Source: Candidatus Poribacteria bacterium (GTDB lineage Bacteria; Poribacteria; WGA-4E; PCPOR2b). From it: a stretch of DNA of 64,000 bases. Positions 1-64,000 of the stretch are shown piece after piece. The stretch is from NCBI GenBank assembly GCA_028819845.1, contig JAPPKS010000021.1:62001-126000 (forward strand), given 5' to 3'. How positions within the stretch are numbered: position 1 is the stretch's first letter; each line of letters starts with the position of its first letter. The position numbers and the translations under genes are program-made. The notes beneath the pieces were generated by a model. It was given only the letters and a program-made list of their open reading frames with translations, was not told the DNA's origin and made no database searches.

Positions 1-1
1 C

Positions 2-2302
2 ATTATTTATGCTATGGGCGAGATCAATCTGACGGCTAATCGTCCTTACGATAAGTGTGCGGCGGTTGTCGGCGAGGTGATGAAAAATTTTCATCCGCAC
101 GGAGATGGTCCGATTTACGACACATTGGTCGGGTTAGCGCAAGAGTTTGCGATGCGCTACCCGTTAATTGACGGACAGGGGAACTTTGGCTCGATTGATG
201 ATGATCCCCCTGGAGCCATGCGTTACACAGAATGCCGGTTAATGCCAGTTGCTGATGAGATGCTGGCGGACATTCACAAGAATACTGTAGATTTTCAGCC
301 GAACTACAAGGAATCGGCGACCGAGCCCACAGTGCTTCCGGCATGTTTACCTAATTTGATTGTCAACGGCACCACTGGAATCGGCGTCGGATATCTCACG
401 CGTATCCCACCCCATAATTTAAACGAGATTGTCAATGGTTTAATTTTAATTCTTGAGAATCCGGCTGCCACGGTTGAAGAGTTGATGAGATGCATTCCCG
501 GCCCCGATTTTCCGACAGCAGGTTTGATTGTCGGCGAAAACGGCATTCGCGAAACGTATACAGTTGGCAAGGGGAGTATCACGGTTCGGGCAAGAGTTGT
601 GATTGAGCGGTTGGCAGGGGGAAAGGAACAGATTGTCATTACAGAAATACCGTACCAAATCAAGAAAAACCAGTTGCTTGAGAAGATGTATGAACTGGTC
701 GTAAGTAAAACAATCACCGGGATTTCGGACATACGTGACGAATCGGATCGGGAAATACGTGTTATTGTTGAACTGAAGCGGGGCGAGATTGCACAAGTCA
801 TCTTGAATCAATTGTACAAGCACACCCAGATGCAGAGCAACTTCAACTCGATTATGTTGTGCTTGGTCGACGGAATTCCGAAAGTATTGCCTCTGAAAGA
901 GATACTTAAGGCATATCTTGAACACCGGAGAGAAGTTCTTCGTCGTCGAACTCAGTTTGATTTGGATCAATGCGAGAGACGAGCGCACATTCTGGAAGGG
1001 TATCGTATAGCGTTGAATCAAATCGAGGAGGTAATCGAGATTGTTCAGACAGCGGACAATCCGCAAGATGCGAGGGATGAATTGATCAGAACTTTTTCGC
1101 TGTCGGAAATACAAGCCAATGAGATATTGGGAATGACATTACGCCAGTTGACCGGCTTGGAACGACAGAAAATCAATAACGAATACGCCGATCTTCTGGA
1201 AAAGATTGAAGAACTGAAAGCCATTCTCGAAAGTGAGATGTTAATTACCGACATAATCAAGACCGAGCTATTAGAATTAAAATCCAAATACGGGGATGAA
1301 CGTCGAACTGAAATCATTGATGCCGTCAAAGAGTTTAATATTGAAGATTTGATTGCCGATGAAGAGATGGTTGTGGTTATCTCACACACTGGCTACATCA
1401 AGCGGATGCCAATCTCGGTCTACCGCCGCCAGCATCGAGGCGGCGTCGGAGTTATGGGGATGGGGACAAAGGAAGGGGATTTCGTCGAACACATATTTGT
1501 TGCTTCCGCGCACCAGTATATCCTATTCTTTACGGATAGCGGAAAATGTTATTGGCTTAAGGTCTTTCAGATTCCCGAGGGCAGCCGGACATCAATTGGT
1601 CGAGCCATTGTCAACCTTTTACGGGTCGAGAATGACGAAAAAATTACAGCGTTTGTTTCAGTACGGGAGTTTGACGAAAATCGGTTTGTTTTCATGGCAA
1701 CTCAAAATGGGATTGTAAAAAAATGCAGCCTCGACGTTTTCAGTAGGCCGTACTCCGCTGGAATTATCGCCATTAATCTTGATGTAGGAGATAAGTTGAT
1801 TGAAGTACAGTTAACCGAAGGAGACCACCAGGTCGTCCTTGTGACGAAATCCGGACTGTCGATTCGCTTTAATGAGGATGAAGTCCGTAGTATGGGGCGA
1901 ACAGCGGCAGGGGTGCGGGGGATTCGTTTAGCGGATGATGATTTTGTTGTTGGAATGGTGTCTGCCGCGGATGAGAGGCTAATGCTGCTAGTTGTTACGG
2001 AAAACGGCTATGGGAAACGAACTTCCTTGAAGGCATATCGATTGCAAGCGCGTGGCGGAAAGGGAGTAATCGCTATTAAAACAAGCGAGCGAAACGGTAC
2101 CGTCGTCGCCGTTAAAATGGTATCGAATGATGATGAGTTGATTTTCATAAGTTCGAACGGTATGGTGACTCGTATCCCTGTAAGCGACATACGGGCAATT
2201 GGCAGAAATACGCAAGGCGTTCGTCTGATGGCTCTGCGTCCAGATGAAATTGTCGTTGATGTTGGTAAAATTTCTGGAAATGGAAGCGGTGCGCAGGAAT
2301 AG
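2..2302 (+). CDS. gyrA: DNA gyrase subunit A (5' end outside window)
   Basis: This gene encodes the DNA-breaking and DNA-wrapping subunit of gyrase, which introduces negative supercoils together with GyrB. The reading frame is already open at base 2, before the first ATG at 14, so the N-terminus lies outside the window. The catalytic tyrosine is in GAMRYTECRL (codon 224-226). The quinolone-region block HPHGDGPIYDT has glycine where E. coli has Ser83. The C-terminal half carries the repeated blades of the GyrA beta-pinwheel, including QHRGGVGVMGMG, a slightly degenerate GyrA box, and a later QARGGKG copy. This pinwheel supports GyrA over ParC. The gene ends 19 bases before the next gene on the same strand. 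Confidence 0.93.
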   Translation: MIYAMGEINLTANRPYDKCAAVVGEVMKNFHPHGDGPIYDTLVGLAQEFAMRYPLIDGQGNFGSIDDDPPGAMRYTECRLMPVADEMLADIHKNTVDFQPNYKESATEPTVLPACLPNLIVNGTTGIGVGYLTRIPPHNLNEIVNGLILILENPAATVEELMRCIPGPDFPTAGLIVGENGIRETYTVGKGSITVRARVVIERLAGGKEQIVITEIPYQIKKNQLLEKMYELVVSKTITGISDIRDESDREIRVIVELKRGEIAQVILNQLYKHTQMQSNFNSIMLCLVDGIPKVLPLKEILKAYLEHRREVLRRRTQFDLDQCERRAHILEGYRIALNQIEEVIEIVQTADNPQDARDELIRTFSLSEIQANEILGMTLRQLTGLERQKINNEYADLLEKIEELKAILESEMLITDIIKTELLELKSKYGDERRTEIIDAVKEFNIEDLIADEEMVVVISHTGYIKRMPISVYRRQHRGGVGVMGMGTKEGDFVEHIFVASAHQYILFFTDSGKCYWLKVFQIPEGSRTSIGRAIVNLLRVENDEKITAFVSVREFDENRFVFMATQNGIVKKCSLDVFSRPYSAGIIAINLDVGDKLIEVQLTEGDHQVVLVTKSGLSIRFNEDEVRSMGRTAAGVRGIRLADDDFVVGMVSAADERLMLLVVTENGYGKRTSLKAYRLQARGGKGVIAIKTSERNGTVVAVKMVSNDDELIFISSNGMVTRIPVSDIRAIGRNTQGVRLMALRPDEIVVDVGKISGNGSGAQE

Positions 2303-2321
2303 CGTGTAAAGGGAAACTGAA

Positions 2322-3830
2322 ATGGTAAGATTGATCTCATCTGTTCTCATGTTTTACGTTTTACGTATAGCGCATTACATTATTTTGGTAGTATTTGCAG
2401 TTTCCTTGACCCGGGCCGATATGATGGGCGGCGATCCGCCCGGTGTAAATCACACAGCGTTAAACCGTGTGTATGAAAAGGCGAGCCGTGTTTATTCGCA
2501 ACTAGCTTGGGCAACTTACCTACGATCAAATTACCTGAGGTTCGATAAACAACAGTCTGATGTGAAAAGGGCATATGAGGAGGTTTTGAGAGAATTTGAG
2601 CAGTCTGCCTTTGTACATACTCAATTTGCGAGTCTTTTGATAGACTTGCAAAACATCAGAGCGGCCGAAAAGGAATGCCGCAGGGCGATTGCGATAAATC
2701 CAGAAATGCCAGCTCCCCATTTTCTGCTGGGTTATATTTTAATACTGCGGCAAAAAAATAGCACTGGAAATTTGGACGATGCCGTAGCAGAATTCGAGAA
2801 AGTGATTGAACTCAATTCCAATCATGCTACAGTATACTTTGGGGGTATTATTGTTAAATGCCTCGTTGACTCCCATCGATATCTTGGTACTCTTGCATAC
2901 AACCGAGAGGATTATGAATCAGCGGTTCACGCTTTCAAGGAACTGACGCGTATCGAATCTTATCAGCCGATATACCATAAGGGACTCGGTGATGCTTACA
3001 AGGGTTTGGGGAAGAATGAAGAAGCGATATCCGCTTATGAGCGGGCGGTCAGGATTGATCGAAATATGGCGCAGGTGTATCAAGAACTGGGGAAACTATA
3101 TATTGCAGAATATGAAAAACTAGAAAATCAAATTTGGAATCAGTCAGGAACAACAAACACGGCGGAGATCGCGGAAGAAAATCTATTAAAAGGCATCAAT
3201 GCTTATATAGAACTACGCCGGCTTCATCCAGCAGAGCGAGACAAGTACGATTACGGGCTGACGGTTTTTCGTACTCGTCTTGGAAGCCTCTATACCTATT
3301 TGTCGAATGAAGAAAAAGCAATAGAGGTATTACAAGGGGTTTTAGATGAAGATTCGGACAACGTAGATGCAAACTATTGGATTGGACTTTCTTATCAGGC
3401 GCGTGGGAACTTCGAGAAAGCCGAACTCTATCTCAGAAAAGTCGTTGCACTAGCTCCCAATCGTGACGAGGGATATAATGCACTGGGTTATCTCTTTGCG
3501 GAATATAGCACCAATCTAGACGAGGCTGTTGAACTCATTAAGAAAGCACTGGAGAAATCACCGGAAAATGGAGCTTACCTTGATAGTTTGGGTTGGGCAT
3601 ATTTCAAGCAAGGGAAACTGACCGCCGCGCTAGAGCATCTTGAAAAGGCTGTCAGCTACATACCCAACAGCGTTGAAATCCAGGATCATCTTGGCGAAGT
3701 CTATCTGAAGGTCGGGTACAAAAAGAAAGCAATTGCAGCTTGGCGTAAAGCGATTCAACTTGAACCAGACAATGTGAAAATACAGGAAAAATTGATAAGA
3801 TTGGAAGATGGGGAGAGTGAAGAACGGTAG
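2322..3830 (+). CDS. TPR-repeat protein with N-terminal hydrophobic segment
   Basis: This 502-residue protein is predicted to be exported or membrane-anchored. Residues 8-30 are hydrophobic (FYVLRIAHYIILVVFAVSL) and are followed by tetratricopeptide repeats over most of residues 45-495. Typical repeat cores are visible, such as AIAINPEMPAPHFLLGYI, GLGDAYKGLGKNEEAISAY and LGEVYLKVGYKKKAIAAW. TPR arrays bind partner proteins, but nothing in the sequence names the partner. It starts 19 bases after gyrA and ends 61 bases before the metallopeptidase, so the three could be co-transcribed. The ATG at 2349 is an alternative start. The specific role is unknown. Confidence 0.85.
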   Translation: MVRLISSVLMFYVLRIAHYIILVVFAVSLTRADMMGGDPPGVNHTALNRVYEKASRVYSQLAWATYLRSNYLRFDKQQSDVKRAYEEVLREFEQSAFVHTQFASLLIDLQNIRAAEKECRRAIAINPEMPAPHFLLGYILILRQKNSTGNLDDAVAEFEKVIELNSNHATVYFGGIIVKCLVDSHRYLGTLAYNREDYESAVHAFKELTRIESYQPIYHKGLGDAYKGLGKNEEAISAYERAVRIDRNMAQVYQELGKLYIAEYEKLENQIWNQSGTTNTAEIAEENLLKGINAYIELRRLHPAERDKYDYGLTVFRTRLGSLYTYLSNEEKAIEVLQGVLDEDSDNVDANYWIGLSYQARGNFEKAELYLRKVVALAPNRDEGYNALGYLFAEYSTNLDEAVELIKKALEKSPENGAYLDSLGWAYFKQGKLTAALEHLEKAVSYIPNSVEIQDHLGEVYLKVGYKKKAIAAWRKAIQLEPDNVKIQEKLIRLEDGESEER

Positions 3831-3891
3831 ACGAAGAGATAACCGCTAGGTTTAAGGGTGGGAGAACGAGCGGAATAGGGTGAGGAGAAGA

Positions 3892-5694
3892 ATGACGGCA
3901 AATCCAATCCAACTTTACGTTTCTCGTTCTACGCATTTCGCATTGCGGCATATTACAATTATCTTCACGGTATTGGGAGTGCCAACGGTTCATGGCTGGA
4001 TTGATGGTACTCCCTTTTTTTATGACCGATCGAACGTATGGGTAAGTAGCGAAATAGTCTTAGATGTAGATACTGACGATAAATCTATCACTCTCCCGAA
4101 CCCGCCTGTTGATACTTCTGTGCCTGCTCAACCGTGCGTACCCGAACTGGCAGTAGGAAGCCGCCAATCTTTCTTCTCAATTGATTTTAGAAAGCGCGAA
4201 CAATATGTTGTTCAATCGACATTACAAAAAGTTGGAACATTCTGCTACATTTTCGTCGAAGATTCACAGTGGGGACAGACTGTGAATGCGGCGGCCGTTG
4301 AGGCTGTCCGGCACGCGTTTGACGACGCGACACCGGCCGATTTAGGGCGGGGTATTTACGAAATTGAGACTGCACTATTTGGACCTCCCCCCAACATTGA
4401 CGGTGAGGATAAAATCTATATTCTCCTACTAGACATTCGCGATCTCGCGACAGTCAGCGGCGGATTTATAGGTGGATTTTTTAGCCCCGTCGATCAACAG
4501 CGGGGGGTGCTTCGACATCCGGAATTCGGCACACTGGTGCATAGCAATGAGCGCGACATGATTTATGTTGACACCCATCCCCTAGATGCTGGAGGCGAAA
4601 AAGGGTTGGGAGTATTAGCGCACGAATTTCAGCACCTTATTCACTGGCAGCAGGACAAAGACGAAGAGATTTGGGTCAATGAAGGGTGTTCTGATTACGC
4701 CATGTTTATCTGTGGATACAGTGTTGAAGACCATGTCATACCATTTGAACGAAATGCGAGTGTATCATTGGTCAATTGGCCGCATGGATCTCGCAGCCAG
4801 TTATCGCATTATGGCGCGGCGTATATGTGGATGCTGTATCTCCACGAACATTACGGCGGCGCAGAAACCATCGCGGCCGTTGTAAAACAGCGTGGAAATG
4901 GAATTACCGGTATCAATAATGCGTTAGATTCGCGCGGCGTAACGAAGAGGTTTTCAACCATCTTTTCCGACTGGAAGATAGCGAACTTCTTGGACGACTC
5001 CGATTTTGCAGAAGGCCAGTATGGTTATAGAAACGAGCATCTGAATCTGCAGCTCCACCGTAACCATCAGTCTCATCCGGTTGCCGTTACCGGAAACAGG
5101 CTTGCTGCCTATGCGGCAGACTATATAGGCCTGTCAGCCGTGGGTGGGGCGGGATCATTGAACATCGCTATTGAGACTGATGGGGAGCACGCTTACCAAA
5201 TACGGGTGATTGAACTACAATCTTCTCAGCCGATTGCCGTTCGCCGCATGCCGTTGATCGGGGATGGGAAGGCACAACTCAGCATTCCAAATTTTGGAAC
5301 GGCCGTCGAACAAGTTATTCTTGTACCCAGTGTGCAACCGGAACCATTCTCATCAATCGAAAAGACAACATCTTACGCCTACAGTACTAGACTAGGCGAG
5401 AACGTAGCGTTTCGTTTGGCTGTATTGCCGAATCCCGTACATCCAAGGTATTGGGATATCATCGCTGTTCCAGACGACGTGATAAGTGTGATGGCGCCGC
5501 TAATCTCCGTAACCGAGGGTGAATCGGTGGTTACATCCGTGATTACGGCGAGAGTACCAATGAAATCCGTTCGGTCTGGAGCGCTTTATTCGTTTCCGCT
5601 CTACCTTTCGCCGGCGGTCAACTTGGAAGAGGTTCACTGGAAAGTGTTCTTTTTGGATGCGCTGGTGGGCGAGGGCAATCTTGAACCGAATTAG
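3892..5694 (+). CDS. Secreted zinc metallopeptidase (HEXXH, M30-like)
   Basis: This is a predicted exported protease of 600 residues. An N-terminal hydrophobic stretch (HITIIFTVLGVPTVHG) looks like a signal peptide. The zinc site is HEFQH at residues 244-248, followed 16 residues later by Glu264 in WVNEGCSDYA, an arrangement like the hyicolysin (M30) type of gluzincin. The C-terminal 200 residues look beta-rich and may be a binding domain. I chose the ATG at 3892 over the GTG at 3880, because the GTG lies just upstream of the AGGAG Shine-Dalgarno at 3883-3887. The substrate is unknown. The family assignment is moderate, and the metallopeptidase class is well supported. Confidence 0.78.
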   Translation: MTANPIQLYVSRSTHFALRHITIIFTVLGVPTVHGWIDGTPFFYDRSNVWVSSEIVLDVDTDDKSITLPNPPVDTSVPAQPCVPELAVGSRQSFFSIDFRKREQYVVQSTLQKVGTFCYIFVEDSQWGQTVNAAAVEAVRHAFDDATPADLGRGIYEIETALFGPPPNIDGEDKIYILLLDIRDLATVSGGFIGGFFSPVDQQRGVLRHPEFGTLVHSNERDMIYVDTHPLDAGGEKGLGVLAHEFQHLIHWQQDKDEEIWVNEGCSDYAMFICGYSVEDHVIPFERNASVSLVNWPHGSRSQLSHYGAAYMWMLYLHEHYGGAETIAAVVKQRGNGITGINNALDSRGVTKRFSTIFSDWKIANFLDDSDFAEGQYGYRNEHLNLQLHRNHQSHPVAVTGNRLAAYAADYIGLSAVGGAGSLNIAIETDGEHAYQIRVIELQSSQPIAVRRMPLIGDGKAQLSIPNFGTAVEQVILVPSVQPEPFSSIEKTTSYAYSTRLGENVAFRLAVLPNPVHPRYWDIIAVPDDVISVMAPLISVTEGESVVTSVITARVPMKSVRSGALYSFPLYLSPAVNLEEVHWKVFFLDALVGEGNLEPN

Positions 5695-5931
5695 TGCGTG
5701 GCGTCGTGTAAATGTATCTCTCGTATTCGTGGGAATTGCTCAAGTTTAGCATGGGTACTTTAGCGGTCACGCGTAAAAAGGTCACCTTCGGCAAAATTTA
5801 ACACGCTACTTGAGATTGGATGAATCACAGATGTTGTCCTTTTATTGGTTGCAGTATGACTCAATATATAGTATAATACCGCCTTTGAACCACGAGAGTA
5901 ATTTTCGCGTTTAAGACGGAGACCGATAGCA

Positions 5932-6822
5932 ATGCAGCCGGTGAAAATTGGAAAGAAGGCATTACAAACAGCTAACTGCGAGCCTACACTTAACGACACG
6001 GAAGTACTCGATTTCTGCAGACAGGGTTACTTGGTGTACGAAGGTGTCGTTCCGAACGAAATCAACCGGAGAGTTTATGAATTCATTGAAAAGCATGGAC
6101 AGGCACCTCTTCGACAGGAGGATTGGTTCATTGAGAACGTGCTTCTCAATCCGCAGGCGGCAGGTGCAGTACGGTCGCTTCTAGGCGAGGAATTCGGCCT
6201 TCCGGTTGGCGTGGCAAATCATCGGCTGCAATGTCCGGCACCGGCGCAGTGCTGGCACCGGGATGGCGGCTCACGATTTGGCCCGGAAACAAATCATTTG
6301 CAGGTATTTTATTACCCACAAGATACCCCTGTAGAGCTTGGTCCTACGGAGATAGTACCCGGCTCCCATTTCCTCTTTTGCTTGCAAAGTTGGATGCAAC
6401 ACTACGGCAACATTCGATCGGGACTTCGCATGGCTTCTCCGGCTGGTACTATTTTCATCACAGCTTATCCCATCTGGCATCGCCGCTCTGAGTCCACTGC
6501 GCAAGGACTCCGTAATATGTTGAAATACTGCTACTGGCGAACGGTGCCACCCCAGCGGGATTGGATTGCCGAACCGGACTTTGATTTCGCTATGGCTCAA
6601 TTTAGCTTCGGCGGCGTCCCCCGGCAGCAATTCCGAGATTGGTATGATGCCGCGGCGATGTTTTGCTGGTTGTGTGGGGATATGAGTATACTCCGGGAGT
6701 TGGTGGGCGGTGAAGATTGGCCCATGGGCTACCCGCCACCTCGATCCTCGGCACAGATATATCCGCCCCAAGGGTTCTACAGATTTCCGATAAGCCCAAT
6801 AAAAGACCAAATTAAGGTTTGA
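5932..6822 (+). CDS. Phytanoyl-CoA dioxygenase (PhyH) family protein 1
   Basis: This is a predicted Fe(II)/2-oxoglutarate-dependent oxygenase of 296 residues, the usual PhyH size. The iron facial triad is visible as His109-x-Asp111 (CWHRDGG) and distal His183 (PIWHRR). Arg194, eleven residues after the distal histidine, fits the 2-oxoglutarate carboxylate ligand. The N-terminus shares the block CEPTLxDxxVLxFCxxGY with the three other PhyH proteins in this window, and it is closest to the copy at 40887. It is the first gene of a same-strand cluster (5.9-10.4 kb) with two more PhyH genes, two small unknown proteins and an isomerase. The substrate is unknown. PhyH enzymes hydroxylate diverse lipids and small metabolites, so phytanoyl-CoA itself should not be assumed. 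Confidence 0.88.
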   Translation: MQPVKIGKKALQTANCEPTLNDTEVLDFCRQGYLVYEGVVPNEINRRVYEFIEKHGQAPLRQEDWFIENVLLNPQAAGAVRSLLGEEFGLPVGVANHRLQCPAPAQCWHRDGGSRFGPETNHLQVFYYPQDTPVELGPTEIVPGSHFLFCLQSWMQHYGNIRSGLRMASPAGTIFITAYPIWHRRSESTAQGLRNMLKYCYWRTVPPQRDWIAEPDFDFAMAQFSFGGVPRQQFRDWYDAAAMFCWLCGDMSILRELVGGEDWPMGYPPPRSSAQIYPPQGFYRFPISPIKDQIKV

Positions 6823-6897
6823 GGCTGATGGATTGATAATGGTATACGGAGGACCTCGGTTAGGAGTTTATAAAAAAGAAGTGGAGGTGGATCCACA

Positions 6898-7716
6898 ATG
6901 AAGCTAGATAAAGAGACGAGAACTTTTGATTGTGATCCTACACTGACGGACTCTCAGGTATTGGAGTTCTGTAGTCACGGCGCAATCGTACTGGAAAGTG
7001 TCATTCCAGACGCAATTAATCAGCGAACAGACGAATATCTAGTCGAACATCCGACCGGAGAACCAAGCACAATCATTCTTGAGGATTGGTTTCTTGAGAA
7101 TGTGCTGCTTCATCCCCAAGTAGCAGGCGCTGTGAGGTCAATACTCGGGCGGAATGTCGGTTTGCCGGTACTTATGAGTAATCATCGTGCCAAATGTCCC
7201 GCTCCTGCGCAGGGGTGGCATCACGACGGCGACTCGGTGTTCGGTCCCGAAGTCAATTATTTACAGGTGTTCTATTATCCGAAGGATGTCACGCCAGAGA
7301 TGGGACCGACTGAAATTTTGCCCGGTTCGCATTTAGCGCCGACAGGGCGAGATATAGCATGGCGTGGAGGGCGCCTAATGGACTCGCCCGCGGGCACAGT
7401 TTTCATTACGATGTATCCAATCCTGCACCGCAAGGGCGAGTCTACCGTCGAGGGGATAAGAAATATGTTAAAGTGGAGTTACTGGCGAACAGTGCCTCCC
7501 CAACGGGATTGGGTTGTCGAACCAGACTTTGATTTCCACACGGCGAACTATGGCGGACATGGGACAGCGAAACTTGTGGCGCACAAGTTCTTCTGGCTAT
7601 GCGGCAATGGGGACGGATTTCGCACAATGGGCGGTCAAGCTTGGCCCTATTCGGGTTCGCAGGCTAACCAAATTCAAAAATCATATGGGTTTCCATCTGG
7701 TCCGCCGCAATGGTAA
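6898..7716 (+). CDS. Phytanoyl-CoA dioxygenase (PhyH) family protein 2
   Basis: This second predicted Fe(II)/2-oxoglutarate oxygenase has 272 residues and complete metal ligands: His108-x-Asp110 (GWHHDGD), distal His177 (PILHRK) and Arg188 for 2-oxoglutarate. The loop between the iron motif and the distal histidine is about six residues shorter than in the copies at 5932 and 8243 (LAPTGRDIAWRGG region), which would change the substrate pocket. A strong GGAGGTG Shine-Dalgarno sits about nine bases before the ATG. The gene lies 75 bases after PhyH 1 and is followed by the small protein at 7828. The substrate is unknown. Confidence 0.88.
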   Translation: MKLDKETRTFDCDPTLTDSQVLEFCSHGAIVLESVIPDAINQRTDEYLVEHPTGEPSTIILEDWFLENVLLHPQVAGAVRSILGRNVGLPVLMSNHRAKCPAPAQGWHHDGDSVFGPEVNYLQVFYYPKDVTPEMGPTEILPGSHLAPTGRDIAWRGGRLMDSPAGTVFITMYPILHRKGESTVEGIRNMLKWSYWRTVPPQRDWVVEPDFDFHTANYGGHGTAKLVAHKFFWLCGNGDGFRTMGGQAWPYSGSQANQIQKSYGFPSGPPQW

Positions 7717-7827
7717 CCTAGTCTAAACTTTTGTAGTAATTGAAACCTTGGAATTTTAGTTTAATTTTAACCAATGGTCGAACCAAGTGTACTGATGCGG
7801 TAAAAGTTAATATGGAGGGAATACTTT

Positions 7828-8187
7828 ATGGCAACGGTAAAGCAACAAATTGAACAATGCATTGAAGCGCTGAGACAGGATGCGCTTACCGAAGCAGACC
7901 TGTCCGCAGTTCTTGATGCGCTTGATGAGACAAAACCGAAACGCCAAAACTTGCTCTACCTTCAAACCGGAGGGACTTCCGTCGGGTCAGGCGCCCACGG
8001 TTGCACCATGGTTGTGGATGGTCAGATTACTGAACCACCGGATCAAGACAATTGGCCGTATAACTCACCGCTTGATGCAATGCGAGATGGATGGCGGATT
8101 ATTGAATTCCCCAACTTGGCGTTGTTGATGGACGAATCACGCACATACGGGCTTGGCTGCGAGTTTATCCTAGAAAAATGGGAGTAA
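7828..8187 (+). CDS. Unknown small protein, PhyH-associated family, copy 1
   Basis: This is a 119-residue protein that I do not recognise. It has no signal peptide or membrane segment. The first ~45 residues look helical (KQQIEQCIEALRQDAL, then LSAVLDALDE). The C-terminal ~50 residues are strongly conserved with the copy at 9165: YNSPLDAMRDGW, then a hydrophobic stretch, then YGLGCEFILEK. A GGAGG Shine-Dalgarno lies nine bases before the ATG. Each copy directly follows a PhyH gene, which suggests a partner, chaperone or regulatory subunit for these oxygenases; that is inference from position only. Confidence 0.75.
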   Translation: MATVKQQIEQCIEALRQDALTEADLSAVLDALDETKPKRQNLLYLQTGGTSVGSGAHGCTMVVDGQITEPPDQDNWPYNSPLDAMRDGWRIIEFPNLALLMDESRTYGLGCEFILEKWE

Positions 8188-8242
8188 GCTAAAACGCCCG
8201 TAATCGGGTCTGTGGGCAAACACTCTTCATTATGGGAATGAG

Positions 8243-9082
8243 ATGAAAACCTATAACTGCAAACCCACGCTCACAGACCATGAAATTATTGAGTTTTGTA
8301 AATATGGCTACCTCATGTTGGAGGAAGTGGTACCCGACGAGATTAATGAGCGAGTCATGGCCTTTTGCGATGCGCATCCTGAAGGCAACCCAAACGATTT
8401 CCTGAAAGAAGCATGGTTTGTCGATCAAGTCTTGTGCAACGCGCCGGCGGCAGGTGCGGTGAGGTCCCTACTCGGCCGTGATTATGGGATGCCGCTCACT
8501 ATCAGCAACCATCGTGTCCATTGCCCTAGAGAGATTAACGGCGGTTGGCATTGTGACGATGGTTCGCAACGTGCGCCGAATGTCGATTACCTTCAGGTGT
8601 TTTACTACCCTCAAGCGACGCCTCTTGAGATGGGGCCAACCGAAGTGTTGCCCGGTTCCCACCATCTGTCCATGTCTTCCCATTTTATGAAACACCTTGA
8701 TTCAATTGTTGACGCCCGCAAGACTGCTGCGCCGGCTGGTTCCATTTTTATTACTGTCTATTCTATTTGGCACCGTGCCACTACTGCTACGGCAGCGGGA
8801 ATTCGAAATCTGATTAAGTATACTTATTGGCGCACCGCCGCGCCGGCGCGCGACTGGGTTATCGATCCGGATTTCAGGTTGGAGAATGCAGACTTTGCCA
8901 CGGGTTCGCCAGAACCCCGCCGTGACTGGTCGCGCGTCTGCCACGATGCTGCAAGGATGTACCTATGGCTACGCGGCGAACTGAATAACTACGAATGGAT
9001 TGGCGGACTTGCCTGGCCTGCTTCAGCAACCGCGGCGCATGCGAGAGGGTTTTGTCCGGGCCTGCCCGCCGACTTAACTTAG
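8243..9082 (+). CDS. Phytanoyl-CoA dioxygenase (PhyH) family protein 3
   Basis: This is the third predicted Fe(II)/2-oxoglutarate oxygenase of the cluster, with 279 residues. The metal ligands are His103-x-Asp105 (GWHCDDG) and distal His177 (SIWHRA), and Arg188 is placed to bind 2-oxoglutarate. It shares CKPTLTDHEIIEFC at the N-terminus and the LQVFYYPQ and GPTEVLPGSH blocks with its paralogues. The region before the iron motif (CPREINGG) differs from the CPAPxQ of the other three, so its substrate may differ. It begins 55 bases after the first small unknown protein and ends 82 bases before the second, giving an alternating order of oxygenase and small protein. Confidence 0.88.
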   Translation: MKTYNCKPTLTDHEIIEFCKYGYLMLEEVVPDEINERVMAFCDAHPEGNPNDFLKEAWFVDQVLCNAPAAGAVRSLLGRDYGMPLTISNHRVHCPREINGGWHCDDGSQRAPNVDYLQVFYYPQATPLEMGPTEVLPGSHHLSMSSHFMKHLDSIVDARKTAAPAGSIFITVYSIWHRATTATAAGIRNLIKYTYWRTAAPARDWVIDPDFRLENADFATGSPEPRRDWSRVCHDAARMYLWLRGELNNYEWIGGLAWPASATAAHARGFCPGLPADLT

Positions 9083-9164
9083 CATGTACTATTTGCGCGG
9101 GTTACGTGTCATGTGAGTCGCCCTCTGACGATATTGACCAACCTATCACCAATCAAGGCAATTC

Positions 9165-9542
9165 ATGGCGGTACCGACAGCGCATCTCACGCACATCCGA
9201 AACCAACTTGAGAAGTGCCGCAATAAACTGGCGCAAGGTAGTTTGACGCGTGATGACCTGCAGACAATCATTGACGCGCTGGACGAGGCCGAGCGACATG
9301 TTCAGGATATTCTTTATATTCAGGCGGCAAGTACAGCGCTTGAATCTCCCGTTTTGGGTATGTCGCTCTATGCCAATGGGAGGCGAATTCCGCTGCCATC
9401 TAATCGAACTGAACTACCGTATCAATCCGTCATTGAAGCAATGCGCGACGGCTGGCACATTATCAGTTTTCCCAATACGGCGTTGGTTATGGATGATTCA
9501 ATCACTTATGGACTGGGGTGCGAATTTATCTTGGAAAAATAA
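9165..9542 (+). CDS. Unknown small protein, PhyH-associated family, copy 2
   Basis: This 125-residue protein is a paralogue of the one at 7828. It shares a helical N-terminal half (LTRDDLQTIIDALDEAERH) and the signature YQSVIEAMRDGWHII, FPNTALVMDDS and YGLGCEFILEK. No catalytic motif, signal peptide or membrane segment is visible. Its TAA stop is followed with no gap by the ATG of the isomerase-like gene at 9543, so the two are probably translationally coupled. Recurrence behind a second PhyH gene makes a functional link to those enzymes likely, but the role is unknown. Confidence 0.75.
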   Translation: MAVPTAHLTHIRNQLEKCRNKLAQGSLTRDDLQTIIDALDEAERHVQDILYIQAASTALESPVLGMSLYANGRRIPLPSNRTELPYQSVIEAMRDGWHIISFPNTALVMDDSITYGLGCEFILEK

Positions 9543-10367
9543 ATGATCATTGCGTTGCATGGTGTGTCCATAATGTACTGCAATTTAATCACTGATATCC
9601 GGGTTGCCTTCGAGACTAACCATAAGGCGTTAGAAATTGAAGTGGGCAAGCTTTTACGTTATTTGGACCAAGGATTTAAAGCTGAGGAATTACTCCCAAT
9701 CTTTCAGGCCAACGATGTCCGGCCTGTCATGATTAATTCAGTGCGAGACATTGACCGTGTGGATGGTCGAGAGCGCGGCCAACTGCTCACGGAAGTGGAG
9801 CGGCTCTGCATTGCCGCTGCAACCATCCAATGCCCGACCATTCAGATTGTGGCTTTCTGCCGCCTTGAAAGGAGGCCGTGGAGCGAGATATTGAAGCTGA
9901 CAGCTAGGAACGTCGCCGATATCGCAGATATTGGGAAGCAACACGGCGTGAGGTTTCAATTTGAACCCATCGCTTGGGCGCCAATTTACTCTCTGTCCCA
10001 GAGTTTGCAGGTTATTGAAGAGGCTGATCGGGATAACGTGGCGATGGTAATTGACTTTTGGCACCTCTACGCTGGAGGCGGTACGACGCCTGACGAGGTG
10101 GCAAAGTTGGATAGTGCAATGATTTACTCGGTTCATTTCTGCGATGGGGTGGCGCACAAAACAGGTACTCCATGGAATGAGGCGGAGCTTAGGGGATACC
10201 TGCCTGGTGATGGTGAAATTCCGATTGAGGAGTGGGTTAGTGCGGTCAAATCGACAGGGTTTGATGGGATATGGTCTTGTGAGCTTGTCAGCCCAAAGCA
10301 CTGGGAATGGGATCCGGTGGATGTCGCCCAAGAGTGCAGGTCGCGCATGGAACGTTACCTATCATAG
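9543..10367 (+). CDS. Sugar-phosphate isomerase/epimerase-like TIM-barrel protein
   Basis: This 274-residue protein of the xylose-isomerase-like / AP-endonuclease-2 TIM-barrel superfamily probably uses a divalent metal to interconvert sugars or related polyols. Supporting blocks are VRFQFEPIAW (metal-binding Glu strand), MVIDFWHLYAGGG, YSVHFCDGV and a C-terminal GDGEIPIEEW ... IWSCELVSP. These match the order of metal-binding strands in IolE/IolH-like members. The ATG abuts the stop of the preceding gene. It closes the PhyH cluster, suggesting the oxygenases act on a sugar- or polyol-linked metabolite, though that is inference. The specific substrate cannot be read from sequence. Confidence 0.8.
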   Translation: MIIALHGVSIMYCNLITDIRVAFETNHKALEIEVGKLLRYLDQGFKAEELLPIFQANDVRPVMINSVRDIDRVDGRERGQLLTEVERLCIAAATIQCPTIQIVAFCRLERRPWSEILKLTARNVADIADIGKQHGVRFQFEPIAWAPIYSLSQSLQVIEEADRDNVAMVIDFWHLYAGGGTTPDEVAKLDSAMIYSVHFCDGVAHKTGTPWNEAELRGYLPGDGEIPIEEWVSAVKSTGFDGIWSCELVSPKHWEWDPVDVAQECRSRMERYLS

Positions 10368-10577
10368 CTTAAAGATGACACTACTTTATCACTGTATGGA
10401 GTATTCTAACTTCCCTACGGGAAAACAGGAAAAAGGATACCAACTCAACCTGAAACAACAGAGAGGTACGAATACCTCGCCTCGGAGAAAAAGAGAGAAA
10501 CAGTTAGATTCTGTACCGGTCGGGTGAAAACTACTAGAATAACCTAATCTGAAAAATCGTATTTCGCGGGGGAAGAC

Positions 10578-11981
10578 ATGCCAGTCGTAATACCACGTCT
10601 AGTCGTTGAGGTGTTCCAACACCATGATTTCCAAGGTAGACAAGGGTTTGTAATCGAGCCGGTCCGGTCAACAGCAGAAATTGGGTTTCAAGATAACATC
10701 TCCTCTCTGAGAGTCTATAAAGGGCCCAATTTTGCATCAAGTCCAAATTATAAAGCCATCCTTCATGAACACGCCGATTTCAAAGGACGAAAGCTGCCGC
10801 TTGGGCCGGGGATTTATGCGAATTTGCATGAAATGGCTTACGACTTTGGAGATATCGTCTCCTCGATTAGTTTCGGGTCGGTTTTACAGACTGTTGGTCC
10901 CGAATGGGGAACGATTCCCCTGATTGTCGAGTGCTATGAGCATATAGATTTTCAGGGCCAGAAAATCACAGTGTTGCGTGATATTGTCCACTGGGAACAA
11001 GGTCTTCACGACGCAGTTTCTTCTGTTCGCATCTTCAAGGGCCCAGATTTTCCACCTAATGGCGCGGAGGTGATCCTCTACCAACATACGAACTTCGAAG
11101 GTGCTCAAGTACGAATCCAGATGGAACCTAAGGATTATAAAAAGGAAATTGAAAACCTCCACGTGCTGCCTCAGAATTTCGGAGATACAATTTCCTCAAT
11201 TAAGATTGAAGGCTGGTCTTCCTCCAGCGAATTTCCTGAGATAGTCTTTGAAGATGAATTCATCGGCAACCAGATGCGCCCGGAATGGAAATGGGAGGAT
11301 CCCCATGGCGGCGGTACGTGGTCAGAGAGCCAGGGATATCTAGAAATGCATGTTCAGCCCGGACAGGATTTATGGCACGGCAGTCCACCGGGACATGGCG
11401 GCAACATGGATGCCCCGCGTCTATTAATGGAGGTGTCTGGCGATTTTGCCATTGAGTGCCGGATTCGCGTAACCCCTGAGCAGAGAGAACACGGCGGGCT
11501 CATTGTATGGAAAGGGCCGCATGCCTTCGTTAGGTTAGAGAAAACTTCCGCTCCCCACGCGTTCAGAGGCGATGTTCGTTTTGAACGGCATATGAATAGA
11601 GTTTACTCCCTCGTTGGCCGCGGTACGGGATTGATAGGCGTGTCGGCGAGTCATAATCGAGGAAGGGCGCTCTTCCTTCGACTTGAACGCACAGGGAATC
11701 TCTTCTCTGGATTCGCTAGTTCTGATGGTACGAACTGGCAAAGCTGCGGAAAAACACATGTCGGCATGGGCGATCCGGTTCAGGTTGGTTTGCATGCGCT
11801 TTGTCCGGGCAATATTCCTCCTACACTCACGCGGTTCGAGTATTTTCGGGTATTCAAGCGGAAGAGTGAGGTGGCGCAGTACACATCACGTGTACCAACC
11901 GCGTGGCAACGACCAAGCGATGAGGAATTTCAGGACCAAGTGGAAGAAGATCGCCGACGCTCAATGCGTGATTTGTTTTAA
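10578..11981 (+). CDS. Beta/gamma-crystallin repeats fused to a concanavalin-like domain
   Basis: This is a 467-residue two-part protein. Residues ~8-215 contain four Greek-key motifs of the beta/gamma-crystallin fold, each starting with a line such as VFQHHDFQG, LHEHADFKG, CYEHIDFQG or LYQHTNFEG. Each motif ends in a Ca-binding-type segment: DNISS, DIVSS, DAVSS or DTISS. The first residue of the canonical N/D-N/D-x-x-S/T-S site is replaced by Gln, Gly or His in all four, so calcium affinity may be weak. Residues ~223-445 look like a DUF1349/concanavalin-A-like beta sandwich. No signal peptide is seen. A GGGGGAAG Shine-Dalgarno precedes the ATG. The function is unknown; carbohydrate or Ca binding is plausible. 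Confidence 0.75.
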   Translation: MPVVIPRLVVEVFQHHDFQGRQGFVIEPVRSTAEIGFQDNISSLRVYKGPNFASSPNYKAILHEHADFKGRKLPLGPGIYANLHEMAYDFGDIVSSISFGSVLQTVGPEWGTIPLIVECYEHIDFQGQKITVLRDIVHWEQGLHDAVSSVRIFKGPDFPPNGAEVILYQHTNFEGAQVRIQMEPKDYKKEIENLHVLPQNFGDTISSIKIEGWSSSSEFPEIVFEDEFIGNQMRPEWKWEDPHGGGTWSESQGYLEMHVQPGQDLWHGSPPGHGGNMDAPRLLMEVSGDFAIECRIRVTPEQREHGGLIVWKGPHAFVRLEKTSAPHAFRGDVRFERHMNRVYSLVGRGTGLIGVSASHNRGRALFLRLERTGNLFSGFASSDGTNWQSCGKTHVGMGDPVQVGLHALCPGNIPPTLTRFEYFRVFKRKSEVAQYTSRVPTAWQRPSDEEFQDQVEEDRRRSMRDLF

Positions 11982-12041
11982 CACTAAAAAAATCCCGTTG
12001 GGGCTAATTGTGTTCTGGTCCTATTTTAATATGTACCGAGG

Positions 12042-12770
12042 ATGCTTTTACAAGCAAGGCAAATCACGAAATGTTATGGTCATCGGAACATTTTAAACGG
12101 TGTGGATCTTGTCGTCCAACCGGGCGAAGTAGTTTCGATTTTTGGGCCAAACGGATCGGGCAAAACAACACTCGTCAAAATTCTCGCCACGTTAATCAAA
12201 CCCACCTCTGGCAGTCTACAGATTGGCGATGTAGATGCGCTTGCTGAACCCCAGCGCGTTCGTCAATCATTAGGACTGGTGCTCCACGAGCCGCTTGCCT
12301 ATCGCGAGTTAAGTCCGTATGAAAACCTAAAATTTTTCGGACGGATTTACGGTATTGATGATTTGGAAGGGCGAATCTCTGAAATCCTCGCCGATGTTGA
12401 ACTCACCGCCTTTGCCCACGAACCCGTCCGAATCTTCTCACGCGGAATGATGCAACGCTTTATGATTGCCAAAGCCCTTATCCATGATTCGAGTATCCTC
12501 CTTCTTGATGAGCCGTTTTCGGGACTCGATGCGGCGGCGAAAGAGATTGCGCTCAGGTTGATTGAGAAAGAGCGTGCACGTGGTAAAGGCGTTCTGCTCA
12601 CGACCCACGATACAGAACTGGGATATCTAGCCGGTTCGCGTTTCCTTTTTTTACTGAATGGGCAGATTGAATCTGTTGCTGTGAAGGGTGAAATTGGATT
12701 AGAAGCGTTGTCTCGCCGATATGGAAGTAAGATAAAAAACAGCGGCCGGCAGCCAGTGAACCGTGGGTAG
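12042..12770 (+). CDS. ABC transporter ATP-binding protein (CcmA / ABC-2 type), orphan
   Basis: This is a 242-residue ATPase subunit of an ABC exporter. It has the Walker A motif GPNGSGKTT (35-43), the signature FSRGMMQR in place of LSGGQ, Walker B ILLLDEPF and the H-loop TTHD. The FSRGM form is typical of ABC-2 exporters and of CcmA-like heme-export ATPases, but the subtype is only a guess. No permease gene lies on either side: the next gene is convergent on the minus strand. The ATPase must therefore pair with a permease elsewhere, or be a stranded remnant. The last 15 residues (SKIKNSGRQPVNRG) run into low-complexity intergenic-like sequence. Confidence 0.88.
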   Translation: MLLQARQITKCYGHRNILNGVDLVVQPGEVVSIFGPNGSGKTTLVKILATLIKPTSGSLQIGDVDALAEPQRVRQSLGLVLHEPLAYRELSPYENLKFFGRIYGIDDLEGRISEILADVELTAFAHEPVRIFSRGMMQRFMIAKALIHDSSILLLDEPFSGLDAAAKEIALRLIEKERARGKGVLLTTHDTELGYLAGSRFLFLLNGQIESVAVKGEIGLEALSRRYGSKIKNSGRQPVNRG

Positions 12771-12857
12771 CAAGAAACACATTTAACTGGCAATTGAGCA
12801 CTCGCCACTGCTCGTTGTTTTTAATTTCGGAAATGATATTGGAAGGGTGGTTGTTGG

Positions 12858-13433
12858 CTAGGGATTGGATTTTGGAAACTGAGGGTGTGAACGAAGCGTA
12901 TCGAACGCCCTTTCTTCTTGCGCGTACTTTATTATTTGTTTGTCCAGCTCAATTGCACTTTTCAGGGAATCAATCGCTTTTGCAGGGTCGTCGGCTAGCG
13001 CGTAAGCACAAGCCAAGTTGTAGTGGGCGAAGGGAGAGCGAGGGGCAATCCGGATGGCCTGCTGACACGCCTCGAGTGCTCGGCGAGGCAAATTCTGCTT
13101 CAGGTAAGCCGTTGCTAGATTGATATAAACTTCCACTGAATCCGGTTTGATTTCGAGGGCATGCTTGAAAGCTGCGATCGCTTCATCATATTGTGCCTTA
13201 CTCAGATAGGCTTGACCGAGGTTGTTATATAGGGAAGGGGCTTTGGAAAAAAAGAGAGTACGCTTTTTATGCTTGATGGCGATAGTATAAGCATTGATTG
13301 CTTGGTCAAATTCGCCGCTCTTCAGATGAAAAAAGGCTTTGCGCGACTGATCGTTAAACTGAATTTGATGGTGCCAGATCCAGATGAATCCAATCGTCAC
13401 AATTAGGCAGAACGCCATGATTAGCTTTTTCAT
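12858..13433 (-). CDS. Membrane-anchored TPR protein
   Basis: This 191-residue protein has one N-terminal membrane segment (LIMAFCLIVTIGFIWIW, residues 4-20). About four tetratricopeptide repeats follow over residues 30-165, for example LYNNLGQAYLSKAQYDEAIAA and YINLATAYLKQNLPRRALEA. It probably sits on the outer face of the inner membrane or is secreted, acting as a protein-binding scaffold. It is convergent with the ABC ATPase and divergent from the Gfo/Idh/MocA gene. No partner is indicated by the neighbours. Confidence 0.8.
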   Translation of the reverse strand: MKKLIMAFCLIVTIGFIWIWHHQIQFNDQSRKAFFHLKSGEFDQAINAYTIAIKHKKRTLFFSKAPSLYNNLGQAYLSKAQYDEAIAAFKHALEIKPDSVEVYINLATAYLKQNLPRRALEACQQAIRIAPRSPFAHYNLACAYALADDPAKAIDSLKSAIELDKQIIKYAQEERAFDTLRSHPQFPKSNP

Positions 13434-13528
13434 GATGACTAATCCTGCGCATCTCCAATCAATTTACTATATGAAATGAAGTTTTTCGTAAAATCTTGAG
13501 AGTTACTTGCTTCAAGGCGGTCATTGAC

Positions 13529-14584
13529 ATGAAAACTTATGGTTTCGGAATTATCGGCTGCGGCATGATTGCGGATGTCCACGCGGCGGCAATCGCAGAG
13601 CTAGACCTTGGGCAATTAGCCGCCGTCAGTTCCCAACATTCCGAAAACGTTAGGCGGTTAGCAGATAGATATCATGTGGACGGCTATTCGGACTACCGTG
13701 AGATGCTCAAACGCGATGACCTCGACATCGTCTGTGTATGCACGCCTAGCGGTGTCCATCTGGAGGCGGCAGTCGCGGCTACGGAAGCCGGCAAACATGT
13801 CATTGTTGAAAAGCCGTTGGAAATCACATTGGATCGGTGCGATCAAATCATCCAAGCTTGTGACGAAGCCGGGGTGCGTTTATGTGCAATCTTTAACTCG
13901 AGATTTGTCGAAGCGAGTCGGTTGTTAAAGGAGGCAATCCATTCCGGCCGTTTCGGGACACTTACTTTGGGCGACGCTTACGTTAAGTGGAACCGTTCGC
14001 AAGCATATTACGACAGCGGCGGATGGCGAGGCACGTGGAAACTTGACGGCGGCGGCTCACTCATGAATCAGTCCATTCATGCCATCGATCTCCTCCAATA
14101 CTTCATGGGGCCTGTCAAAGCGGTACAGGCATTCACGAGTACATTGGCGCATGAGCGAATCGAGGTCGAGGATGTTGCTGTTGCTGCTCTACGTTTTGAA
14201 AACGGCGCCTTGGGAATCATTGAGGGTTCAACCGCTGTATACCCAGGGTTCTTGAAACGTATTGAGATTTCCGGCAGCCGCGGCACGGTCATTTTGGAAG
14301 AAGAAGATATTACAACTTGGGAGTTCCATCCGGAGTTGCCGGAAGATGCCGAGATACGCCGCAAATATGCGGTGAGACAATCAGGAGGAGGCGGTGCGGC
14401 TGATCCGCGAGAAATTAAGCATGCTAACCATCAACGGCAAATGTCAGATTTTATCCACAGTATCAATTCCGATACGCCTCATCTTGTTGATGGGCGCGAG
14501 GGGCGAAAAGCAGTTGAGATTATCCTTGCCATCTATAAATCCAGCCGCGAAGGGCGGATTGTCCACTTGCCGTTGGAACAATAA
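13529..14584 (+). CDS. Gfo/Idh/MocA family oxidoreductase
   Basis: This is a 351-residue NAD(P)-dependent sugar or inositol dehydrogenase-type enzyme. The N-terminal Rossmann motif is GIIGCGMIADVHA, and the family's catalytic-lysine motif is EKPLEI. The C-terminal half has the open alpha/beta fold pattern with GGGSLMNQSIHAIDLL, containing the conserved His-x-x-Asp. I place the start at the ATG at 13529; an in-frame TTG at 13496 would add eleven residues without family support. It lies opposite a zinc-type dehydrogenase at 14738 and may serve the same carbohydrate catabolism. The substrate is unknown. Confidence 0.9.
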   Translation: MKTYGFGIIGCGMIADVHAAAIAELDLGQLAAVSSQHSENVRRLADRYHVDGYSDYREMLKRDDLDIVCVCTPSGVHLEAAVAATEAGKHVIVEKPLEITLDRCDQIIQACDEAGVRLCAIFNSRFVEASRLLKEAIHSGRFGTLTLGDAYVKWNRSQAYYDSGGWRGTWKLDGGGSLMNQSIHAIDLLQYFMGPVKAVQAFTSTLAHERIEVEDVAVAALRFENGALGIIEGSTAVYPGFLKRIEISGSRGTVILEEEDITTWEFHPELPEDAEIRRKYAVRQSGGGGAADPREIKHANHQRQMSDFIHSINSDTPHLVDGREGRKAVEIILAIYKSSREGRIVHLPLEQ

Positions 14585-14737
14585 ACGCAAATTTAGACCT
14601 GACGATTTGCATGATGCGGGTTAAAATGCAATTTCAGCAATCAGCCTATTTCTTCTTCCGGCCGCTTTCAGGTTGTAATTTCTTCCATCCTCCTGCTTCC
14701 GCACGACTCTTCCTCCCATCTAGGCATATCGGTTGGG

Positions 14738-15718
14738 TTAATTATATTCAAGGGTAATCTTGATTGCGCCATCTTTTTTATAAAGGGACAACTCAAACGC
14801 CCGCTGTACTTCAGTGAACGGTAGATTATGAGTGATGATTGGCGACACATCAATACGTCCTTGCGAGATCATATCCATCGCCAGCGGGAAATCGTTCTGG
14901 ACATCTGGCCCAACCGATGCAATGAAACGCACGTTTTTGTGGAAAAAGCCGCCAAAATGGAAATCGTACACATCGTCATCAGGCACACCAAACGCAAGGA
15001 CTGTCCCGCCTGGCTTCACGAGATTTAGGCAGTCATTGATTGTCTCCGTCTGGTGTCCCACCGCTTCAACCACAAGATCTGCCATCTTGCCATGTGTCAG
15101 CTCGGCAACACGGGCAACCGCGTCTTCTTTGCTTGCGTTGATTATGTGCGTGGCGCGCATCTGTTTTGAGACCGCTAGACGATAATCCAACAAATCTGTC
15201 GCAATAATCGTCTTCGCACCGAGATTACTCAACATATGCGCCATGAGCAAACCCATTGGCCCTTGACCTACAATCACGACGTGCTGATGCAGTAAATTGC
15301 CTAACTTCCGACATGCCCAGATGACGGTGCCTAACGGTTGTGACATCAAAATACAATCGCCGCGATTGAATTTTTGCAGCGAGACGGTGACATCTTCATG
15401 CGACAAAAAGTAATCTGAGAGTCCGCGCATCTCGTTCGGAAGCGCAAGCACAGCGTCACCCTCCTTGAAGCGATCGGATTTACTTGCAGCAATCGTTCCG
15501 ATGCACTCATGGATGGACAGCCCCGGCGTAAATGGATAATCGGCCGCCGGGTGTTCCATCGCAAAATACGGCATATCCGTTCCGCAGACTGCGCTGAGAC
15601 GGGCTTTAATAAGCACTGCGCCTTTAGGTTCCGAGGAAATATCGGGTACGCCTATGTCAATGACTTCAAATTGACGCGGCGCAACTATTTGAGCAGCTTT
15701 CAAATAACCTCCCGTCAC
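14738..15718 (-). CDS. Zinc-dependent alcohol/polyol dehydrogenase-like (MDR family)
   Basis: This is a 326-residue medium-chain dehydrogenase/reductase. The catalytic zinc ligands are probably Cys45 (SAVCGTD) with His70-Glu71 (GLSIHECIG). The NAD-binding fold follows with VIVGQGPMGLLMAHML. The lobe that carries the four structural-zinc cysteines in classical alcohol dehydrogenases is absent, as in shorter MDR enzymes, and the protein is correspondingly short. It is convergent with the Gfo/Idh/MocA gene, a pairing common in sugar or polyol catabolism. The substrate is not predictable from sequence. Confidence 0.85.
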   Translation of the reverse strand: MTGGYLKAAQIVAPRQFEVIDIGVPDISSEPKGAVLIKARLSAVCGTDMPYFAMEHPAADYPFTPGLSIHECIGTIAASKSDRFKEGDAVLALPNEMRGLSDYFLSHEDVTVSLQKFNRGDCILMSQPLGTVIWACRKLGNLLHQHVVIVGQGPMGLLMAHMLSNLGAKTIIATDLLDYRLAVSKQMRATHIINASKEDAVARVAELTHGKMADLVVEAVGHQTETINDCLNLVKPGGTVLAFGVPDDDVYDFHFGGFFHKNVRFIASVGPDVQNDFPLAMDMISQGRIDVSPIITHNLPFTEVQRAFELSLYKKDGAIKITLEYN

Positions 15719-15857
15719 TAGCAGTAGATATTATCGGCGAACAATACTCGTTCTCCGCTTACATCATTTGCACAAGGACGCACACTTCATAGATTATACC
15801 ACGAATTCCCAAATTCGAATAGTTGAAAACTGATTGATTTATTGCTCTACGATTCAG

Positions 15858-16811
15858 TTAAACTTGAAAGGTGACCTCCGCGACCGCCCGACGAAACTCA
15901 TCAATTCCGTTTTCCGATGCCTGAATCAACCGGTCAGGCAGGGGATTGTCGTGGAGTTTTAAAATTTGCAAGTTTGGGAGGTCTGCAAGCGCTTTAGGTA
16001 AGGAAGTTAACTGATTGTTACTCAACGCCAACTCCCGTAATTCGGTAAGTTGCCCAATTTCTCGTGGAATATTAGCGAGACGGTTTGACTCTACGTATAG
16101 ATACTGCAGCTTGGAAAAATTACCTATACACGGCGGCAGCGACTGGATCTGATTGTCTTCTATCGCCAGTGTCTCGAGGTTACGGAGCTTACTCATCTCG
16201 TTGGGCAACCTGCCTAATCGGTTCCCGCCAAGATACAGTTCTTCCATAGCGGAGAGCTGACCTATTGTTTTGGGTAACGCCGAAAACTGGTGGCCTTGCA
16301 GCGTTAACACGCGGAGATTGGTCAATCCGCTCAAATCGTCCGGTAACTTACTAAACTGGTTATTGTCCATCTCAGCGACTTCAAGGCGGTTTAAATTCCC
16401 AAAGCTGGCGGGCAATTCCTGGAGTTGCGTGCGCTGGAAAATAACCGTCCGTAATGCACTAAGACGGCAGAAGTCCGCCGGCAATTCAGTCATTTGGCCG
16501 CCAATAACTTCCAGATGCCTCAAGCGTGACAGGGAAACAATCTGGTTTGGCAACTGTTTGAGTTGGTCACTCTCTACATAAAGACTTTCCAGGTGCTTCA
16601 ATCTTCCGATTTCCTCTGAGATGTTCTCAAGATTGTTCCACCACAGCGAGAGATCTTTCAACTGAGTCAGTGTCCACACCTCACTGGGGAGTTCTTTTGA
16701 CCCAACGGGATTTTTCAGGTTGAGCGACGCTGCCCCGTCTTCGCGGCAGGCGGCGATATCGCGTAGCGCTCGACGTTGGTAATATTCGGATTCGTGCGCA
16801 TCGGAAGTCAT
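15858..16811 (-). other. Possible separately translated LRR protein (internal start)
   Basis: Inside the sigma-LRR gene an ATG at 16809-16811 follows AGGAGG (16818-16823) with a six-base spacer, a far better ribosome site than that of the full-length start. Initiation here would give a 317-residue LRR protein without the sigma domain. The AGGAGG is read in the long frame as Arg-Arg within GluArgArgLys. The paralogue at 17475 has the same arrangement at the same codon (Met189). Confidence 0.5.
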
Positions 16812-17375
16812 AATCTTCCTCCTTTCGATTCTCATCTGCCTCAATCCGAGGCGATTCCTAACAAAACTACGGGTGTGTGAAAGCCATCGCTTGATTGTTC
16901 CTTCCGGCTTTCCCAACCGTACCGCAATTTGTCTTATGGTTAAACCTTCGAGATAGAATAGGTGAGCGGCTTCGACATAATTTGGAGGCGCTTCGGACAA
17001 AGTATGGAGTACGGTATTGAGCAGGTCGGTCTGGAAGCTATGGTGTTGACTTCGTCTATTGATGATGGGTTCAAGATCACTATTCGCCATGGGCGCCTCT
17101 CGACGCTGGGCTGACCGAAAGAAATCATGGCATCGGTTTCGTGCGATTTGCATGACCCATGCAGTCCACCTGTCCGGGTTCCGAAGCCCCTTTAAACCCT
17201 GCCACACATCCAAGAGTACTTCTTGTAAGATATCCTCGGCAGATGCGGGGTCAGAGATTTTGGATTTGACAAGCTTCACCAGCGGCGTCTCAACGCGTTT
17301 TATCAGGATCGAGAAAGCTTGGCTGTCACCGTCAATACTCTGTTTAATCAGTTCTCTGTCTGAGATACAACTCAT
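15858..17375 (-). CDS. ECF sigma factor fused to leucine-rich repeats
   Basis: This 505-residue protein joins an ECF-type sigma factor (~1-185) to leucine-rich repeats (~215-480). The sigma-2 region carries DILQEVLLDVWQGL and ARNRCHDFFRSAQRR. The sigma-4 helix-turn-helix carries LEGLTIRQIAVRLGKPEGTIKRW. About eleven repeats follow the L-x-x-LP-x-x-I-x-x-L pattern, for example LKQLPNQIVSLSRL and LGRLPNEMSKLRNL. I start at the ATG at 17375, matching the paralogue's MSQIPDRELI; an in-frame start at 17435 would add 20 residues with no counterpart. It lies 99 bases downstream of the paralogue, so the two are probably one transcript. No anti-sigma gene is nearby; the repeats may do the sensing. An internal start at 16811 could release the LRR part alone. 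Confidence 0.88.
   Translation of the reverse strand: MSCISDRELIKQSIDGDSQAFSILIKRVETPLVKLVKSKISDPASAEDILQEVLLDVWQGLKGLRNPDRWTAWVMQIARNRCHDFFRSAQRREAPMANSDLEPIINRRSQHHSFQTDLLNTVLHTLSEAPPNYVEAAHLFYLEGLTIRQIAVRLGKPEGTIKRWLSHTRSFVRNRLGLRQMRIERRKIMTSDAHESEYYQRRALRDIAACREDGAASLNLKNPVGSKELPSEVWTLTQLKDLSLWWNNLENISEEIGRLKHLESLYVESDQLKQLPNQIVSLSRLRHLEVIGGQMTELPADFCRLSALRTVIFQRTQLQELPASFGNLNRLEVAEMDNNQFSKLPDDLSGLTNLRVLTLQGHQFSALPKTIGQLSAMEELYLGGNRLGRLPNEMSKLRNLETLAIEDNQIQSLPPCIGNFSKLQYLYVESNRLANIPREIGQLTELRELALSNNQLTSLPKALADLPNLQILKLHDNPLPDRLIQASENGIDEFRRAVAEVTFQV
16809..16823 (-). promoter_or_regulatory. Strong internal ribosome binding site in ECF-LRR gene
   Basis: The minus-strand sequence is AGGAGG, six bases (AAGATT), then ATG. 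It matches the anti-Shine-Dalgarno consensus fully and lies exactly at the junction between the sigma and LRR domains. Confidence 0.65.
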
Positions 17376-17474
17376 TATGAGGTTGATTTTCCGTGCAAAA
17401 CAGTTTTCCAAAAAGCGGGTGTGCCCAATTGTCAAATCTCGGCTGGACTCCGGGCAGGCGTGAAGTTGACCATG

Positions 17475-18584
17475 TTAGGAGTACGGTGCGACATCCCACA
17501 GCAGGATAGTGCTGTCAAAACCGCCGCTTGCAAGCAGACGGCCATCGGGGGAAAAGGCGAGAGATTCAACTTGGCTATTATGTCCTGAAAATTCAGCAAT
17601 GAGGTTCCCAGATTCTACATCCCACAGCCTAATGGTTTGCTCCGGCAAAGTTCCGCCGGTGGCGAGGCGGGAGCCGTCCGGCGTAAACGCAATATACGAA
17701 ACCTTTCTGACATCGAGAGCCGCTATATTTTGCCATGTCCCTGTATGCCATAGATTAACATGTTCATTTGAAACGGCTGCGACGTGATGTCCATCAGGTG
17801 AAAACGCAACCGCTCTAACCTGGGACGGGTTTTCGAGCGTGGCAATATTTTTGCCCGTGGCGACCTCCCAAACTCGGGCGGTTTTGTCAATATGGTTCTC
17901 ATCAGGGGTAAAAAAATGTGATTTACCCTCTTTCATTATAAACACAAGTTCACCGTCTGTGTTTCTAGCTACACTCTCTGGATGTTCTATCCAATTGTCC
18001 GCTCCTCCACTTACTAGGAATTTTCCATCGGACGAGAACGCAAGCACATAGATTTCGCCTGTATGACCTTTCAGAGATCGATAGACAGTTTGGGTTTCCA
18101 CATTCCAGAGTGTGACTGTTCTATCCCAGCCGCCAGTTGCCATGTGTTGGCCATCCGGTGATACCGCAGCGGCAAATACAGGTTGTTCCGGCGTGAAGTC
18201 CGCGATAGCCCCCTCATTCCACAATCTGACTGTTTCTTGCCCGCCGGTTGTAAAAAAACTGATAACCAGAAAGCTCCCATCGGATGAGCAGGTTACAGTT
18301 TCCCCTCGGCATAAATTAACATGCAAACTATGCCCTGTCACCTGCTCGAATGTCCGGATTTTTTTCCCGTTTTCAATATCCCACAGCGTCAGGGAGTAAT
18401 CTGTGTCGAGACCGGCGAGGTGTTTCCCATTGCGTGAAAAAGCGGCAATCCAACGGTTAATCTCTTGAGAGTGTTGAACTGGTTGATCCTTTCCGTATTT
18501 GCCGAACCGGGCGACGGCGCCGGGCGGTAAACAGAGGGTGTTCTGTTGAGGGTAGTTGCCGGTTAAAGGGCTAGCGGAAGTCAT
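17475..18584 (-). other. Possible separately translated WD40 protein (internal start)
   Basis: An ATG at 18582-18584 preceded by AGGAGG (18591-18596) with a six-base spacer lies at codon 189 of the fusion gene. Initiation there would give a 369-residue stand-alone propeller. Position and spacing match the LRR paralogue. Confidence 0.5.
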
Positions 18585-19148
18585 GGTCTTCCTCCTTTCG
18601 GTTTTCATCTGCTTCAATCCGAGGCGATTCCTAACAAAACTACGGGTGTGTGAAATCCATCGCTTGATTGTTCCTTCCGGCTTTCCCAACTGCACTGCAA
18701 TTTGTCTTATGGTTAAACCTTCGAGATAGAATAGGTGAGCGGCTTCGACATGATCCGGCGGCGCATGGGACAGGGTTTGGAGCACAGTATCAAGCAGATC
18801 AGCCTGAAAGCTGCCGTGTTGGCTTCGTCTATTGAGGATGGGTTCAAGATCGCTATTCGCCATGGGCGCTTCTCGACGCTGAGCTAACCGGAAGAAATCA
18901 TGGCATCGGTTCCGAGCAATCTGCATGACCCATGCAGCCCACCTGTCCGGGTCCCGAAGTCCCTTTAAACCTTGCCACACATCCAAAAGTACTTCTTGTA
19001 AAATGTCCTCGGCAGATGCAGTGTCAGGGATTTTGGATTTGACAAGTTTCACCAGCGGCGTCTCAATGCGTTTTATCAGGATCGAGAAAGCTTGGCTGTC
19101 ACCATCAATACTCCGTTTAATCAGTTCTCTGTCTGGGATTTGACTCAT
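17475..19148 (-). CDS. ECF sigma factor fused to WD40 repeats
   Basis: This 557-residue protein has an ECF sigma factor (~1-185) followed by WD40 repeats (~225-555). The sigma half is nearly the same as in the gene at 15858, including LEGLTIRQIAVQLGKPEGTIKRW and the ERRK-MTS junction. WD40 lines include GWDRTVTLWNVETQ, SADNWIEH-like and FDSTILLWDV, with GH...D...W spacing giving about seven blades, enough for one propeller. WD40 propellers bind proteins, so this domain may control the sigma factor in place of an anti-sigma partner. Fusions of ECF sigma factors to large C-terminal domains are known from Planctomycetes. The region 19149-19437 upstream is shared with the divergent SprA-like gene. 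Confidence 0.88.
   Translation of the reverse strand: MSQIPDRELIKRSIDGDSQAFSILIKRIETPLVKLVKSKIPDTASAEDILQEVLLDVWQGLKGLRDPDRWAAWVMQIARNRCHDFFRLAQRREAPMANSDLEPILNRRSQHGSFQADLLDTVLQTLSHAPPDHVEAAHLFYLEGLTIRQIAVQLGKPEGTIKRWISHTRSFVRNRLGLKQMKTERRKTMTSASPLTGNYPQQNTLCLPPGAVARFGKYGKDQPVQHSQEINRWIAAFSRNGKHLAGLDTDYSLTLWDIENGKKIRTFEQVTGHSLHVNLCRGETVTCSSDGSFLVISFFTTGGQETVRLWNEGAIADFTPEQPVFAAAVSPDGQHMATGGWDRTVTLWNVETQTVYRSLKGHTGEIYVLAFSSDGKFLVSGGADNWIEHPESVARNTDGELVFIMKEGKSHFFTPDENHIDKTARVWEVATGKNIATLENPSQVRAVAFSPDGHHVAAVSNEHVNLWHTGTWQNIAALDVRKVSYIAFTPDGSRLATGGTLPEQTIRLWDVESGNLIAEFSGHNSQVESLAFSPDGRLLASGGFDSTILLWDVAPYS
18582..18596 (-). promoter_or_regulatory. Strong internal ribosome binding site in ECF-WD40 gene
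   Basis: The minus-strand sequence is AGGAGG, six bases (AAGACC), then ATG, at the sigma/WD40 junction. The full-length start at 19148 has only a weak purine run (AAGAGA) upstream. Confidence 0.65.
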
Positions 19149-19437
19149 TATTAATATCTCTTAACGCAATTAGGCGGATCTCAAGAGACAAAGGTTCGCT
19201 TGACTATGTATTTTCTTTTGTCTGGATTCGGATTCTGTACACAAAAACAACCTGAGGATTCTACCACATTCGCTTAAAGGCATCAAGAAGGGCTGAGATT
19301 GCCTCACTCACCTCCCAATCTTCCATTCCCGCAGTAAACTAGGCTTTTCGTTTTCCCGTTTAATCCCTAGCCTTATCGTTATCAATTCATTTAGAACCGT
19401 GGCTACAAACTAACGTCGTGTTCCATTCCTAGATTCT

Positions 19438-22400
19438 ATGAAGTCTAAAACAAATCCCATCACGGTACGTGCCGTTCCACGCTTCACGCTTATCGCTTCC
19501 GGAGTGATTTTAATTATCTCTTCTATCACCCGCGTCCAGGCGGAACCTGTCCGCAAAGATGCTGCCTTAACCCATCGATATTTGGAACTTCGCACGGTGC
19601 CGCCAAAGGACAATGAGGAAGAATCTGAGGACACTGCACAGACCTTTGAAGAAGAAGATTCTGATGAGTCGGTGAAGCAGAATTATGAATCATCTTCGGA
19701 AAGTAAGGCGCCCGCTCTCGATTTTTTCAGAAAGTATAAATCCCCGCGCAAAAAATGGGCCGATCCATGGAAAGTGGATACAGGACTCGAGTCCACACCG
19801 GAAGAAGATCCGTCCCTAGAGATGGTGACGCCATACCTTGAAGCGCTGCGGCGGTGGAAGGATTCTCCCTTCGCGATTAAACCTCGAGATTTGTACCGAC
19901 TGCGCGATGACGAGCCAGGAAAGGAAGAGAAAGGGTTGGTACTGCCTCTGAATTCTACTTTGCAGATTACAGGACACAAATCGGTAACTGTTGAAATGAA
20001 TCATACGCACTACTTCGGCCAGGGCGACATTAACCGCTTCGGGGGCGGGTACCAGGGCGGTTTCGGTTCTGGGCTGGATCTCGGACTGACCTCTTCTTAC
20101 GGCTACGACAGCTATGACGATTTCGGGGGTGGGTTCGGCGGAGGCTATGGGAGTACCGGCTACGGCGGCGGTTACGGCAGTGGGTTCGGCGGGGGTTTTG
20201 GAACGACCCGTTTTGGGGGTGTACCCCGCGCCTCCGGACCGACTATCCGACAAACCCTTCAAGTCGGCCTGCACGGTCGAGTCGGGGAACATACACACGT
20301 CGAGGTTGATTATAGCGATTCCGGTGATGCATTCGGCGGCGGTTATGGCGGCTATGGAGGCTACAGCGGCGGATTCGGCGGTGCAAAGGAACAGAAAATT
20401 CGCGTGTGGTACGAGGGCGGACACGACAGCATCCTCAAAACACTGTCTTTCGGAGATATTACGCTGAATTTGCCAAACACTCGTTTCCTGAACGTCAACC
20501 GGAATTTATTCGGGCTGGAAGCTGTGGCGGCGTTGGGTGATGTCAAAATGACGGCGTTTGGCTCGCGCAGTAAGGGCATATCCGAGACGCGCCGTTTCAG
20601 CGGCCAGTCAAGGCGTGCGGGTTCGGGGTATGGCGGAGGAGTTCAGATTCCGGATGCTAACTACGTTAAAGAGCGTTTCTACTCAATCTCACTGGGAGAA
20701 GACGGCCTCCTCCACGGCTCCTATCCTCCAATCAAAAAAGGGAGCGAAGAAATTTACATTGATGATAACGTTGCGGGCAACAATCAAGGCGGCCAGCGGA
20801 CGGTGCAGGGATATTTCAACCTCCAATTCCCGGGCCAGGACTATAACATCGATTATGAAACTGGAGAGATTGAATTCCTAACGCAAATTTCACCAAGTTA
20901 CCGAATTGTCGTTGCCTATGAGTATCTCGGGGATGGCGGAGGCGTTGTAGGGAAACCGGGTAATGTCTTTGAGGATGAAAACGGCGATGGTTCGATTGAT
21001 GAAGAGGGCGAAGAAGTTGGTTACGTCGTCCTCAAAGAAAAAAGTTTGCGCGGCACTGAAGCGCGCCGTGTGTACAGTCTCGGCAACCGAAATATCAACC
21101 CTCGCGATTATCAGATTGCAATCTGGCAGCAGGGCGGCAGTGAAGCGTTCGAGACGCCTGACGGACCGATTCCTTATATTCAAATCTTTGGACTAGATAG
21201 GAACGGAGATGGCGTTGTAGACCCGGAGTTTATTGATTTTGACCGCGGCCTCTTAATCTTTCCCAGTTTGCGGCCGTTTGTAATCGAAGAACCGGCCAGC
21301 CCGTACTACCCGTTCCGTGAACAACTGAACAACGAACTGATTTACCTTGAAAACCCGCGCCCCAGTGATCAGGTGTACACAATAGTGTGCGACTACGCCT
21401 ACCAATCCGAAACTTACAACGTGGGTCTCTTTGTGATTCCGGGCAGCGAAAAGGTGCGCCTTAACAATCGGCTGCTACAGCGTGATATTGATTACACAAT
21501 GATTTATGAGGTGGGGAGCCTCCGCTTCTTTACTAAACTTGATGAATATGATGAAATCGAGGTTGAATTTGAGCGCACGCCTTTCGGCAGCGCATTGCAG
21601 CAAACCGTCGCTGGCGTATGGTTGGAATACGCTTACGTTCCCAAGTCGAAGACGCCCGCCGAGGAAGATCAATCTAATCGATTTGACCGGTTAGGCGGCG
21701 GTCTTGATAGACGCGAAGAGAGCAATCGCTTTGGGCAGGGAGCCTCCTTTGGCGGTTTTGGCAATCAATTCGGCCGCGGCGGTTTTGGAGGCGGCTTTGG
21801 CAGCGATTACTCAAGCTTGGGCGGACGTTCCCGGCGGCGGCTTTACACGGGCGCAAGCTCGTATTTTAACCCGGTATTCCGAAAGGGATTTAGCCTGTCA
21901 ACGGGCTATATTCTGAATACAGGGCAGAAACCGAGCCGTATTCCTGATGTGAACGATGCGCCGAATCGTCTGCAAGCGTTCAACGTCAATACGAGCTTCG
22001 GGCGTAGCTTCAACCTTGCATGGCTGTTCAATCCAATGCCTTTTGTTAACGTGAAGCACTTTCCACTGTCGATTGATTTCAGCGGCGAGACGGCATTCTC
22101 CCATAACAACCCCAACAGCGTGGGGGTCGCGTTAATTGATAGCATGGAGGGCGCGAGAGAGGCGACAAGCGTGTCTACGTTTAAGCATAGTTGGCGGGTT
22201 TGCAGTCCGCCCTTCATAGAAGAATTGACACCGGAGAATCGCGCTCTCTTTCGCGTCCTGCTAAGAGATAAAGACGATTCCAAGGCTGTCGGCAATTACA
22301 TGCGGAACCGTGACGTACCGGCATCCTCCATTAACCCTTTCGCACTATCGACGGAGCAGCGTCTTGTAATGGAGGTCGGGTATGATTTTACGGATGTCAT

Positions 22401-25400
22401 TGAAGAATGGGGTGGATTTTCTTATGGACTATCAGCTTCTGGGGCTGATTTTTCCGATCGAGAGGCGTTAGAAATTTGGTTGCGTGTGCGCGGCGATGAT
22501 GATGTTACGTTATATCTCGATCTCGGTGTTGTCAGCGAGGACAGCGATTTTGACAACCGACTTGATTCCGAAGACCTTCCGAAGAGTCTGGAAGATACTA
22601 ACGGGGACGGGAAAGTTGATACGCTAGACCTAGATTTGGAAAATTTGCCGCCATCTCAGAGATTCAGTGCGAACGGGTCGCTCGACACCGGCGAAGATGA
22701 AGGATGGGATTATAATGCTTCTCTCCAGCCGAGGCGAGTGGGCGCGGACAATAAAGAGTTCGATACTGAAGATTTGAACGGTGACGGGGTTCTGGACACA
22801 ATCGACGCATACCTTGAGATTGCCATCCCCCTGAACGATATTCCGGAGGAGTGGGTCAAAAAGCGTAACCAAAGCGGTTGGACATTTTTGAGCATTCCGC
22901 TGCGCGAAGCGGTGTCTGCGGGTAGCCGTCTCCCGAACTTAGGGTTTGTGCAACACCTGCGTTTTTGGCTGCGGAAGAACCGCCCCGGCACTGTTAATGG
23001 AACTTTTGAGTGGGCTTCAATCGAGCTTGTGGGAAACCAATGGCAACAAGGCGTTGTCACTCAGCAGGGAAACGTTGTAACTGAGACGGCAGAAGTGTTT
23101 ACTGTTGCCACGAAAGACAACTATAACTTTGATGATTATCAAGATGCCTACGACCAGATTAAAGACAACAAGGCATTTAAGAAACTCCATCCGTTTGTTT
23201 CGAGCAGTGTTTTTGGATTCCAACAGGAACAGCGCGAACAAACGCTGACTTTAACCTACAATTTACTACCGGGTTCTTTCGGGGTTACTTCGCAAAAGTT
23301 GCGGGGTCTTCGGCAGGGCGAGGGCCAAGATTTCTCAAAACATGATAAACTCAAGCTGTGGATTTACGGCGACAAGAGTTACTCCACGTTTGTGATGCGG
23401 CTGGCGCCGAGCATTCGCACCAATTACCGATCGTCCTTTTATTCATCGGGGTCCTTTGATGAACCGAGTCGGGAACCGGAGGAAGGGGTGAATATCTTTG
23501 AGAATCTTAACGACTTTTATGAATATACGCGCGTGATTGATTTTGAGGGATGGGAGCTGATAGAAATCGATCTGGAGGATGTGAAACGGAATGAGTACCC
23601 AGATTTAAACCTACCTGCGGCACAGGAGGAAGAATCACTTGACATCATTGAGGGGGAGATGAATGAGCCGGTCGATACAAACGAAACCGACGGCCATCCG
23701 GATGGGTTTGCCGTCCGTGGTACAAACAGTACGCAACTCTCAATTAAGAGCATTGGCGGAATTTTGGTCGGCATTCGCAACGACACGGAATATGAGGTTG
23801 GCGGGGAAGTTTGGGTAAACGAAATCCACTTGAGTGATCCGCTTGTACGGTCGGGCTGGGCGCGGCGTGCCAACATGTCTATAGAACTTGGCCCTTTTCT
23901 CAGTGTCCGCGGCGGATTTGCAAGACAGGACAAGGATTTTGAAAGTTCATCCGGACAAACAGGGCGTCAACGCCGGCAGGATCTAGGGTTTAGCACCACT
24001 AGCAACGATTACAATGTTGATGCCGATCTTCATCTTTTCCGCTGGCTGCCAATTACCTACTCCATCCGCGAACAGGAATCTGAGACGGAGAGCCGCCGCG
24101 GATCATTTAGCACCTTTCAAAGCGGGAAAAGCAGAACGCATAACCGTGATCTGTCTGCGCGCTTTAGTCCGCACCGATTCGTGCCTGCCTTAGGTTTTGC
24201 ATACAATCGACAGAATTTCTGGAACGAACGCCAGGGGACTGAGGTTAGCAATCTCTACACATCCACATTCCGATACGGACTTGGCCAAATCTTTGGGCTT
24301 GATGTGCAGTACCGACACGAAGATGTTGAGGTCGATCCATTAACGGCAACAGAGTCTAGCGGCAGCAGTTTTTCATCTTTTGGTTATGGTTATGGGCGTA
24401 ACCGAGACGAGAAAGTTGACAGCGGTTCGATTTCAATCAATATCAGTCCGGTTGCAAGTTTTAGCCTGAATCCGACATACGAGGTTAGCCGTACGCTCGA
24501 AAGGCGCGACGATAATCTGAATCGCTCAAGTGGATTTGGTTCGGCTAGTTTTGGAACACCGTTCCAAACAACGCCGGTAACAACCGACCTAACCGTTACG
24601 GATGAACCGGAGTCAACCGAAACCAAATCGGAGTTTACCATCGGCGGCCGTGAACATCGGCTGTCTTTGAACCCGCGTTTGAACCGCGATTTTTTTGGCG
24701 TTCGTCCAACAATCAGCAACCGCATCAGTTTCCGTGAAGACTGGTTTCGCGACCAGAAGAACGCCCGAATCAACGCGAATATACGCTTTGGGCTTAGCAT
24801 GCGCCCAAGAGTATGGTTTGGATGGCTGTTCCGAGAGCCGAATACTGATACGATTGGGGACGGGATCGACAGACCGAATACGGAGGGATCAAGCGAACGA
24901 ATAGGGAGTGCGATAGACTTCCATGGTTCTAAACAAACAGAGAAGGAGATAGATTTGAAGGGCAAAAGCCAAGAGACTCTCGACAGCTTTGAAGAAGAAA
25001 TACAACTCGAAGAGAAACGGCAACGCGAGCTGGATCGGCTGGAGCGTATGGACGTTGATATGGACATGCTCGAAGAGGCAGAGAGCCAAAGGGGAGATTG
25101 GATTTCCCGAGACAAAGCTGAACTAGAGCGCAAGCTGAAGGAGAGGCAGGGCAAACAGGGTGATGGCCAATTCGGTCTACTTCGTCGAAGCATGGAGAGT
25201 CTTGCGTTAAACGCTGATGTTAGTTTTGATACGCAAGACTCCCTTCAGCGACTGGCACCGGGAACCTCAATTCGAGATATTCTGGAACTACCAGCCGACA
25301 CACCGGAGCGCAGCCAATCTCGGCAGCGAAACCGGTATGGATTTCGCACTTCGGTCGATCCATGGTCATGGGTGTCGCTCGGCACAAACGTCTCCCGGAG

Positions 25401-26004
25401 CAAGGGTTTTACGAAATCGCTAAGCACTTCGTCTGACAACCTAACCGTAAGCTACGAAGGAAATCTCAAGCTGTTTAATGCCAACTCCAGCTTTCAGCTA
25501 AGATACCGGCATACGCAGCGGGATCAGAGTAACATCAATACAACTATTAACGAGAGTGTCTCCCAAGAACCGTCCGTCAGTTGGAGCCAGTCGCTGGGTG
25601 CTTCAACGAGGGGCGCGCTCGGTGTGCGCATGACAATGCGAGACCAGGTACGCGGCGGCGGAATTGACAGTTCGGCGTTGATAATCACGCCGAATCTCAG
25701 CATTGACTACAAGCTTCGTTTAGAGGGAGGTCTTCCGATACCGATTCTCGGGCGAATCCCTCTCAAGCACGATTTGGATCTCACGAATACGTTGTCTACG
25801 GTTATCCGCCGGGAGAACTATGGGAAGAATCGGGAGGAGAGATCGGAACGTTACGAGACGACGTTACGAACGCGGTACAACCTAAGCACACGCCTGACTG
25901 CGAATTTGAACCTCGGTCTCAGCTATAACAATGACCATGTCGAGGAGGGGCGGGATTTCTTATCAATTGCGAGTTCCGTGACGGTGCGCGGCGAATTTCA
26001 GTGA
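19438..26004 (+). CDS. SprA-like giant outer-membrane translocon/beta-barrel protein
   Basis: This 2188-residue exported protein has a signal peptide (IASGVILIISSITRVQA, residues ~20-36). It resembles SprA, the large barrel of the type IX secretion translocon. It has two blocks of the gIDYetGeIeFLt type (DYNIDYETGEIEFLTQ and DIDYTMIYEVGSLRFF), a QTLQVGLHGRVGEHTHVEV block, IRVWYEGGHDSILKTLSFGD, and ALIDSMEGAREATSV, which parallels the DDxEGA motif of SprA. Two Gly-Phe-Tyr-rich inserts (~residues 195-310 and ~750-800), at least four DxNGDGxxD calcium loops and a charged coil (~1835-1915) are unusual. The C-terminal third is amphipathic beta. No other T9SS gene is in the window. The SprA assignment rests on motif memory, not a search. 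Confidence 0.7.
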   Translation: MKSKTNPITVRAVPRFTLIASGVILIISSITRVQAEPVRKDAALTHRYLELRTVPPKDNEEESEDTAQTFEEEDSDESVKQNYESSSESKAPALDFFRKYKSPRKKWADPWKVDTGLESTPEEDPSLEMVTPYLEALRRWKDSPFAIKPRDLYRLRDDEPGKEEKGLVLPLNSTLQITGHKSVTVEMNHTHYFGQGDINRFGGGYQGGFGSGLDLGLTSSYGYDSYDDFGGGFGGGYGSTGYGGGYGSGFGGGFGTTRFGGVPRASGPTIRQTLQVGLHGRVGEHTHVEVDYSDSGDAFGGGYGGYGGYSGGFGGAKEQKIRVWYEGGHDSILKTLSFGDITLNLPNTRFLNVNRNLFGLEAVAALGDVKMTAFGSRSKGISETRRFSGQSRRAGSGYGGGVQIPDANYVKERFYSISLGEDGLLHGSYPPIKKGSEEIYIDDNVAGNNQGGQRTVQGYFNLQFPGQDYNIDYETGEIEFLTQISPSYRIVVAYEYLGDGGGVVGKPGNVFEDENGDGSIDEEGEEVGYVVLKEKSLRGTEARRVYSLGNRNINPRDYQIAIWQQGGSEAFETPDGPIPYIQIFGLDRNGDGVVDPEFIDFDRGLLIFPSLRPFVIEEPASPYYPFREQLNNELIYLENPRPSDQVYTIVCDYAYQSETYNVGLFVIPGSEKVRLNNRLLQRDIDYTMIYEVGSLRFFTKLDEYDEIEVEFERTPFGSALQQTVAGVWLEYAYVPKSKTPAEEDQSNRFDRLGGGLDRREESNRFGQGASFGGFGNQFGRGGFGGGFGSDYSSLGGRSRRRLYTGASSYFNPVFRKGFSLSTGYILNTGQKPSRIPDVNDAPNRLQAFNVNTSFGRSFNLAWLFNPMPFVNVKHFPLSIDFSGETAFSHNNPNSVGVALIDSMEGAREATSVSTFKHSWRVCSPPFIEELTPENRALFRVLLRDKDDSKAVGNYMRNRDVPASSINPFALSTEQRLVMEVGYDFTDVIEEWGGFSYGLSASGADFSDREALEIWLRVRGDDDVTLYLDLGVVSEDSDFDNRLDSEDLPKSLEDTNGDGKVDTLDLDLENLPPSQRFSANGSLDTGEDEGWDYNASLQPRRVGADNKEFDTEDLNGDGVLDTIDAYLEIAIPLNDIPEEWVKKRNQSGWTFLSIPLREAVSAGSRLPNLGFVQHLRFWLRKNRPGTVNGTFEWASIELVGNQWQQGVVTQQGNVVTETAEVFTVATKDNYNFDDYQDAYDQIKDNKAFKKLHPFVSSSVFGFQQEQREQTLTLTYNLLPGSFGVTSQKLRGLRQGEGQDFSKHDKLKLWIYGDKSYSTFVMRLAPSIRTNYRSSFYSSGSFDEPSREPEEGVNIFENLNDFYEYTRVIDFEGWELIEIDLEDVKRNEYPDLNLPAAQEEESLDIIEGEMNEPVDTNETDGHPDGFAVRGTNSTQLSIKSIGGILVGIRNDTEYEVGGEVWVNEIHLSDPLVRSGWARRANMSIELGPFLSVRGGFARQDKDFESSSGQTGRQRRQDLGFSTTSNDYNVDADLHLFRWLPITYSIREQESETESRRGSFSTFQSGKSRTHNRDLSARFSPHRFVPALGFAYNRQNFWNERQGTEVSNLYTSTFRYGLGQIFGLDVQYRHEDVEVDPLTATESSGSSFSSFGYGYGRNRDEKVDSGSISINISPVASFSLNPTYEVSRTLERRDDNLNRSSGFGSASFGTPFQTTPVTTDLTVTDEPESTETKSEFTIGGREHRLSLNPRLNRDFFGVRPTISNRISFREDWFRDQKNARINANIRFGLSMRPRVWFGWLFREPNTDTIGDGIDRPNTEGSSERIGSAIDFHGSKQTEKEIDLKGKSQETLDSFEEEIQLEEKRQRELDRLERMDVDMDMLEEAESQRGDWISRDKAELERKLKERQGKQGDGQFGLLRRSMESLALNADVSFDTQDSLQRLAPGTSIRDILELPADTPERSQSRQRNRYGFRTSVDPWSWVSLGTNVSRSKGFTKSLSTSSDNLTVSYEGNLKLFNANSSFQLRYRHTQRDQSNINTTINESVSQEPSVSWSQSLGASTRGALGVRMTMRDQVRGGGIDSSALIITPNLSIDYKLRLEGGLPIPILGRIPLKHDLDLTNTLSTVIRRENYGKNREERSERYETTLRTRYNLSTRLTANLNLGLSYNNDHVEEGRDFLSIASSVTVRGEFQ

Positions 26005-26027
26005 GATCAACCGACCGAATTTGGCTT

Positions 26028-26150
26028 GTGGGAGAGGCTTCCTAGCCTCGAAATTGACTACCTAAGATGATTTTTGTAGCTAACCCGACTCAAAAGTAGA
26101 AATTCCAATGGGCAGGCGACATGAATGCGGGGCAAGATGCCCCGCCTACG
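26028..26150. repeat. Two small palindromic repeats
   Basis: Between the SprA-like gene and the next gene lie two hairpins. At 26028-26050, read on the minus strand, the order is GAGGCT, loop AGGA, AGCCTC and tail TCCCAC. At 26127-26150 (plus strand) it is GCGGGGC, loop AAGAT, GCCCCGC and tail CTACG. Both belong to the dispersed hairpin set described in the findings. Confidence 0.7.
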
Positions 26151-26207
26151 GTAGGTGTAGCGTCTGAAGTTGATTCTCGTAGCTAACCAACCCAAAAGGA
26201 GATTACA

Positions 26208-26759
26208 ATGCACACGAAACATCAGGTTATCAGCGGTATCATTGGCGGTATTGTAGGCAGTATCATCACGGCGTTGGCGGTGTCGTCAGTCACTGCGCAA
26301 CGCGATAAATTCGGGGATATTGAGTGCGCAAGTTTGAGAGTCGTTGATGCGTCAGGCAAGGTGAGGGTGTTTCTCACTACAAGAACATACGCAAGCGTGC
26401 TGGAAACCGACGCAAAGGTGAGTGTCATTGGTGATGAACACGGCGGGCGTGTCGGAGTCTTGGGCAAGGACGGGGAATTCCGGGTGATTCTCCAATCCGA
26501 CGAAGACAGCGGGCGTGTGACTGCTAAGGGTAAGGACGGGGAATCGATGGCGTGGCTTGGTATCGGTGAACACGGCGGGATTGTCGAGGTCCGGAACAAA
26601 GACGGGAAACCGGTGGCGTCGCTCGATTACGGGTCAAACGGTGGTTTTGTCGGTGTCTTGGGTAGGGATGAGAAATCGGGGGTGGCGATTGGTATTAGTG
26701 AAGACGGCGGGGCGGTCGCCGTTACGGATAAATTAGGGAATGCTAAAATCCTTGACTGA
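26208..26759 (+). CDS. Exported beta-repeat protein, unknown function
   Basis: This 183-residue protein has an N-terminal hydrophobic segment (SGIIGGIVGSIITALAVSSV) that acts as signal peptide or anchor. It is followed by about five ~25-residue repeats of the form G-G-x-V-x-V-x-x-K-D-G-K (GGRVGVLGKDGE, GGIVEVRNKDGK, GGFVGVLGRDEK, GGAVAVTDKLGN). The pattern suggests a beta-solenoid or stacked beta sheet. A first block ECASLRVVDASGKVRVFL resembles KIIVVDRTGRPAVFL in the protein at 60758, so the two are one family. A GGAG Shine-Dalgarno precedes the ATG. I do not recognise a described function. Confidence 0.75.
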   Translation: MHTKHQVISGIIGGIVGSIITALAVSSVTAQRDKFGDIECASLRVVDASGKVRVFLTTRTYASVLETDAKVSVIGDEHGGRVGVLGKDGEFRVILQSDEDSGRVTAKGKDGESMAWLGIGEHGGIVEVRNKDGKPVASLDYGSNGGFVGVLGRDEKSGVAIGISEDGGAVAVTDKLGNAKILD

Positions 26760-26762
26760 AAA

Positions 26763-26846
26763 AGCAGTGCCAGTAGCCAGTGGTCAGTTGCCTGTAAAAA
26801 ACAGTACACTGGCTACTGGCCACTGTCTTTCAACTGGCACTGCTTC
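26763..26846. repeat. Heptamer (CAGTGNC-type) inverted array 1
   Basis: Units such as CAGTGCC, AGTAGCC and AGTGGTC run one way, then invert (CACTGGC, TACTGGC, CACTGTC). The outer 12 bases, AGCAGTGCCAGT and ACTGGCACTGCT, are perfectly complementary. The array sits between convergent genes, so it could act as a two-way terminator. Its right arm encodes the last residues (SSAS) of the MFS gene. Confidence 0.75.
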
Positions 26847-27966
26847 TTCCCGTTTTAATCCACTGTGTGGCTATCAACGAGATTAACACGAAAACTGCGC
26901 CGCTAATGAAGATGACCTGATAGCCAAAGTGTTTCCATGCTAGTCCGCCGATTAGCGGTACCGCCACTGCAGCGACATGGTTCATGGTTACGCCCATCGC
27001 GAGCGTTGGCTTGAGATCGCTTTTCGGCGCGATTTTGTTCAGGTAGGTGGTTAGCGCGATTCCTCCAATAAACAAGAAATTATCGATACAGTAGAGGATA
27101 TACAAATGGTTTGCATTATGCAGCACCGCATAACCAATGAACACGAAAAATAAGCCGATATAACTGGCGCTCAACATCTTGCGTTCGCCGAGTTTGTCGA
27201 TAAGTTGACCTGCAATTGGAGCCACAACCAGCACTACGACCTGATTAATCAGGACGAGTTTAATAATCAGATTTCTATCGGTGCCATACACCTTGACAAG
27301 CGCGAATATCGCAAAAGTAATGAAAATTTGCCTGCGGCAGCCTTGAAGGAAGGATAATAGATAATAGAGCCAATAGCGTTTTCGAAGCACAAGCCGCGGC
27401 TCGCGTTCAGCTTGTAACTGGCGCGAAGCGAACATCAGAATTACTCCGCCGACTGCAACTACCCCGCCGCCAATTTGAAACAGCCCTTCAAACTCTAAGG
27501 CGTTCACAGCGAGCAGGCACAGCAGGATTGCCCCTAAAGTAGCAAAACTCTCCACGCTTCTCAATTGACCCAGCCATTTTCCCTTCTCGTCTCCCTCGGA
27601 GTAGGCTAGCGTCATTGCGCCGCGCAGGGGCAGCCAGGCGTGAAAGCCGATGCTCCATACAAACGAGTAGATGAGCACCTCCAAAAATACATTCGCCTGC
27701 GAGTATGCCGCCAACCCAAATCCCATGACGATGAGGGCAAATCCACTGAGAATGGGCGGCGCAAAATAGATGGTGATAGCGGTAAAGAACGCGTTGAGGA
27801 AGCCGGGCACTTCCCGCAGCGATTCCATATAGCCCAATTCAACGGAATCGATACCGATTCGATCCACAATGAAGTTGTAAAAGAGCGCCGTCTGGATTCC
27901 GAAAAACACGCCGGTACCAAATACGGCGCATGCCAACAACCGAAAATTGCGGCCCCAAGTTAACAA
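26830..27966 (-). CDS. Major facilitator superfamily (MFS) permease
   Basis: This 378-residue integral membrane protein has about twelve hydrophobic helices arranged as two halves, split by a charged loop (QLQAEREPRLVLRKRYW, ~207-223). The cytoplasmic loop motif between helices is degenerate (QLIDKLGERKMLSA). It likely moves a small solute across the inner membrane; the substrate cannot be inferred. The final four residues and the TGA stop lie inside heptamer array 1, so the C-terminus appears to have been remodelled by the repeat. A further heptamer array lies 50 bases upstream of its start. Confidence 0.85.
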   Translation of the reverse strand: MLTWGRNFRLLACAVFGTGVFFGIQTALFYNFIVDRIGIDSVELGYMESLREVPGFLNAFFTAITIYFAPPILSGFALIVMGFGLAAYSQANVFLEVLIYSFVWSIGFHAWLPLRGAMTLAYSEGDEKGKWLGQLRSVESFATLGAILLCLLAVNALEFEGLFQIGGGVVAVGGVILMFASRQLQAEREPRLVLRKRYWLYYLLSFLQGCRRQIFITFAIFALVKVYGTDRNLIIKLVLINQVVVLVVAPIAGQLIDKLGERKMLSASYIGLFFVFIGYAVLHNANHLYILYCIDNFLFIGGIALTTYLNKIAPKSDLKPTLAMGVTMNHVAAVAVPLIGGLAWKHFGYQVIFISGAVFVLISLIATQWIKTGRSSAS

Positions 27967-28016
27967 TCGTTTTTCCTTTCAATGTCTGGGCGACCCCGAG
28001 AGGGAGTTGCTCTAAA

Positions 28017-28083
28017 AGCAGTGCCCCGCTGCCTGCGGCTAGTGACCAGTTTTTTTACTGACCACTGGCAACTAGCCACTGGT
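28017..28083. repeat. Heptamer (CAGTGNC-type) inverted array 2
   Basis: AGCAGTGCC starts the array, followed by GCTAGTGACCAGT, a T-run, and the inverted form ACTGACCACTGGCAACTAGC. It lies between the divergent MFS gene and the next plus-strand ORF. Confidence 0.7.
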
Positions 28084-28189
28084 TTTATGATATACTATAC
28101 TCGCCGCTCGATTCTTCTGAAACACAAGCTGAAATCGGCTAATACCTAATCCGTATAAATCCCTTTATTCAGTGTAAGATGTGTAATTT

Positions 28190-28221
28190 GAAACCGAGTT
28201 TTTTCTTCAAAACTTGGTTTC
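28190..28221. repeat. GAAACCGAG hairpin, copy 1
   Basis: The arms GAAACCGAGTTTT and AAAACTTGGTTTC (one mismatch) flank a six-base loop. The same element recurs at 30914 and 62696. The TAA three bases after the hairpin closes the reading frame that starts at ATG 28179. Confidence 0.7.
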
Positions 28222-28226
28222 TGTAA

Positions 28227-29084
28227 CGGAGCCAAATCCCAATCAAACCTGCATTAATTTTCCTAAACGGCAATTACGACTCTGGGAATCCTGAATTCTA
28301 CAGAAATGAGATTGAATGGGGGTTGAGGAACAGATACCCATTAATCTGTGCTGATGCGGGGTTGCAGTGTTTTCATAACGTTAATCAGACCTTTGGCGCT
28401 CAGTTTGCCCCAACCGTTCTTATCGGAGATCTCGATTCATTGGATGAAGCCCAGACAATCAGCGGTATCGAACGTTTCCGAGCAGGCGGTATGCAAATAG
28501 TCCACGAGTGGATTGGCATGGTTGACAAGGACTATACAGATGGACAATTAGCGGCAGCTTATGCAATAGAGGAATTCAACTGCGCCCAGATTATCATCTA
28601 CGGCGGGTTGCCTAAGTCGAATGGATATGAGACCGACCATTTCCTTGGGAATTTGAAACTCATGCGCTTCGGTTTTGGCGTATTTTCAAAAAAACTTGTG
28701 AAAGCCGTTAGCTTAAACCAGCCGCTATCACCAACCAGTCAAGGCGGCCGAATTGACGAATCACTTTCTGTTTCTCGGAATGCTTACCGTGCTGAAATGC
28801 GGGACGTTTTCCAAACGATTCATTTTGTAGTTTCGGATTTGACATTAGAACGAAAGAACGAGGGGTTGCAACGGGTCTCATTGGTTGCAGCGCATCCCCA
28901 TGTGAACGTAGCAAGCAGCGAGAATCTACGTTGGGATTTAGCAGCGTTGCGAGTCGATCCGGACATGGACGCGGATGTCCCGAGTACGCTGCGAAACGAG
29001 TTCATACCGGATGCAGACAGCGCTGTGATTCAGCTCGACAAAGGTTCTGATCCGGTTTACGTTATCCATAACTGGTATAGCTAG
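28227..29084 (+). CDS. Thiamine-pyrophosphokinase-like protein with non-standard 5' end
   Basis: The encoded protein resembles thiamine pyrophosphokinase, which transfers pyrophosphate from ATP to thiamine. Supporting blocks are ALIFLNGNYDSG (N-terminal strand), ICADAGL, VLIGDLDSLDEA, KDYTDGQLAAAYAI and YETDHFLGNLKLM, in family order. The conserved N-terminal block lies upstream of the first usable start (TTG 28323). The frame is open from 28227 but has no ATG, GTG or TTG before 28323, and TAA at 28224 separates it from an in-frame ATG at 28179. It may start at ATC 28236 (GGAG four bases before) or be damaged by the hairpin insertion. The C-terminal ~100 residues match no domain I recognise. 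Confidence 0.6.
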   Translation, partial: RSQIPIKPALIFLNGNYDSGNPEFYRNEIEWGLRNRYPLICADAGLQCFHNVNQTFGAQFAPTVLIGDLDSLDEAQTISGIERFRAGGMQIVHEWIGMVDKDYTDGQLAAAYAIEEFNCAQIIIYGGLPKSNGYETDHFLGNLKLMRFGFGVFSKKLVKAVSLNQPLSPTSQGGRIDESLSVSRNAYRAEMRDVFQTIHFVVSDLTLERKNEGLQRVSLVAAHPHVNVASSENLRWDLAALRVDPDMDADVPSTLRNEFIPDADSAVIQLDKGSDPVYVIHNWYS

Positions 29085-29214
29085 TGACCGGTGTCCAGTA
29101 TCCAGTAGCCAGTGACCAGTATCCAGAAAAAGCCTTGTTCTTTACTAGCCACTGTCCACTGGCAACTATCCACTGTTTTTTACTGGTCACTGACCGCTGG
29201 CCACTGCTTTACTA
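29085..29214. repeat. Heptamer (CAGTGNC-type) inverted array 3
   Basis: CAGTATC, CAGTAGC and CAGTGAC units (29094-29125) are followed by inverted CACTGTC, CACTGGC and CACTGACC units (29145-29210). The array lies between convergent genes and its distal part encodes the last nine residues (QWPAVSDQ and stop) of the glycosyltransferase. Confidence 0.75.
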
Positions 29215-30394
29215 TTGATTCGTAAAGCCGATGCAGTTTCTCGCCAATTCGCCGCCAGTCGTAATCAGCCTCGACACGCTTCCAGCCGTTTTCTCCGAGC
29301 TGCCGGCACATCTGTTTATCTCCAATGAGTTGAACGACGGCATCGGCAAAGCGCGCCGGTTCATCAGCGATGATAATTTCTTCACCGCCCGTTAGATTTA
29401 AACCCTCCTCCCCTACCGTTGTTGAAACAACGGCTTTTTCCATGGCGAGCGCTTCAAGGATTTTCAGCCGCGTGCCGCTGCCAATCCGCAGGGGTACGAC
29501 GTAAACCGATGCGCGCGCGATGTACGGCTTGGTATCTTCGACTCGCCCGGTAACGATAATCCCCGGACGCTCTCCTAGTTTTTGCACTCGGTTCGTGGGA
29601 TGCTGCCCGACTATGTAAAATTTGGCATCTGGGCGCCTGGCTTTAATCATTGGAAAAATCTCATCCGCGAAATAGATTACGGCGTCCTCGTTTGGATACC
29701 AATCCATACTACCGGTGAAGACCAGGGTGGCTTCGTCCTCACACGTGTGGTTTGGTTGATACAACTCCAAGTCTACCCCATTGGGAATAACTTCAATGGC
29801 GGCACTGGGAGCGATGCTCTGGAGTACAGCACGATCGGTTTCGGAGGTGCAGGCAATCGCATCGAATTTTGGCAGTGTCCGGTGTTCGTAGCGTTCAAAG
29901 AGGCATTTTTGTGTCCAGAATAGGAATTTTCGTGCGGGATTATTAGTCTGTTGACATAGGCGGTGCCAAATGTGTGAATCCACATTATGCGCGGTGAGCA
30001 ATGTGGGCAGATTCGCCTTTACGCGATATGGAGCCGTATGCAGGTATTCGTGGTCAATCAAATCAAAGGTGTTTTGCGTCAACAGCGCATGCAATTCCTG
30101 TTTGAATGCGGGGAAATAGTAGCGGGCCACGGTAATGGGCTGCCTGTTTAAAAGGGCGCGTAAAACCGTGTTCGGGCGCAGCGGCGGCAAATTCGGAGAT
30201 CGCTGCACCAGGTGGGCGTCAATCCCCAAATCGCGGAGGTAGGCAATTCCTTCATTATCCGTCGGTGCTGTTTCCAGCGCTAGCAGGGAAATCCGGTTTT
30301 TGGAGGCAATCTGTTTGAGCAAGTTCAATATGCGGATGCGTCCGCCATCGTTGGGCGGGAAGGGAACCGTGATAGATAGAAAAAGAATGTTCAT
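29180..30394 (-). CDS. Glycosyltransferase, GT4 family
   Basis: This 404-residue retaining glycosyltransferase of the GT-B fold probably acts in surface polysaccharide or sugar-chain synthesis. Its N-terminal domain begins MNILFLSITVPFPPNDGG. The C-terminal nucleotide-sugar domain has LVFTGSMDWYPNEDA, FYIVGQHP, VYVVPLRIGSGTRLKILEA and MEKAVVSTTVGEEGL, including the E-x7-E type motif. The ATG at 30394 matches the family N-terminus better than the in-frame start at 30457. The stop codon and last residues are formed by heptamer array 3. No other polysaccharide genes are next to it. Confidence 0.88.
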   Translation of the reverse strand: MNILFLSITVPFPPNDGGRIRILNLLKQIASKNRISLLALETAPTDNEGIAYLRDLGIDAHLVQRSPNLPPLRPNTVLRALLNRQPITVARYYFPAFKQELHALLTQNTFDLIDHEYLHTAPYRVKANLPTLLTAHNVDSHIWHRLCQQTNNPARKFLFWTQKCLFERYEHRTLPKFDAIACTSETDRAVLQSIAPSAAIEVIPNGVDLELYQPNHTCEDEATLVFTGSMDWYPNEDAVIYFADEIFPMIKARRPDAKFYIVGQHPTNRVQKLGERPGIIVTGRVEDTKPYIARASVYVVPLRIGSGTRLKILEALAMEKAVVSTTVGEEGLNLTGGEEIIIADEPARFADAVVQLIGDKQMCRQLGENGWKRVEADYDWRRIGEKLHRLYESIVKQWPAVSDQ

Positions 30395-31139
30395 GCTCCA
30401 TTGCTTTCTGGCGGAAATGGCTGCTTTGATTATTCCAGAATATGGTCGATATGTCAAGATGTAAAAATCGGGTGAGATTCTGGCGCATTGTTTACATGAG
30501 AAGTTGGAGGTTGCGTAGAGCAGTGGGAAATAGCCGATTTCGAGGCGAGTCGATGTGGGTGGTTACCTTTTGTTGAATTGCACCGGCCCGCTTGTAGTGC
30601 GGGTTCATTGAAATCGTAGGGTAACCAAAAGGTAACCAAGAAAAAAGATCTGTAGGTCGTTTGAGTGGATAAATATGCGAAATGATTAGCATTGGTTATA
30701 GGGGAGATTTTAGACATTCACAGTATGCTGCAGTGAATCGGTCCGTTGATTGTATGAAATATGTTGCGGTGTGTTTGGGTCGGGACGGATTTGGATTTGG
30801 GAGAAGACTATCGCCTTCGCTATTCGCTCAGTTGATTGTTGGGTTTCGCTGTGCGAGTTTTTCCGAGGTCACAGCAATGGAATTGGGACATTGCGCGCAC
30901 GGAGTGCCTTTAAGAAACCGAGTTTTGAAGAAAAAACTCCGTTTCAAATAAGGGTCGCGATTCGGAGATCGCTCCTACGGGGGAGGGGTTAAAACGTCAT
31001 TTGCCGAAACATGAGTATGTATGGATGGAAGGATGTTGCGTATGCTATAATTGTAGGTGTTTTCGTATGAATACAAGCGTTCAGGATTATGGGATTTGAC
31101 CTATGTTGTACAGTTGAGTGAGGAGATAGACATCAATAA
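30395..31139. other. Long intergenic region with two hairpins
   Basis: About 740 bases lie between the divergent glycosyltransferase and folD. I see no convincing gene; two short plus-strand frames here lack a ribosome site and family features. It holds the GAAACCGAG hairpin (30914-30945) and a GCGAT/ATCGC hairpin with TCCTAC tail (30957-30979). Confidence 0.6.
30914..30979. repeat. GAAACCGAG hairpin copy 2 and adjoining palindrome
   Basis: The first element is GAAACCGAGTTTT, six bases, then AAAACTCCGTTTC (30914-30945). The second is GCGAT, loop TCGGAG, ATCGC and TCCTACG (30957-30979). The two repeat families lie only 12 bases apart. Confidence 0.7.
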
Positions 31140-31979
31140 ATGCCAGCAGAGATAATTGACGGGAACCGGCTCGCCAAATCGATTCGAAGCGAGACGCGGC
31201 GGCAAGTGAAAAAGCTGAAGTTTACGCCCGGGATTGCAGTGGTGCAGGTCGGTGACGATCCGGCTTCAACGATTTATGTAGATTACAAACAGAAGGACTG
31301 CGAGCGCGTTCGTTTTCATTCGGAAGTTTACCGTATGAGCGAAAGGGCGACTCAGGACGAGGTAATTGACCGAATACAGACGTTGAACGGGCGCAAGGAG
31401 ATACACGCGATTCTGGCACAAATGCCAGTCCCCGACCAGATTGATGGGCAGGCGGTAATTGACGCGATCGCACCGGAAAAAGATACAGACGGGCTGGGCG
31501 CAGCGAACTTGGGAAATTTGATGATAAACCGCGAGTGCGTGCTGCCGTGCACGCCGGCGGGGATTGTTCGGCTCATCGAATCAACAGGCGAGGAAATCGA
31601 AGGTAAACATGCGGTTTGCGTGGGGCGCAGCAGCCTTGTCGGGAAACCAATTGGGTTGATTTTACTCAACCGCAATGCGACGGTAACATACTGCCATTCG
31701 CGTACGCGGCATCTGGCGGAACAGACGCGAAGCGCGGATATATTGATTGTCGCGGCGGGCAAACCCGAAATGATTAAGGCAGATATGGTTAAAGCGGGTG
31801 CAATCGTGATTGATGTGGGAATCAATCGGCTTGAGGGTCGGCTAGTCGGGGATGTGCATTACGAGAGTGTCAAGGAGACGGCGGGGTACATTACGCCGGT
31901 GCCGGGCGGGGTTGGTCCGATGACTCGTGCGATATTGCTAGAAAACACGTTGAAACTAGCGATTTCTCAGTGCGGCTAA
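31140..31979 (+). CDS. folD: Methylenetetrahydrofolate dehydrogenase / cyclohydrolase
   Basis: This is the bifunctional cytosolic enzyme that interconverts 5,10-methylene-, 5,10-methenyl- and 10-formyl-tetrahydrofolate. The length of 279 residues is normal. It has the folate-site YxxxK (YVDYK), the QMPVPDQID block, KDTDGLGAANLG, the signature PCTPAGIVRL, the NADP-binding GRSSLVGKPIGLILL, and PVPGGVGPMT near the C-terminus. It starts at ATG 31140. No one-carbon partner genes adjoin it; the next gene is convergent. Confidence 0.96.
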   Translation: MPAEIIDGNRLAKSIRSETRRQVKKLKFTPGIAVVQVGDDPASTIYVDYKQKDCERVRFHSEVYRMSERATQDEVIDRIQTLNGRKEIHAILAQMPVPDQIDGQAVIDAIAPEKDTDGLGAANLGNLMINRECVLPCTPAGIVRLIESTGEEIEGKHAVCVGRSSLVGKPIGLILLNRNATVTYCHSRTRHLAEQTRSADILIVAAGKPEMIKADMVKAGAIVIDVGINRLEGRLVGDVHYESVKETAGYITPVPGGVGPMTRAILLENTLKLAISQCG

Positions 31980-32037
31980 AGTTATACGCGTTATCGGTTC
32001 ATATTTACACAATGGGGCGATTGTCTGATTGTAAATC

Positions 32038-32060
32038 GAGGCTGGGAAGCCTCTCCTACA
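32038..32060 (+). repeat. Palindromic repeat with TCCTAC tail
   Basis: The order is GAGGCT, loop GGGA, AGCCTC and tail TCCTACA. It lies between the convergent folD and ImmA genes and could serve as a terminator. Confidence 0.7.
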
Positions 32061-32071
32061 AAACGATGTGC

Positions 32072-32932
32072 TCAATCCTGAGGTATCCAAAGGAAAGAGA
32101 CCACCTTGTTAATGCGGGGCAGGAAGCGAGAATGCTCGATAATGAGCCGGTCTGATTTTGCGGGACACCAGCATGACAGGGGCACCTTCCCCCGTTTGTC
32201 CCTAGTTTCATTAAGCGAGGTATCAGCGAGGGAAGATGCCAACGCCTCCGGGTGAAGCGGCTTGTTTTTAACAAGGTAACAGTCGCTATTTCGGCGAAAG
32301 TCATCTGAATAGGCGAAATATTTAATTTGTCGATTTTCGGAGAACACGATAGCGCAATTATGCGGGCTCAATCGGGTGTAGCGAATTGCCGTGCTGGTAA
32401 GGGAAGTGGCGTAACGGGCGGAGAGCGCGTCAATTGCGGCTAGGCCGACGTTCGGCAGATTCTCGGCGTCCTCCTGAAAAAACGGGGATGGCATCAATAA
32501 CTCAACGGCAAACTGGTTAGCGCGCTGCTCTTCCGGGCCGCGTGCGTTAAAGAAGCCTAGTTCGCCTCCGCGGCAGCGCCGATCTCCGGTTGCCTCCCGA
32601 TCCAGGTGATAGTGCCCCAATTCGTGAGCGATAGTGAACCTTTTTCTGGATTGAGACTGAATCTGGGTGTTGATGAGTATGCCCCAGGTATCTCCGACCC
32701 GCATTAGGCAGCCGTCATATTGGCTTTCCATGTCGCGTTCCCAGATGACAATCTCAAGTTTTTTAGCAATATTTTGGGGCTGAATCGGTAGGGCATGAAT
32801 GTTTAACTCTTGCAGCAAGCGACGCGCACATTCAGCGGGATGACGAGAATTGTATGACAGCCCGTGTGCAACGTTAGACCAGTTAAGGGAATTTCGTCCA
32901 GCCATCTTCAGTCCGCAAATACTTTGCTTCAC
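32072..32932 (-). CDS. ImmA/IrrE-family metallopeptidase
   Basis: This is a 286-residue zinc protease of the ImmA/IrrE (M78) family. The active site is HELGH at residues 103-107 in RFTIAHELGHYHLDRE, and ANQFAVELLMP downstream supplies the usual helix with the third-ligand region. Family members cleave a partner repressor, as ImmA does to ImmR. Its ATG overlaps the stop of the upstream XRE regulator by four bases (ATGA), so the two are translationally coupled and the regulator is the likely substrate. The C-terminal ~90 residues are family-variable. What the pair controls is unknown. Confidence 0.9.
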   Translation of the reverse strand: MKQSICGLKMAGRNSLNWSNVAHGLSYNSRHPAECARRLLQELNIHALPIQPQNIAKKLEIVIWERDMESQYDGCLMRVGDTWGILINTQIQSQSRKRFTIAHELGHYHLDREATGDRRCRGGELGFFNARGPEEQRANQFAVELLMPSPFFQEDAENLPNVGLAAIDALSARYATSLTSTAIRYTRLSPHNCAIVFSENRQIKYFAYSDDFRRNSDCYLVKNKPLHPEALASSLADTSLNETRDKRGKVPLSCWCPAKSDRLIIEHSRFLPRINKVVSFLWIPQD

Positions 32933-33261
32933 TCACTTTCATTTTTAGCTTTGAGAAATTCATAAAATTCAAACATCGTCTCTTTGTCTTTCTCGGGGAA
33001 TTCCATGATGCCGCGAAACATGATGCTGACTTTCGGATCGGCTAAAAGGTCGTCGTAGCCTTGTTCCTTTTTGCCGAGTAGATAGTCGGTAGTAACTTTC
33101 AGGGCATCGGCTAAACTTGAAAGTGTATCGAATGACGGCTTACGTGTGCCGGATTCAAACTGGGATATTGCCGCAGGTGTCAGATTCGCTTTCTGCGCGA
33201 GCTGGGTCTGCGTCATCTTAAGTTTTAACCGGCGATTGTGAATACGTAGCGCAACAGACAT
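32929..33261 (-). CDS. XRE-family transcriptional regulator
   Basis: This 110-residue DNA-binding protein has a Cro/CI helix-turn-helix at residues ~8-62 (LKMTQTQLAQKANLTPAAIS ... FDTLSSLADALKVTTDYLLG). Its C-terminal tail (FEFYEFLKAKNESE) could dimerise. It probably represses its own operon. The stop overlaps the start of the ImmA/IrrE peptidase by four bases, the arrangement of ImmR/ImmA-like pairs. No phage or integrative-element genes adjoin it, so it may be a chromosomal stress switch or a remnant of one. Confidence 0.9.
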   Translation of the reverse strand: MSVALRIHNRRLKLKMTQTQLAQKANLTPAAISQFESGTRKPSFDTLSSLADALKVTTDYLLGKKEQGYDDLLADPKVSIMFRGIMEFPEKDKETMFEFYEFLKAKNESE

Positions 33262-33341
33262 AATTAATCCTTTCTTTATATTTGGAATGATGAAAATAAT
33301 TACGTAATGCGGTCTACGGCATACGGCGTGTGGATGCTACT

Positions 33342-34553
33342 TTAGAACCAGAAGTGGGACATTAAAATTAGCTGATCTACGCCTCGAAGTTGCCGTGAAT
33401 TATTGTCGGTCCGGTTCTCATTCTCAATGTTGAGCCAATAGAGCAACTCAAGGGAACCACTCTTCATAAACGTGTATTGTGCGGCGATTGTTACACGCTG
33501 TTGGGCATCTCCTAATATCTTTCGATTTGAATCAAACAGGCCGTAGCGGCCCGACAATACGAGCCCCCGCATCAAATGATATTTGGCTCCGACATAGTAG
33601 CCTTTGGAGTCGATGTCCTCATCCTCAATAATTATACTTTCACGTCCGTGGAAGTTACCGCGAATATTGAATTCACCTTCAAGGACTAAATCTCTTTGGA
33701 AGATTGGGTCTTTGTGAACCGCGGTCAGAAACGTACCAACGGTCATGGTGCGCTGATCCCGCGATTTATTGCGCAGATAGGAAACACCCGCGCGCAGCGG
33801 ACCCACGTTGCCGCCCGCAGTCGCAACCCACGCCTTGTGGTGGTTTTCATCCACATCGGCTGAGCGGCCGCCGGAGAAGATTGTCGCGTTTCCACCGTTG
33901 AATACGGCTGCGTTATAGAATAAGCCGCCGTATGAACCGCCGAATTCAATCCCAACATCCCGTTTGTTCGATCCAAGATTGTATCCGCCTTTAACGAGGA
34001 TGTTATGGTCTTTTTGTTTGAGGCCGAACGGAATTCGGAATTGGCCGACTTTAACGTAGAGGTGTTCGGGAATTGCATCGACGGTGGCAAAAGCGTTGAG
34101 CATTGCGCCTAAGTTGTTGGACAGGGTCAATCTGAGTTTATCGGACGCCTCTGCGTTGACGGTTAGTTCCCCCTGCATCATCAAGAAGCTATCAACGGAG
34201 GAGTGGCATGAGGCACAGTTGGCGAGCGTCTCCTCTTCGTGAACGACATCGGTCGTCTTGATGTAAGCGGTGCGAATGTCCACTGCGGTTGTTAGCCTTT
34301 GCGCGATTTCTTTCGCCTCAGCCATTAGCGACTCGGGGTCGAAATCTTGAGGGAACTCGAAGTAATTTTCTTCAAAAACTTGTCCGACAGCGTTGCGCGG
34401 GCCGCCGCCAGCGGGATCGATATGGCAGAAAATACAATCCTTATCTTCCCGCGCTGCAAACTCCGGGCGGGCTGCACTATCAAGCGCGGCAAAAGATATC
34501 AATAATACACAAAGCGACAGCCCCAAAAGCAGGTGTCGATAATTACCTGTCAA
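33342..34553 (-). CDS. Diheme cytochrome c / outer-membrane porin fusion
   Basis: This 403-residue exported protein has a signal peptide (LLLGLSLCVLLISFAALDSA). Two heme-c sites, CIFCH (40-44) and CASCH (113-117), lie in the first ~120 residues. The rest (~125-403) is a run of amphipathic beta strands ending in a C-terminal phenylalanine (SHFWF), typical of outer-membrane barrels. The strands resemble phosphate-selective-type porins (FRIPFGLKQ, RDVGIEFGG). A heme domain joined to a barrel suggests electron transfer at or across the outer membrane. The start is TTG at 34553, with AGGAG ten bases upstream. No other cytochrome genes are nearby. Confidence 0.75.
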   Translation of the reverse strand: MTGNYRHLLLGLSLCVLLISFAALDSAARPEFAAREDKDCIFCHIDPAGGGPRNAVGQVFEENYFEFPQDFDPESLMAEAKEIAQRLTTAVDIRTAYIKTTDVVHEEETLANCASCHSSVDSFLMMQGELTVNAEASDKLRLTLSNNLGAMLNAFATVDAIPEHLYVKVGQFRIPFGLKQKDHNILVKGGYNLGSNKRDVGIEFGGSYGGLFYNAAVFNGGNATIFSGGRSADVDENHHKAWVATAGGNVGPLRAGVSYLRNKSRDQRTMTVGTFLTAVHKDPIFQRDLVLEGEFNIRGNFHGRESIIIEDEDIDSKGYYVGAKYHLMRGLVLSGRYGLFDSNRKILGDAQQRVTIAAQYTFMKSGSLELLYWLNIENENRTDNNSRQLRGVDQLILMSHFWF

Positions 34554-34676
34554 TTCATCGGTCTCCTATATTATGTAAGTTACGGTTTTTCCAATCGCGC
34601 CGTGCGGTTGGAACGATGCAATGTCCGATGGGGTTGTTTTCTGTTGCAGTGCAAAGATGATGAACGGTTTGAACGG

Positions 34677-35444
34677 TCAGCGTCCAATCTTCATCAAAGG
34701 GACATTGGAATTTGAATATGTATGGTTTAGGCTATTGGCGGTCTCATGTTTTCGAGGAGGCCGCCAAGACATTTGGAATTTGCCTATTAGAAAGATTCCT
34801 GCCAAAAAACCGCCGATGTGCGCCAACCAAGCCACTGCAGCATCTTGAGATGAAAGATAAACAAAATTAAACAATTGCACTAGTATCCAAGGCACAAGCA
34901 CAACAATTGCCGGCAATGAGACGATATAAATTAGAAACAGGCATCGAATACGGGATTTGGGGCGAGCGAAAAGGTGGGCGCCCATCACGCCGGCAATTGC
35001 GCCGCTTGCGCCGATCAGAGGCACGTCGGAGTTGTAGTGAAATACAACGTACAAGAGAGTGGCTGACACCCCGCATAGCAGATAAAAAAAGAAGAATTTC
35101 ATTCGTCCAATTGCATTCTCAAGATTGGGGCCGAACGCCGAGAGATACAGCATATTACCTATGAGATGGACGAAGCCCCCTTGGAGGTTATATGTATCGT
35201 GCAGAAATAGAGAGGTGATTAGGGTTGGACGCGATAAGTCCGGCAATTGCGGAAAAACGAGGATAAATTCGCTAATCCTTTGGGGTATAACGCCGAAATG
35301 TAAAGAGAGATTCAAGCCGCGATAATGCCAATAATAGAGCTGGCAGGCAAAAACGAGGATATTGGCAGCAATTAACAACTGCACTGCGCTAGGTAGTTTA
35401 GAAGATTTTTCCGCCCGAGGCGGACTGGGCAATGGAATTAACAA
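34677..35444 (-). CDS. Rhomboid-family intramembrane serine protease
   Basis: This 255-residue membrane protease cleaves transmembrane segments of other proteins. The catalytic dyad is Ser147 in GASGAIAG and His209 in AHIGGF. The oxyanion-hole Asn is probably Asn97 in HLIGNMLYL. Six hydrophobic helices fit the bacterial core fold, and the N-terminus MLIPLPSPP is close to the usual start of the family. The final ~30 residues are polar and cytoplasmic. Substrates are not predictable. Confidence 0.92.
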   Translation of the reverse strand: MLIPLPSPPRAEKSSKLPSAVQLLIAANILVFACQLYYWHYRGLNLSLHFGVIPQRISEFILVFPQLPDLSRPTLITSLFLHDTYNLQGGFVHLIGNMLYLSAFGPNLENAIGRMKFFFFYLLCGVSATLLYVVFHYNSDVPLIGASGAIAGVMGAHLFARPKSRIRCLFLIYIVSLPAIVVLVPWILVQLFNFVYLSSQDAAVAWLAHIGGFLAGIFLIGKFQMSWRPPRKHETANSLNHTYSNSNVPLMKIGR

Positions 35445-35574
35445 GATACGGTTTCCTTATGTCGATTGATGCAAGTTGACGATTAGAATAATCAGTTAAC
35501 GCCCGGATTAAAACGATTTATATGTTGTGCGCAAGTATACAACGTAGAAAGGTGTTAGATGATTTCACATTTTG

Positions 35575-35871
35575 CTAACTTTTGTACCCGGTTGCGTCAA
35601 TTGCATCAACGTCAAATCGATCAATAATGCCCATTACAAGTTCTCTAATCGGTGCATCTTGGACGCCAAAGACCTCCTGAGCCACGCCCGGCCCTGCCCC
35701 AACGAGGACGATGTCGCCTTCGCCGGCTCCGACGTAATCAACAGCGATTGTCGGGGTTTTGACGGGTTTGGATTCTAAATTCAAAGGTTGAATGAGTAAT
35801 AGGGTTCGATTCTCGTAAGCAGAGTGTTTAATCACCGAGACAATCTTACCGATTACTTCTGCGATATACAT
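35575..35871 (-). CDS. EutN/CcmL-family microcompartment vertex protein 2
   Basis: This 98-residue protein of the EutN/CcmL family forms pentamers that cap the vertices of bacterial microcompartments. It begins MYIAEVIGKIVSVIKH and has LLLIQPLNLE, IAVDYVGAGEGDIVLVGAG and the C-terminal VMGIIDRFDV strand. It starts two bases after the stop of the paralogous gene upstream, whose 3' end carries its GAGG Shine-Dalgarno, so the two are coupled. No hexameter-type shell protein or encapsulated enzyme lies in this window. Confidence 0.9.
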   Translation of the reverse strand: MYIAEVIGKIVSVIKHSAYENRTLLLIQPLNLESKPVKTPTIAVDYVGAGEGDIVLVGAGPGVAQEVFGVQDAPIRELVMGIIDRFDVDAIDATGYKS

Positions 35872-35873
35872 CT

Positions 35874-36155
35874 TTAATCCTCTGCTTTTGCTACGGTCAT
35901 GGAATCCACGATTCCGGCAACAGCAACGTCGACGGGCATTTCACGCCCCGACATTACGCCAATGGCGTCACCGCCCGTGACCATATAGATGGTATCGCCA
36001 TAGCCGGCGGCGCCGTGCGGGTCAACCGCGATAAGGGGGGATGCCACAGATTTGCCGTTCGCATCGAGAGGTTGTACAACTAGCAGCCGCGTCCCGGTTA
36101 AGCTCGGGTCTTTTTGAGTGGCAACCACAGTTCCGATGATTTTTCCAATATCCAT
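35874..36155 (-). CDS. EutN/CcmL-family microcompartment vertex protein 1
   Basis: This 93-residue protein is the second EutN/CcmL pentamer subunit: MDIGKIIGTVVATQKD, LLVVQPLDANG, IAVDPHGAAGYGDTIYMVTGG and VAGIVDSMTV. It comes first in a two-gene operon with the paralogue at 35575. The pair differ mainly around the central loop, suggesting distinct vertex or mixed pentamers. Shell hexamers must be encoded elsewhere if a compartment is made. Confidence 0.9.
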   Translation of the reverse strand: MDIGKIIGTVVATQKDPSLTGTRLLVVQPLDANGKSVASPLIAVDPHGAAGYGDTIYMVTGGDAIGVMSGREMPVDVAVAGIVDSMTVAKAED

Positions 36156-36592
36156 GGTACTTGCTGGGGAAGGGTATACTATTTGATGTTTAGCGCTGTC
36201 ATTTTACACGAATTTTGGATTGATGTCAATCGGTCTGCCGGATAATAAGGATTTCTTATCCTTGTATTGGGTTTTGGTGACAATTCACTGCAATCGGTCA
36301 ATTAAGAGTAGTGCACAAACACATAACCCTTTCGTAGGGGTTGGGTTGCCCTACCCGTCATTCACACATCAGACGCGATTTCACACGGTTCAACCTGCAT
36401 GGTTGGGAGTTGATTGCATACGCCGGTCAGTGGGCGAGGGAACCTAATAAACACTATCGCCCTCGCTATTCACTCGGTTGATCCCCTACGGTTACAATTT
36501 GCGAATTCAAGTTTGCTTGGATTGAATTGACCTGGCGAGGGGGATGTGCTAAACTCACGGCGTGTAAATTTGTTGGGAGTTAAGGGAAAAAT
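36156..36592. other. Intergenic region between divergent EutN and Ppx/GppA genes
   Basis: This 437-base gap probably contains both promoters. The only structured element I see is the palindrome at 36333-36356. No gene is supported. Confidence 0.5.
36333..36356 (-). repeat. Palindromic repeat with CTACG tail
   Basis: Read on the minus strand the order is GGGT, loop AGGGCA, ACCC and AACCCCTACG. Here the loop has GGG and the tail CCC, instead of the GGA/TCC of most other copies. Confidence 0.55.
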
Positions 36593-38176
36593 ATGGAAAG
36601 TGCATCGTTTGCCGCCATTGACGTTGGATCCAACGCAATGCGGCTGAAAATTGTTGAAGTGCGGGGAGATGGGTCCGTTGAACCAATTTATCAATGCCGC
36701 GCCCCTGTGCGTTTAGGGCATGAAGTTTTCTTGACGGGTTTTTTAGCTGAAGACGCGATCCAGAAAGCGATTGAGGCGTTTGGAGAATTCCGAGATGTCC
36801 TCAAGCGGTCGAAAGTCCATTCCACCCGCGCCATTGCGACTAGCGCGGCGCGTGAAGCTATCAACGGCGATAATTTTGTAAAACGCATTTACAGTAGTTC
36901 AGGCATCCAATTGGAGCGAATTTCCGGCGGGGAGGAAGCCCGCCTGGTGCAAATCGCGGTAACCCGTAAAATCAATCTGCACGACAAAATCGCGCTGGTC
37001 ATCGACATTGGGGGCGGAAGTGTTGAGTTCGATGTCATCGACCACGGTTCGATTGTCTACTCCAACAGCCTGCGATTAGGAACGGTGCGGTTGTGCGAGA
37101 CCTTTTTGCGAACTGATACCATCTCCGACCTTCAGGTATTACTGCTAAAGGCTTACATGGAGCAACTGCTTGAAACGACTTTGGATGCAATCAACACTTA
37201 CAAAATTGATTTGGTGCTGGGCACCGGCGGCAATGTTGAAGAGATTGGCAGACAAATCGGGATGGCTGAAATCGAAGGTAACGGTTTTCCGGAAGATGTT
37301 AGTTTTATTCCATTGCGTGATTTTCGGCGTTTCGTCAAAGAGATTTCCAAACAGAGCGTGGGTGAACGTATAAATCGGTACGACATGCGCGCAGATCGGG
37401 CGGACGTCATTCTGCCGGCATGCCTAGTGCTCACCGAAGTGCTGAGTAATGTTGTAGGTGCGCGAGGGCTATATGCCGCGAATGTCGGGCTCAAGGATGG
37501 CGTGCTTGCAGAGATGGTCGACCGCTTCCGAAATTCGTGGGACACGACATTGGAAGAAGGGGAAATCTTGAAAGCGGCGGCCGCACTTGGGCACAAGTAC
37601 CAGTTTCATGTGGGGCATGCACAACAGGTGCGTTATTTGGCGGAGTTACTATTTGATCAGTTGCAACCTCTGCATCAGTTGTCACTAGAATCTCGAATGC
37701 TTCTGCGTGTAGCTGCGACACTGCATGAAATTGGCGGATATATCAATTCGAGCGCCCACCATAAACATTCGTATTACTTGATATCAAATTCGGAGGTTGT
37801 TGGGCTTCACCCACAGCAACTTGAACTCATCGCCAATATCGCTCGTTATCATCGCAAAGCGTTCCCCAACGAACAGAAGCACGCTCATTTTCAGGCGCTT
37901 TCGATTGCGGACAAGGAACGGGTAACGAAGCTGGCTGCTATTTTGCGGATTGCGGATGCACTAGACCATCAACACAAATCGGTTGTTCAGGGCGTGAAAG
38001 TCAATATCCGCGAGGATGCCATCGAGATTGATGCACAATCTCTCGACGCATGCCTTTTGGAAAACTGGCACCTTCAAGAAAAAGGGCGCCTGTTCACACA
38101 TACGTTTGGGCTAGCGATTCGTCTTTTGGTGAATGGGCAGCCCGCGGCCCCGATTAATCCAAACGGTTCGAAGTAA
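36593..38176 (+). CDS. Ppx/GppA-family phosphatase with C-terminal HD domain
   Basis: This 527-residue enzyme of the exopolyphosphatase / pppGpp phosphohydrolase family hydrolyses polyphosphate or guanosine pentaphosphate. The N-terminal actin-like domain (~1-310) shows the nucleotide loops AAIDVGSNAMRLKI and LVIDIGGGSVEFDV, plus LGTGGNVEEIGRQ. The C-terminal HD-type domain (~330-500) has AATLHEIGGYINSSAHHKHS and IARYHRK. This two-domain layout is that of GppA/Ppx proteins of ~500 residues. An AAGGG Shine-Dalgarno precedes the ATG. Which substrate it uses cannot be told from sequence. Confidence 0.92.
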   Translation: MESASFAAIDVGSNAMRLKIVEVRGDGSVEPIYQCRAPVRLGHEVFLTGFLAEDAIQKAIEAFGEFRDVLKRSKVHSTRAIATSAAREAINGDNFVKRIYSSSGIQLERISGGEEARLVQIAVTRKINLHDKIALVIDIGGGSVEFDVIDHGSIVYSNSLRLGTVRLCETFLRTDTISDLQVLLLKAYMEQLLETTLDAINTYKIDLVLGTGGNVEEIGRQIGMAEIEGNGFPEDVSFIPLRDFRRFVKEISKQSVGERINRYDMRADRADVILPACLVLTEVLSNVVGARGLYAANVGLKDGVLAEMVDRFRNSWDTTLEEGEILKAAAALGHKYQFHVGHAQQVRYLAELLFDQLQPLHQLSLESRMLLRVAATLHEIGGYINSSAHHKHSYYLISNSEVVGLHPQQLELIANIARYHRKAFPNEQKHAHFQALSIADKERVTKLAAILRIADALDHQHKSVVQGVKVNIREDAIEIDAQSLDACLLENWHLQEKGRLFTHTFGLAIRLLVNGQPAAPINPNGSK

Positions 38177-38250
38177 AGATTGGCCGGGGAAGGTTTTAAT
38201 TCCCAATAATAAAGTAAAACCTATAATTACCTATACACTGCGGTAGATGC

Positions 38251-38270
38251 GGTTGGAAACCTCACCTACC
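38251..38270 (+). repeat. Degenerate palindromic repeat
   Basis: The order is GGTT, loop GGA, AACC and a tail containing ACCTACC. It lies between the Ppx/GppA gene and the small gene at 38315. Confidence 0.5.
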
Positions 38271-38314
38271 GAAACATGTGTAAATATGAATGGAATTGAA
38301 TATAGAGGCGGCGG

Positions 38315-38635
38315 ATGAAAAGAGTCCAACTACGTGAAATAGCGCACAGCCGATCGGGCGATAAGGGAGATGCGGTGAATCTGTCGGTCATCCCGTACCG
38401 GGAGGAAGATTACGAGCTAGTGTGCCGTGAAGTCACGGTGGAACGGGTTCGAGCATTGTTCAAAGACATTTGCCACGGCGAGATTGTACGCTACGAAGTG
38501 CCGAACGTTTCAGCGCTGAATTTCCTACTCGAAAATTGTTTGGGGGGCGGGGTGACCAAATCGTTAGCGCTCGATATGCACGGGAAGTCATATTCGTTTC
38601 TGTTGTTGAGTATGGAAATCAATGTGCCGGAATGA
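38315..38635 (+). CDS. Stand-alone AtuA C-terminal-like domain protein
   Basis: This 106-residue protein corresponds to the C-terminal ferredoxin-like domain of AtuA-type proteins (acyclic terpene utilisation). Conserved blocks are LREIAHSRSGDKGDAVNLSVI, IVRYEVPNVSALNFLL and GGGVTKSLALDMHGK. In most bacteria this domain follows the large AtuA domain or is encoded just after it; here no AtuA partner is adjacent. The Shine-Dalgarno GAGGCGG precedes the ATG. The biochemical role is unknown. Confidence 0.8.
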   Translation: MKRVQLREIAHSRSGDKGDAVNLSVIPYREEDYELVCREVTVERVRALFKDICHGEIVRYEVPNVSALNFLLENCLGGGVTKSLALDMHGKSYSFLLLSMEINVPE

Positions 38636-38698
38636 AGGAGGTTTACGCTCAGGAATGCAGACTACGGGAGACAAGATAGATTTAGATTGAGCTATGTG

Positions 38699-40459
38699 TT
38701 ATCTTTTTCGCTTCCAGCCGCCGCCTTGGGTAATAATGATGCACTGGTTCGCGCCGATGTTTTTTAGGTGTTGCTTTTCTCCGTTTGGCCATCGGATTTC
38801 TATGTTCGAAACAGCGGCGGCCTTACCGAGGCCAAACAGGAGTTTAAGTTCGTTTTGCGATAAATAACCTGAACCGCTACGGACCTCTTTCATTTGGGAA
38901 AATTCACCCATATTGAGCGTCACACGCGCACCGATTGCGTCTGTGACTCCATTTGTTCCAATTAACTTGACAGCCAACCAATTGTTCTTGTTTGCCCCAT
39001 CATTGCGCAAGAGGCGGGGGCGGCTGTTGGAGTTGGTTACCAGAATATCAATGTCTCCGTCCAAATCGTAGTCGGCGAACGCCGCGCCGCGGCTGACATC
39101 CTCCAGCCGCATGCCGGGACCTAGTTGGTTGGAGATTTCAACGAAAGTGCCGTCTCGATTATTTCGGAACATGAAGTTTCGCTGCACATAGGTGCCGTCT
39201 TGTCCCATCTCTTCGAGATTATCGTGGAGGTGTCCGTTGGCGACAAACAGGTCTAGGTAGCCATCGTTGTCGTAGTCGATAAATTCTGTCGCCCAACCGA
39301 GATATGGATAGCTAACAATCGCCGTTTTCGACGCGGACGACACGTCGGTGAAAAAGCTAGCTTGGTCATTACGATAGAGCGTGTTTGCCTGATCTGCGTA
39401 GTTAGTAACAGTTAAATCCAACCACCCATCGTTGTCCCAGTCGCCAAAAGCTGTGCCCATACCGTTCTCGGCGACACCAACGTCGCTGAACGCGACGCCG
39501 ATGAAGAAGCCGACTTCTTCAAATTTGCCGTTGCCTTTATTCTTGAATAAGAAGTTCTCTGTAGAGTCATTGGCGATGTAGATGTCCGGATACCCATCAT
39601 TGTCGTAATCGCCCCACACCGCCCCCAAGCCTTTCCCGTCCGGATTGTAAATTTCAGAATTCCGCGTGACATCGGTGAATGTGCCATCACCATTATTCTG
39701 ATAGAGTGTATCGGGCAGCCCTGGAAAATCGTCAGGTTGGCAGTAGCCTCTGATCCCCTTATCCTTTCGACCGCACCATGGGTTGTTTTCAATACTAAAC
39801 TCAATATAATTGACAACATAGAGATCGAGGTCTCCATCGCGGTCATAGTCGGCGAATGCACAACTGCTGCTCCATTTCGGTTCTCCCACGCGGGCGTCCT
39901 CTGTTACATCGGTGAAAGTACCATCCCCGTTGTTTCGAAAGAGGACATTTGCACCGAAGTTTGTAACGTAGAGGTCGAGATTACCGTCACCATTGTAATC
40001 GCCGACTGCGCAACCGTGCCCGTAGCCGGTGTCGCCCACACCTGCCTTTTCGGTTACATCAGTAAAGGTACCGTCACCGTTGTTTCGGTAGAGTTGGTTG
40101 ATTGGCACTTTTGTGCTCTGATATCCCGGTAAAGGGGCGCCGTTTACGAAATACAGATCCGGGTATCCATCATTATCATAGTCAAAAAATGCAGCGCCGG
40201 AACCAATGGTTTCCATGAAAAATTTTTGTCCGCTTCGCCCATCGACATGATTAAAATGGATGCCCGCAGATTGCGTAACATCGACGAATTGAACGTCGGC
40301 ATCCGCGGCAGCGAATGTGCTGGCAAGAAAAAGCGTAAGGCAATAGATTGTGAACAAGAGGCTGTAGGCGTGGAATTGAACGCGTGTGCCGGGTGTTGTG
40401 ATCCAACTGCGGTTATTGGCTGGCATTTGGGAGGGAAAGCATTGGAGCGAGATTTGCAT
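38699..40459 (-). CDS. Secreted FG-GAP/VCBS repeat protein with ASPIC/UnbV domain
   Basis: This 586-residue exported protein of the CRTAC1 type has a hydrophobic segment (FTIYCLTLFLASTFAAA, ~35-51) as signal peptide. It is followed by at least eight FG-GAP/VCBS units with the calcium pattern DYDNDGYPDLY, DYNGDGNLDLYV, DYDRDGDLDLYV and DYDLDGDIDILV, probably a seven-bladed propeller. The C-terminal ~90 residues (WLAVKLIGTNGVTDAIGARV ... IEIRWPNGEKQHL) are the ASPIC/UnbV domain. These proteins are thought to mediate adhesion or binding at the cell surface. The start is uncertain: ATG 40459 or ATG 40423. Confidence 0.9.
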   Translation of the reverse strand: MQISLQCFPSQMPANNRSWITTPGTRVQFHAYSLLFTIYCLTLFLASTFAAADADVQFVDVTQSAGIHFNHVDGRSGQKFFMETIGSGAAFFDYDNDGYPDLYFVNGAPLPGYQSTKVPINQLYRNNGDGTFTDVTEKAGVGDTGYGHGCAVGDYNGDGNLDLYVTNFGANVLFRNNGDGTFTDVTEDARVGEPKWSSSCAFADYDRDGDLDLYVVNYIEFSIENNPWCGRKDKGIRGYCQPDDFPGLPDTLYQNNGDGTFTDVTRNSEIYNPDGKGLGAVWGDYDNDGYPDIYIANDSTENFLFKNKGNGKFEEVGFFIGVAFSDVGVAENGMGTAFGDWDNDGWLDLTVTNYADQANTLYRNDQASFFTDVSSASKTAIVSYPYLGWATEFIDYDNDGYLDLFVANGHLHDNLEEMGQDGTYVQRNFMFRNNRDGTFVEISNQLGPGMRLEDVSRGAAFADYDLDGDIDILVTNSNSRPRLLRNDGANKNNWLAVKLIGTNGVTDAIGARVTLNMGEFSQMKEVRSGSGYLSQNELKLLFGLGKAAAVSNIEIRWPNGEKQHLKNIGANQCIIITQGGGWKRKR

Positions 40460-40886
40460 GAGTTTAAAATAAATGCCGCGGTTCGGGGAAAGTTTCTAGG
40501 TATTAAGATGCCGCGATTTGGACGTAGTTCTTGCTAATGAAGAAGTCGCGATTCGGAGATCGCTCCTACAGTCTTTAAGCGAAATATTATACGTGGAAAG
40601 GCTTCCTATTGCAATAGAAATTCGGCTTTGCCATTCTGAGCAAAATTCGGAGTTTGTGCTGAATTGGAATCTTCTGGGTGGGCATTTATACGATGAGTGA
40701 TTTACGATCGAGGCTAGGAAGCCTCTCCCACAAACCGATAAGGAAAATTTATCATTTTTGATAACATGGCAATTGAAGTGTATGCCGCTGGAAATTTCAA
40801 AAAAATCCTTCAGTGTATTGATGTAGTTTGCTGATCTTGACAAAAAGCTGAAATTCGTGTAAAATTTTGTTTGGAGGAGGCTTACT
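40460..40886. other. Intergenic region with two palindromic repeats
   Basis: The gap separates divergent genes. Hairpins lie at 40548-40570 (GCGAT, TCGGAG, ATCGC, TCCTACA) and 40710-40732 (GAGGCT, AGGA, AGCCTC, TCCCACA). The PhyH promoter should lie downstream of them. No gene is supported. Confidence 0.6.
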
Positions 40887-41729
40887 TTGAAAAGTACGAA
40901 CGACTGTGAACCAACCTTGACCGATACGCAGGTATTGGAATTCTGCAAGAACGGCTATGTAATGTTGGAGGCCGTTGTTCCAGATGAGATTAACCGGAAA
41001 ACGTTTGAATTCATTGAAAACCATGGCCACGGCCCCCTTCTGCAGGAGGAGTGGTTTGTGGACGAGGTGCTGCTCAATCACCAGGCAGCGGGTGCGGTGC
41101 GTTCATTGCTGGGCAAGAACTTTGCGCTACCCAAGGGGATGGCTAACCATCGAATGGAATGCCCGGCTCCAAATCAGAATTGGCACCGCGATGGCGGCTC
41201 ACGTTATGCGCCGGAACTGAATCATTTGCAGGTATTTTATTACCCGCAGGATGCACCGGTGGAGATGGGACCCACGGAAGTGGTGCCGGGTTCCCATTTT
41301 TTCTTTTGCTTACAGAGTTGGATGTCGCACTACGGAGGGATTCAAGGCAGGGTTAAAACCGCCGCGCCCGCAGGATCGATTTTTCTCACGGTTTATTCGA
41401 TATGGCATCGCCGTTCGGCGTCCACAGCAAGCGGTATTCGTAATATGCTGAAATACTGCTACTGGCGAACGACGCCGCCGCAGCGGGATTGGATTATCGA
41501 ACCCGACTTTGACTTCGGGCACGATCACACCCCTATATACAGTCTAGACGGTCCCAACTTTCGGCAGCAGTTTCGCGATTGGTATGACGCTGCGGAGATG
41601 TTTTACTGGCTCTGCGGATTAACTGATGAATTCAAAGCGGTTTTGGGCGGCGAAGGTTGGCCGCCGGGTTATCCAATCATGTGGAAACCTAAAGGATTTC
41701 ATAGACAAGTTCCCGCGTCAACCGGATAG
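40887..41729 (+). CDS. Phytanoyl-CoA dioxygenase (PhyH) family protein 4
   Basis: This 280-residue Fe(II)/2-oxoglutarate oxygenase has ligands His100-x-Asp102 (NWHRDGG), His174 (SIWHRR) and Arg185. It is very close to PhyH 1 at 5932: the loop PVEMGPTEVVPGSHFFFC and the tail RQQFRDWYDAAEMFYWLCG are shared, so the two probably act on similar substrates. The start is TTG, chosen because GGAGGAGG lies seven bases upstream and no ATG fits. It is isolated from the other three by 34 kb and has no small-protein partner. Confidence 0.88.
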   Translation: MKSTNDCEPTLTDTQVLEFCKNGYVMLEAVVPDEINRKTFEFIENHGHGPLLQEEWFVDEVLLNHQAAGAVRSLLGKNFALPKGMANHRMECPAPNQNWHRDGGSRYAPELNHLQVFYYPQDAPVEMGPTEVVPGSHFFFCLQSWMSHYGGIQGRVKTAAPAGSIFLTVYSIWHRRSASTASGIRNMLKYCYWRTTPPQRDWIIEPDFDFGHDHTPIYSLDGPNFRQQFRDWYDAAEMFYWLCGLTDEFKAVLGGEGWPPGYPIMWKPKGFHRQVPASTG

Positions 41730-41885
41730 GCATAGTTTATCACCTGAATATTGCCCCGGATAAGCGTTGCTAGAGAATTTCAAACGGATAGTGCCATGCG
41801 TTCAAGCGCACATGGATGTGGAGGGGTGTTTTTTGCCCACTCTGAGATGCGAAACGTGCACCGTGTTCAGGTGCGGAGTTGAGGG

Positions 41886-43892
41886 ATGCCCTTGTATTAT
41901 CACTTGACTTCAAGAAATCGTACCTATTTCATCATCGGGGCTTTTTTTACAGTTATCTTGCTGAATTTTGGCAAGACGGCGGCAGCCCAGGGTGTATCTC
42001 GTTTTGACAAGGCAGTTGCTCAATATCAGCAAATACGCGATGCGAATCCAGGATCTATTGATGCCCACCTGAACCTGGGCCTAGCGTATGTGTCGTTGGG
42101 CGCTATGGACGAAGCGGCCGAAACGTTCAAAAGCGCGCTGCGATTGGATCCGAATGACACGGCTGCTTACTACTGCTTGGGGGGAACCCATTTGCGGCAG
42201 CGGCACTACGAAAAAGCCATAGATGTATTTGAACAAGCCATTCGGTACTTTCCTGATTGGGCTCAAGCCTATGCACAGTTGGGGATGGCTTGGTTTCGGC
42301 AGCACGAATATGATGAAGCGGAAACCGCATGGAAAAAGGCGTTTAACCTGATGACGATGTCGAAATCTCGAAACTATCGGCTTGAACCGTCCTCAGTTAT
42401 CCAGCGGCAATCTCGGATGAGTCCGCTGACCGCGGGCATGGTGAGTTACTTTCTAGGCCGAGTCGCATTTGAGTATGGGCGGGTTGATCAGGCGGCTGCA
42501 TACTACCGGCAATCAATCCGCCTGGAACCATCTCTGGCAGAAGCGCATTTCCGGCTTGGACTGGTCCACATCCGGAAGGAGGAGGGCAGTGAAGCGGAGC
42601 GTGCGTTTCAGGAGGCAATTCGTCTTGACTCTCAATTGACTAGCGCATACTACCGGCTTGCGCTGCTACATTTTAAGCAGGGCAAAAAAGCGGAAGCAGA
42701 AGCGGAGATGAAGAAGTTCCGGCAATTGCGGGACGATCAGGTAGATGAACTCGCGGTTCTGCGTGCATCTCAAGGGAGGGAAAAAGCCGCCGCGTTGTCG
42801 AATCTGGGCTGGAAATACATTCACGAAAAAAAACTCGATGCGGCGCTGCAGCAATTTGAACAAGCACTTTGGCACGATCCGGATATCGCAGCAGTACATA
42901 ACGGACTAGGTTATATCTATGCTACCCGAGGACAACTGGAAGAGGCGCTTAAAGCGCAGCAGCGCGCGGTCGAGTTGAAGCCCGATATGGCTTCAGTGCA
43001 CAGTGGGTTGGGGCTGGTTTGGCTTAAAAAGGCGCAAAGTTCAGACCGGCAAGAAGACTATGAAAAGGCGATTTCTTCCTATCGCAAGGCGGCCGGGTTG
43101 AAGCCGGACAGCCCGCAGACGTGGCTGAATATTGGTAGTATCGCATTTCAACTTGAACTATTCGAGGAGTCTCAAGCGGCTTACGAAAAACTTCTGACTC
43201 TTGAACCAGATCGATTACAGATTCGCTTAAGACTGGCGCATGCTTATTTTAAACAGGGGGATTTTCAGCTCGCTGCGGGTCATTACCGGGAAGTTATCAA
43301 GCAAGACCCAAGTCTCGCGGAGCCATACTATAGACTAGGTCTCATCGCGCTGGATAAGAGTCAATTTGATGCAGCGGTGAACAGCTTCGAGGCCGCGGTG
43401 AGGTTACAGCCGGAAATGATTGAGGCGCACTATTTCCTCGGTAGAATTTTTTTGAGTCAAAATCAGATTGATGCGGCGGCGGAACGCCTGAATACTGCGG
43501 TAGCGCTGCAACCGGACATGTTTGAGGCGCACTATTACCTCGGTCTAGTCCATTCAGGGCAGAACCGGGTTGGCTTGGCAGAACAGGCATATCAGCGTGC
43601 GATTGAACTGAACCCTGCTTTTGACCCTGCATATGAACGGTTGGCGCATTTATACGGGTCCCGGGACGCGCACCTCGAAAAGGCGTTAGCACTTGCGGAA
43701 AAGGCTGTCGAACTTCAACCGGATTCAGCCCGTTATTTAAATACGCTGTCGTGGTTGCATTACCGGAACGACGACTATGCGAATGCGGAGGACGCCATTC
43801 AACAAGCGCTCTCCTTGCAGCCGGAAAACCGAACCTATCAAGAGGGTCTTAAAGCGATTCAAAAGGCACGACAGGAACAGAACCGGGATTAA
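41886..43892 (+). CDS. Exported TPR-repeat protein
   Basis: This 668-residue protein has a signal peptide (FIIGAFFTVILLNFGKTAAA, ~17-36) followed by about fifteen tetratricopeptide repeats. Units such as LNLGLAYVSLGAMDEAAETF, YRLGLIALDKSQFDAAVNSF and YYLGLVHSGQNRVGLAEQAY cover nearly the whole chain. It is predicted to form a long periplasmic or outer-membrane superhelix that binds proteins. No lipobox is visible. It is 156 bases after PhyH 4. The role is unknown. Confidence 0.87.
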   Translation: MPLYYHLTSRNRTYFIIGAFFTVILLNFGKTAAAQGVSRFDKAVAQYQQIRDANPGSIDAHLNLGLAYVSLGAMDEAAETFKSALRLDPNDTAAYYCLGGTHLRQRHYEKAIDVFEQAIRYFPDWAQAYAQLGMAWFRQHEYDEAETAWKKAFNLMTMSKSRNYRLEPSSVIQRQSRMSPLTAGMVSYFLGRVAFEYGRVDQAAAYYRQSIRLEPSLAEAHFRLGLVHIRKEEGSEAERAFQEAIRLDSQLTSAYYRLALLHFKQGKKAEAEAEMKKFRQLRDDQVDELAVLRASQGREKAAALSNLGWKYIHEKKLDAALQQFEQALWHDPDIAAVHNGLGYIYATRGQLEEALKAQQRAVELKPDMASVHSGLGLVWLKKAQSSDRQEDYEKAISSYRKAAGLKPDSPQTWLNIGSIAFQLELFEESQAAYEKLLTLEPDRLQIRLRLAHAYFKQGDFQLAAGHYREVIKQDPSLAEPYYRLGLIALDKSQFDAAVNSFEAAVRLQPEMIEAHYFLGRIFLSQNQIDAAAERLNTAVALQPDMFEAHYYLGLVHSGQNRVGLAEQAYQRAIELNPAFDPAYERLAHLYGSRDAHLEKALALAEKAVELQPDSARYLNTLSWLHYRNDDYANAEDAIQQALSLQPENRTYQEGLKAIQKARQEQNRD

Positions 43893-44078
43893 CCAATTAA
43901 ACGAATGGATGGTGAGCGTGATAGTAATTACTGGCAGTTAAGGTTGTGGAAATCTATCGCACTCACTATTCGTTCGCTTGATCCCTTGTTATTTACACGG
44001 TTGATTCGTTTAAATTGTATGCTTGACATTTCCAAGTGCCGAGCGGCGGCTGCGAGGTTTTTATGAGCGGAGCTGTCT

Positions 44079-44100
44079 CGATTCGGAGATTGCTTCTACA
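44079..44100 (+). repeat. Degenerate palindromic repeat upstream of cupin gene
   Basis: CGATTCGGAGATTGCTTCTACA is a diverged member of the GCGAT-TCGGAG-ATCGC-TCCTAC type. Confidence 0.5.
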
Positions 44101-44151
44101 GTGGGTTGGTTGTGGTGATGGATTTTGCTGTATACAAGGGGGAGAATCAAG

Positions 44152-44565
44152 ATGAAATACATTCGCACTCCAGAGGATTCAAAAGGCACTTTCACGGGAT
44201 TTGGCGATGACACGGTCCCGGGGATTGCTCATGAAGAGGCGGGGTATTCGGTAATTATCGCGGGGCCTGATGAATTATACGGGCAGGAATTGAATCAGCT
44301 TTCGACAAATCGATTGATGATTGGCATTCATACATGGCCGCCGGGCAAGACACACGGCAGTCACCACCATCCCAAATGGGAACAGTGCTATTACGTTTTC
44401 GCGGGCAAGGCGGAAATTACTGTGGGTGATGAGAAAAAGATTGTGGGGCCGGGCAGTTCCGCATACATGCCGGCGAAGGTCGAACACGACATCACCGCGA
44501 TAGGTGATGAACCGCTGGTGGCGGCGGTAATTGGTTGTGTGCTGGATGATAACGAGGTGAGCTAG
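44152..44565 (+). CDS. Cupin-domain protein
   Basis: This 137-residue single-domain cupin has metal ligands in THGSHHHPKWEQCYYVFAG (motif 1, H-x-H with Glu) and AKVEHDITAIG (motif 2 His). Such proteins may be metal-dependent dioxygenases, isomerases or simple sensors. The ATG at 44152 is preceded by GGGGGAG seven bases upstream, so I reject the longer frame from 44125. Function beyond the fold is not predictable. Confidence 0.85.
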   Translation: MKYIRTPEDSKGTFTGFGDDTVPGIAHEEAGYSVIIAGPDELYGQELNQLSTNRLMIGIHTWPPGKTHGSHHHPKWEQCYYVFAGKAEITVGDEKKIVGPGSSAYMPAKVEHDITAIGDEPLVAAVIGCVLDDNEVS

Positions 44566-44725
44566 GGGCGCTCACTTTGAGTCTTGAGTAGGCGCGTGCA
44601 GCGCCAAACCTGACAACATTTGTGCTGGCAAATTGAACTGAAGAGGCCGAATGTCCACAACCGGTAAGGTCAAAGGCTAGGAAATTAAAAGCCGCGTATT
44701 GAAAATCTGTAATGAGGTGATAAAA

Positions 44726-45730
44726 ATGCTGTCCCGAGAAGCGTCAATGCCGACTGTGTACTTCAGCATACTGTTGTTGATTCACGCCGTGCTCGCGGCG
44801 GGTACCGAAGCGCAGGCACCTGAAAAACCGACCATCGCAGTCTCCAGCGATTCAGGAGGCAATAATGCAATATGGTATATAGACCCCGATGGCGGCGACC
44901 CGCGCTCAATTCTGAAAATCGAAGGCGCTCCGCTGTCTTGGGGGATGGAGTGGTCGCCGGACGGCAGCCAGATTGCGTTCCACACCCAAGTGGGAAAGAA
45001 TGTGGATGTCTACGTGATGGACGGCGACGGCGAAAAACTCAAAAGACTAACTGACCATGAGGGGGAAGATAGCTGGCCGACGTGGCACCCTAGCGGCAAG
45101 CGGCTTGCGTTCGCGTCCGACAGGGATGGAAACCTTGAAATCCAGGTGATGAATCTAGTGGGTAAGGTTTTGGAAAACCTCACAAACGACCCCGCCCCGG
45201 ACACTCAACCCACCTGGTCACCGGACGGCCGGCAGATAGCCTTTGCTACCAAGCGGGGTAAATCGCTTGGCGACATCTGGGCGATGGAAGCGAATGGAGA
45301 TGAGCCGCGGAATCTGACGAATACTCGCGGGAAGGAAATTCAACCGAAGTGGTCACCGGACGGCAAGTGGATTGTTTGGTCCTCGCAAAGGAATGGAAAC
45401 GGCGATATCTTCGTGATGGATCCCCAGGGCGAGAATCTCAGGCAGATTTCCGGGGTTCGGAAAGACGCTATTGGACAATGGGATGACCGCGAGGTTTCGT
45501 GGTCGCCTGACAGTAAAAAGGTAGTCTACATCAGCCGCAGTCCCATCTTTATCGCGGAGGTAGACAAGGATGATGAGCTAGTTGCACACCCGATGTTGCC
45601 GGATATCGGGGTAATCCACGGCTCTCCAGCTTGGTTTGACCCTGATTTTGTCCGAGCGTTTTCCGTTTCACCGGTTGAGAAACGCCCGTTGGCGTGGGGG
45701 TGGCTTAAAAAGTTAAGACGAGGCAATTGA
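44726..45730 (+). CDS. Secreted PD40/TolB-like propeller 1
   Basis: This 334-residue exported beta-propeller has a signal peptide (STVYF-ILLLIHAVLAAG region) then PD40 (TolB-like) repeats of ~43 residues. Key lines are EWSPDGSQIAFHTQ, TWHPSGKRLAFASDRDGN, TWSPDGRQIAFATKRGK and KWSPDGKWIVWSSQRNG. The C-terminus has the family tail SPAWFDPDFVRAFSVSP ... AWGWLKK. It is the first of eight tandem paralogues. The start at ATG 44726 fits AGGTGA five bases upstream, a leader repeated before propeller 6. It lacks the N-terminal domain of true TolB, so a Tol-Pal role is unlikely. The ligand is unknown. Confidence 0.85.
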   Translation: MLSREASMPTVYFSILLLIHAVLAAGTEAQAPEKPTIAVSSDSGGNNAIWYIDPDGGDPRSILKIEGAPLSWGMEWSPDGSQIAFHTQVGKNVDVYVMDGDGEKLKRLTDHEGEDSWPTWHPSGKRLAFASDRDGNLEIQVMNLVGKVLENLTNDPAPDTQPTWSPDGRQIAFATKRGKSLGDIWAMEANGDEPRNLTNTRGKEIQPKWSPDGKWIVWSSQRNGNGDIFVMDPQGENLRQISGVRKDAIGQWDDREVSWSPDSKKVVYISRSPIFIAEVDKDDELVAHPMLPDIGVIHGSPAWFDPDFVRAFSVSPVEKRPLAWGWLKKLRRGN

Positions 45731-45843
45731 TGACCGCTGGTGCTAGCGTGCATGGGGCACTGGGGAAACTTCCCCGCGGCTTGCGGCGGGAAGGTGAGGC
45801 TTTTTGGCGTTGGGCTAACGCGGGCGAGATAGGGAATGCGCAG

Positions 45844-46854
45844 ATGCAAGACCTCCGAAATTCGACCATGCGGAAAGTATGCGCCGGTCTGGTTTTCTTG
45901 GCGACCATCATCCTGCCGGCGATTGCGCTAGCACAGAAAGCGCCCGACAAACCGACTATCGCGGTTTCCGCTGACCCGCGCGAGGGAGGCACGATTTGGT
46001 TAATTGACCCCGATGGAGCGGACCAACGCGCCATTCTAGACATAAGTGGAAACCCGTTGCCGCTAGGATTGGCGTGGTCGCCGGATGGCCGAAAACTGGC
46101 GTTTCACACGGAAGTAAATGGAAATGTTGACATCTATGTAATGAACGCCGATGGGCGTAATCTCAAACAGCTCACCGAAGCGCCTGCAGAAGACAGTTGG
46201 CCTCAATGGCACCCCGGCAACCAGCGAATTATCTTCACGTCTGACCGGGACGGCAATTTTGAAATTTACGTGATGACGGCGGAGGGTGAAGTCATTGAAA
46301 ACCTAACAGATGACCCAGTCATTGACATTGACCCCGCCTGGTCGCCGGATGGCCGAAGCATTGTCTTCTCTTCTAAGCGAGGGAAAACGCTCGGCGATCT
46401 TTTCGTGATGGATGCGAACGGTGAAAACTTGCTTAATCTCACCAACCATCGTGCTCTAGATACGCAACCCAAGTGGTCGCCGGATGGCTCGCAAATTCTC
46501 TGGACATCCCATCGCGATGGAACGGGTGATATTTTTCTAATGGACGCCGACGGCGGGAATGCTGCGAAACTCAATGCCTTCGCCGCACCACGCGACCATT
46601 GGGAGGAACTTGAGCCCACTTGGTCTCCCGATGGGGGGATGGTTGCTTACGTGACGGCTGGGGGCGGGGATAGTTTCATTATCTTGGCTATCGCCGGGGC
46701 TGATGAAGCAGAGCAAGGGCGGTTGCAGATTGGTGCACGAACTCGGTCACCTGCATGGTTCGACCCCGACTTCATCGGCGCATTCGCCGTTTCCCCTGCG
46801 GCTAAACGCATTTTAACTTGGAGCTGGTTAAAGCGGGTAGTTCATGGTAATTGA
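45844..46854 (+). CDS. Secreted PD40/TolB-like propeller 2
   Basis: This 336-residue protein is the second member of the array. A signal peptide (VCAGLVFLATIILPAIALA) precedes six to seven PD40 blades (AWSPDGRKLAFHTEVNG, AWSPDGRSIVFSSKRGK, KWSPDGSQILWTSHRDG), and the tail SPAWFDPDFIGAFAVSP ... TWSWLKR follows. I place the start at ATG 45844 because its MQ start resembles propellers 3 and 7; a GAGG-preceded ATG at 45730 would add 38 residues from a GC-rich stretch (45761-45800) that looks intergenic. The longer form cannot be excluded, as it would be coupled to the TGA of propeller 1. Confidence 0.83.
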   Translation: MQDLRNSTMRKVCAGLVFLATIILPAIALAQKAPDKPTIAVSADPREGGTIWLIDPDGADQRAILDISGNPLPLGLAWSPDGRKLAFHTEVNGNVDIYVMNADGRNLKQLTEAPAEDSWPQWHPGNQRIIFTSDRDGNFEIYVMTAEGEVIENLTDDPVIDIDPAWSPDGRSIVFSSKRGKTLGDLFVMDANGENLLNLTNHRALDTQPKWSPDGSQILWTSHRDGTGDIFLMDADGGNAAKLNAFAAPRDHWEELEPTWSPDGGMVAYVTAGGGDSFIILAIAGADEAEQGRLQIGARTRSPAWFDPDFIGAFAVSPAAKRILTWSWLKRVVHGN

Positions 46855-46944
46855 CAATTTGCCGTATGATAAACGATGCGCGCGTTGATCGACAGCATTG
46901 CACAGGAGATGTTCAATTAACTCATTTCAGAAAGCACGCAAACG

Positions 46945-47790
46945 ATGGACGGAAAAACGGTACTGATTACCGGCGCTGACGGCGGCATTGGGAGAGAAAT
47001 TACCAAAGCTCTCGCTAAAAAAGGTGCGGCCATTGTCATGGCATGCATCGATCTAAACGATGCTCGACCTGTGTACCAATCGATTAAACTGGAAAGCGGG
47101 AACACGAAGGTTGAGATGATGCAGGTTGATTTGGCATCGCTCGCTTCCATTCGTGAGTTCGCCGATGAATTATCGCAGAAATATAACCATTTGCACGTGT
47201 TAATAAATAATGCGGGCATCTTTCGCCCTGAAAGGGAAGAGACTCCGGATGGATGTGAAGCGACCATGGGAGTTAACTATCTGGGTCCATTTCTCCTTAC
47301 GAATTTGCTGCTGCCAATGCTCAAACAGGCGCCCGAAGCGCGCATTGTGAATGTTGCGTCCAATGCGTATGTTCAGGGCAAAATTGACTTTGACGATCCA
47401 CATTTCCAAAGGAAGTATAAGAGTTTCAAGGCGTATGCAACTTCCAAACTGGCTGTTGTTCTGTTCACCATGGAAATTGCGGAGCGTTTGAAAGATACAC
47501 GCGTCACGGCAAACGCATTGCATCCGGGCCAGGCCTCTACTGAAATTTGGAATGTGCATCCGCAGAAGTGGTACCAACCTTTGATGAGTAAAATCATGAA
47601 ACGGTTTACCCATTCCCCGGAAGAGGCTGCGCAGACCAGTATTTATTTGGCGAGTTCCGATGAGGTTCAAGGGGTTACCGGCGGATATTTTGACAAAAAG
47701 AAGCTCAAAGCGATACCGCCCAAATTTAAAGATACGCAACTACAGAAGGGGCTTTGGGAGCTAAGCGAAAAACTGACGGGGCTTGCATAA
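46945..47790 (+). CDS. Short-chain dehydrogenase/reductase (SDR)
   Basis: This 281-residue NAD(P)-dependent oxidoreductase has the cofactor motif TGADGGIG (residues 8-15), the structural NNAG, catalytic Ser in VNVASNAY and catalytic Tyr-x3-Lys (YATSK). The overall pattern resembles retinol-dehydrogenase-like SDRs (GVNYLGPFLLTNLLLP, TANALHPG). It sits between propellers 2 and 3 with gaps of 90 and 122 bases. It is the only unrelated gene inside the PD40 array, so it may be either an insertion or a functional partner. The substrate is unknown. Confidence 0.9.
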   Translation: MDGKTVLITGADGGIGREITKALAKKGAAIVMACIDLNDARPVYQSIKLESGNTKVEMMQVDLASLASIREFADELSQKYNHLHVLINNAGIFRPEREETPDGCEATMGVNYLGPFLLTNLLLPMLKQAPEARIVNVASNAYVQGKIDFDDPHFQRKYKSFKAYATSKLAVVLFTMEIAERLKDTRVTANALHPGQASTEIWNVHPQKWYQPLMSKIMKRFTHSPEEAAQTSIYLASSDEVQGVTGGYFDKKKLKAIPPKFKDTQLQKGLWELSEKLTGLA

Positions 47791-47912
47791 ATTCGGCGCA
47801 TATTTTGAAGCAAAGTGTGACGGTAAGTATGTGAAACCTTTCCACAAACGGAGCGATTCGATTAACGATGCGAAGAATAATCCGTAATCGTACCGGAAGG
47901 GGGTTATCGGCT

Positions 47913-48896
47913 ATGCAATTACGGAAGCTATATGTCCTGTACATCGGTATGTTCATTTTGATTGGAATAGGGTGCATCGTGAGTGTTGAGGCACAGGCGC
48001 CCAAAAACCCGACCATTGCGGTCTCTAGCGATGCAGCGGGCGGGAATATTTGGGTGATGGATACTGATGGGGAAAATCAACGCCCTATCCTTGAAGTTGG
48101 CGGCGATCCAGTTCCCTTGAGTTTGAACTGGTCGCCGGACGGCGAAAAACTGGTTTTTCATACACATCTGAAGTTGAACACTGATATCTACATTGTCGAC
48201 GGCGATGGGGCGAACCTCAAAAGACTCACCGACCACGAGGCGGAGGACGCGTGGCCCGACTGGCATCCTAGCGGTCAACGTATTGCATTTTCAACAAACC
48301 GTGACGGAAACTTTGACATCTACACGATGACGCCGAATGGAGTTATCCAGAAGAAACTTGTAGATGACCCTGCCAACGATCTCCATCCGGCGTGGACGCG
48401 GGACGGCCGTAAGCTTGCGTTTAGCTCCAAGCGCGGGCGGACGCTGGGAGATGTCTACACCATGGATGTGGATGGTCAAAACCTGACCAATCTCACCAAT
48501 CATAAAGCGGAAGACAGCCAACCTGCGTGGTCTCCGGATAATGAGAAGATAGCATGGATCTCTTTTCGGCCGGGGAACGGTCAACTCTTCGTGATGGATG
48601 CTGCGGATGGCGGGAACATAGTTGAGCTAATCGGTTATGCGGGAGTGAAGCGTGATCCTGAGTGGTCACCAGATGGCAGAAGGGTCGCGGGTGTGGGTTT
48701 TGGCGGCGGCAGGGCTGTAGTTTTTACTAGCAACCCCAACGGAGAAGGCGACTGGAAAGAGATACCGGACATCGGTTTCCCGAATCGGTCTCCAGCTTGG
48801 TTCGACCCTGGGTTTATTCCGGAGTTTTCCGTGACGCCTATCAAGGCGCGGCTCTTGAGTTGGGGATGGGTGAAACAGGTGCGATTGGACAATTAA
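47913..48896 (+). CDS. Secreted PD40/TolB-like propeller 3
   Basis: This third array member has 327 residues. A signal peptide (LYVLYIGMFILIGIGCIVSV) is followed by PD40 blades (NWSPDGEKLVFHTHLK, DWHPSGQRIAFSTNRDGN, AWTRDGRKLAFSSKRGR, AWSPDNEKIAWISFRPGN) and the tail SPAWFDPGFIPEFSVTP ... SWGWVKQ. The cysteine at the end of the signal region (GIGCIVS) could be a lipobox; the pattern is weak. The ATG at 47913 (MQLRK) matches sibling starts; an in-frame start at 47868 is possible. Confidence 0.83.
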   Translation: MQLRKLYVLYIGMFILIGIGCIVSVEAQAPKNPTIAVSSDAAGGNIWVMDTDGENQRPILEVGGDPVPLSLNWSPDGEKLVFHTHLKLNTDIYIVDGDGANLKRLTDHEAEDAWPDWHPSGQRIAFSTNRDGNFDIYTMTPNGVIQKKLVDDPANDLHPAWTRDGRKLAFSSKRGRTLGDVYTMDVDGQNLTNLTNHKAEDSQPAWSPDNEKIAWISFRPGNGQLFVMDAADGGNIVELIGYAGVKRDPEWSPDGRRVAGVGFGGGRAVVFTSNPNGEGDWKEIPDIGFPNRSPAWFDPGFIPEFSVTPIKARLLSWGWVKQVRLDN

Positions 48897-48972
48897 CAAT
48901 GGACTGTGTGTGCGGCGGAATGACGCGCTGACACACACCGCGAATTTTCAATTCCACAAAAGGGACCACAGG

Positions 48973-49980
48973 ATGTGCATTCAGAAATTTTTGATATGTG
49001 CGGTATATTCGGTCTGGCTGTTACTACTACTGAGTGCGATACTCATCGGGAACGCGCCGGCTGAGGTGCCGGACGAGCCGACAATTGCGTTTGCTACGGA
49101 CGTGAGGAAAGGGGTAGGCATCTGGTTTATGACTCCCGAAGGAGAGAATCCTCGGTTGGTTTTAGAGGTTGGAGAGGACTCGCTGCCGTCGGGCTTAACT
49201 TGGTCATTCAACGGGAAACAGATTGCGTTCCATGCCGAATTAGAAGGGAACATTGATGTCTACGTTGTGGATGCCCGCGGGGAAAATCTCAGCAGACTGA
49301 CGGACCATCCGGGAGAAGATAGCTGGGCGGCTTGGCACCCGGAAGGGGAAAGGCTTGCCTTTTCCACGAATCGCGATGGGAACCTTGAAATCTATGCAAT
49401 GACGTCGTCGGGAGAGGCATTGGAAAATATCACGAACGACTCGGTGCAAGACCAGTACCCCTCGTGGTCGCCAGATGGTAGAACGATAGCCTTTGCTTCC
49501 AAACGGGGGAAGACTCTAGGGGACATCTTTGTGATGGATGCTAGCGGTGAGAACGTACGAAATCTCACCAACGTTCGCGGCGAAGATATTCAACCCAAGT
49601 GGTCGCGGGACGGGAATCGAATTGCTTGGACCTCTCGCCGTAACGGTGCTGGGGAGATTTGGTCAATGGAGGCGGATGGAGCGAATCCGATGAAGATAAG
49701 CGACCTCCAGGACCCCAGAGCGCCGGGAGTGAGAAATAGGGATGTTACGTGGGCGCCTGACGGCGGACGTATTGCCTCGACGGCGTTTGGACAGGGAGGA
49801 GTAATTAACATCCGAATCCATCCTTCGGATGGCAATCTGGAGTGGCAAGATTTACCGGCGGTGGGCGGTGAAGATAGGTCGCCGGCTTGGTTTGATCCAA
49901 CCTTCGTGGGTGCATTTTCCGTCTCCGCGGCGGAGAAACAGCCTTTGACCTGGGGCTGGTTGAAGCTGGCAGGACGATAA
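48973..49980 (+). CDS. Secreted PD40/TolB-like propeller 4
   Basis: This fourth array member has 335 residues, with signal peptide FLICAVYSVWLLLLLSAILIG. Blades include TWSFNGKQIAFHAELEGN, AWHPEGERLAFSTNRDGN, SWSPDGRTIAFASKRGK and KWSRDGNRIAWTSRRNG. The block ISDLQDPRAPGVRNRD marks it as one of a subgroup with propellers 5 and 6. The tail is SPAWFDPTFVGAFSVSA ... TWGWLK. The start is taken as ATG 48973 (MCIQKF); a longer frame from 48910 adds 21 polar residues ahead of the signal peptide and is less likely. Confidence 0.83.
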   Translation: MCIQKFLICAVYSVWLLLLLSAILIGNAPAEVPDEPTIAFATDVRKGVGIWFMTPEGENPRLVLEVGEDSLPSGLTWSFNGKQIAFHAELEGNIDVYVVDARGENLSRLTDHPGEDSWAAWHPEGERLAFSTNRDGNLEIYAMTSSGEALENITNDSVQDQYPSWSPDGRTIAFASKRGKTLGDIFVMDASGENVRNLTNVRGEDIQPKWSRDGNRIAWTSRRNGAGEIWSMEADGANPMKISDLQDPRAPGVRNRDVTWAPDGGRIASTAFGQGGVINIRIHPSDGNLEWQDLPAVGGEDRSPAWFDPTFVGAFSVSAAEKQPLTWGWLKLAGR

Positions 49981-50106
49981 CGAATACTAACTACCTATAT
50001 TCGTTTTCAGTTGAAAACCGATTTGGAAATTATGGGCAGCGGCGTAGATAGGGCGGCATCACATATTCCTTCGTACACGCACGCTTTCGTTAGGAGGTTG
50101 TAAGCT

Positions 50107-51108
50107 ATGGAAATACAAAAAACATTATCACGTGTAATTTGTTTCTGTCTTCCGCTCTTGTACAGCACGGTACTTGCGATGGACGTAGAAGCACAAGCGC
50201 CGAATCGGTCGACCATTGCGGTTGCAAGTGATGGCGACGTAGGCATCTGGCTGATGAATGATAACGGCGGTGGCGCCCGCCTCATTTTGCCGATTGACGG
50301 CAATCCTATGCCGTCGGGTTTGGTGTGGTCTCCGGACGGAACAATGATAGCATTTCACACGGAGATAGATAAAAACGTTGATATTTACGTGGTTAACGGC
50401 GACGGAGAAAACCTTCGTAAGCTCACGGAACACGAATCAGAGGACAGCTGGCCCACATGGCACCCCAGCGGGCAGAAGATAGCCTTCCACACCAACCGTG
50501 ACGGCAATCTTGAGATTTACACAATGACGTCACGCGGGGATATTCTGGACAACCTGACCAACGATGCTGTCAAGGACCACTATCCGGCGTGGTCGCCGGA
50601 CGCTCGACGGATAGCGTTTGCCTCCAAACGCGGGAAGACGCTGGGCGATATATTCCTGATGAGCCAGAATGGCGAGATTTTGGAAAATCTCACGAACGTT
50701 CGGGGTGAAGATTTTCAACCCAGGTGGTCTTGGGACGGCAAGCAGATTGCGTGGACCTCTGCTCGAAATGGCGCAGCAGAAATTTGGGCGATGGACGCGG
50801 ACGGCGCGAATACAAGGCAGATTAGCGATCTGCAGGATCCAAAAGCGGCAGGCTTTCGAGTTCGGGAACCCTCTTGGTCGCCGGATGGCAAACTCATCGC
50901 TTCGGCGGCGCTTGGGGGCGGCAGCGCGACTATTCGCGTGCATTCGGCAAAGGGCAACCTGAATTGGATGGACCTGCAGGCAATCGGCGCCCAAGACCGT
51001 TCCCCAGCGTGGTTCGATCCGAAATTCGTAGTTGAGTTCTCCGTTACGCCAGTCGAGAAACGTCCAATGACGTGGGGATGGGTAAAGCAAATAGTGCAAG
51101 ATGATTGA
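50107..51108 (+). CDS. Secreted PD40/TolB-like propeller 5
   Basis: This fifth array member has 333 residues. The signal peptide (VICFCLPLLYSTVLAMDVEA) is followed by VWSPDGTMIAFHTEIDKN, TWHPSGQKIAFHTNRDGN, AWSPDARRIAFASKRGK and RWSWDGKQIAWTSARNG. The subgroup block ISDLQDPKAAGFRVRE is followed by SWSPDGKLIASAALGGG. The tail is SPAWFDPKFVVEFSVTP ... TWGWVKQ. The AGGAGG Shine-Dalgarno lies nine bases before the ATG. It is most like propeller 6. Confidence 0.86.
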   Translation: MEIQKTLSRVICFCLPLLYSTVLAMDVEAQAPNRSTIAVASDGDVGIWLMNDNGGGARLILPIDGNPMPSGLVWSPDGTMIAFHTEIDKNVDIYVVNGDGENLRKLTEHESEDSWPTWHPSGQKIAFHTNRDGNLEIYTMTSRGDILDNLTNDAVKDHYPAWSPDARRIAFASKRGKTLGDIFLMSQNGEILENLTNVRGEDFQPRWSWDGKQIAWTSARNGAAEIWAMDADGANTRQISDLQDPKAAGFRVREPSWSPDGKLIASAALGGGSATIRVHSAKGNLNWMDLQAIGAQDRSPAWFDPKFVVEFSVTPVEKRPMTWGWVKQIVQDD

Positions 51109-51185
51109 CTTGCTAGATTGATATGTGAGACCTCACACTCTTAAACGCGGTTACGCATAAACCTTTAATCAATGAGGTGATTACG

Positions 51186-52196
51186 GTGCAAAATCGAATA
51201 GTGTTGATGTGCGTCTGGTTATTGGGGATGTTGGTATTGAGCAACGCAGTATTAGTTGTGGGGGCGGGTGCAAAAGCGCCCGCGAGGGAAGTTATCGCAC
51301 TCACGACTAATGCGGGTGAAGGGGTAGGTATATGGATGCGCAGCCCCGATGGGAAGAACCCGCGGCTGATTCTAGAAATTGACGGAGACCCGATACCCTC
51401 GGGCTTGCAATGGTCTCCGGACGGCAACCAAATTGCGTTCTTCACCAAATTGGAAGACAACATTGATATCTACGTGGTGGATGCCAACGGCGAAAATCTC
51501 GAAAAACTTACCAACCACGAGGCGGAAGACAGTTGGCCCACCTGGCATCCTAGCGGCCTAAGGATGGCATTCCAAACTAATCGTGACGGGAATTATGAGA
51601 TTTACACGATGAATACGCGGGGTGACATTTTGGGTAACCTGACGAACGATCCAGCCAAGGACCAGTATCCGGCATGGTCGCGAAACGGGCGGCAGATTGC
51701 CTTTGCGTCGAAACGAGGCAAATCCCTTGGAGACATCTACCTTATGGATGGTGAAGGGGAGATTCTGCAGAACCTTACTGATGTTCGAGGCGAGGATATC
51801 CAACCGACATGGTCGTGGGACAACAAAATGATTGCTTGGACGTCTCGTCGAAGCGGCAATGATGAGATTTGGACAATGGACGCCGCGGACGGCGGGAATA
51901 TTTTGAAGATTAGCGACCTTCAAGACCCAAAGGCGGGCGGTTTCCCCAACAGGGAGGCGAGTTGGTCGCCGGACGGGAAACACATTGCTGCGGCGGCGCT
52001 CGGCGGCGGCCAAGCGAACATCCGTATCCACCCGGCGACCGGCAATCTGAACTGGAATGATCTCCCAAACATCGGCTTGCAGAACCGCTCGCCGGCGTGG
52101 TTCGATCTTGATTTCGTGGTTGAATTCTCCGTTGAACTTGTTGACAAACAAGTATTAACGTGGGGTTGGATTAAGCAGGTTGGCGGCGATGACTAA
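51186..52196 (+). CDS. Secreted PD40/TolB-like propeller 6
   Basis: This sixth array member has 336 residues. The signal peptide (VLMCVWLLGMLVLSNAVLVVG) precedes QWSPDGNQIAFFTKLEDN, TWHPSGLRMAFQTNRDGN, AWSRNGRQIAFASKRGK and TWSWDNKMIAWTSRRSGN. The subgroup block is ISDLQDPKAGGFPNRE, and the tail SPAWFDLDFVVEFSVEL ... TWGWIKQ. The GTG at 51186 is preferred: it stands six bases after AGGTGA, and the GTG at 51177 overlaps that ribosome site. Confidence 0.85.
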   Translation: MQNRIVLMCVWLLGMLVLSNAVLVVGAGAKAPAREVIALTTNAGEGVGIWMRSPDGKNPRLILEIDGDPIPSGLQWSPDGNQIAFFTKLEDNIDIYVVDANGENLEKLTNHEAEDSWPTWHPSGLRMAFQTNRDGNYEIYTMNTRGDILGNLTNDPAKDQYPAWSRNGRQIAFASKRGKSLGDIYLMDGEGEILQNLTDVRGEDIQPTWSWDNKMIAWTSRRSGNDEIWTMDAADGGNILKISDLQDPKAGGFPNREASWSPDGKHIAAAALGGGQANIRIHPATGNLNWNDLPNIGLQNRSPAWFDLDFVVEFSVELVDKQVLTWGWIKQVGGDD

Positions 52197-52263
52197 TACG
52201 CTTTGGTATTGGAGTTTTAACCATCAGTCAGATTCCGGATATCAAACAGTGAGGTAGCAATTT

Positions 52264-53241
52264 ATGCAAATTCAGAAAATGCGGCGTTATGTTGTGTTTG
52301 TCGGCGTGTTTCTTTTTGTCAATGGCGTACTTTTGACGCACGTCCATGCGCAAGCGCCTAAGAAGCCAACGCTTGCGGTTTCCAGTGTAGGCGAAGGGGC
52401 GATCATCTGGTTGATGAATTTGGAAGGGGAAGATGTCCGCCCGCTGTTGGCGATTGACGCTAATCCACTGCCGTTGGGTCTGGAATGGTCGCCAGACGGG
52501 CGAAGGCTTGCGTTCCATACCGAGGTGAGGAAGAATATTGATGTCTACGTGGTGAATGCCAACGGGAAAAACCTCAAACGGCTCACCGAAGATGCTGCGG
52601 AAGACAGCCGGCCGAGTTGGCATCCGAGCGGCAAAACGATTGCCTTCACGACCAATCGGGACGGTAACTTTGAAATCTACACGATGACGGATGGGGGCCA
52701 GGCACTGAAGAACGTTACGAACGACGCGGTCAAGGACACCGATCCGGCGTGGTCGCCGGACGGACGAAGAATGGCGTTTACTTCCAAACGGGGGAGGACG
52801 CTTGGGGACATTTACGTCATGGACGCGAACGGGGAGAACATGCGAAATCTGACGAAAAACCGATCCGCGAATACCCATGCCGCGTGGTCGCCCGATGAGC
52901 GGAAGATTGCGTTTATCTCGAACCGAACGGGTGCTGCCAACATCTATGCGATGGATGCTGCCGATGGTGCAAATCAGGTACCCATCGCGTGTTGCCGCGA
53001 TCCGGAGTGGTCTCCGGACGGAGAAAAGATTGCCGGCGCGACATTTGGGGGCGGTTCAAGGATTTTCATCCGGGATGCGGACGGAAAAGGGCCTCAGCTG
53101 GAACTTCCGGGGGTCAGTAACGTCAGCCGTGCGCCCGCGTGGTTTGACCCTGATTTTGTGACCGTATTCTCAGTGTCGCCTGCCCAGAAGCAGGCGCTGA
53201 CTTGGGGCTGGTTGAAGAAGGCGGCGCGTAACGAACAATAA
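52264..53241 (+). CDS. Secreted PD40/TolB-like propeller 7
   Basis: This seventh array member has 325 residues. A signal peptide (YVVFVGVFLFVNGVLLTHVHA) precedes EWSPDGRRLAFHTEVRKN, SWHPSGKTIAFTTNRDGN, AWSPDGRRMAFTSKRGR and AWSPDERKIAFISNRTG. A cysteine-pair block ACCRDPEWSPDGEKIAG, shared with propeller 8, replaces the ISDLQDP block of propellers 4-6. The tail is APAWFDPDFVTVFSVSP ... TWGWLKK. A GAGGTAG ribosome site precedes the ATG. Confidence 0.86.
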   Translation: MQIQKMRRYVVFVGVFLFVNGVLLTHVHAQAPKKPTLAVSSVGEGAIIWLMNLEGEDVRPLLAIDANPLPLGLEWSPDGRRLAFHTEVRKNIDVYVVNANGKNLKRLTEDAAEDSRPSWHPSGKTIAFTTNRDGNFEIYTMTDGGQALKNVTNDAVKDTDPAWSPDGRRMAFTSKRGRTLGDIYVMDANGENMRNLTKNRSANTHAAWSPDERKIAFISNRTGAANIYAMDAADGANQVPIACCRDPEWSPDGEKIAGATFGGGSRIFIRDADGKGPQLELPGVSNVSRAPAWFDPDFVTVFSVSPAQKQALTWGWLKKAARNEQ

Positions 53242-53303
53242 ACTATACCAGAGTTTTCAGTTGCCGCCCGATTTGATTTGAGAGAACTATCTTATCTAAC
53301 GTA

Positions 53304-54290
53304 TTGCAGGGGGTGAGGGCTATCCAAAATCAGAAAACAGAAATCTTGAAAATTAGTTTGGTTGTGCTTTTTCTAATGGGTGCGATGTTCCTGTCACGCG
53401 CCGAGTCGAAAGCACCGAACAATCCAACCCTCGCGGTCTCTACTAACGCGGACGAGGGCAATATCTGGTTGATGAACCCCGACGGCAACAATCAGCGTGC
53501 ACTGCTGTTGGTAAACGGGCAACCCTTGGGATTGGAGTGGTCGCCGGATGGCACAAGGTTGGCGTTCCACACTGAATCGAAGAAGAACATTGATGTCTAC
53601 GTTGTGAATGGGGATGGAATGAAGCTGAAACGACTCACCGACGATGCCGCAGAAGACAGTTGGCCGAACTGGCATCCTGGAGGTGGGAAGCTAGCCTTCA
53701 CCTCAAACCGCGACGGGAACTTTGAAATCTACACCATGAACGCGGCAGGGCAAATCATTGAGAATATTACAAACGACCCCGCTGACGACATCCAACCCGC
53801 GTGGTCGCGGGACGCCCGAAAGATTGCCTTCTCTTCGAAACGGGGTAAGACGATTGGAGACCTCCACCTCATGGACGCGAACGGAGAAAATCTGCAAAAT
53901 CTGACCAATCACCGCGCCAAGGACTCGCACCCTGCATGGTCGCCGGACAATGAAAAAATCGCTTGGATTACGGAACGTTCCGGGCATGCTGAAATCTTTG
54001 TAATGGGTGCAAATGGCAAAAACCAGATAAAAATCGGGTGTTGTAGAGACCCTGAGTGGTCACCGGACGGCAAAGAACTTGCTACGACTACGTTCGGGGG
54101 CGGCGTAGCGAAGATTATCATTCAAGATGCTGATGGAAAAGGAAATCGCACAGAACTTCCAACGATAGGCAACTTTAACCGCGCCGCAGCGTGGTTCGAC
54201 CCTGAATTTGTGACGTTTTTCTCCGTGTCGCCTGCCGGCAAGCAGGCGCTGACTTGGGGTTGGCTGAAGCAGGTTGGACGCAGCAAATAA
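53304..54290 (+). CDS. Secreted PD40/TolB-like propeller 8
   Basis: This eighth array member has 328 residues from the TTG at 53304. A signal peptide (ISLVVLFLMGAMFLSRA) precedes EWSPDGTRLAFHTESKKN, NWHPGGGKLAFTSNRDGN, AWSRDARKIAFSSKRGK and AWSPDNEKIAWITERSG. It shares GCCRDPEWSPDGKELA with propeller 7. The tail is AAAWFDPEFVTFFSVSP ... TWGWLKQ. The start is uncertain: aligned with propellers 6 and 7 the first codon would be ATC 53322, seven bases after GGGGGTGAGGG-type purines. TTG 53304 and GTG 53313 are the only standard in-frame starts. Confidence 0.84.
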   Translation: MQGVRAIQNQKTEILKISLVVLFLMGAMFLSRAESKAPNNPTLAVSTNADEGNIWLMNPDGNNQRALLLVNGQPLGLEWSPDGTRLAFHTESKKNIDVYVVNGDGMKLKRLTDDAAEDSWPNWHPGGGKLAFTSNRDGNFEIYTMNAAGQIIENITNDPADDIQPAWSRDARKIAFSSKRGKTIGDLHLMDANGENLQNLTNHRAKDSHPAWSPDNEKIAWITERSGHAEIFVMGANGKNQIKIGCCRDPEWSPDGKELATTTFGGGVAKIIIQDADGKGNRTELPTIGNFNRAAAWFDPEFVTFFSVSPAGKQALTWGWLKQVGRSK

Positions 54291-54435
54291 CAATATTTAG
54301 GTAAAGAAGAGCCAATACAACTGTGTAGAAATTTCCGAACATAAGGTTGACGGCTAATTTGCCGTAGGGTGTGCAGATTCATTCCAGAGCATACATACTT
54401 TTCATTTGTTCCTGACTTGATAGGAAAAATTTCCA

Positions 54436-55464
54436 GTGAGACGCAGGACGAGTATTTTTGCGCTTTTATGTTTTTTGGGTACCACGATAAACTTGTTCGG
54501 CGCCGATGAACCGCGAATAGCGTCGCTGATAAAACAGCTTGACGCGGCGGACGCGTCCGTTCGGCGGCGCGCTGCGATTACGTTGGGCGGGATGGGGGCA
54601 CTCGCTCACGCGGCTGTTCCGGCATTAACAGAGATGCTGCAGAATGATAAAGCGGCGTTGAATCGGAGCGCCGCCGCTTTTGCGCTTGGGGGGATAGACA
54701 CGCCCGACGCAAAAAAGGCGTTGAGTGATGTCCTCTCCAGATGGCAGAAGGCGGTCGAGGTCAATCCCACCGATGAATCGGTGCGCTACAATCTGGGAAT
54801 TATCTATCAGCAGATGGGGGAGCTTGACAAAGCTATCCCTGAATTCAAAGCGGCAATCCGTATCAAGGCAGACTTTTCCGCGGCGTATAACAATCTCGGT
54901 AAAGCGTATGGAATACAGGGTGATTTTGAAGCGGCGATTTCCGCGTTCAGAACGGCAGTGCGAATTGACCCGAACAGTCCGGTGCTGCACACCAATCTTG
55001 GAATTGTGTATCAGCAACAGGGCAAATTCGACGGCGCTATTTCCGCATACAAGAAGGCGATCGAGATTAACCCGGACTACGCAGAATCATATACGAATTT
55101 GGGAATCGTGTATCGTAAACAAGGCAGATTCAAGGGAGCGGTTGAGGCGTACAAGACAGCCATCCGCCTCAATCCGAACTACGCGGAGGCGCACAACAAT
55201 CTCGGATATGTTTACGAGGATTTAAACCGATGGGACGAGGCGATTGCCGCGTACATGGAGGCGATTCACATCAACCCGAACTTGGCAGAGACATACGCGA
55301 ATCTTGGGTTTATTTATGAGCGGCAGGGGAACAATGCAGAGGCGATTGCCCATTACAGGTCGTTTATCCGTCTCGCTAGCGATAATGCCGTATTGAAAGA
55401 TTTAATAGCCGAAGCCCAACGCCGGATACAAATCATTGAAGCGAAGTCAAAACTTTTCGATTAG
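54436..55464 (+). CDS. Exported HEAT-TPR repeat protein
   Basis: This 342-residue protein has a signal peptide (SIFALLCFLGTTINLFGA), two HEAT-like helical repeats at ~28-92 (LIKQLDAADASVRRRAAITL and ALTEMLQNDKAALNRSAAAF), and about six TPR units to residue ~310. The latter include YNLGIIYQQMGELDKAIPEF and TNLGIVYRKQGRFKGAVEAY. The central TPRs are almost identical to each other, which suggests recent repeat expansion. The start is GTG 54436. It follows the PD40 array on the same strand after 145 bases and probably binds proteins outside the cytoplasm. Confidence 0.87.
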   Translation: MRRRTSIFALLCFLGTTINLFGADEPRIASLIKQLDAADASVRRRAAITLGGMGALAHAAVPALTEMLQNDKAALNRSAAAFALGGIDTPDAKKALSDVLSRWQKAVEVNPTDESVRYNLGIIYQQMGELDKAIPEFKAAIRIKADFSAAYNNLGKAYGIQGDFEAAISAFRTAVRIDPNSPVLHTNLGIVYQQQGKFDGAISAYKKAIEINPDYAESYTNLGIVYRKQGRFKGAVEAYKTAIRLNPNYAEAHNNLGYVYEDLNRWDEAIAAYMEAIHINPNLAETYANLGFIYERQGNNAEAIAHYRSFIRLASDNAVLKDLIAEAQRRIQIIEAKSKLFD

Positions 55465-55509
55465 TACCTCAGATTACACGGCAGGTGCGCGTCGTTATGA
55501 GGGATTTTT

Positions 55510-56163
55510 ATGGAAGTTAAAATAGAGAAAATGTTTGACTTCCCGGGACGCCAACCAAATGGAATGCAAGCCATGGAAGGAGGGATTTGGTTTCTGGATC
55601 AGGTCTCAAATCAAGCCATGTTGGTCTCCTATGCAGGGGAAGTTTTGAAGACTATCGACACAGATTCCGTGCACGGGAGCGGCATTACCTTGGACGGTAC
55701 GTACCTCTGGCTTGCATCAACGCTAACGCCGACGCGCATAGCAGCCGATGGACCTGCAATTCTAAAAGCCGACCCGGCAAGCGGGAAGACGCTTGCCTCC
55801 TATCCGACACCAGGCGCCCAGGGGTCAGGGGCGCACGGATTAGAATGGCGCGACGGCAAGTTATGGATGGCGGTGCCGCCTTCGGCGGCGGTTTACCAGT
55901 TGGATCCGGATAATAATCTTGCCGTGCTGCATTCTATCCCGGCGCCGGGAGACCGTCCGCACGGTCTTGCGTGGGAGGGAGACGATTTGTGGTGCGTTGA
56001 AACAAATCACCGGGCGTTCTATCGGTTGAGCCTCAAGGACGGATCAATCATTGACAAGATTGAAATACCCGAACCGCATCCGGAGCCGCACGGCATGACC
56101 CGCTGGGATAATTGCTTCTGGTATTGTGATGCGGGTTCGGGGGCGGTTTGTAGGGTGTCTTAA
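55510..56163 (+). CDS. Small beta-propeller protein (SMP-30/Vgb-like)
   Basis: This 217-residue protein has no signal peptide. It shows four to five ~45-residue blades with repeated HG-LxWxDGxLW lines: HGSGITLDGTYLWLAST, GAHGLEWRDGKLWMAVP, RPHGLAWEGDDLWCVE and EPHGMTRWDNCFWYCD. These resemble SMP-30/virginiamycin-B-lyase or quinoprotein-type propellers. The conserved histidines (HG) could coordinate a metal or substrate. The chain is short for a full six-bladed ring. It lies 45 bases after the HEAT-TPR gene. The function is unknown. Confidence 0.78.
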   Translation: MEVKIEKMFDFPGRQPNGMQAMEGGIWFLDQVSNQAMLVSYAGEVLKTIDTDSVHGSGITLDGTYLWLASTLTPTRIAADGPAILKADPASGKTLASYPTPGAQGSGAHGLEWRDGKLWMAVPPSAAVYQLDPDNNLAVLHSIPAPGDRPHGLAWEGDDLWCVETNHRAFYRLSLKDGSIIDKIEIPEPHPEPHGMTRWDNCFWYCDAGSGAVCRVS

Positions 56164-56676
56164 ATTGCGACAAAGTTCTGTGTGGGAGCTAATGCAGGCG
56201 CCGATTGGATATTGTCTGAACTGTGATTCGTGTGATTAAATGATGGGCTATGATTTAGGGATCAACCGACCGAATAGGGCGGGCGATAGTCTTCAGCACT
56301 TGTAGTCTTGACTTGTATCCGGCGTATTTGAAGCGTTCAGTTTGCCGTAGAGTTATGTGTCGCGATTCGGAGATTGCGCCTACCGGGTTGGATTCTAGAT
56401 TGGCGGCGGAACGATTCGCCGCTAGGTGCAACCTATAGGAGCTGGTTGAGCTTTGATTTGTGTGATTAAAGGCTGTCCGTGATTATTTGGCTCAACCCCT
56501 TTATACGCTTCAATCAAGTGTGTAACTCCTACGGCTTTTGGAATTATTTTGCTCTGGATGGACGCTATAATGGCTATTTCTAAGTCCGACAGCAGCATCT
56601 AACGACTTTTGCTAAAATTTTTTAAGCGACGCCCGGTTCAATTCCTCCTACCGACAACCATTCCTTCAAAGGGGTG
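56164..56676. other. Intergenic region upstream of duplicated cassette 1
   Basis: This stretch contains a palindrome at 56362-56384 (GCGAT, TCGGAG, ATTGC, GCCTACC) and two copies of TGTGTGATTAAA (56231 and 56459). At 56468 it meets the left edge of the sequence repeated at 58922 (AAAGGCTGTCC...). I see no gene. Confidence 0.55.
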
Positions 56677-56788
56677 CGACATTTTTTGCTTTTGTCAACT
56701 TTTGTCGCACATCCCCCAAAACCCTTGTGTGGCAAGGCTTAGCGCACTGGTATTCCCAAAATTCCTTGAATTGTGTCAACTTTTGTCG
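56677..56788 (+). promoter_or_regulatory. Three 12-bp dyads upstream of sigma-54 promoter (cassette 1)
   Basis: The sites are CGACATTTTTTG (56677-56688), CAACTTTTGTCG (56696-56707) and CAACTTTTGTCG (56777-56788), fitting CRAC-N4-GTYG or its half-sites. Spacings of 19 and 81 bases equal those in cassette 2. They lie about 155-266 bases before the predicted transcription start, where enhancer-binding proteins usually bind. Confidence 0.6.
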
Positions 56789-56915
56789 CACCCCTTTCCA
56801 AATCTCGTCAGGACGCTGCCACTCCAATTTGAAAAACAATTTAACTGTCCCCATCCCTTGCCACATCAGGGTTTCCGAGGCTAATCTGTTGCCAAATTGT
56901 AGGGAATTATTCGTC

Positions 56916-56932
56916 TTGGCACACAATTTGCT
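56916..56932 (+). promoter_or_regulatory. Sigma-54 promoter of cassette 1
   Basis: TTGGCACACAATTTGCT matches the -24/-12 consensus TTGGCAC-N5-TTGCW, with the GG and GC doublets separated by exactly ten bases (56918-19 and 56930-31). Transcription should start near 56943. The ~100 bases around it (56865-56960) are virtually identical in cassette 2, while the flanks have diverged. Confidence 0.8.
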
Positions 56933-56962
56933 TATAAGATAGCCATTAAGTAACACTTAGAA

Positions 56963-56980
56963 CTGCGGAACGGTCCGCAG
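56963..56980 (+). other. 5' leader hairpin of cassette 1
   Basis: CTGCGGA, loop ACGG, TCCGCAG forms a seven-pair stem about 20 bases into the predicted transcript. The same element is at 59416-59433. Confidence 0.6.
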
Positions 56981-57035
56981 TGATCACATAAATTTCTCTC
57001 AACCAAGAATTGACAGCGTGAGGGGGGTGATAACC

Positions 57036-57833
57036 ATGTTTACGATTAGACAGAAGCTGTTTCTAGGTGGGGCAGTCTTGCTTTCAGTGCTACTGGTTGC
57101 GGGTAGTTACTTCGGTAGCCGTTGGCTCTTTGGTCCCGATGTTGAACCTACACCGGAACACCTATTGACGGCGGAACGTTCCTATGCCACCTCTGTTTCT
57201 CCAGATACGCCATCGGTGTCAGGGACAGATTGGGTATCAGAACTTGAACAATCACTCAGTGATGCCGATGATTCTGAAACTGAAACTGACTCTGCTAAAA
57301 TTGATGAAGATTTGGAGGCTCAGTTGGCGGCGCTTAGCGATGAGGAGTTAACTGCTCTTGCTGAGGCGCTGGAACAGGAGGAAGCGGAATCTAGTAAATA
57401 TCCTGAAGTACCTGATGGGTTTCCCATGACTCCGGTGTGGTTGGAAGATTATTTTCATGAACGTGATTTTTCCGCCCACGTCACGTTATACCGTGCGTTG
57501 ATAGAATTGTGGAATCGGGGTAATCACGATTTCGTGAATGGTACCTTAGATGAAGACACTGGTAGGGTCTACCCAATCTATCCGGACGTGATATACGTTA
57601 AGTGGGATAGTTATACCCGTGAAGGTCCTGATGGAGAGTCTATTGAGGTGCCTTATATCAGCGCTAGGCTTGGGGCTTCCAGCACAGTTGATCCTCTATT
57701 GAATAGCGATGAGGACCTTTTTACAGAGGAAGAAATACTGTCGGGGGCTTATAAGACAAAGTTTCCCGGTATAAAATTAGTTGAGTACGATAATGCAGGG
57801 TATGACCTGACTACCCTTCTTGGCGACTATTAA
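57036..57833 (+). CDS. Membrane-anchored acidic protein, cassette 1 gene A
   Basis: This is a 265-residue protein that I do not recognise. One membrane segment near the N-terminus (LFLGGAVLLSVLLVAGSYFG, ~8-27) should anchor it with the rest outside the cytoplasm. Residues ~65-120 are an acidic, Ser-rich helical stretch (SELEQSLSDADDSETETDS, then EDLEAQLAALSDEELTALAE). The C-terminal ~145 residues are the conserved domain (PVWLEDYF, YRALIELWN, HDFVNG, YVKWDSYTREGPDG, EDLFTEEEILSGAY). Its paralogue is at 59489. The ATG at 57036 follows GAGGGGGGTGATAACC; a start at 57018 overlaps that site. Gene B begins 12 bases after its stop. The sigma-54 promoter upstream implies activated expression. Confidence 0.85.
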   Translation: MFTIRQKLFLGGAVLLSVLLVAGSYFGSRWLFGPDVEPTPEHLLTAERSYATSVSPDTPSVSGTDWVSELEQSLSDADDSETETDSAKIDEDLEAQLAALSDEELTALAEALEQEEAESSKYPEVPDGFPMTPVWLEDYFHERDFSAHVTLYRALIELWNRGNHDFVNGTLDEDTGRVYPIYPDVIYVKWDSYTREGPDGESIEVPYISARLGASSTVDPLLNSDEDLFTEEEILSGAYKTKFPGIKLVEYDNAGYDLTTLLGDY

Positions 57834-57845
57834 AAGGAGAATATC

Positions 57846-58202
57846 ATGAAATCGAAAAGATTGGTTATGTTGAGTAGTCTCTTGGTCCTCACGACCTTTA
57901 TTATTTGTGTCAGTGTATATGCGTATAACGCGTACTGTAGCAAGTCGGTAAGCAATAACAAGCTTGAAATTAAGTCATCAATGAATAATACAGGTCTTGA
58001 TAACGGATACTATTCTGTACATGCTCGGGTTGGCCCTCCGCCTGGCACAACCCTAAAGAATCCGTATGGAAATCAGGATATAAGTTTATCTTTGAAGGCT
58101 TCAGGTAGCATTTCCCAGTACGGTTATGGAAGTGCTTATGTGGATGGTATAAATGTGGTTAACACCTTTTGTTCGAAATTTGATAGTGTGACCCATCCAT
58201 GA
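57846..58202 (+). CDS. Small secreted protein, cassette 1 gene B
   Basis: This is a 118-residue protein that I do not recognise. The signal peptide (LVMLSSLLVLTTFIICVSVYA) is followed by YNAYCSK, which is identical in the paralogue at 60311. The mature ~90 residues are rich in Ser, Gly, Tyr and Asn and have few charged groups, and two cysteines (YCSK and FCSK) could form a disulphide. It ends in SVTHP; the paralogue ends in SESHP. An AAGGAGA ribosome site precedes the ATG. No pilin (type IV) or lipobox motif is present. It is probably co-expressed with gene A. Confidence 0.82.
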   Translation: MKSKRLVMLSSLLVLTTFIICVSVYAYNAYCSKSVSNNKLEIKSSMNNTGLDNGYYSVHARVGPPPGTTLKNPYGNQDISLSLKASGSISQYGYGSAYVDGINVVNTFCSKFDSVTHP

Positions 58203-58921
58203 AGCTGTCTTTAGACGATTGACATGTTCCAGCAGCTATACCTCGTCCACGGATGTCCTCGTGGGCGGGGTTTCTAATCTAAATACCCCTCGCTTGTTTC
58301 TTGTTTCGAGACCACTAGCAAGACTACCGAACCCACGCAAAGCGAATGTTCACGGATTCACCGCCTATTTCAAATAACCACATTCTATGCTCCGCGCACA
58401 GCCAACACACCCAATAGCTTGTGCTGACTATCAAAAAACGCAACAAACGCCGTAGAAGCAGTGACAAGTACTAGTATTAAAGCGTTTCGCGTTTCAGGTC
58501 TATAAATAAATTGCATCTAGCTCTCGGAAATGCCTGGTGCACTCAACAATACCCATCCAACCGCCTGAACCAATCAAAATATTCCTTCATCTGTCGCCGC
58601 TTCTCTCATTTCCCATATCTCAACCGAGCTACGGCGCCGTGTTCTGCGAGTTCCCCCTTGGCGTAATGCACCGTCATCTTTGAATCCTGCGACCTGCCGG
58701 CAGTTTGCACCTCTACAACCTCCTTCATCCTTGGTAAGTAGGGGGATGAGAGTTGACATGCTTTGGACGGGGGAGCCGGTTGTGTTAGCGCATATATTGT
58801 GCGAGGTGGTCGCGTGAATGTCGGAGCCCGTCGGCTTAGCGCTGAGAGCCTTTCTGAGAATTGAGCATTACGGTTATCACACCGGCACCAGTTGATTTGA
58901 AGCAAAACTCTCAATTGTCAG
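58203..58921. other. Region between cassette copies with gene remnant
   Basis: No intact gene is visible. Parts of 58540-58780 resemble 61290-61760 beyond cassette 2. A fragment of the isomerase gene (58785-58838) and an inverted-repeat junction (58847-58928) lie at the right-hand end. Confidence 0.6.
58785..58838 (-). pseudogene. 3' fragment of the sugar isomerase gene
   Basis: Read on the minus strand, 17 codons plus stop give ADGLRHSRDHLAQYMR, matching the C-terminus ADGLRRSRDHLAQFMR of the gene at 61765. An in-frame stop adjoins it on the 5' side. The fragment marks how far the cassette duplication reached. Confidence 0.75.
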
Positions 58922-58928
58922 AAAGGCT
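58847..58928. repeat. Imperfect inverted repeat at duplication junction
   Basis: Arms of 19 bases, AGCCTTTCTGAGAATTGAG (58847-58865) and CTCAATTGTCAGAAAGGCT (58910-58928), pair with one mismatch around a 44-base middle. The right arm overlaps the first bases of the second cassette unit. Confidence 0.6.
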
Positions 58929-59130
58929 GTCCGTGATTATTTGGCTCAACCCCTTTATACGCTTCGATCAAGTGTGTAACTCCTACGGCTTTTGGAATTA
59001 TCTTACTCTGGATGGACGCTATAATGGCTATTTCTAAGGCCGACAGCAGCCTCTGACGACTTTTACTAAAAGTTTTTGAACGACACCCGGTTGAATTCCT
59101 CCTGCCGACAACCATTCCTTCAAAGGGATG

Positions 59131-59242
59131 CAACATTTGTTGCTTTTGTCCACTATTGTTGCACCTCCCCCAAAACCCTTGCCTGACAGGGCTTCGCGCA
59201 CGATTTTACTCCAATTTTCCCGAATTGTGTCAACAAATGTTG
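59131..59242 (+). promoter_or_regulatory. Three 12-bp dyads upstream of sigma-54 promoter (cassette 2)
   Basis: The sites are CAACATTTGTTG (59131-59142, a perfect palindrome extended to GCAACATTTGTTGC), CCACTATTGTTG (59150-59161) and CAACAAATGTTG (59231-59242, also perfect). The spacing of 19 and 81 bases is that of cassette 1. The GTCG half-sites of cassette 1 are GTTG here in every copy. Confidence 0.62.
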
Positions 59243-59368
59243 CTCCCCTTTGCCTACGCCTCCAGACTGCTGCCACTCTCGACCGAAAAAAATTTATCTG
59301 CCCGTATCCCTTAGCACATCAGGGTTTCCGAGGCTAATCTGTTGCCAAATTGTAGGGAATTATTCGTC

Positions 59369-59385
59369 TTGGCACACAATTTGCT
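59369..59385 (+). promoter_or_regulatory. Sigma-54 promoter of cassette 2
   Basis: TTGGCACACAATTTGCT is identical to the cassette 1 promoter, with GG at 59371-72 and GC at 59383-84. The start site is predicted near 59396. Confidence 0.8.
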
Positions 59386-59415
59386 TATAAGATAGCCATT
59401 AAGTAACACTTTGAA

Positions 59416-59433
59416 CTGCGGAACGGTCCGCAG
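59416..59433 (+). other. 5' leader hairpin of cassette 2
   Basis: CTGCGGA, ACGG, TCCGCAG is identical to the leader hairpin of cassette 1. Confidence 0.6.
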
Positions 59434-59488
59434 TGATCACATAAATCCCTCTCGACCAAGAAGTGACAGCGGTAGAAAGGTGATAACC

Positions 59489-60289
59489 ATGTTTACGAGT
59501 AAACAGAAAATTTTGGTGGGCGTCGCAGTTTTGGTCGCCGTGTTACTGGTTGCGGGCAGCTATTTCGGAAGCCGCTGGCTCTTTGGTCCCGATATTAAAC
59601 CTACACCAGAACACCTATTGACGGCGGAACCTTCATATTTCACCTCAGTTTCCCGCGGTACACCATCGGTTTCAGGAGCAGATTGGGTATCAGAACTTGA
59701 ACAATCATTCAGCGATACCGATTCGGCAACTGAATCTGACTCAACTCAAATTGATGAAGACTTGGAGGCTCAACTGGCGGCGCTCAGCGATGAGGAATTC
59801 ACCGCCCTTGCCGAGGCGCTCGAACAGGAGGAAACCAAATCCAGTAAATACCCGCCAGTGCCTGATGGGTTTCCTTCAGACCTCAAGCCAGTTTGGCTTG
59901 AAGACTATTTTGACGAGGACGATTTTTCCAACCACGTGACAATGTACCGCGTCTTGATAGAACTCTGGAATCAGGGAGACCACGATTTTGTAAATGGTAG
60001 TATCGATACCGACACCGGCAAGGTGTACCCGCTCTATCACGACGTCGTATATGTTACGTGGGACAGCTATTTTCGTGAAGGTCCCAACGGAGAACCTATC
60101 GAAGTCAAATATCTCAGCAGCAACCTCGGTACTCACGACACAGTCGGCTCCTTCAACGATGCAGGCGAAGATCTTTTTACCGAGGAAGAGATAATGTCAG
60201 GTGCTTATTTAACCAAGTATCCAGGTCTAAAATTAGTTGATTATAACAGTGCAGGGTATCACCCTGCAAATGTCCTCAATGACTATTGA
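59489..60289 (+). CDS. Membrane-anchored acidic protein, cassette 2 gene A
   Basis: This 266-residue paralogue of the protein at 57036 has the same layout: membrane segment ~8-27 (ILVGVAVLVAVLLVAGSYFG), acidic helical stretch (SDTDSATESDSTQIDEDLEA) and conserved C-terminal domain (PVWLEDYFDEDDFS, LIELWNQGDHDFVNG, EDLFTEEEIMSGAY). Differences concentrate in the middle of the C-terminal domain. The ATG at 59489 follows GAAAGGTGATAACC. Gene B starts 21 bases after its stop. The function is unknown; the surface or periplasm is the likely site. Confidence 0.85.
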   Translation: MFTSKQKILVGVAVLVAVLLVAGSYFGSRWLFGPDIKPTPEHLLTAEPSYFTSVSRGTPSVSGADWVSELEQSFSDTDSATESDSTQIDEDLEAQLAALSDEEFTALAEALEQEETKSSKYPPVPDGFPSDLKPVWLEDYFDEDDFSNHVTMYRVLIELWNQGDHDFVNGSIDTDTGKVYPLYHDVVYVTWDSYFREGPNGEPIEVKYLSSNLGTHDTVGSFNDAGEDLFTEEEIMSGAYLTKYPGLKLVDYNSAGYHPANVLNDY

Positions 60290-60310
60290 TGACTACTAAA
60301 GGAGATTATC

Positions 60311-60658
60311 ATGTTTAAAAAATTGGTTATGTTCAGCAGCATCGTATTGTTAGCATCTCTCGTTATTTGCTTCGCTGCATATGCCTATAACGCCTATTGC
60401 AGCAAGACCATCAAACAAAGCTCGCTTACCATGCGTGGCGCAATGAATAATCACAATCTCACTAACGGCATGTATGTTATATATGCTAAAGTTACTAATC
60501 CTATCACACAAGCCAATAACTTTGGCAACCAACAATACTCTCGATCTGTGGCTTCAACGGGCAGTATTTCCAATGGAGGTTACTCAAATGCTTTTGTTTA
60601 CGGCTATGATGCAAGCGGCCAATATCAATCTGCTAGTGATTCCGAGAGCCATCCATAA
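60311..60658 (+). CDS. Small secreted protein, cassette 2 gene B
   Basis: This 115-residue paralogue of the protein at 57846 has a signal peptide (VMFSSIVLLASLVICFAAYA) and the shared YNAYCSK after it. MNNHNLTNGMYVIYAKV parallels MNNTGLDNGYYSVHARV. The second half has diverged strongly, with only the GSIS/GY pattern and the final SHP retained. It has one mature cysteine instead of two, so an internal disulphide is not possible. A strong pre-peptide with a variable mature part is compatible with a secreted binding or signalling protein, but this is speculation. Confidence 0.82.
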   Translation: MFKKLVMFSSIVLLASLVICFAAYAYNAYCSKTIKQSSLTMRGAMNNHNLTNGMYVIYAKVTNPITQANNFGNQQYSRSVASTGSISNGGYSNAFVYGYDASGQYQSASDSESHP

Positions 60659-60757
60659 CCGATAACCATCGGTTCTAACGCGGTGAAGGGTAGGGACCTT
60701 CTACCCTTCACTCTTTCATATCTGGCTTCACCAAACTGTAAACTGGAGATTCTTTCC

Positions 60758-61255
60758 ATGAAATACACGCATAAACTCGCATACATGACTCTTGGCGGTT
60801 TCCTAATGCTAATCGGCATGATAACGGCGACTATGTTCTTGCCTAATCTCGTTGCCCAACAGTCTGATTCCCAAACGGCAAGCACTGAAGGGGACCATCA
60901 GCATATTACGACGTTTAAGACAATCGTGTGTAACAAGATAATCGTTGTTGACAGAACAGGCAGGCCTGCAGTTTTCTTAGACGCCAACAATGGGGGCAAC
61001 GCTAGTCTTTGGGGCAAAAAAGGAATACCCACCATAACTTTGTCCAGCATCAATAACGCCGGCAGGCTCCACATCTACGATAAAACCGGGCAGCCCGTTA
61101 TCGACTTACACACAACCGATACCGGCGGAACTGTTACCGCAACCGCAAACACCGGGAAAGCCGTTGCCATCTTGGGCATTGGTGACAACAACAAGGGATT
61201 TATTAAAACAAATGGTTATGATGCAATCGAAAACTCAAATATTATCCGAGACTAA
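60758..61255 (+). CDS. Exported beta-repeat protein related to the gene at 26208
   Basis: This 165-residue protein has an N-terminal membrane segment (MTLGGFLMLIGMITATMFL) followed by KIIVVDRTGRPAVFLDANNGG and repeats such as GGNASLWGKKG, AGRLHIYDKTG and GGTVTATANTG. The pattern is that of the protein at 26208. The ATG at 60758 is preceded by GGAG; the longer frame from 60683 has no support. It follows cassette 2 by 99 bases on the same strand and has no counterpart after cassette 1. The function is unknown. Confidence 0.75.
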   Translation: MKYTHKLAYMTLGGFLMLIGMITATMFLPNLVAQQSDSQTASTEGDHQHITTFKTIVCNKIIVVDRTGRPAVFLDANNGGNASLWGKKGIPTITLSSINNAGRLHIYDKTGQPVIDLHTTDTGGTVTATANTGKAVAILGIGDNNKGFIKTNGYDAIENSNIIRD

Positions 61256-61764
61256 ACTGCATCACGAAATACCTGATACACTCACCAATATCCATTCAAC
61301 CGTCTGAAGCAATTAAAATGTTCATTCACCTTGCCTTCTCTCATCAATCAGATTGAATTAATTGACCCGCCTCTCCCTTAATAAATCAAAAGAAGCGAAA
61401 GTATCGCTAAACATGCTGTGATTTTACGCTAGTTGAAATGCGGGATTGGCAGGATGATGCGATTGGCAAGCAGCAGTGGACACTAGCACTGCTACTTCAC
61501 TTCCCATACCGCAACCTAGCTACGGCGCCGCGTTCTGCGAGTTCCGCTTTGGTGTGGTGTGCCGGCATCTTCGATCCTACCACCGTGCCGGCGGTTTGCA
61601 ACTCTACAACCTCCTTCCTCCCTGGTAAGGAGGGGGATGAATGCTGCCCGCTTCTTAGCCAAGGAAGGGGATGAGTGCCGCCCCCCTTAGTAAGGAAAGG
61701 GATGAGCGCATTGTCGGGAATCGGAATTCCCTCCTACATGCTTTGGAGGCGGGGTACGGTTGTG
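61256..61764. other. Intergenic region beyond cassette 2
   Basis: Parts of this 509-base gap repeat 58540-58780 (for example the GCTACGGCGCCG and CTCTACAACCTCCTTC blocks). A palindrome with TCCTACA tail is at 61716-61738. The short plus-strand frame at 61438 looks spurious. Confidence 0.6.
61716..61738 (+). repeat. Palindromic repeat with TCCTAC tail
   Basis: The order is GGGAAT, loop CGGA, ATTCCC and tail TCCTACA. It lies about 27 bases beyond the isomerase stop and may terminate its transcript. Confidence 0.7.
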
Positions 61765-62628
61765 CTAGCGCATGAATTGTGCAAGGTGGTCGCGTGAACG
61801 GCGGAGGCCGTCAGCCTGTGCTTCCCAATCGTTATAGTAGCGGATGTCTTCCAGTTCGACGCTGATGATGCCGTCGAAGCCCTCGTCCTCAAGGCGTTTG
61901 ATTACCTTGGGCCAATCGGTCAAGCCCTCGCCGGGGATGCAGTAGCGCCACCAATCTTCACCGAAGGTCTGGGGTTCGTAGAAGGTGGGGCCGAGATTGC
62001 CGTGCAAGTAGTAGGCTTCCGGATCGAAAACCGTGTCTTTTCCGTGCGCGTGCCGGACGTACGCGGCGAATTCATTGAGCAGGCGCAGGTAGTCCACACC
62101 CATTCGGATCATGTGGGATGGGTCGTAGTTTAGGGCGAGCGATGGGGATGGACATTCGGTGTACATCAGACGCAGCATTTCAGGGGTACAGCCCAGTGTA
62201 GGATAGTGCGGCGGCGGGCCGGGCCAGCCTTCGAGCGCGATGGTGACACCCTTGGACTCCGCAAATTCGACAATCGGCGGAAACACAGCCTTCCAGATTT
62301 CAAAGTTTTGGACTCGCCCGAGGCTTCCATCTTCGGGCACAAGGACGCAGAACATGATATAGACCCCGTTGTCAGCGGCAGCCTGAATTGAGGCTTTGGC
62401 GGCTTCTGCACCTTTTTTCTGCTTGGATCTATCGACGCTCAGCAGATCGCCGACACCCTGTATATCTGCGCTGCCGATGACCAAGCCGGCGTCGTTTGCG
62501 GTTTTTGCGATTTGGGGCGTGACGGTGCCCACGTCAACTGCTTCGAAGCCGTTGTCTACACACCAACCGCAGAAGGAATCAAAGGGCATTTGCGCGCCTG
62601 CGCCCGGTATGCGTAAACCTATTTTCAT
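61765..62628 (-). CDS. Sugar-phosphate isomerase/epimerase-like TIM-barrel protein
   Basis: This 287-residue member of the xylose-isomerase-like TIM-barrel family has MKIGLRIPGAGAQMPF, GFEAVDVGTVTP, VTIALEGWPGPPPHYP (metal-binding Glu), LALNYDPSHMIRMGVDYL, VRHAHGKDTVF, WWRYCIPGEGLTDW and GIISVELED. This matches the order of metal-ligand strands in IolE/hydroxypyruvate-isomerase-like proteins. The precise substrate is unknown. Its last 17 codons occur again as a fragment at 58785. The next gene upstream on the same strand is the radical SAM gene. Confidence 0.88.
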   Translation of the reverse strand: MKIGLRIPGAGAQMPFDSFCGWCVDNGFEAVDVGTVTPQIAKTANDAGLVIGSADIQGVGDLLSVDRSKQKKGAEAAKASIQAAADNGVYIMFCVLVPEDGSLGRVQNFEIWKAVFPPIVEFAESKGVTIALEGWPGPPPHYPTLGCTPEMLRLMYTECPSPSLALNYDPSHMIRMGVDYLRLLNEFAAYVRHAHGKDTVFDPEAYYLHGNLGPTFYEPQTFGEDWWRYCIPGEGLTDWPKVIKRLEDEGFDGIISVELEDIRYYNDWEAQADGLRRSRDHLAQFMR

Positions 62629-62695
62629 TTGTTGGATTTTCCTTTCTATTTGAACGATCGACCTAGCGGATGACGAGGGGATAGTCTTTCTTTAA

Positions 62696-62726
62696 GAAAC
62701 CGAGTTTTTCCAAAAAACTCGGTTTC
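62696..62726. repeat. GAAACCGAG hairpin, copy 3
   Basis: GAAACCGAGTTTTT, loop CCA, AAAAACTCGGTTTC is the best-paired of the three copies. It lies between the radical SAM gene and the isomerase gene and may be a terminator. Confidence 0.7.
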
Positions 62727-62767
62727 TCTAGTATTCTACCCAACCTACAAACACTACCCCGATTATT

Positions 62768-62790
62768 GGGACAGGGATGTCCCTCCTACC
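62768..62790 (+). repeat. Palindromic repeat with TCCTAC tail
   Basis: The order is GGGACA, loop GGGA, TGTCCC and tail TCCTACC. It lies 17 bases beyond the radical SAM stop. Confidence 0.7.
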
Positions 62791-62806
62791 ATTTTCTTTA
62801 CACTGG

Positions 62807-64000
62807 TTAATAACCCATCAACCCGCAGCAGCGGCGGCATACCGGCATAATGCCTTCGGTGCTGATGGAGTGTCTGAACTTTACGGCGGCTTCGTTGTTC
62901 CAGATGTCTGTGACGGCGTCGGTTTTGATGTTGCCGATGATGTAATCGTGATAATCGCGGCAGAGGCTGACATCGCCGTTGCTGTCGATTTCCAGCGTCA
63001 TGAAGATGCTGACGCACTGGTTATATCCGAAGGAATCGCTGTGATTGGTGTAGTAGCGGTTGATATCGTCGCGCGTGTTAAGCTTTGGCATCATCATGGG
63101 CGGGCACCGTCCCTGTGTATTGGAGATTTTTTCCATCTCCTCAAACTTATCAAGGATAACGCCGTGATCGAAATCTTTCCAGGTGCCAATCCAACCGAAA
63201 TGGGTTTGCGGTTTAAAACCGAACCGCCGCTCGAAATCCATCGAGTGTTCTTGTGCGGACTGCGAATCGATCCACCACGTGAGATAGAAGATTTGCGTGT
63301 CTGCGTATTGGCTGGTGAATCCGTAGAGGTCTACCACCTCGTCGATGTTGTATTGTGTGATGCAGCTCAACGGAACAACGTACGGAAATTTCCGATTGCG
63401 GCGTTTTTTCTCTTCGCTGATGGTTTCGAGCGCCGCTTTGACATCCTTGAAGTTGTCATAGTTCTCGGAAACGCCGGGGCGCTGCGTGTTGTGGATGTCC
63501 GCGTTGGGACCGTCAACGCTCACGTAGAGAATTTTGCAGGTGTCGAGAATATCGTCTGCGCGTCTGGCGACGTTTGTGGCGTTGGTCACGAGCGAAATTG
63601 GCATCCCCCGTTCTTTGATGTAATACAGCAACTCGATTAAGCCGGGATAGAGCATCGGTTCGCCGCCCCAGATATACCATAGCGGCGACCAACCGGCATC
63701 AACAATCTGATCGACGAGCCGTTTGTATGTTTCGACGGGTACCTCGCGCTGTTTCAATTCCTTGAGTGAACTCCCGAGCAGGTAACCGTTATCGCCCCAT
63801 TGACCGCAGGAGTGACAGCGCAGATTGCACATATCTGTGATACGCAGGCTGACCAGTTGTACTGCGTCGCCTCGGCCGTGTTTTGCCCCGAACGGGTGCC
63901 GCCAGTTAAAACTCTCTTTTGCGATTTGATATTTGACGAACGTATAGGAGGTCCACCAGTCTTCTAACAGTGTGGAGGCGAGCTGATTAACAAAAAAACG
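62807..64000 (-). CDS. Radical SAM/SPASM-domain protein (5' end outside window)
   Basis: The frame stays open to the window edge, so at least 397 codons are present and the ATG at 63832 is internal. The radical SAM cluster motif CNLRCHSC (C-x3-C-x2-C) is at visible residues 58-65. The strand before it is VQLVSLRITDM, exactly as in the family. WYIWGGEPMLYPG is the GGE motif. The C-terminal SPASM region has LEIDSNGDVSLCRDY ... GNIKTDAVTDIWNNEAAVKFR ... PVCRRCCG, probably binding an auxiliary Fe-S cluster. SPASM enzymes modify peptides or proteins. No precursor peptide is visible within the window. Confidence 0.88.
   Translation of the reverse strand, partial: RFFVNQLASTLLEDWWTSYTFVKYQIAKESFNWRHPFGAKHGRGDAVQLVSLRITDMCNLRCHSCGQWGDNGYLLGSSLKELKQREVPVETYKRLVDQIVDAGWSPLWYIWGGEPMLYPGLIELLYYIKERGMPISLVTNATNVARRADDILDTCKILYVSVDGPNADIHNTQRPGVSENYDNFKDVKAALETISEEKKRRNRKFPYVVPLSCITQYNIDEVVDLYGFTSQYADTQIFYLTWWIDSQSAQEHSMDFERRFGFKPQTHFGWIGTWKDFDHGVILDKFEEMEKISNTQGRCPPMMMPKLNTRDDINRYYTNHSDSFGYNQCVSIFMTLEIDSNGDVSLCRDYHDYIIGNIKTDAVTDIWNNEAAVKFRHSISTEGIMPVCRRCCGLMGY

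Follow-up and report, generated by a model that had tools for sequence, protein, structure and literature searches.

The window analysed here is a stretch of 64,000 nt from Candidatus Poribacteria bacterium (GCA_028819845.1, contig JAPPKS010000021.1, 62,001-126,000, forward strand; GTDB lineage Bacteria; Poribacteria; WGA-4E; PCPOR2b). The ORF listing places eight paralogous ORFs of 325-375 aa at 44699-54290, all on the + strand, and upstream of them lies a gene for an SprA/Sov-like protein (Table 1). All eight paralogues match PD40 (PF07676, E 1e-27 or better), propellers 2-8 are 45-50% identical to propeller 1, and each is a six-bladed PD40 propeller with a signal-peptide-like N-terminus. 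A first-pass annotation had described eight secreted paralogues of about 330 residues on one strand. This description holds, and secretion is well supported, but the array is split by a short-chain dehydrogenase gene. Its two subgroups, recognized by ISDLQDP in propellers 4-6 and CCRDPEWSPDG in propellers 7-8, were located and are both recovered in a tree. The absence of the TolB N-terminal domain is likewise confirmed: TIGR02800 covers the propeller part only, in stretches that begin at profile position 163 or beyond, and scores 146-196 bits, far under its cut-off of 343. Rfam and tRNA scans of the 64-kb window gave no matches.

Table 1. Features of the window and positions of the C-terminal tag.
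Feature	Coordinates	Strand	Tag or remark
SprA/Sov-like outer-membrane translocon, 2188 aa	19438..26004	+	~18.7 kb upstream of the array
PD40 propeller 1, exported	44726..45730	+	VSPVEKRPLAWGWLK at 45665-45709
PD40 propeller 2	45868..46854 (longest ORF from 45727)	+	VSPAAKRILTWSWLK at 46789-46833
Short-chain dehydrogenase	46945..47790	+	splits array; without tag
PD40 propeller 3	47868..48896	+	VTPIKARLLSWGWVK at 48831-48875
PD40 propeller 4, ISDLQDP subgroup	48910..49980	+	VSAAEKQPLTWGWLK at 49921-49965
PD40 propeller 5, structure-modelled	50107..51108	+	VTPVEKRPMTWGWVK at 51043-51087
PD40 propeller 6	51177..52196	+	VELVDKQVLTWGWIK at 52131-52175
PD40 propeller 7, CCRDPEWSPDG subgroup	52264..53241	+	VSPAQKQALTWGWLK at 53173-53217
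PD40 propeller 8	53304..54290	+	VSPAGKQALTWGWLK at 54225-54269

The source genome holds at least 21 full-length relatives of the propellers. The annotation had combined amplification of these genes with diversification of their surface-exposed loops, and of the two only duplication is borne out. Mean column entropy is 1.09 bits in strands and 1.06 bits in loops (p 0.73), an even spread that the annotation itself had named as contrary to its proposal, and loop diversification is not supported. At roughly 50% identity, silent sites of the paralogues would be expected to be saturated. The binding of diverse external ligands by the propellers is possible.

A modular tag at the C-terminus of exported proteins

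The eight propellers share a tail, read by the annotation as a single signature running from SPAWFDP to TWGWLK. In the model of propeller 5, SPAWFDP corresponds to strand 296-303, the one that closes the propeller. What follows stands apart as a module of 15 residues, V-x-P-x-x-K-L-x-T-T-W-[GA]-x-[IL]-K, after which the chain usually runs on for 2-6 residues before the stop; across 124 anchored tails, the stop falls a median of 4 residues past the final Lys. In both predicted models the tail after the folded domain is a low-confidence helix. An amphipathic docking helix is ruled out, since the moment of the predicted helix is no higher than that of shuffled sequence (0.24 and 0.27, respectively). 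A hydrophobic 19-mer that could serve as a transmembrane stretch was found within the last 60 aa of only 3 of 125 tagged ORFs. The tag is covered by no Pfam or NCBIfam model; among 23 tails, there was no match to NCBIfam and one chance-level match to Pfam.

The tail was also thought to be private to the array, and this proved wrong. Built on 23 tails from outside the array, profile A2 found 121 places in the source genome. The array tails were among them, which makes the tag independent of the array. Of 109 ORFs with a score of at least 10 bits in the stretches retrieved, 108 have the tag no more than 20 aa from the C-terminus; reversed ORFs gave no match and shuffled ORFs one. The 125 tagged ORFs fall into 11 phmmer clusters, and their Pfam domains comprise LamG_3, PD40, cohesin, Big_5 (Ig-like), DUF3108-like and 3keto-disac_hyd. 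A signal-peptide-like N-terminus is present in 118/122 tagged ORFs versus 47/124 untagged ones. The tail is thus a modular C-terminal tag shared by several unrelated protein families and carried by over 100 exported proteins in this genome. It is better conserved than the domains preceding it, e.g., in 17 tagged LamG paralogues, where three of the six invariant columns fall inside the tag.

Tag and type IX components across Poribacteria

The tag profile matches 84 of 84 Poribacteria genomes, representing 21 of 21 genera. The profile search across genomes proposed in the first-pass annotation returned a whole phylum, and the tail marks neither this array nor propellers in particular. Named Poribacteria carry the tag in eight of eight cases and genomes from other phyla in one of 40. 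The sole exception is a planctomycete MAG (G127) with two significant matches on one contig, beside a dioxygenase-like ORF, and its tags are probably poribacterial contamination. The annotation was right to regard the tail as foreign to TolB and dipeptidyl-peptidase propellers: in a set of 80 PD40 relatives drawn from many phyla, all 10 poribacterial loci have it and none of the 70 others. It was missing from all five Bacteroidota genomes searched for the tag, and it therefore probably does not mark type IX cargo in general.

The SprA-like protein of the window matches TIGR04189 with E 5.3e-47 and 159.9 bits in four stretches (curated cut-off 200). Homologues at E <= 1e-3 occur in 83/84 Poribacteria genomes, and one of the 84 passes the curated cut-off. 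A profile of 12 poribacterial SprA-like homologues (A3) aligned by hhalign with a strong SprA (L243) over 1034 columns (prob 99.4, E 2.4e-21), and no SprA chain in the PDB was matched either by single sequence or by A3. An SprA/Sov-like translocon is among the type IX components found in Poribacteria. The same is true of PorV, which exceeds its cut-off (NF033709) in 84/84 genomes, with 8-24 PorV-family matches per genome and a PDB match to PorV 6h3i (E 1.4e-18), and of cargo with the TIGR04183 C-terminal domain (CTD), of which the source genome has 47 rows above the 23-bit cut-off. PorU-like homologues occur in 84/84 genomes, none above the equivalog cut-off of 420 bits, and match PorU 6za2 in the PDB (E 1.6e-22). 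A search for the motor protein GldM gave matches in 0/29 genomes, with the control genomes silent as well.

These components have some history in the literature. Of 97 Bacteroidetes genomes surveyed by Abby et al. (2016; PMC4793230), 60 had type IX, and no clade outside Bacteroidetes did. Poribacterial proteins with TIGR04183 tails were reported by Kamke et al. (2014; PMC3909097), who did not find Por machinery and did not settle the route; the SprA and PorV homologues throughout the phylum are a candidate for this route. In the literature covered, with few subscription journals and preprints, there is no report of this tail or of type IX machinery in Poribacteria.

The relationship between tag and CTD is less direct. 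TIGR04183 matches none of the eight propellers and none of the 23 tails, which are not type A CTDs (Ig-like, ~70-90 residues), and the tag matches no CTD model. In 32 CTD proteins that were read, a tag-like segment immediately precedes the CTD in nine, with L/F replacing W in 9/9. The other 23 have no preceding tag, which rules out the tag as a prelude to every CTD. Tag-CTD junctions judged by eye across the phylum have L/F in 27/30 and W in 3/30, a count biased by the use of a profile built on L/F junctions. With no CTD-model match and most CTDs lacking a tag, the link between tag and type IX is circumstantial. The two classes also differ in size, tagged cargo having a median of 276 aa versus 825 aa for TIGR04183 CTD cargo (p 2e-22 for the split).

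A candidate sorting signal and its alternatives

We consider it slightly more probable than the alternatives combined that the tail is a minimal C-terminal sorting tag by which a divergent type IX system recognizes its small cargo; the tag itself is observed, whereas the route is inferred. Sec would carry tagged proteins over the inner membrane. Once they are in the periplasm, the tag would be captured by a type IX machine of divergent kind, composed of the SprA-like translocon and one or more of the many PorV-type shuttles, and the cargo would then be exported across the outer membrane or displayed on its surface. A PorU-like enzyme may trim or attach it. The short tag would serve small cargo and the standard CTD of ~90 residues large cargo, and the eight propellers would be ordinary members of the small-cargo class, multiplied by duplication. 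A more specific version, to which we give a little less than even weight, is a type IX-like system whose main cargo class, with more than 100 proteins, is addressed not by a folded CTD but by a minimal 15-residue peptide. Different tags might then be read by separate PorV-type shuttles, and both signals may adjoin and interchange in some cargo.

The tag could instead sort or anchor proteins through a reader outside type IX, e.g., an outer membrane or wall anchor for proteins exported by Sec. A modular, terminal and phylum-wide tag on exported proteins fits this, as do the failure of known CTD models to match it and the five Bacteroidota genomes without it. We find this unlikely, though it is the most serious rival, in view of the type IX core throughout Poribacteria and the tag-like segment adjoining type IX CTDs; for a reader of the exosortase or rhombosortase kind, the scarcity of transmembrane stretches (3/125 in the last 60 aa) is a further objection. 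It is improbable that the tag is a functionless linker remnant of proteins truncated before a lost type IX CTD. The tag does resemble the pre-CTD segment of one cargo group in place and sequence, but its conservation exceeds that of the preceding domain (the LamG columns above), the stop lies a median of 4 residues past the last Lys, and the W of terminal tags is mostly missing where a CTD follows.

Still less credible is the idea that the tail is private to a propeller array whose surface loops diversify for varied ligands: the duplication and subgroups are real, but the tail is general in the genome, and strands and loops vary evenly. Least of all do we believe that the tail merely belongs to the propeller or LamG fold: most copies do sit at the end of such domains, but unrelated folds carry the tag, and a fold component is contradicted by its absence from all 70 PD40 relatives of other phyla and by the detached, low-confidence tail in both predicted models.

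Comparison with known systems

With the Por/Gld type IX system of Bacteroidota, Poribacteria have in common an SprA-like translocon, PorV-family shuttles, PorU-like proteins and TIGR04183 CTD cargo. They differ in that their SprA (83/84) and PorU matches lie under the curated cut-offs, in the number of PorV-family matches per genome, and in a large additional class of exported proteins ending in the 15-residue tag and not in a CTD. Known type IX signals are folded domains, and the tag may represent a minimal export signal. It also offers a simple rule to predict the exported proteome of an uncultured phylum of sponge symbionts.

PEP-CTERM, GlyGly-CTERM and MYXO-CTERM tags combine a transmembrane stretch with a basic tail. 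Like them, the poribacterial tag is short, lineage-specific and C-terminal, and occurs on numerous exported proteins that differ in fold; unlike them, it has no transmembrane stretch and no NCBIfam match, and it is not a tag of the exosortase/rhombosortase type with a transmembrane stretch and basic end. In Prevotella intermedia, too, some of the cargo carries a reduced C-terminal signal, the short CTDs, described as 43-55 residues with three strands and motifs B, D (GxY) and E (PMC11969387). Compared by that description, the poribacterial tails, at ~15-20 residues and without GxY, are not of this kind. The array propellers, finally, are of the same kind as that of TolB, which is their best fold match in the PDB (1c5k, E 1.2e-20); unlike TolB, they dispense with the N-terminal domain and add a C-terminal tag.

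A C-terminal tag on exported proteins

The eight same-strand PD40 paralogues of the first-pass annotation are present as eight ORFs of 325–375 aa at 44699-54290, on the + strand throughout and all with a hydrophobic N-terminus. The two subgroups it had named (propellers 4-6, with ISDLQDP, and 7-8, with CCRDPEWSPDG) were both recovered in a tree of 23 paralogues, in which propellers 4-6 cluster with three others that open contig C31, propellers 7-8 are placed near propeller 3, and propellers 1-2 form a pair. The genome holds at least 21 full-length relatives, within and beyond the array. Propeller 5 as modelled with AlphaFold (mean pLDDT 86.4, pTM 0.81) has six blades by a count of its strands, and its best match among solved structures is TolB (1c5k, E 1.2e-20). 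The array is an ordinary duplicated family of small cargo.

The proposed array tail, SPAWFDP...TWGWLK, is divided in this model. A strand at residues 296-303 spans the beginning of SPAWFDP, and this half is therefore part of the propeller; the end segment does stand apart, as a detached helix within residues 312-333 with pLDDT <50. The idea that the tail is private to the array was not borne out. A 33-residue tail consensus, used as the initial query, gave matches in propellers and weak ones in frames of ~280 aa, and these stretches, when read, contained LamG-like and other exported proteins elsewhere in the genome with the same ending. The tail of a LamG model is a separate low-confidence helix (239-252).

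A profile of 23 non-array tails, of which three belong to larger PD40 proteins in other parts of the genome and one to a protein of 340 aa, gave at least 121 matches genome-wide at E <= 10 (among the best 150 of 202 candidates scored). Among 1401 ORFs from 72 genome stretches and the window, 108 had a match of at least 10 bits no more than 20 aa from the C-terminus and one had it elsewhere; reversed decoys gave no match and shuffled decoys one. The tag is terminal and not a product of chance. The union of two profiles gave 125 tagged ORFs, 124 of which could be anchored on W-x-x-x-K. Relative to the W, V is found at -10 (118/124), P at -8 (97/124), K at -5 (104/124), G or A at +1 (119/124), and K at +4 (122/124), and a median of 4 residues (range 1-18) follows the last K. 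The W itself is present in 124/124 by construction, being demanded by the anchor and also favoured by the profile; the sole unanchored ORF, which is incomplete, likewise has it.

The tagged ORFs form 11 clusters (75, 33, 5, 4 and 2 members, and six singles). Examined members matched the Pfam families LamG_3, PD40, cohesin, Big_5, DUF3108-like and 3keto-disac_hyd, and some examined members had no Pfam match. LamG_3 and 3keto-disac_hyd belong to one fold class, so that truly unrelated tagged folds number about five. Among 17 tagged LamG paralogues, with 21-55% identity to the first, three of the six invariant columns are in the tag. A simple in-house signal-peptide rule was passed by 118 of 122 tagged ORFs (three of the 125, under the length limit or overlapping, were left out) versus 47 of 124 untagged ORFs, a set that includes some spurious ones (Fisher p 1.5e-25). 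Two near-alike 349-aa tagged proteins (L073, L068) have a cohesin domain (PF00963). In the second cluster of the table, a tagged 280-aa protein with no assigned family lies between the larger ones. The phytanoyl-CoA-dioxygenase family, with four similar genes in the window, is expanded in Poribacteria.

Features of the window and of a second tagged cluster
Feature	Coordinates	Remark
MXAN_6640-type putative metalloprotease	3880-5694	below family cut-off
Phytanoyl-CoA-dioxygenase-like genes (four)	5932-6822, 6898-7716, 8243-9082, 40887-41729	translation
ECF-type sigma factor-like fusions with leucine-rich and with WD40 repeats (two neighbouring ORFs)	15858-17435, 17475-19148 (- strand)	translation
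SprA-like gene	19438-26004	TIGR04189 match
Rhomboid-like intramembrane protease	34677-35444 (- strand)	GASGAIAGV motif, translation
Dehydrogenase gene	46945-47790	between second and third array ORFs
Duplicated pair of similar proteins	57018-57833, 59411-60289	both have an N-terminal hydrophobic region and an acidic stretch
Larger tagged proteins, 585-655 aa (L034)	same genome, C35:469000-480000	PD40 in one scanned

The tag is phylum-wide

At E <= 1e-3 the profile matched in 84/84 phylum genomes and 21/21 genera, with 23 to at least 103 matches per genome. When the C-termini of 80 named PD40-relative loci were read by eye, the tag was on 10/10 from Candidatus Poribacteria, a count that rests partly on reading as six of them reach only 3.5-4.8 bits with the profile, and on 0/70 others. 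Some named Poribacteria records share identical coordinates with genomes of the window's phylum, one of them (L160) in the window's own family, and the window is therefore poribacterial. In the whole genomes behind 48 of these loci, it was found in 8/8 Poribacteria (50-150 matches) and in 1/40 others, including 0/5 Bacteroidota. The lone case is a planctomycete MAG contig (G127:C103), probably poribacterial contamination, whose two tagged ORFs adjoin a dioxygenase-like one. A modular C-terminal tag on exported proteins is thus shared across the phylum.

Relation to type IX secretion

Kamke et al. (2014; PMC3909097) described TIGR04183 tails on poribacterial WD40 proteins and no Por structural genes. 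The SprA family TIGR04189 was matched in 83/84 phylum genomes, mostly in frames of ~2200 aa but over its curated cut-off in one genome only, and in 0/14 controls. That one case (L243, on G006:C30) is a much stronger match, with an in-frame score of 508 bits. It departs from the form usual in Poribacteria and may be a contaminant of the genome that contains it or a second type. Twelve aligned poribacterial homologues matched it over 1034 columns (E 2.4e-21); their profile matched no SprA chain in the PDB. PorV_fam exceeds its cut-off in 84/84 genomes (8-24 matches each), and one copy matches solved PorV. PorU-like proteins occur in 84/84 genomes, over cut-off in 0/84, and one matches solved PorU. 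A GldM search gave no match, the controls being equally silent. Homologues of the type IX core and the tag therefore occur in the same genomes. The 18.7 kb from the array to the SprA gene is no evidence in itself, because tagged genes are scattered genome-wide. Directly upstream of that gene, on the opposite strand, lie the two sigma-factor-like ORFs.

In the window's genome, 47 rows have a TIGR04183 CTD over cut-off. Directly before the CTD, nine of 32 sequences read have a tag-like segment, judged by eye (a strict script pattern marks four), e.g. VEPSEKLSTSLGNIKRTALLQNYPNPFNPETW, and L or F at the W position in 9/9. Of 30 junctions from the phylum search, 22 have L at this position, five F and three W (26 called by script, four by eye). 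These loci were selected with a profile derived from L/F junctions, and one of them (L247, from the window's genome) is also among the nine. The same segment therefore either ends a protein, with W, or precedes a CTD, usually without it. Tagged proteins have a median length of 276 aa versus 825 aa for CTD frames (p 2e-22).

We infer that the type IX machine reads the tag. In the structures described in PMC10994853, PorV loops hold the CTD within the SprA cavity. A short signal is plausible for type IX secretion: a paper on P. intermedia states that, of Hbp35, the last 22 residues alone were indispensable for GFP to be secreted and attached (PMC11969387), and separate shuttles serve separate signals in F. 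johnsoniae (PMC12618676).

Follow-up and report, generated by a model that had tools for sequence, protein, structure and literature searches.

Two tandem gene cassettes in a poribacterial genome, probably under sigma-54 control by a two-component system encoded at another locus

Introduction

Poribacteria are an uncultured candidate phylum, best known as symbionts of sponges. One 64-kb stretch from a draft genome of this group (referred to here as the window, G000:C12:62001-126000; genome G000, 4.61 Mb in 35 contigs) contains a membrane protein gene and a gene for a small secreted protein, set behind a candidate sigma-54 promoter with remote dyad sequences. What switches these genes on, and to what end? 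We consider it likely that the window carries sigma-54-dependent operons activated in trans by the two-component system at a second locus, C11, with products that probably remodel the cell surface or matrix, and that the module spread by duplication and its operators were re-coded. All of the evidence is sequence-based, the assemblies are drafts, and the paralogous loci that are compared are partly non-independent.

The promoter and the duplicated cassette

An earlier note on this DNA held that an element at 56916 fits the sigma-54 -24/-12 consensus with a ten-base gap between GG and GC. The 17-mer TTGGCACACAATTTGCT is an exact strict match, with GG at 56918, GC at 56930 and ten bases between them, and it satisfies TGGCAC-N5-TTGCW. 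The pattern TTGGCACN5TTGCW has two matches in the window against 0.03 expected; the second belongs to another cassette, at 59369-60658, that is absent from the earlier note. The upstream region, the promoter and the genes, here called A and B, are all repeated with a start-to-start spacing of 2450-2462 bp, with 2453-2456 bp from the first cassette to its duplicate, and the gap between A and B is usually 10-21 bases. The main features are as follows.

56468..60658, plus strand: tandem duplication including promoter and dyads, unit about 2455 bp
56916..56932, plus strand: sigma-54 -24/-12 promoter, copy 1, TTGGCACACAATTTGCT, predicted transcription start about 56942
56963..56980, plus strand: 5'-leader inverted repeat CTGCGGAACGGTCCGCAG, about 20-40 bases past the predicted start
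57036..57833, plus strand: gene A1, with transmembrane (TM) anchor, acidic linker and C-terminal alpha/beta domain; frame open from GTG 57018, ATG 57036 with ribosome site GAGGGGGG
57846..58202, plus strand: gene B1, predicted small secreted seven-strand beta-sandwich
59369..59385, plus strand: sigma-54 promoter, copy 2, same 17-mer as copy 1, heading the tandem duplicate of the cassette
59416..59433, plus strand: 5'-leader inverted repeat, copy 2
59489..60289, plus strand: gene A2, 73% identical to A1
60311..60658, plus strand: gene B2, 44% identical to B1

Sigma-54 itself is encoded by this bacterium, as a search of the assembly found an intact rpoN gene of 573 aa with the RpoN box ARRTVAKYR. 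G000 has this one rpoN only; a second, divergent rpoN-like gene is present in G001-G006, G008, G009 and G012 (DNA-binding domain E about 1e-24 to 1e-26). When 21 genomes were pooled, the strict promoter pattern was found 156 times and its reversed form 29 times.

Additional copies of the cassette lie elsewhere in the genome. The third (A3, B3), at C11, stands behind a kinase gene and a gene for an enhancer-binding protein (EBP), and the fourth, at C12b, has the gene order B-A and upstream of it only a C-terminal EBP remnant (tblastn E 6e-13). A further copy at C4 has promoter and dyads followed by a short broken frame that runs off the contig end. The leader repeat CTGCGGAACGGTCCGCAG, in its exact form with R and Y allowed, occurs four times in the genome, once per cassette and nowhere else, and in copy 4 both of its arms have changed together. 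It may act as an RNA hairpin or as a DNA palindrome; the folding energy of the whole leader RNA was no better than that of shuffled sequences (z -0.7 to -1.9).

Just upstream of the cassettes, at 50107-54290, the window encodes four TolB-like beta-propeller proteins in a row, apparently a tandem array of paralogues.

Remote dyads and other upstream elements

Putative EBP dyads lie upstream of both window promoters, and two further elements upstream of copy 1, none of them assigned to a strand.

56677..56688, no strand: putative EBP dyad 1, CGACATTTTTTG, 7 of 8 positions of CRAC-N4-GTYG, at -239 in four genome copies
56696..56707, no strand: putative EBP dyad 2, CAACTTTTGTCG, at -220, longer form TTGTCMACN4GTYGC
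56777..56788, no strand: putative EBP dyad 3, CAACTTTTGTCG, at -139
59131..59142, no strand: copy 2, putative EBP dyad 1, CAACATTTGTTG
59150..59161, no strand: copy 2, putative EBP dyad 2, CCACTATTGTTG
59231..59242, no strand: copy 2, putative EBP dyad 3, CAACAAATGTTG
56723..56737, no strand: dyad of a second kind, CCTTG-TGTGG-CAAGG, at -193
56856..56874, no strand: element CCTTGCCACATCAGGGTTT, at about -60, an inverted copy of 56719-56737

The three CRAC-N4-GTYG dyads described earlier hold up in part: those at 56696 and 56777 are exact and their remote positions are conserved, but the one at 56677 deviates at one base. Taken by itself, the short motif is no commoner in the window than chance predicts (5 found, 4.75 expected); what supports the dyads is their shared placement in four copies, together with the longer form. 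The dyad positions -239, -220 and -139 are shared, to within two bases, by all four cassette copies of G000. Of the longer form TTGTCMACN4GTYGC about 0.5 matches would be expected in the 4.6 Mb genome, and there are five. They belong to the two window copies, C11, C12b and C4, and each lies some 220 bases upstream of the promoter there. The dyad patterns were written after viewing the copies, so that their genome-wide uniqueness is a test of specificity rather than a discovery.

The element near -60 is common to the C4, C12b, C12a and C20 systems, and the second kind of dyad has counterparts at similar positions, degenerate there, in some paralogous systems with other EBP dyads. More generally, CCTTG-N5-CAAGG near -193 and CCTTGnYACATCAGGGTTT near -60 are found, more or less degenerate, in several paralogous systems, and these two elements may bind a shared protein. 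An IHF-type site, which the earlier note had suggested, was not found, the IHF consensus WATCAAN4TTR being absent between dyads and promoter even with one mismatch. The conserved block of about 100 bases around the promoter, also described there, is real between the two window copies, but it does not extend to the other two copies for -55 to -10; by this comparison it is for the most part a mark of recent duplication.

The proteins encoded by the cassettes

A membrane-anchored acidic protein and a small secreted protein of unrecognized families had been predicted from the letters alone, and both descriptions stand. The A and B frames are conserved in relatives and are thus real ORFs. Neither gene has a match above the curated cut-offs of Pfam or NCBIfam, or a PADLOC match at E 0.1; weak Pfam matches of A (Metallophos, RsiG, DUF6531) and of B (GRP, SoxE_N) were all below cut-off and were rejected. 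A scan of a genome-contig collection with A1 returned no match. Of the 73 genomes of the order, 65 have family A, with as many as 28 copies in one genome; the 12 genomes of the phylum that fall outside the order have none. We also rejected a mobile element as the source of the cassettes, since phage and plasmid collections contained no homologue of A.

The structure model of A1 (mean pLDDT 83, above 90 in most of the domain) comprises a TM helix joined by a disordered acidic linker to an alpha/beta domain at the C terminus, and this fold had no match below E 0.001 in the PDB or among the viral models of BFVD. Some members of the family have a lipobox in place of the TM helix, which would put the domain outside the cytoplasm. 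For B the model (pLDDT 92.6) has a signal helix and a seven-strand sandwich, whose best PDB matches by Foldseek are weak Ig/FnIII-like sandwiches, including CsgH and CsgC (2n59, 2xsk); on this model B is predicted to be a secreted Ig-like sandwich of seven strands. A simple rule finds a small signal-bearing ORF directly after 32 of 80 A genes, a few of these being A-type or chance frames. Predicted fold class and topology favour a role at the surface or in the matrix, probably with A as the anchored partner of B.

The probable activator

The earlier note had argued that control of the cassette comes from elsewhere, and indeed no match to a kinase or EBP was found anywhere in the window, nor any EBP remnant upstream of the window copies, which must therefore be served in trans. 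G000 encodes 18 full sigma-54 activators and one weak match. At C11 a PAS-PAS histidine kinase (543 aa), a REC-AAA+-Fis activator (477 aa), dyads, promoter, A3 and B3 follow one another on one strand. The kinase contains HEINNP and no membrane span, as in a soluble protein. The activator carries Walker A and B motifs, the receiver Asp and GAYTGA, and it combines a receiver, a sigma-54 AAA+ domain and a Fis-type helix-turn-helix (HTH). Four EBPs of this genome have GAYTGA as the sigma-54 contact motif and most relatives have GAFTGA; the conservative Y variant is probably active. From the adjacency at C11 we infer that this EBP matches the operator, and the C11 kinase and EBP are the probable cognate pair of the window cassettes.

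The loci compared contain 85 ORFs of family A, and sites were scored with a simple weighted consensus of our own, whose threshold (24 of 27) was picked after viewing the distribution. Sites reaching this threshold were present upstream of 25 of 84 A genes, in 2 of 84 of the same regions read backwards and upstream of 2 of 112 other ORFs in the same loci; one of these last two is a WD40 gene at C25 behind the identical 17-mer. A genes with an EBP gene directly upstream have such an intergenic site at 10 of 10 independent loci, against 13 of 74 for the others (Fisher p = 4e-7). The loci that are EBP-linked or bear a site span several genera (G000, G003, G005, G009, G025, G030 and G039). No strong site precedes the other 61 of the 74 homologues without an EBP neighbour, so sigma-54 control of family A is not universal. 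The search of host and relatives proposed with the original observation thus found the element at homologous cassettes, including every one next to an EBP gene.

Alternative explanations

The promoter match could be a coincidence, with a housekeeping promoter serving the cassettes. The two-mismatch version of the pattern is at chance level in the window, which is a point for this reading and also means that it is the strict match that matters. We regard coincidence as highly improbable, as the two window copies, C11 and C25 all have exactly the same 17-mer, and every EBP-linked locus has a site, in other genera as well. The window copies might instead be decaying duplicates that keep promoter-like sequence and have lost expression. 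The broken frame behind promoter and dyads at C4, and the reduction of the EBP gene at C12b to a remnant, speak for this reading. Against it, both window copies retain open frames, ribosome sites and dyads, and their promoters have stayed identical while A has diverged to 73% identity and B to 44%. This is what selection on all parts would produce, and decay is in our view unlikely. In the main reading, the window cassettes are very probably switched on by the sigma-54 promoter and a matching two-component regulator whose genes lie at another site of the genome.

There is a small but real chance that this regulator is not specifically the C11 protein and that another paralogous EBP (C12a or C20), or several at once, controls the window. 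The EBPs of C11, C26, C12a and C20 are closely related, forming one clade with three EBPs of G009; C12a is on the same contig as the window; and several systems share the -193 and -60 elements. As close relatives, the C12a and C20 proteins could cross-regulate, but the dyad type of the window adjoins C11 only, and C26, C12a and C20 each lie beside a different half-site. As for the products, the pair might serve contact-dependent antagonism, for instance as toxin and immunity protein: B would be secreted as the effector, and A would confer immunity from the membrane. Such a pair would suit a small and diverse secreted partner, the duplication of the pairs and the many A genes that lack a detected B. 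The lack of a PADLOC match, the compact Ig-like sandwich of B with no resemblance to a toxin, the position of A before B and the long disordered acidic linker of A all speak against antagonism, which we hold to be improbable.

Proposed mechanism

Under the preferred reading, control by C11, the soluble PAS-PAS kinase would sense an internal signal and phosphorylate the NtrC-type EBP, which would assemble on all three dyads, some 240, 220 and 140 bases upstream. With the DNA looped, the AAA+ motor of the EBP would open the sigma-54 holoenzyme at TTGGCAC-N5-TTGCT, so that genes A and B are produced together. The inner membrane would hold A, whose domain would lie outside the cytoplasm (other members of the family are anchored by lipid); B, a small Ig-like sandwich, would be exported, and the two would probably remodel the cell surface or matrix, A serving as the membrane-tethered partner of B. 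The module would have spread by duplication of cassette plus operator, and in related systems the operator half-sites and the EBP HTH would have changed together to give several insulated switches. Computational support exists for the promoter, the operator, the EBP linkage, the duplication and the sequence families; we infer the steps of phosphorylation, binding to DNA, transcription and export, and also that A and B are partners.

Relation to known systems

The C11 system resembles NtrB/NtrC-type sigma-54 control (NtrC, AtoC, ZraR and PrsR of PEP-CTERM systems) in its REC-AAA+-Fis HTH activator, soluble PAS kinase, remote dyads and -24/-12 promoter. It differs from these in that four EBPs of its genome have GAYTGA rather than GAFTGA and its targets are undescribed families. 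In NCBIfam the activator scored below the cut-offs for the NtrC equivalog of nitrogen regulation (345.8 against 558.6 bits) and for the PEP-CTERM response regulator PrsR (PEP_resp_reg, 299.4 against 502.6 bits). Sigma-54 control of the bacterial exterior is an established theme, with EPS, flagella, LPS, lipoproteins and wall precursors named (Francke et al. 2011, PMC3162934); the present case shares with it the action of sigma-54 on membrane-anchored and exported products, and Poribacteria are unmentioned there. B is similar to the curli accessory proteins CsgC and CsgH as a small secreted Ig-like sandwich of similar size, a likeness of fold class only, as there was no sequence match and the Foldseek hits were not significant (E 0.007 and 0.02, TM-scores 0.34-0.49).

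Poribacterial WD40 proteins with a Por secretion tail were described by Kamke et al. (2014, PMC3909097), and genes of the same class follow the C11 and C12b cassettes and stand behind the C25 promoter. The one after the C12b cassette has a Por-secretion/FlgD-like tail. At C25 (L067 2842-2858, G000:C25:100841) the 17-mer upstream of the WD40-repeat protein gene lacks dyads. Sigma factors go unmentioned in Kamke et al. (2014), the main paper on single-cell genomes, which does not report the WD40 proteins as sigma-54 controlled either, and a 2025 survey covering the sigma-54 regulons of 16 phyla (PMC12316311) makes no mention of Poribacteria. A search of the open-access literature for Poribacteria and sigma-54 returned only unrelated work, and earlier work may exist elsewhere. 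What is known, then, is the NtrB/NtrC-sigma-54 control logic; what is new is two cargo families and a re-coded operator series with constant layout. The cassettes offer a concrete and testable sigma-54 regulon for an uncultured candidate phylum and link a dedicated sensor to two protein families that are unannotated and restricted to the order. If B proteins face the host, this could be one way in which such bacteria change their surface on demand.

Apparently re-coded operators in paralogous systems and relatives

Three further kinase/EBP pairs of G000 share the layout of C11 and differ in half-site. At C26 the three dyads keep these offsets but are built from another half-site, of GACACATTTGTGTC type, and GACACATTTGTKTM occurs three times in the genome, each time at C26. 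The C12a and C20 operators follow this layout too, each with a half-site of its own, and their predicted targets are DsbD/CcdA-like membrane proteins. The recognition helices of the C11, C26, C12a and C20 activators also differ, reading TRQALNKRL, SRQALHNRL, TRQALHNRL and SKNALHKRL. In other genera the intergenic regions carry tandem palindromes of other kinds, namely TGTAAAgaatcTTTACA and TGGAAAgaatcTTTCCA (one base different in each half-site), TGCAA-N5-TTGCA, ACGCAATTTTTGCGT and TGTAGGGAgTtCCCTACA; at L084 and L088 no palindrome array was seen. Given these different half-sites and arrays, the activator-operator pairs appear to have diversified, and the comparisons suggest that switches of this kind are found across the order in versions that differ in their DNA code.

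The four paralogous systems of one genome, with one layout and different half-sites, make a natural data set on change in EBP-operator specificity. A broader proposition, on which our judgement is evenly balanced, is that within one order a self-contained module (kinase/EBP, three-dyad operator, sigma-54 promoter, A and Ig-like B) has been repeatedly duplicated and its EBP-operator pairs re-coded, giving several insulated switches per genome for distinct surface proteins. If true, this would be a natural series of re-coded EBPs controlling two undescribed, lineage-specific protein families.

Several of these loci have peculiarities of their own. At C26 (L069 2555-3392) the sigma-54 site and three dyads precede a 108-aa ORF and a 75-aa lipoprotein like a truncated A, followed by kinase and EBP. 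The DsbD/CcdA-like targets (L172 60-2096 and L174 763-2790) have a thioredoxin-like CxxC part, and each lies behind its own kinase/EBP pair. In G039 (L075 2256-7860, L100 2730-6108) tandem A cassettes stand behind TGGAAA-N5-TTTCCA arrays, and one of the A genes is apparently split into two frames.
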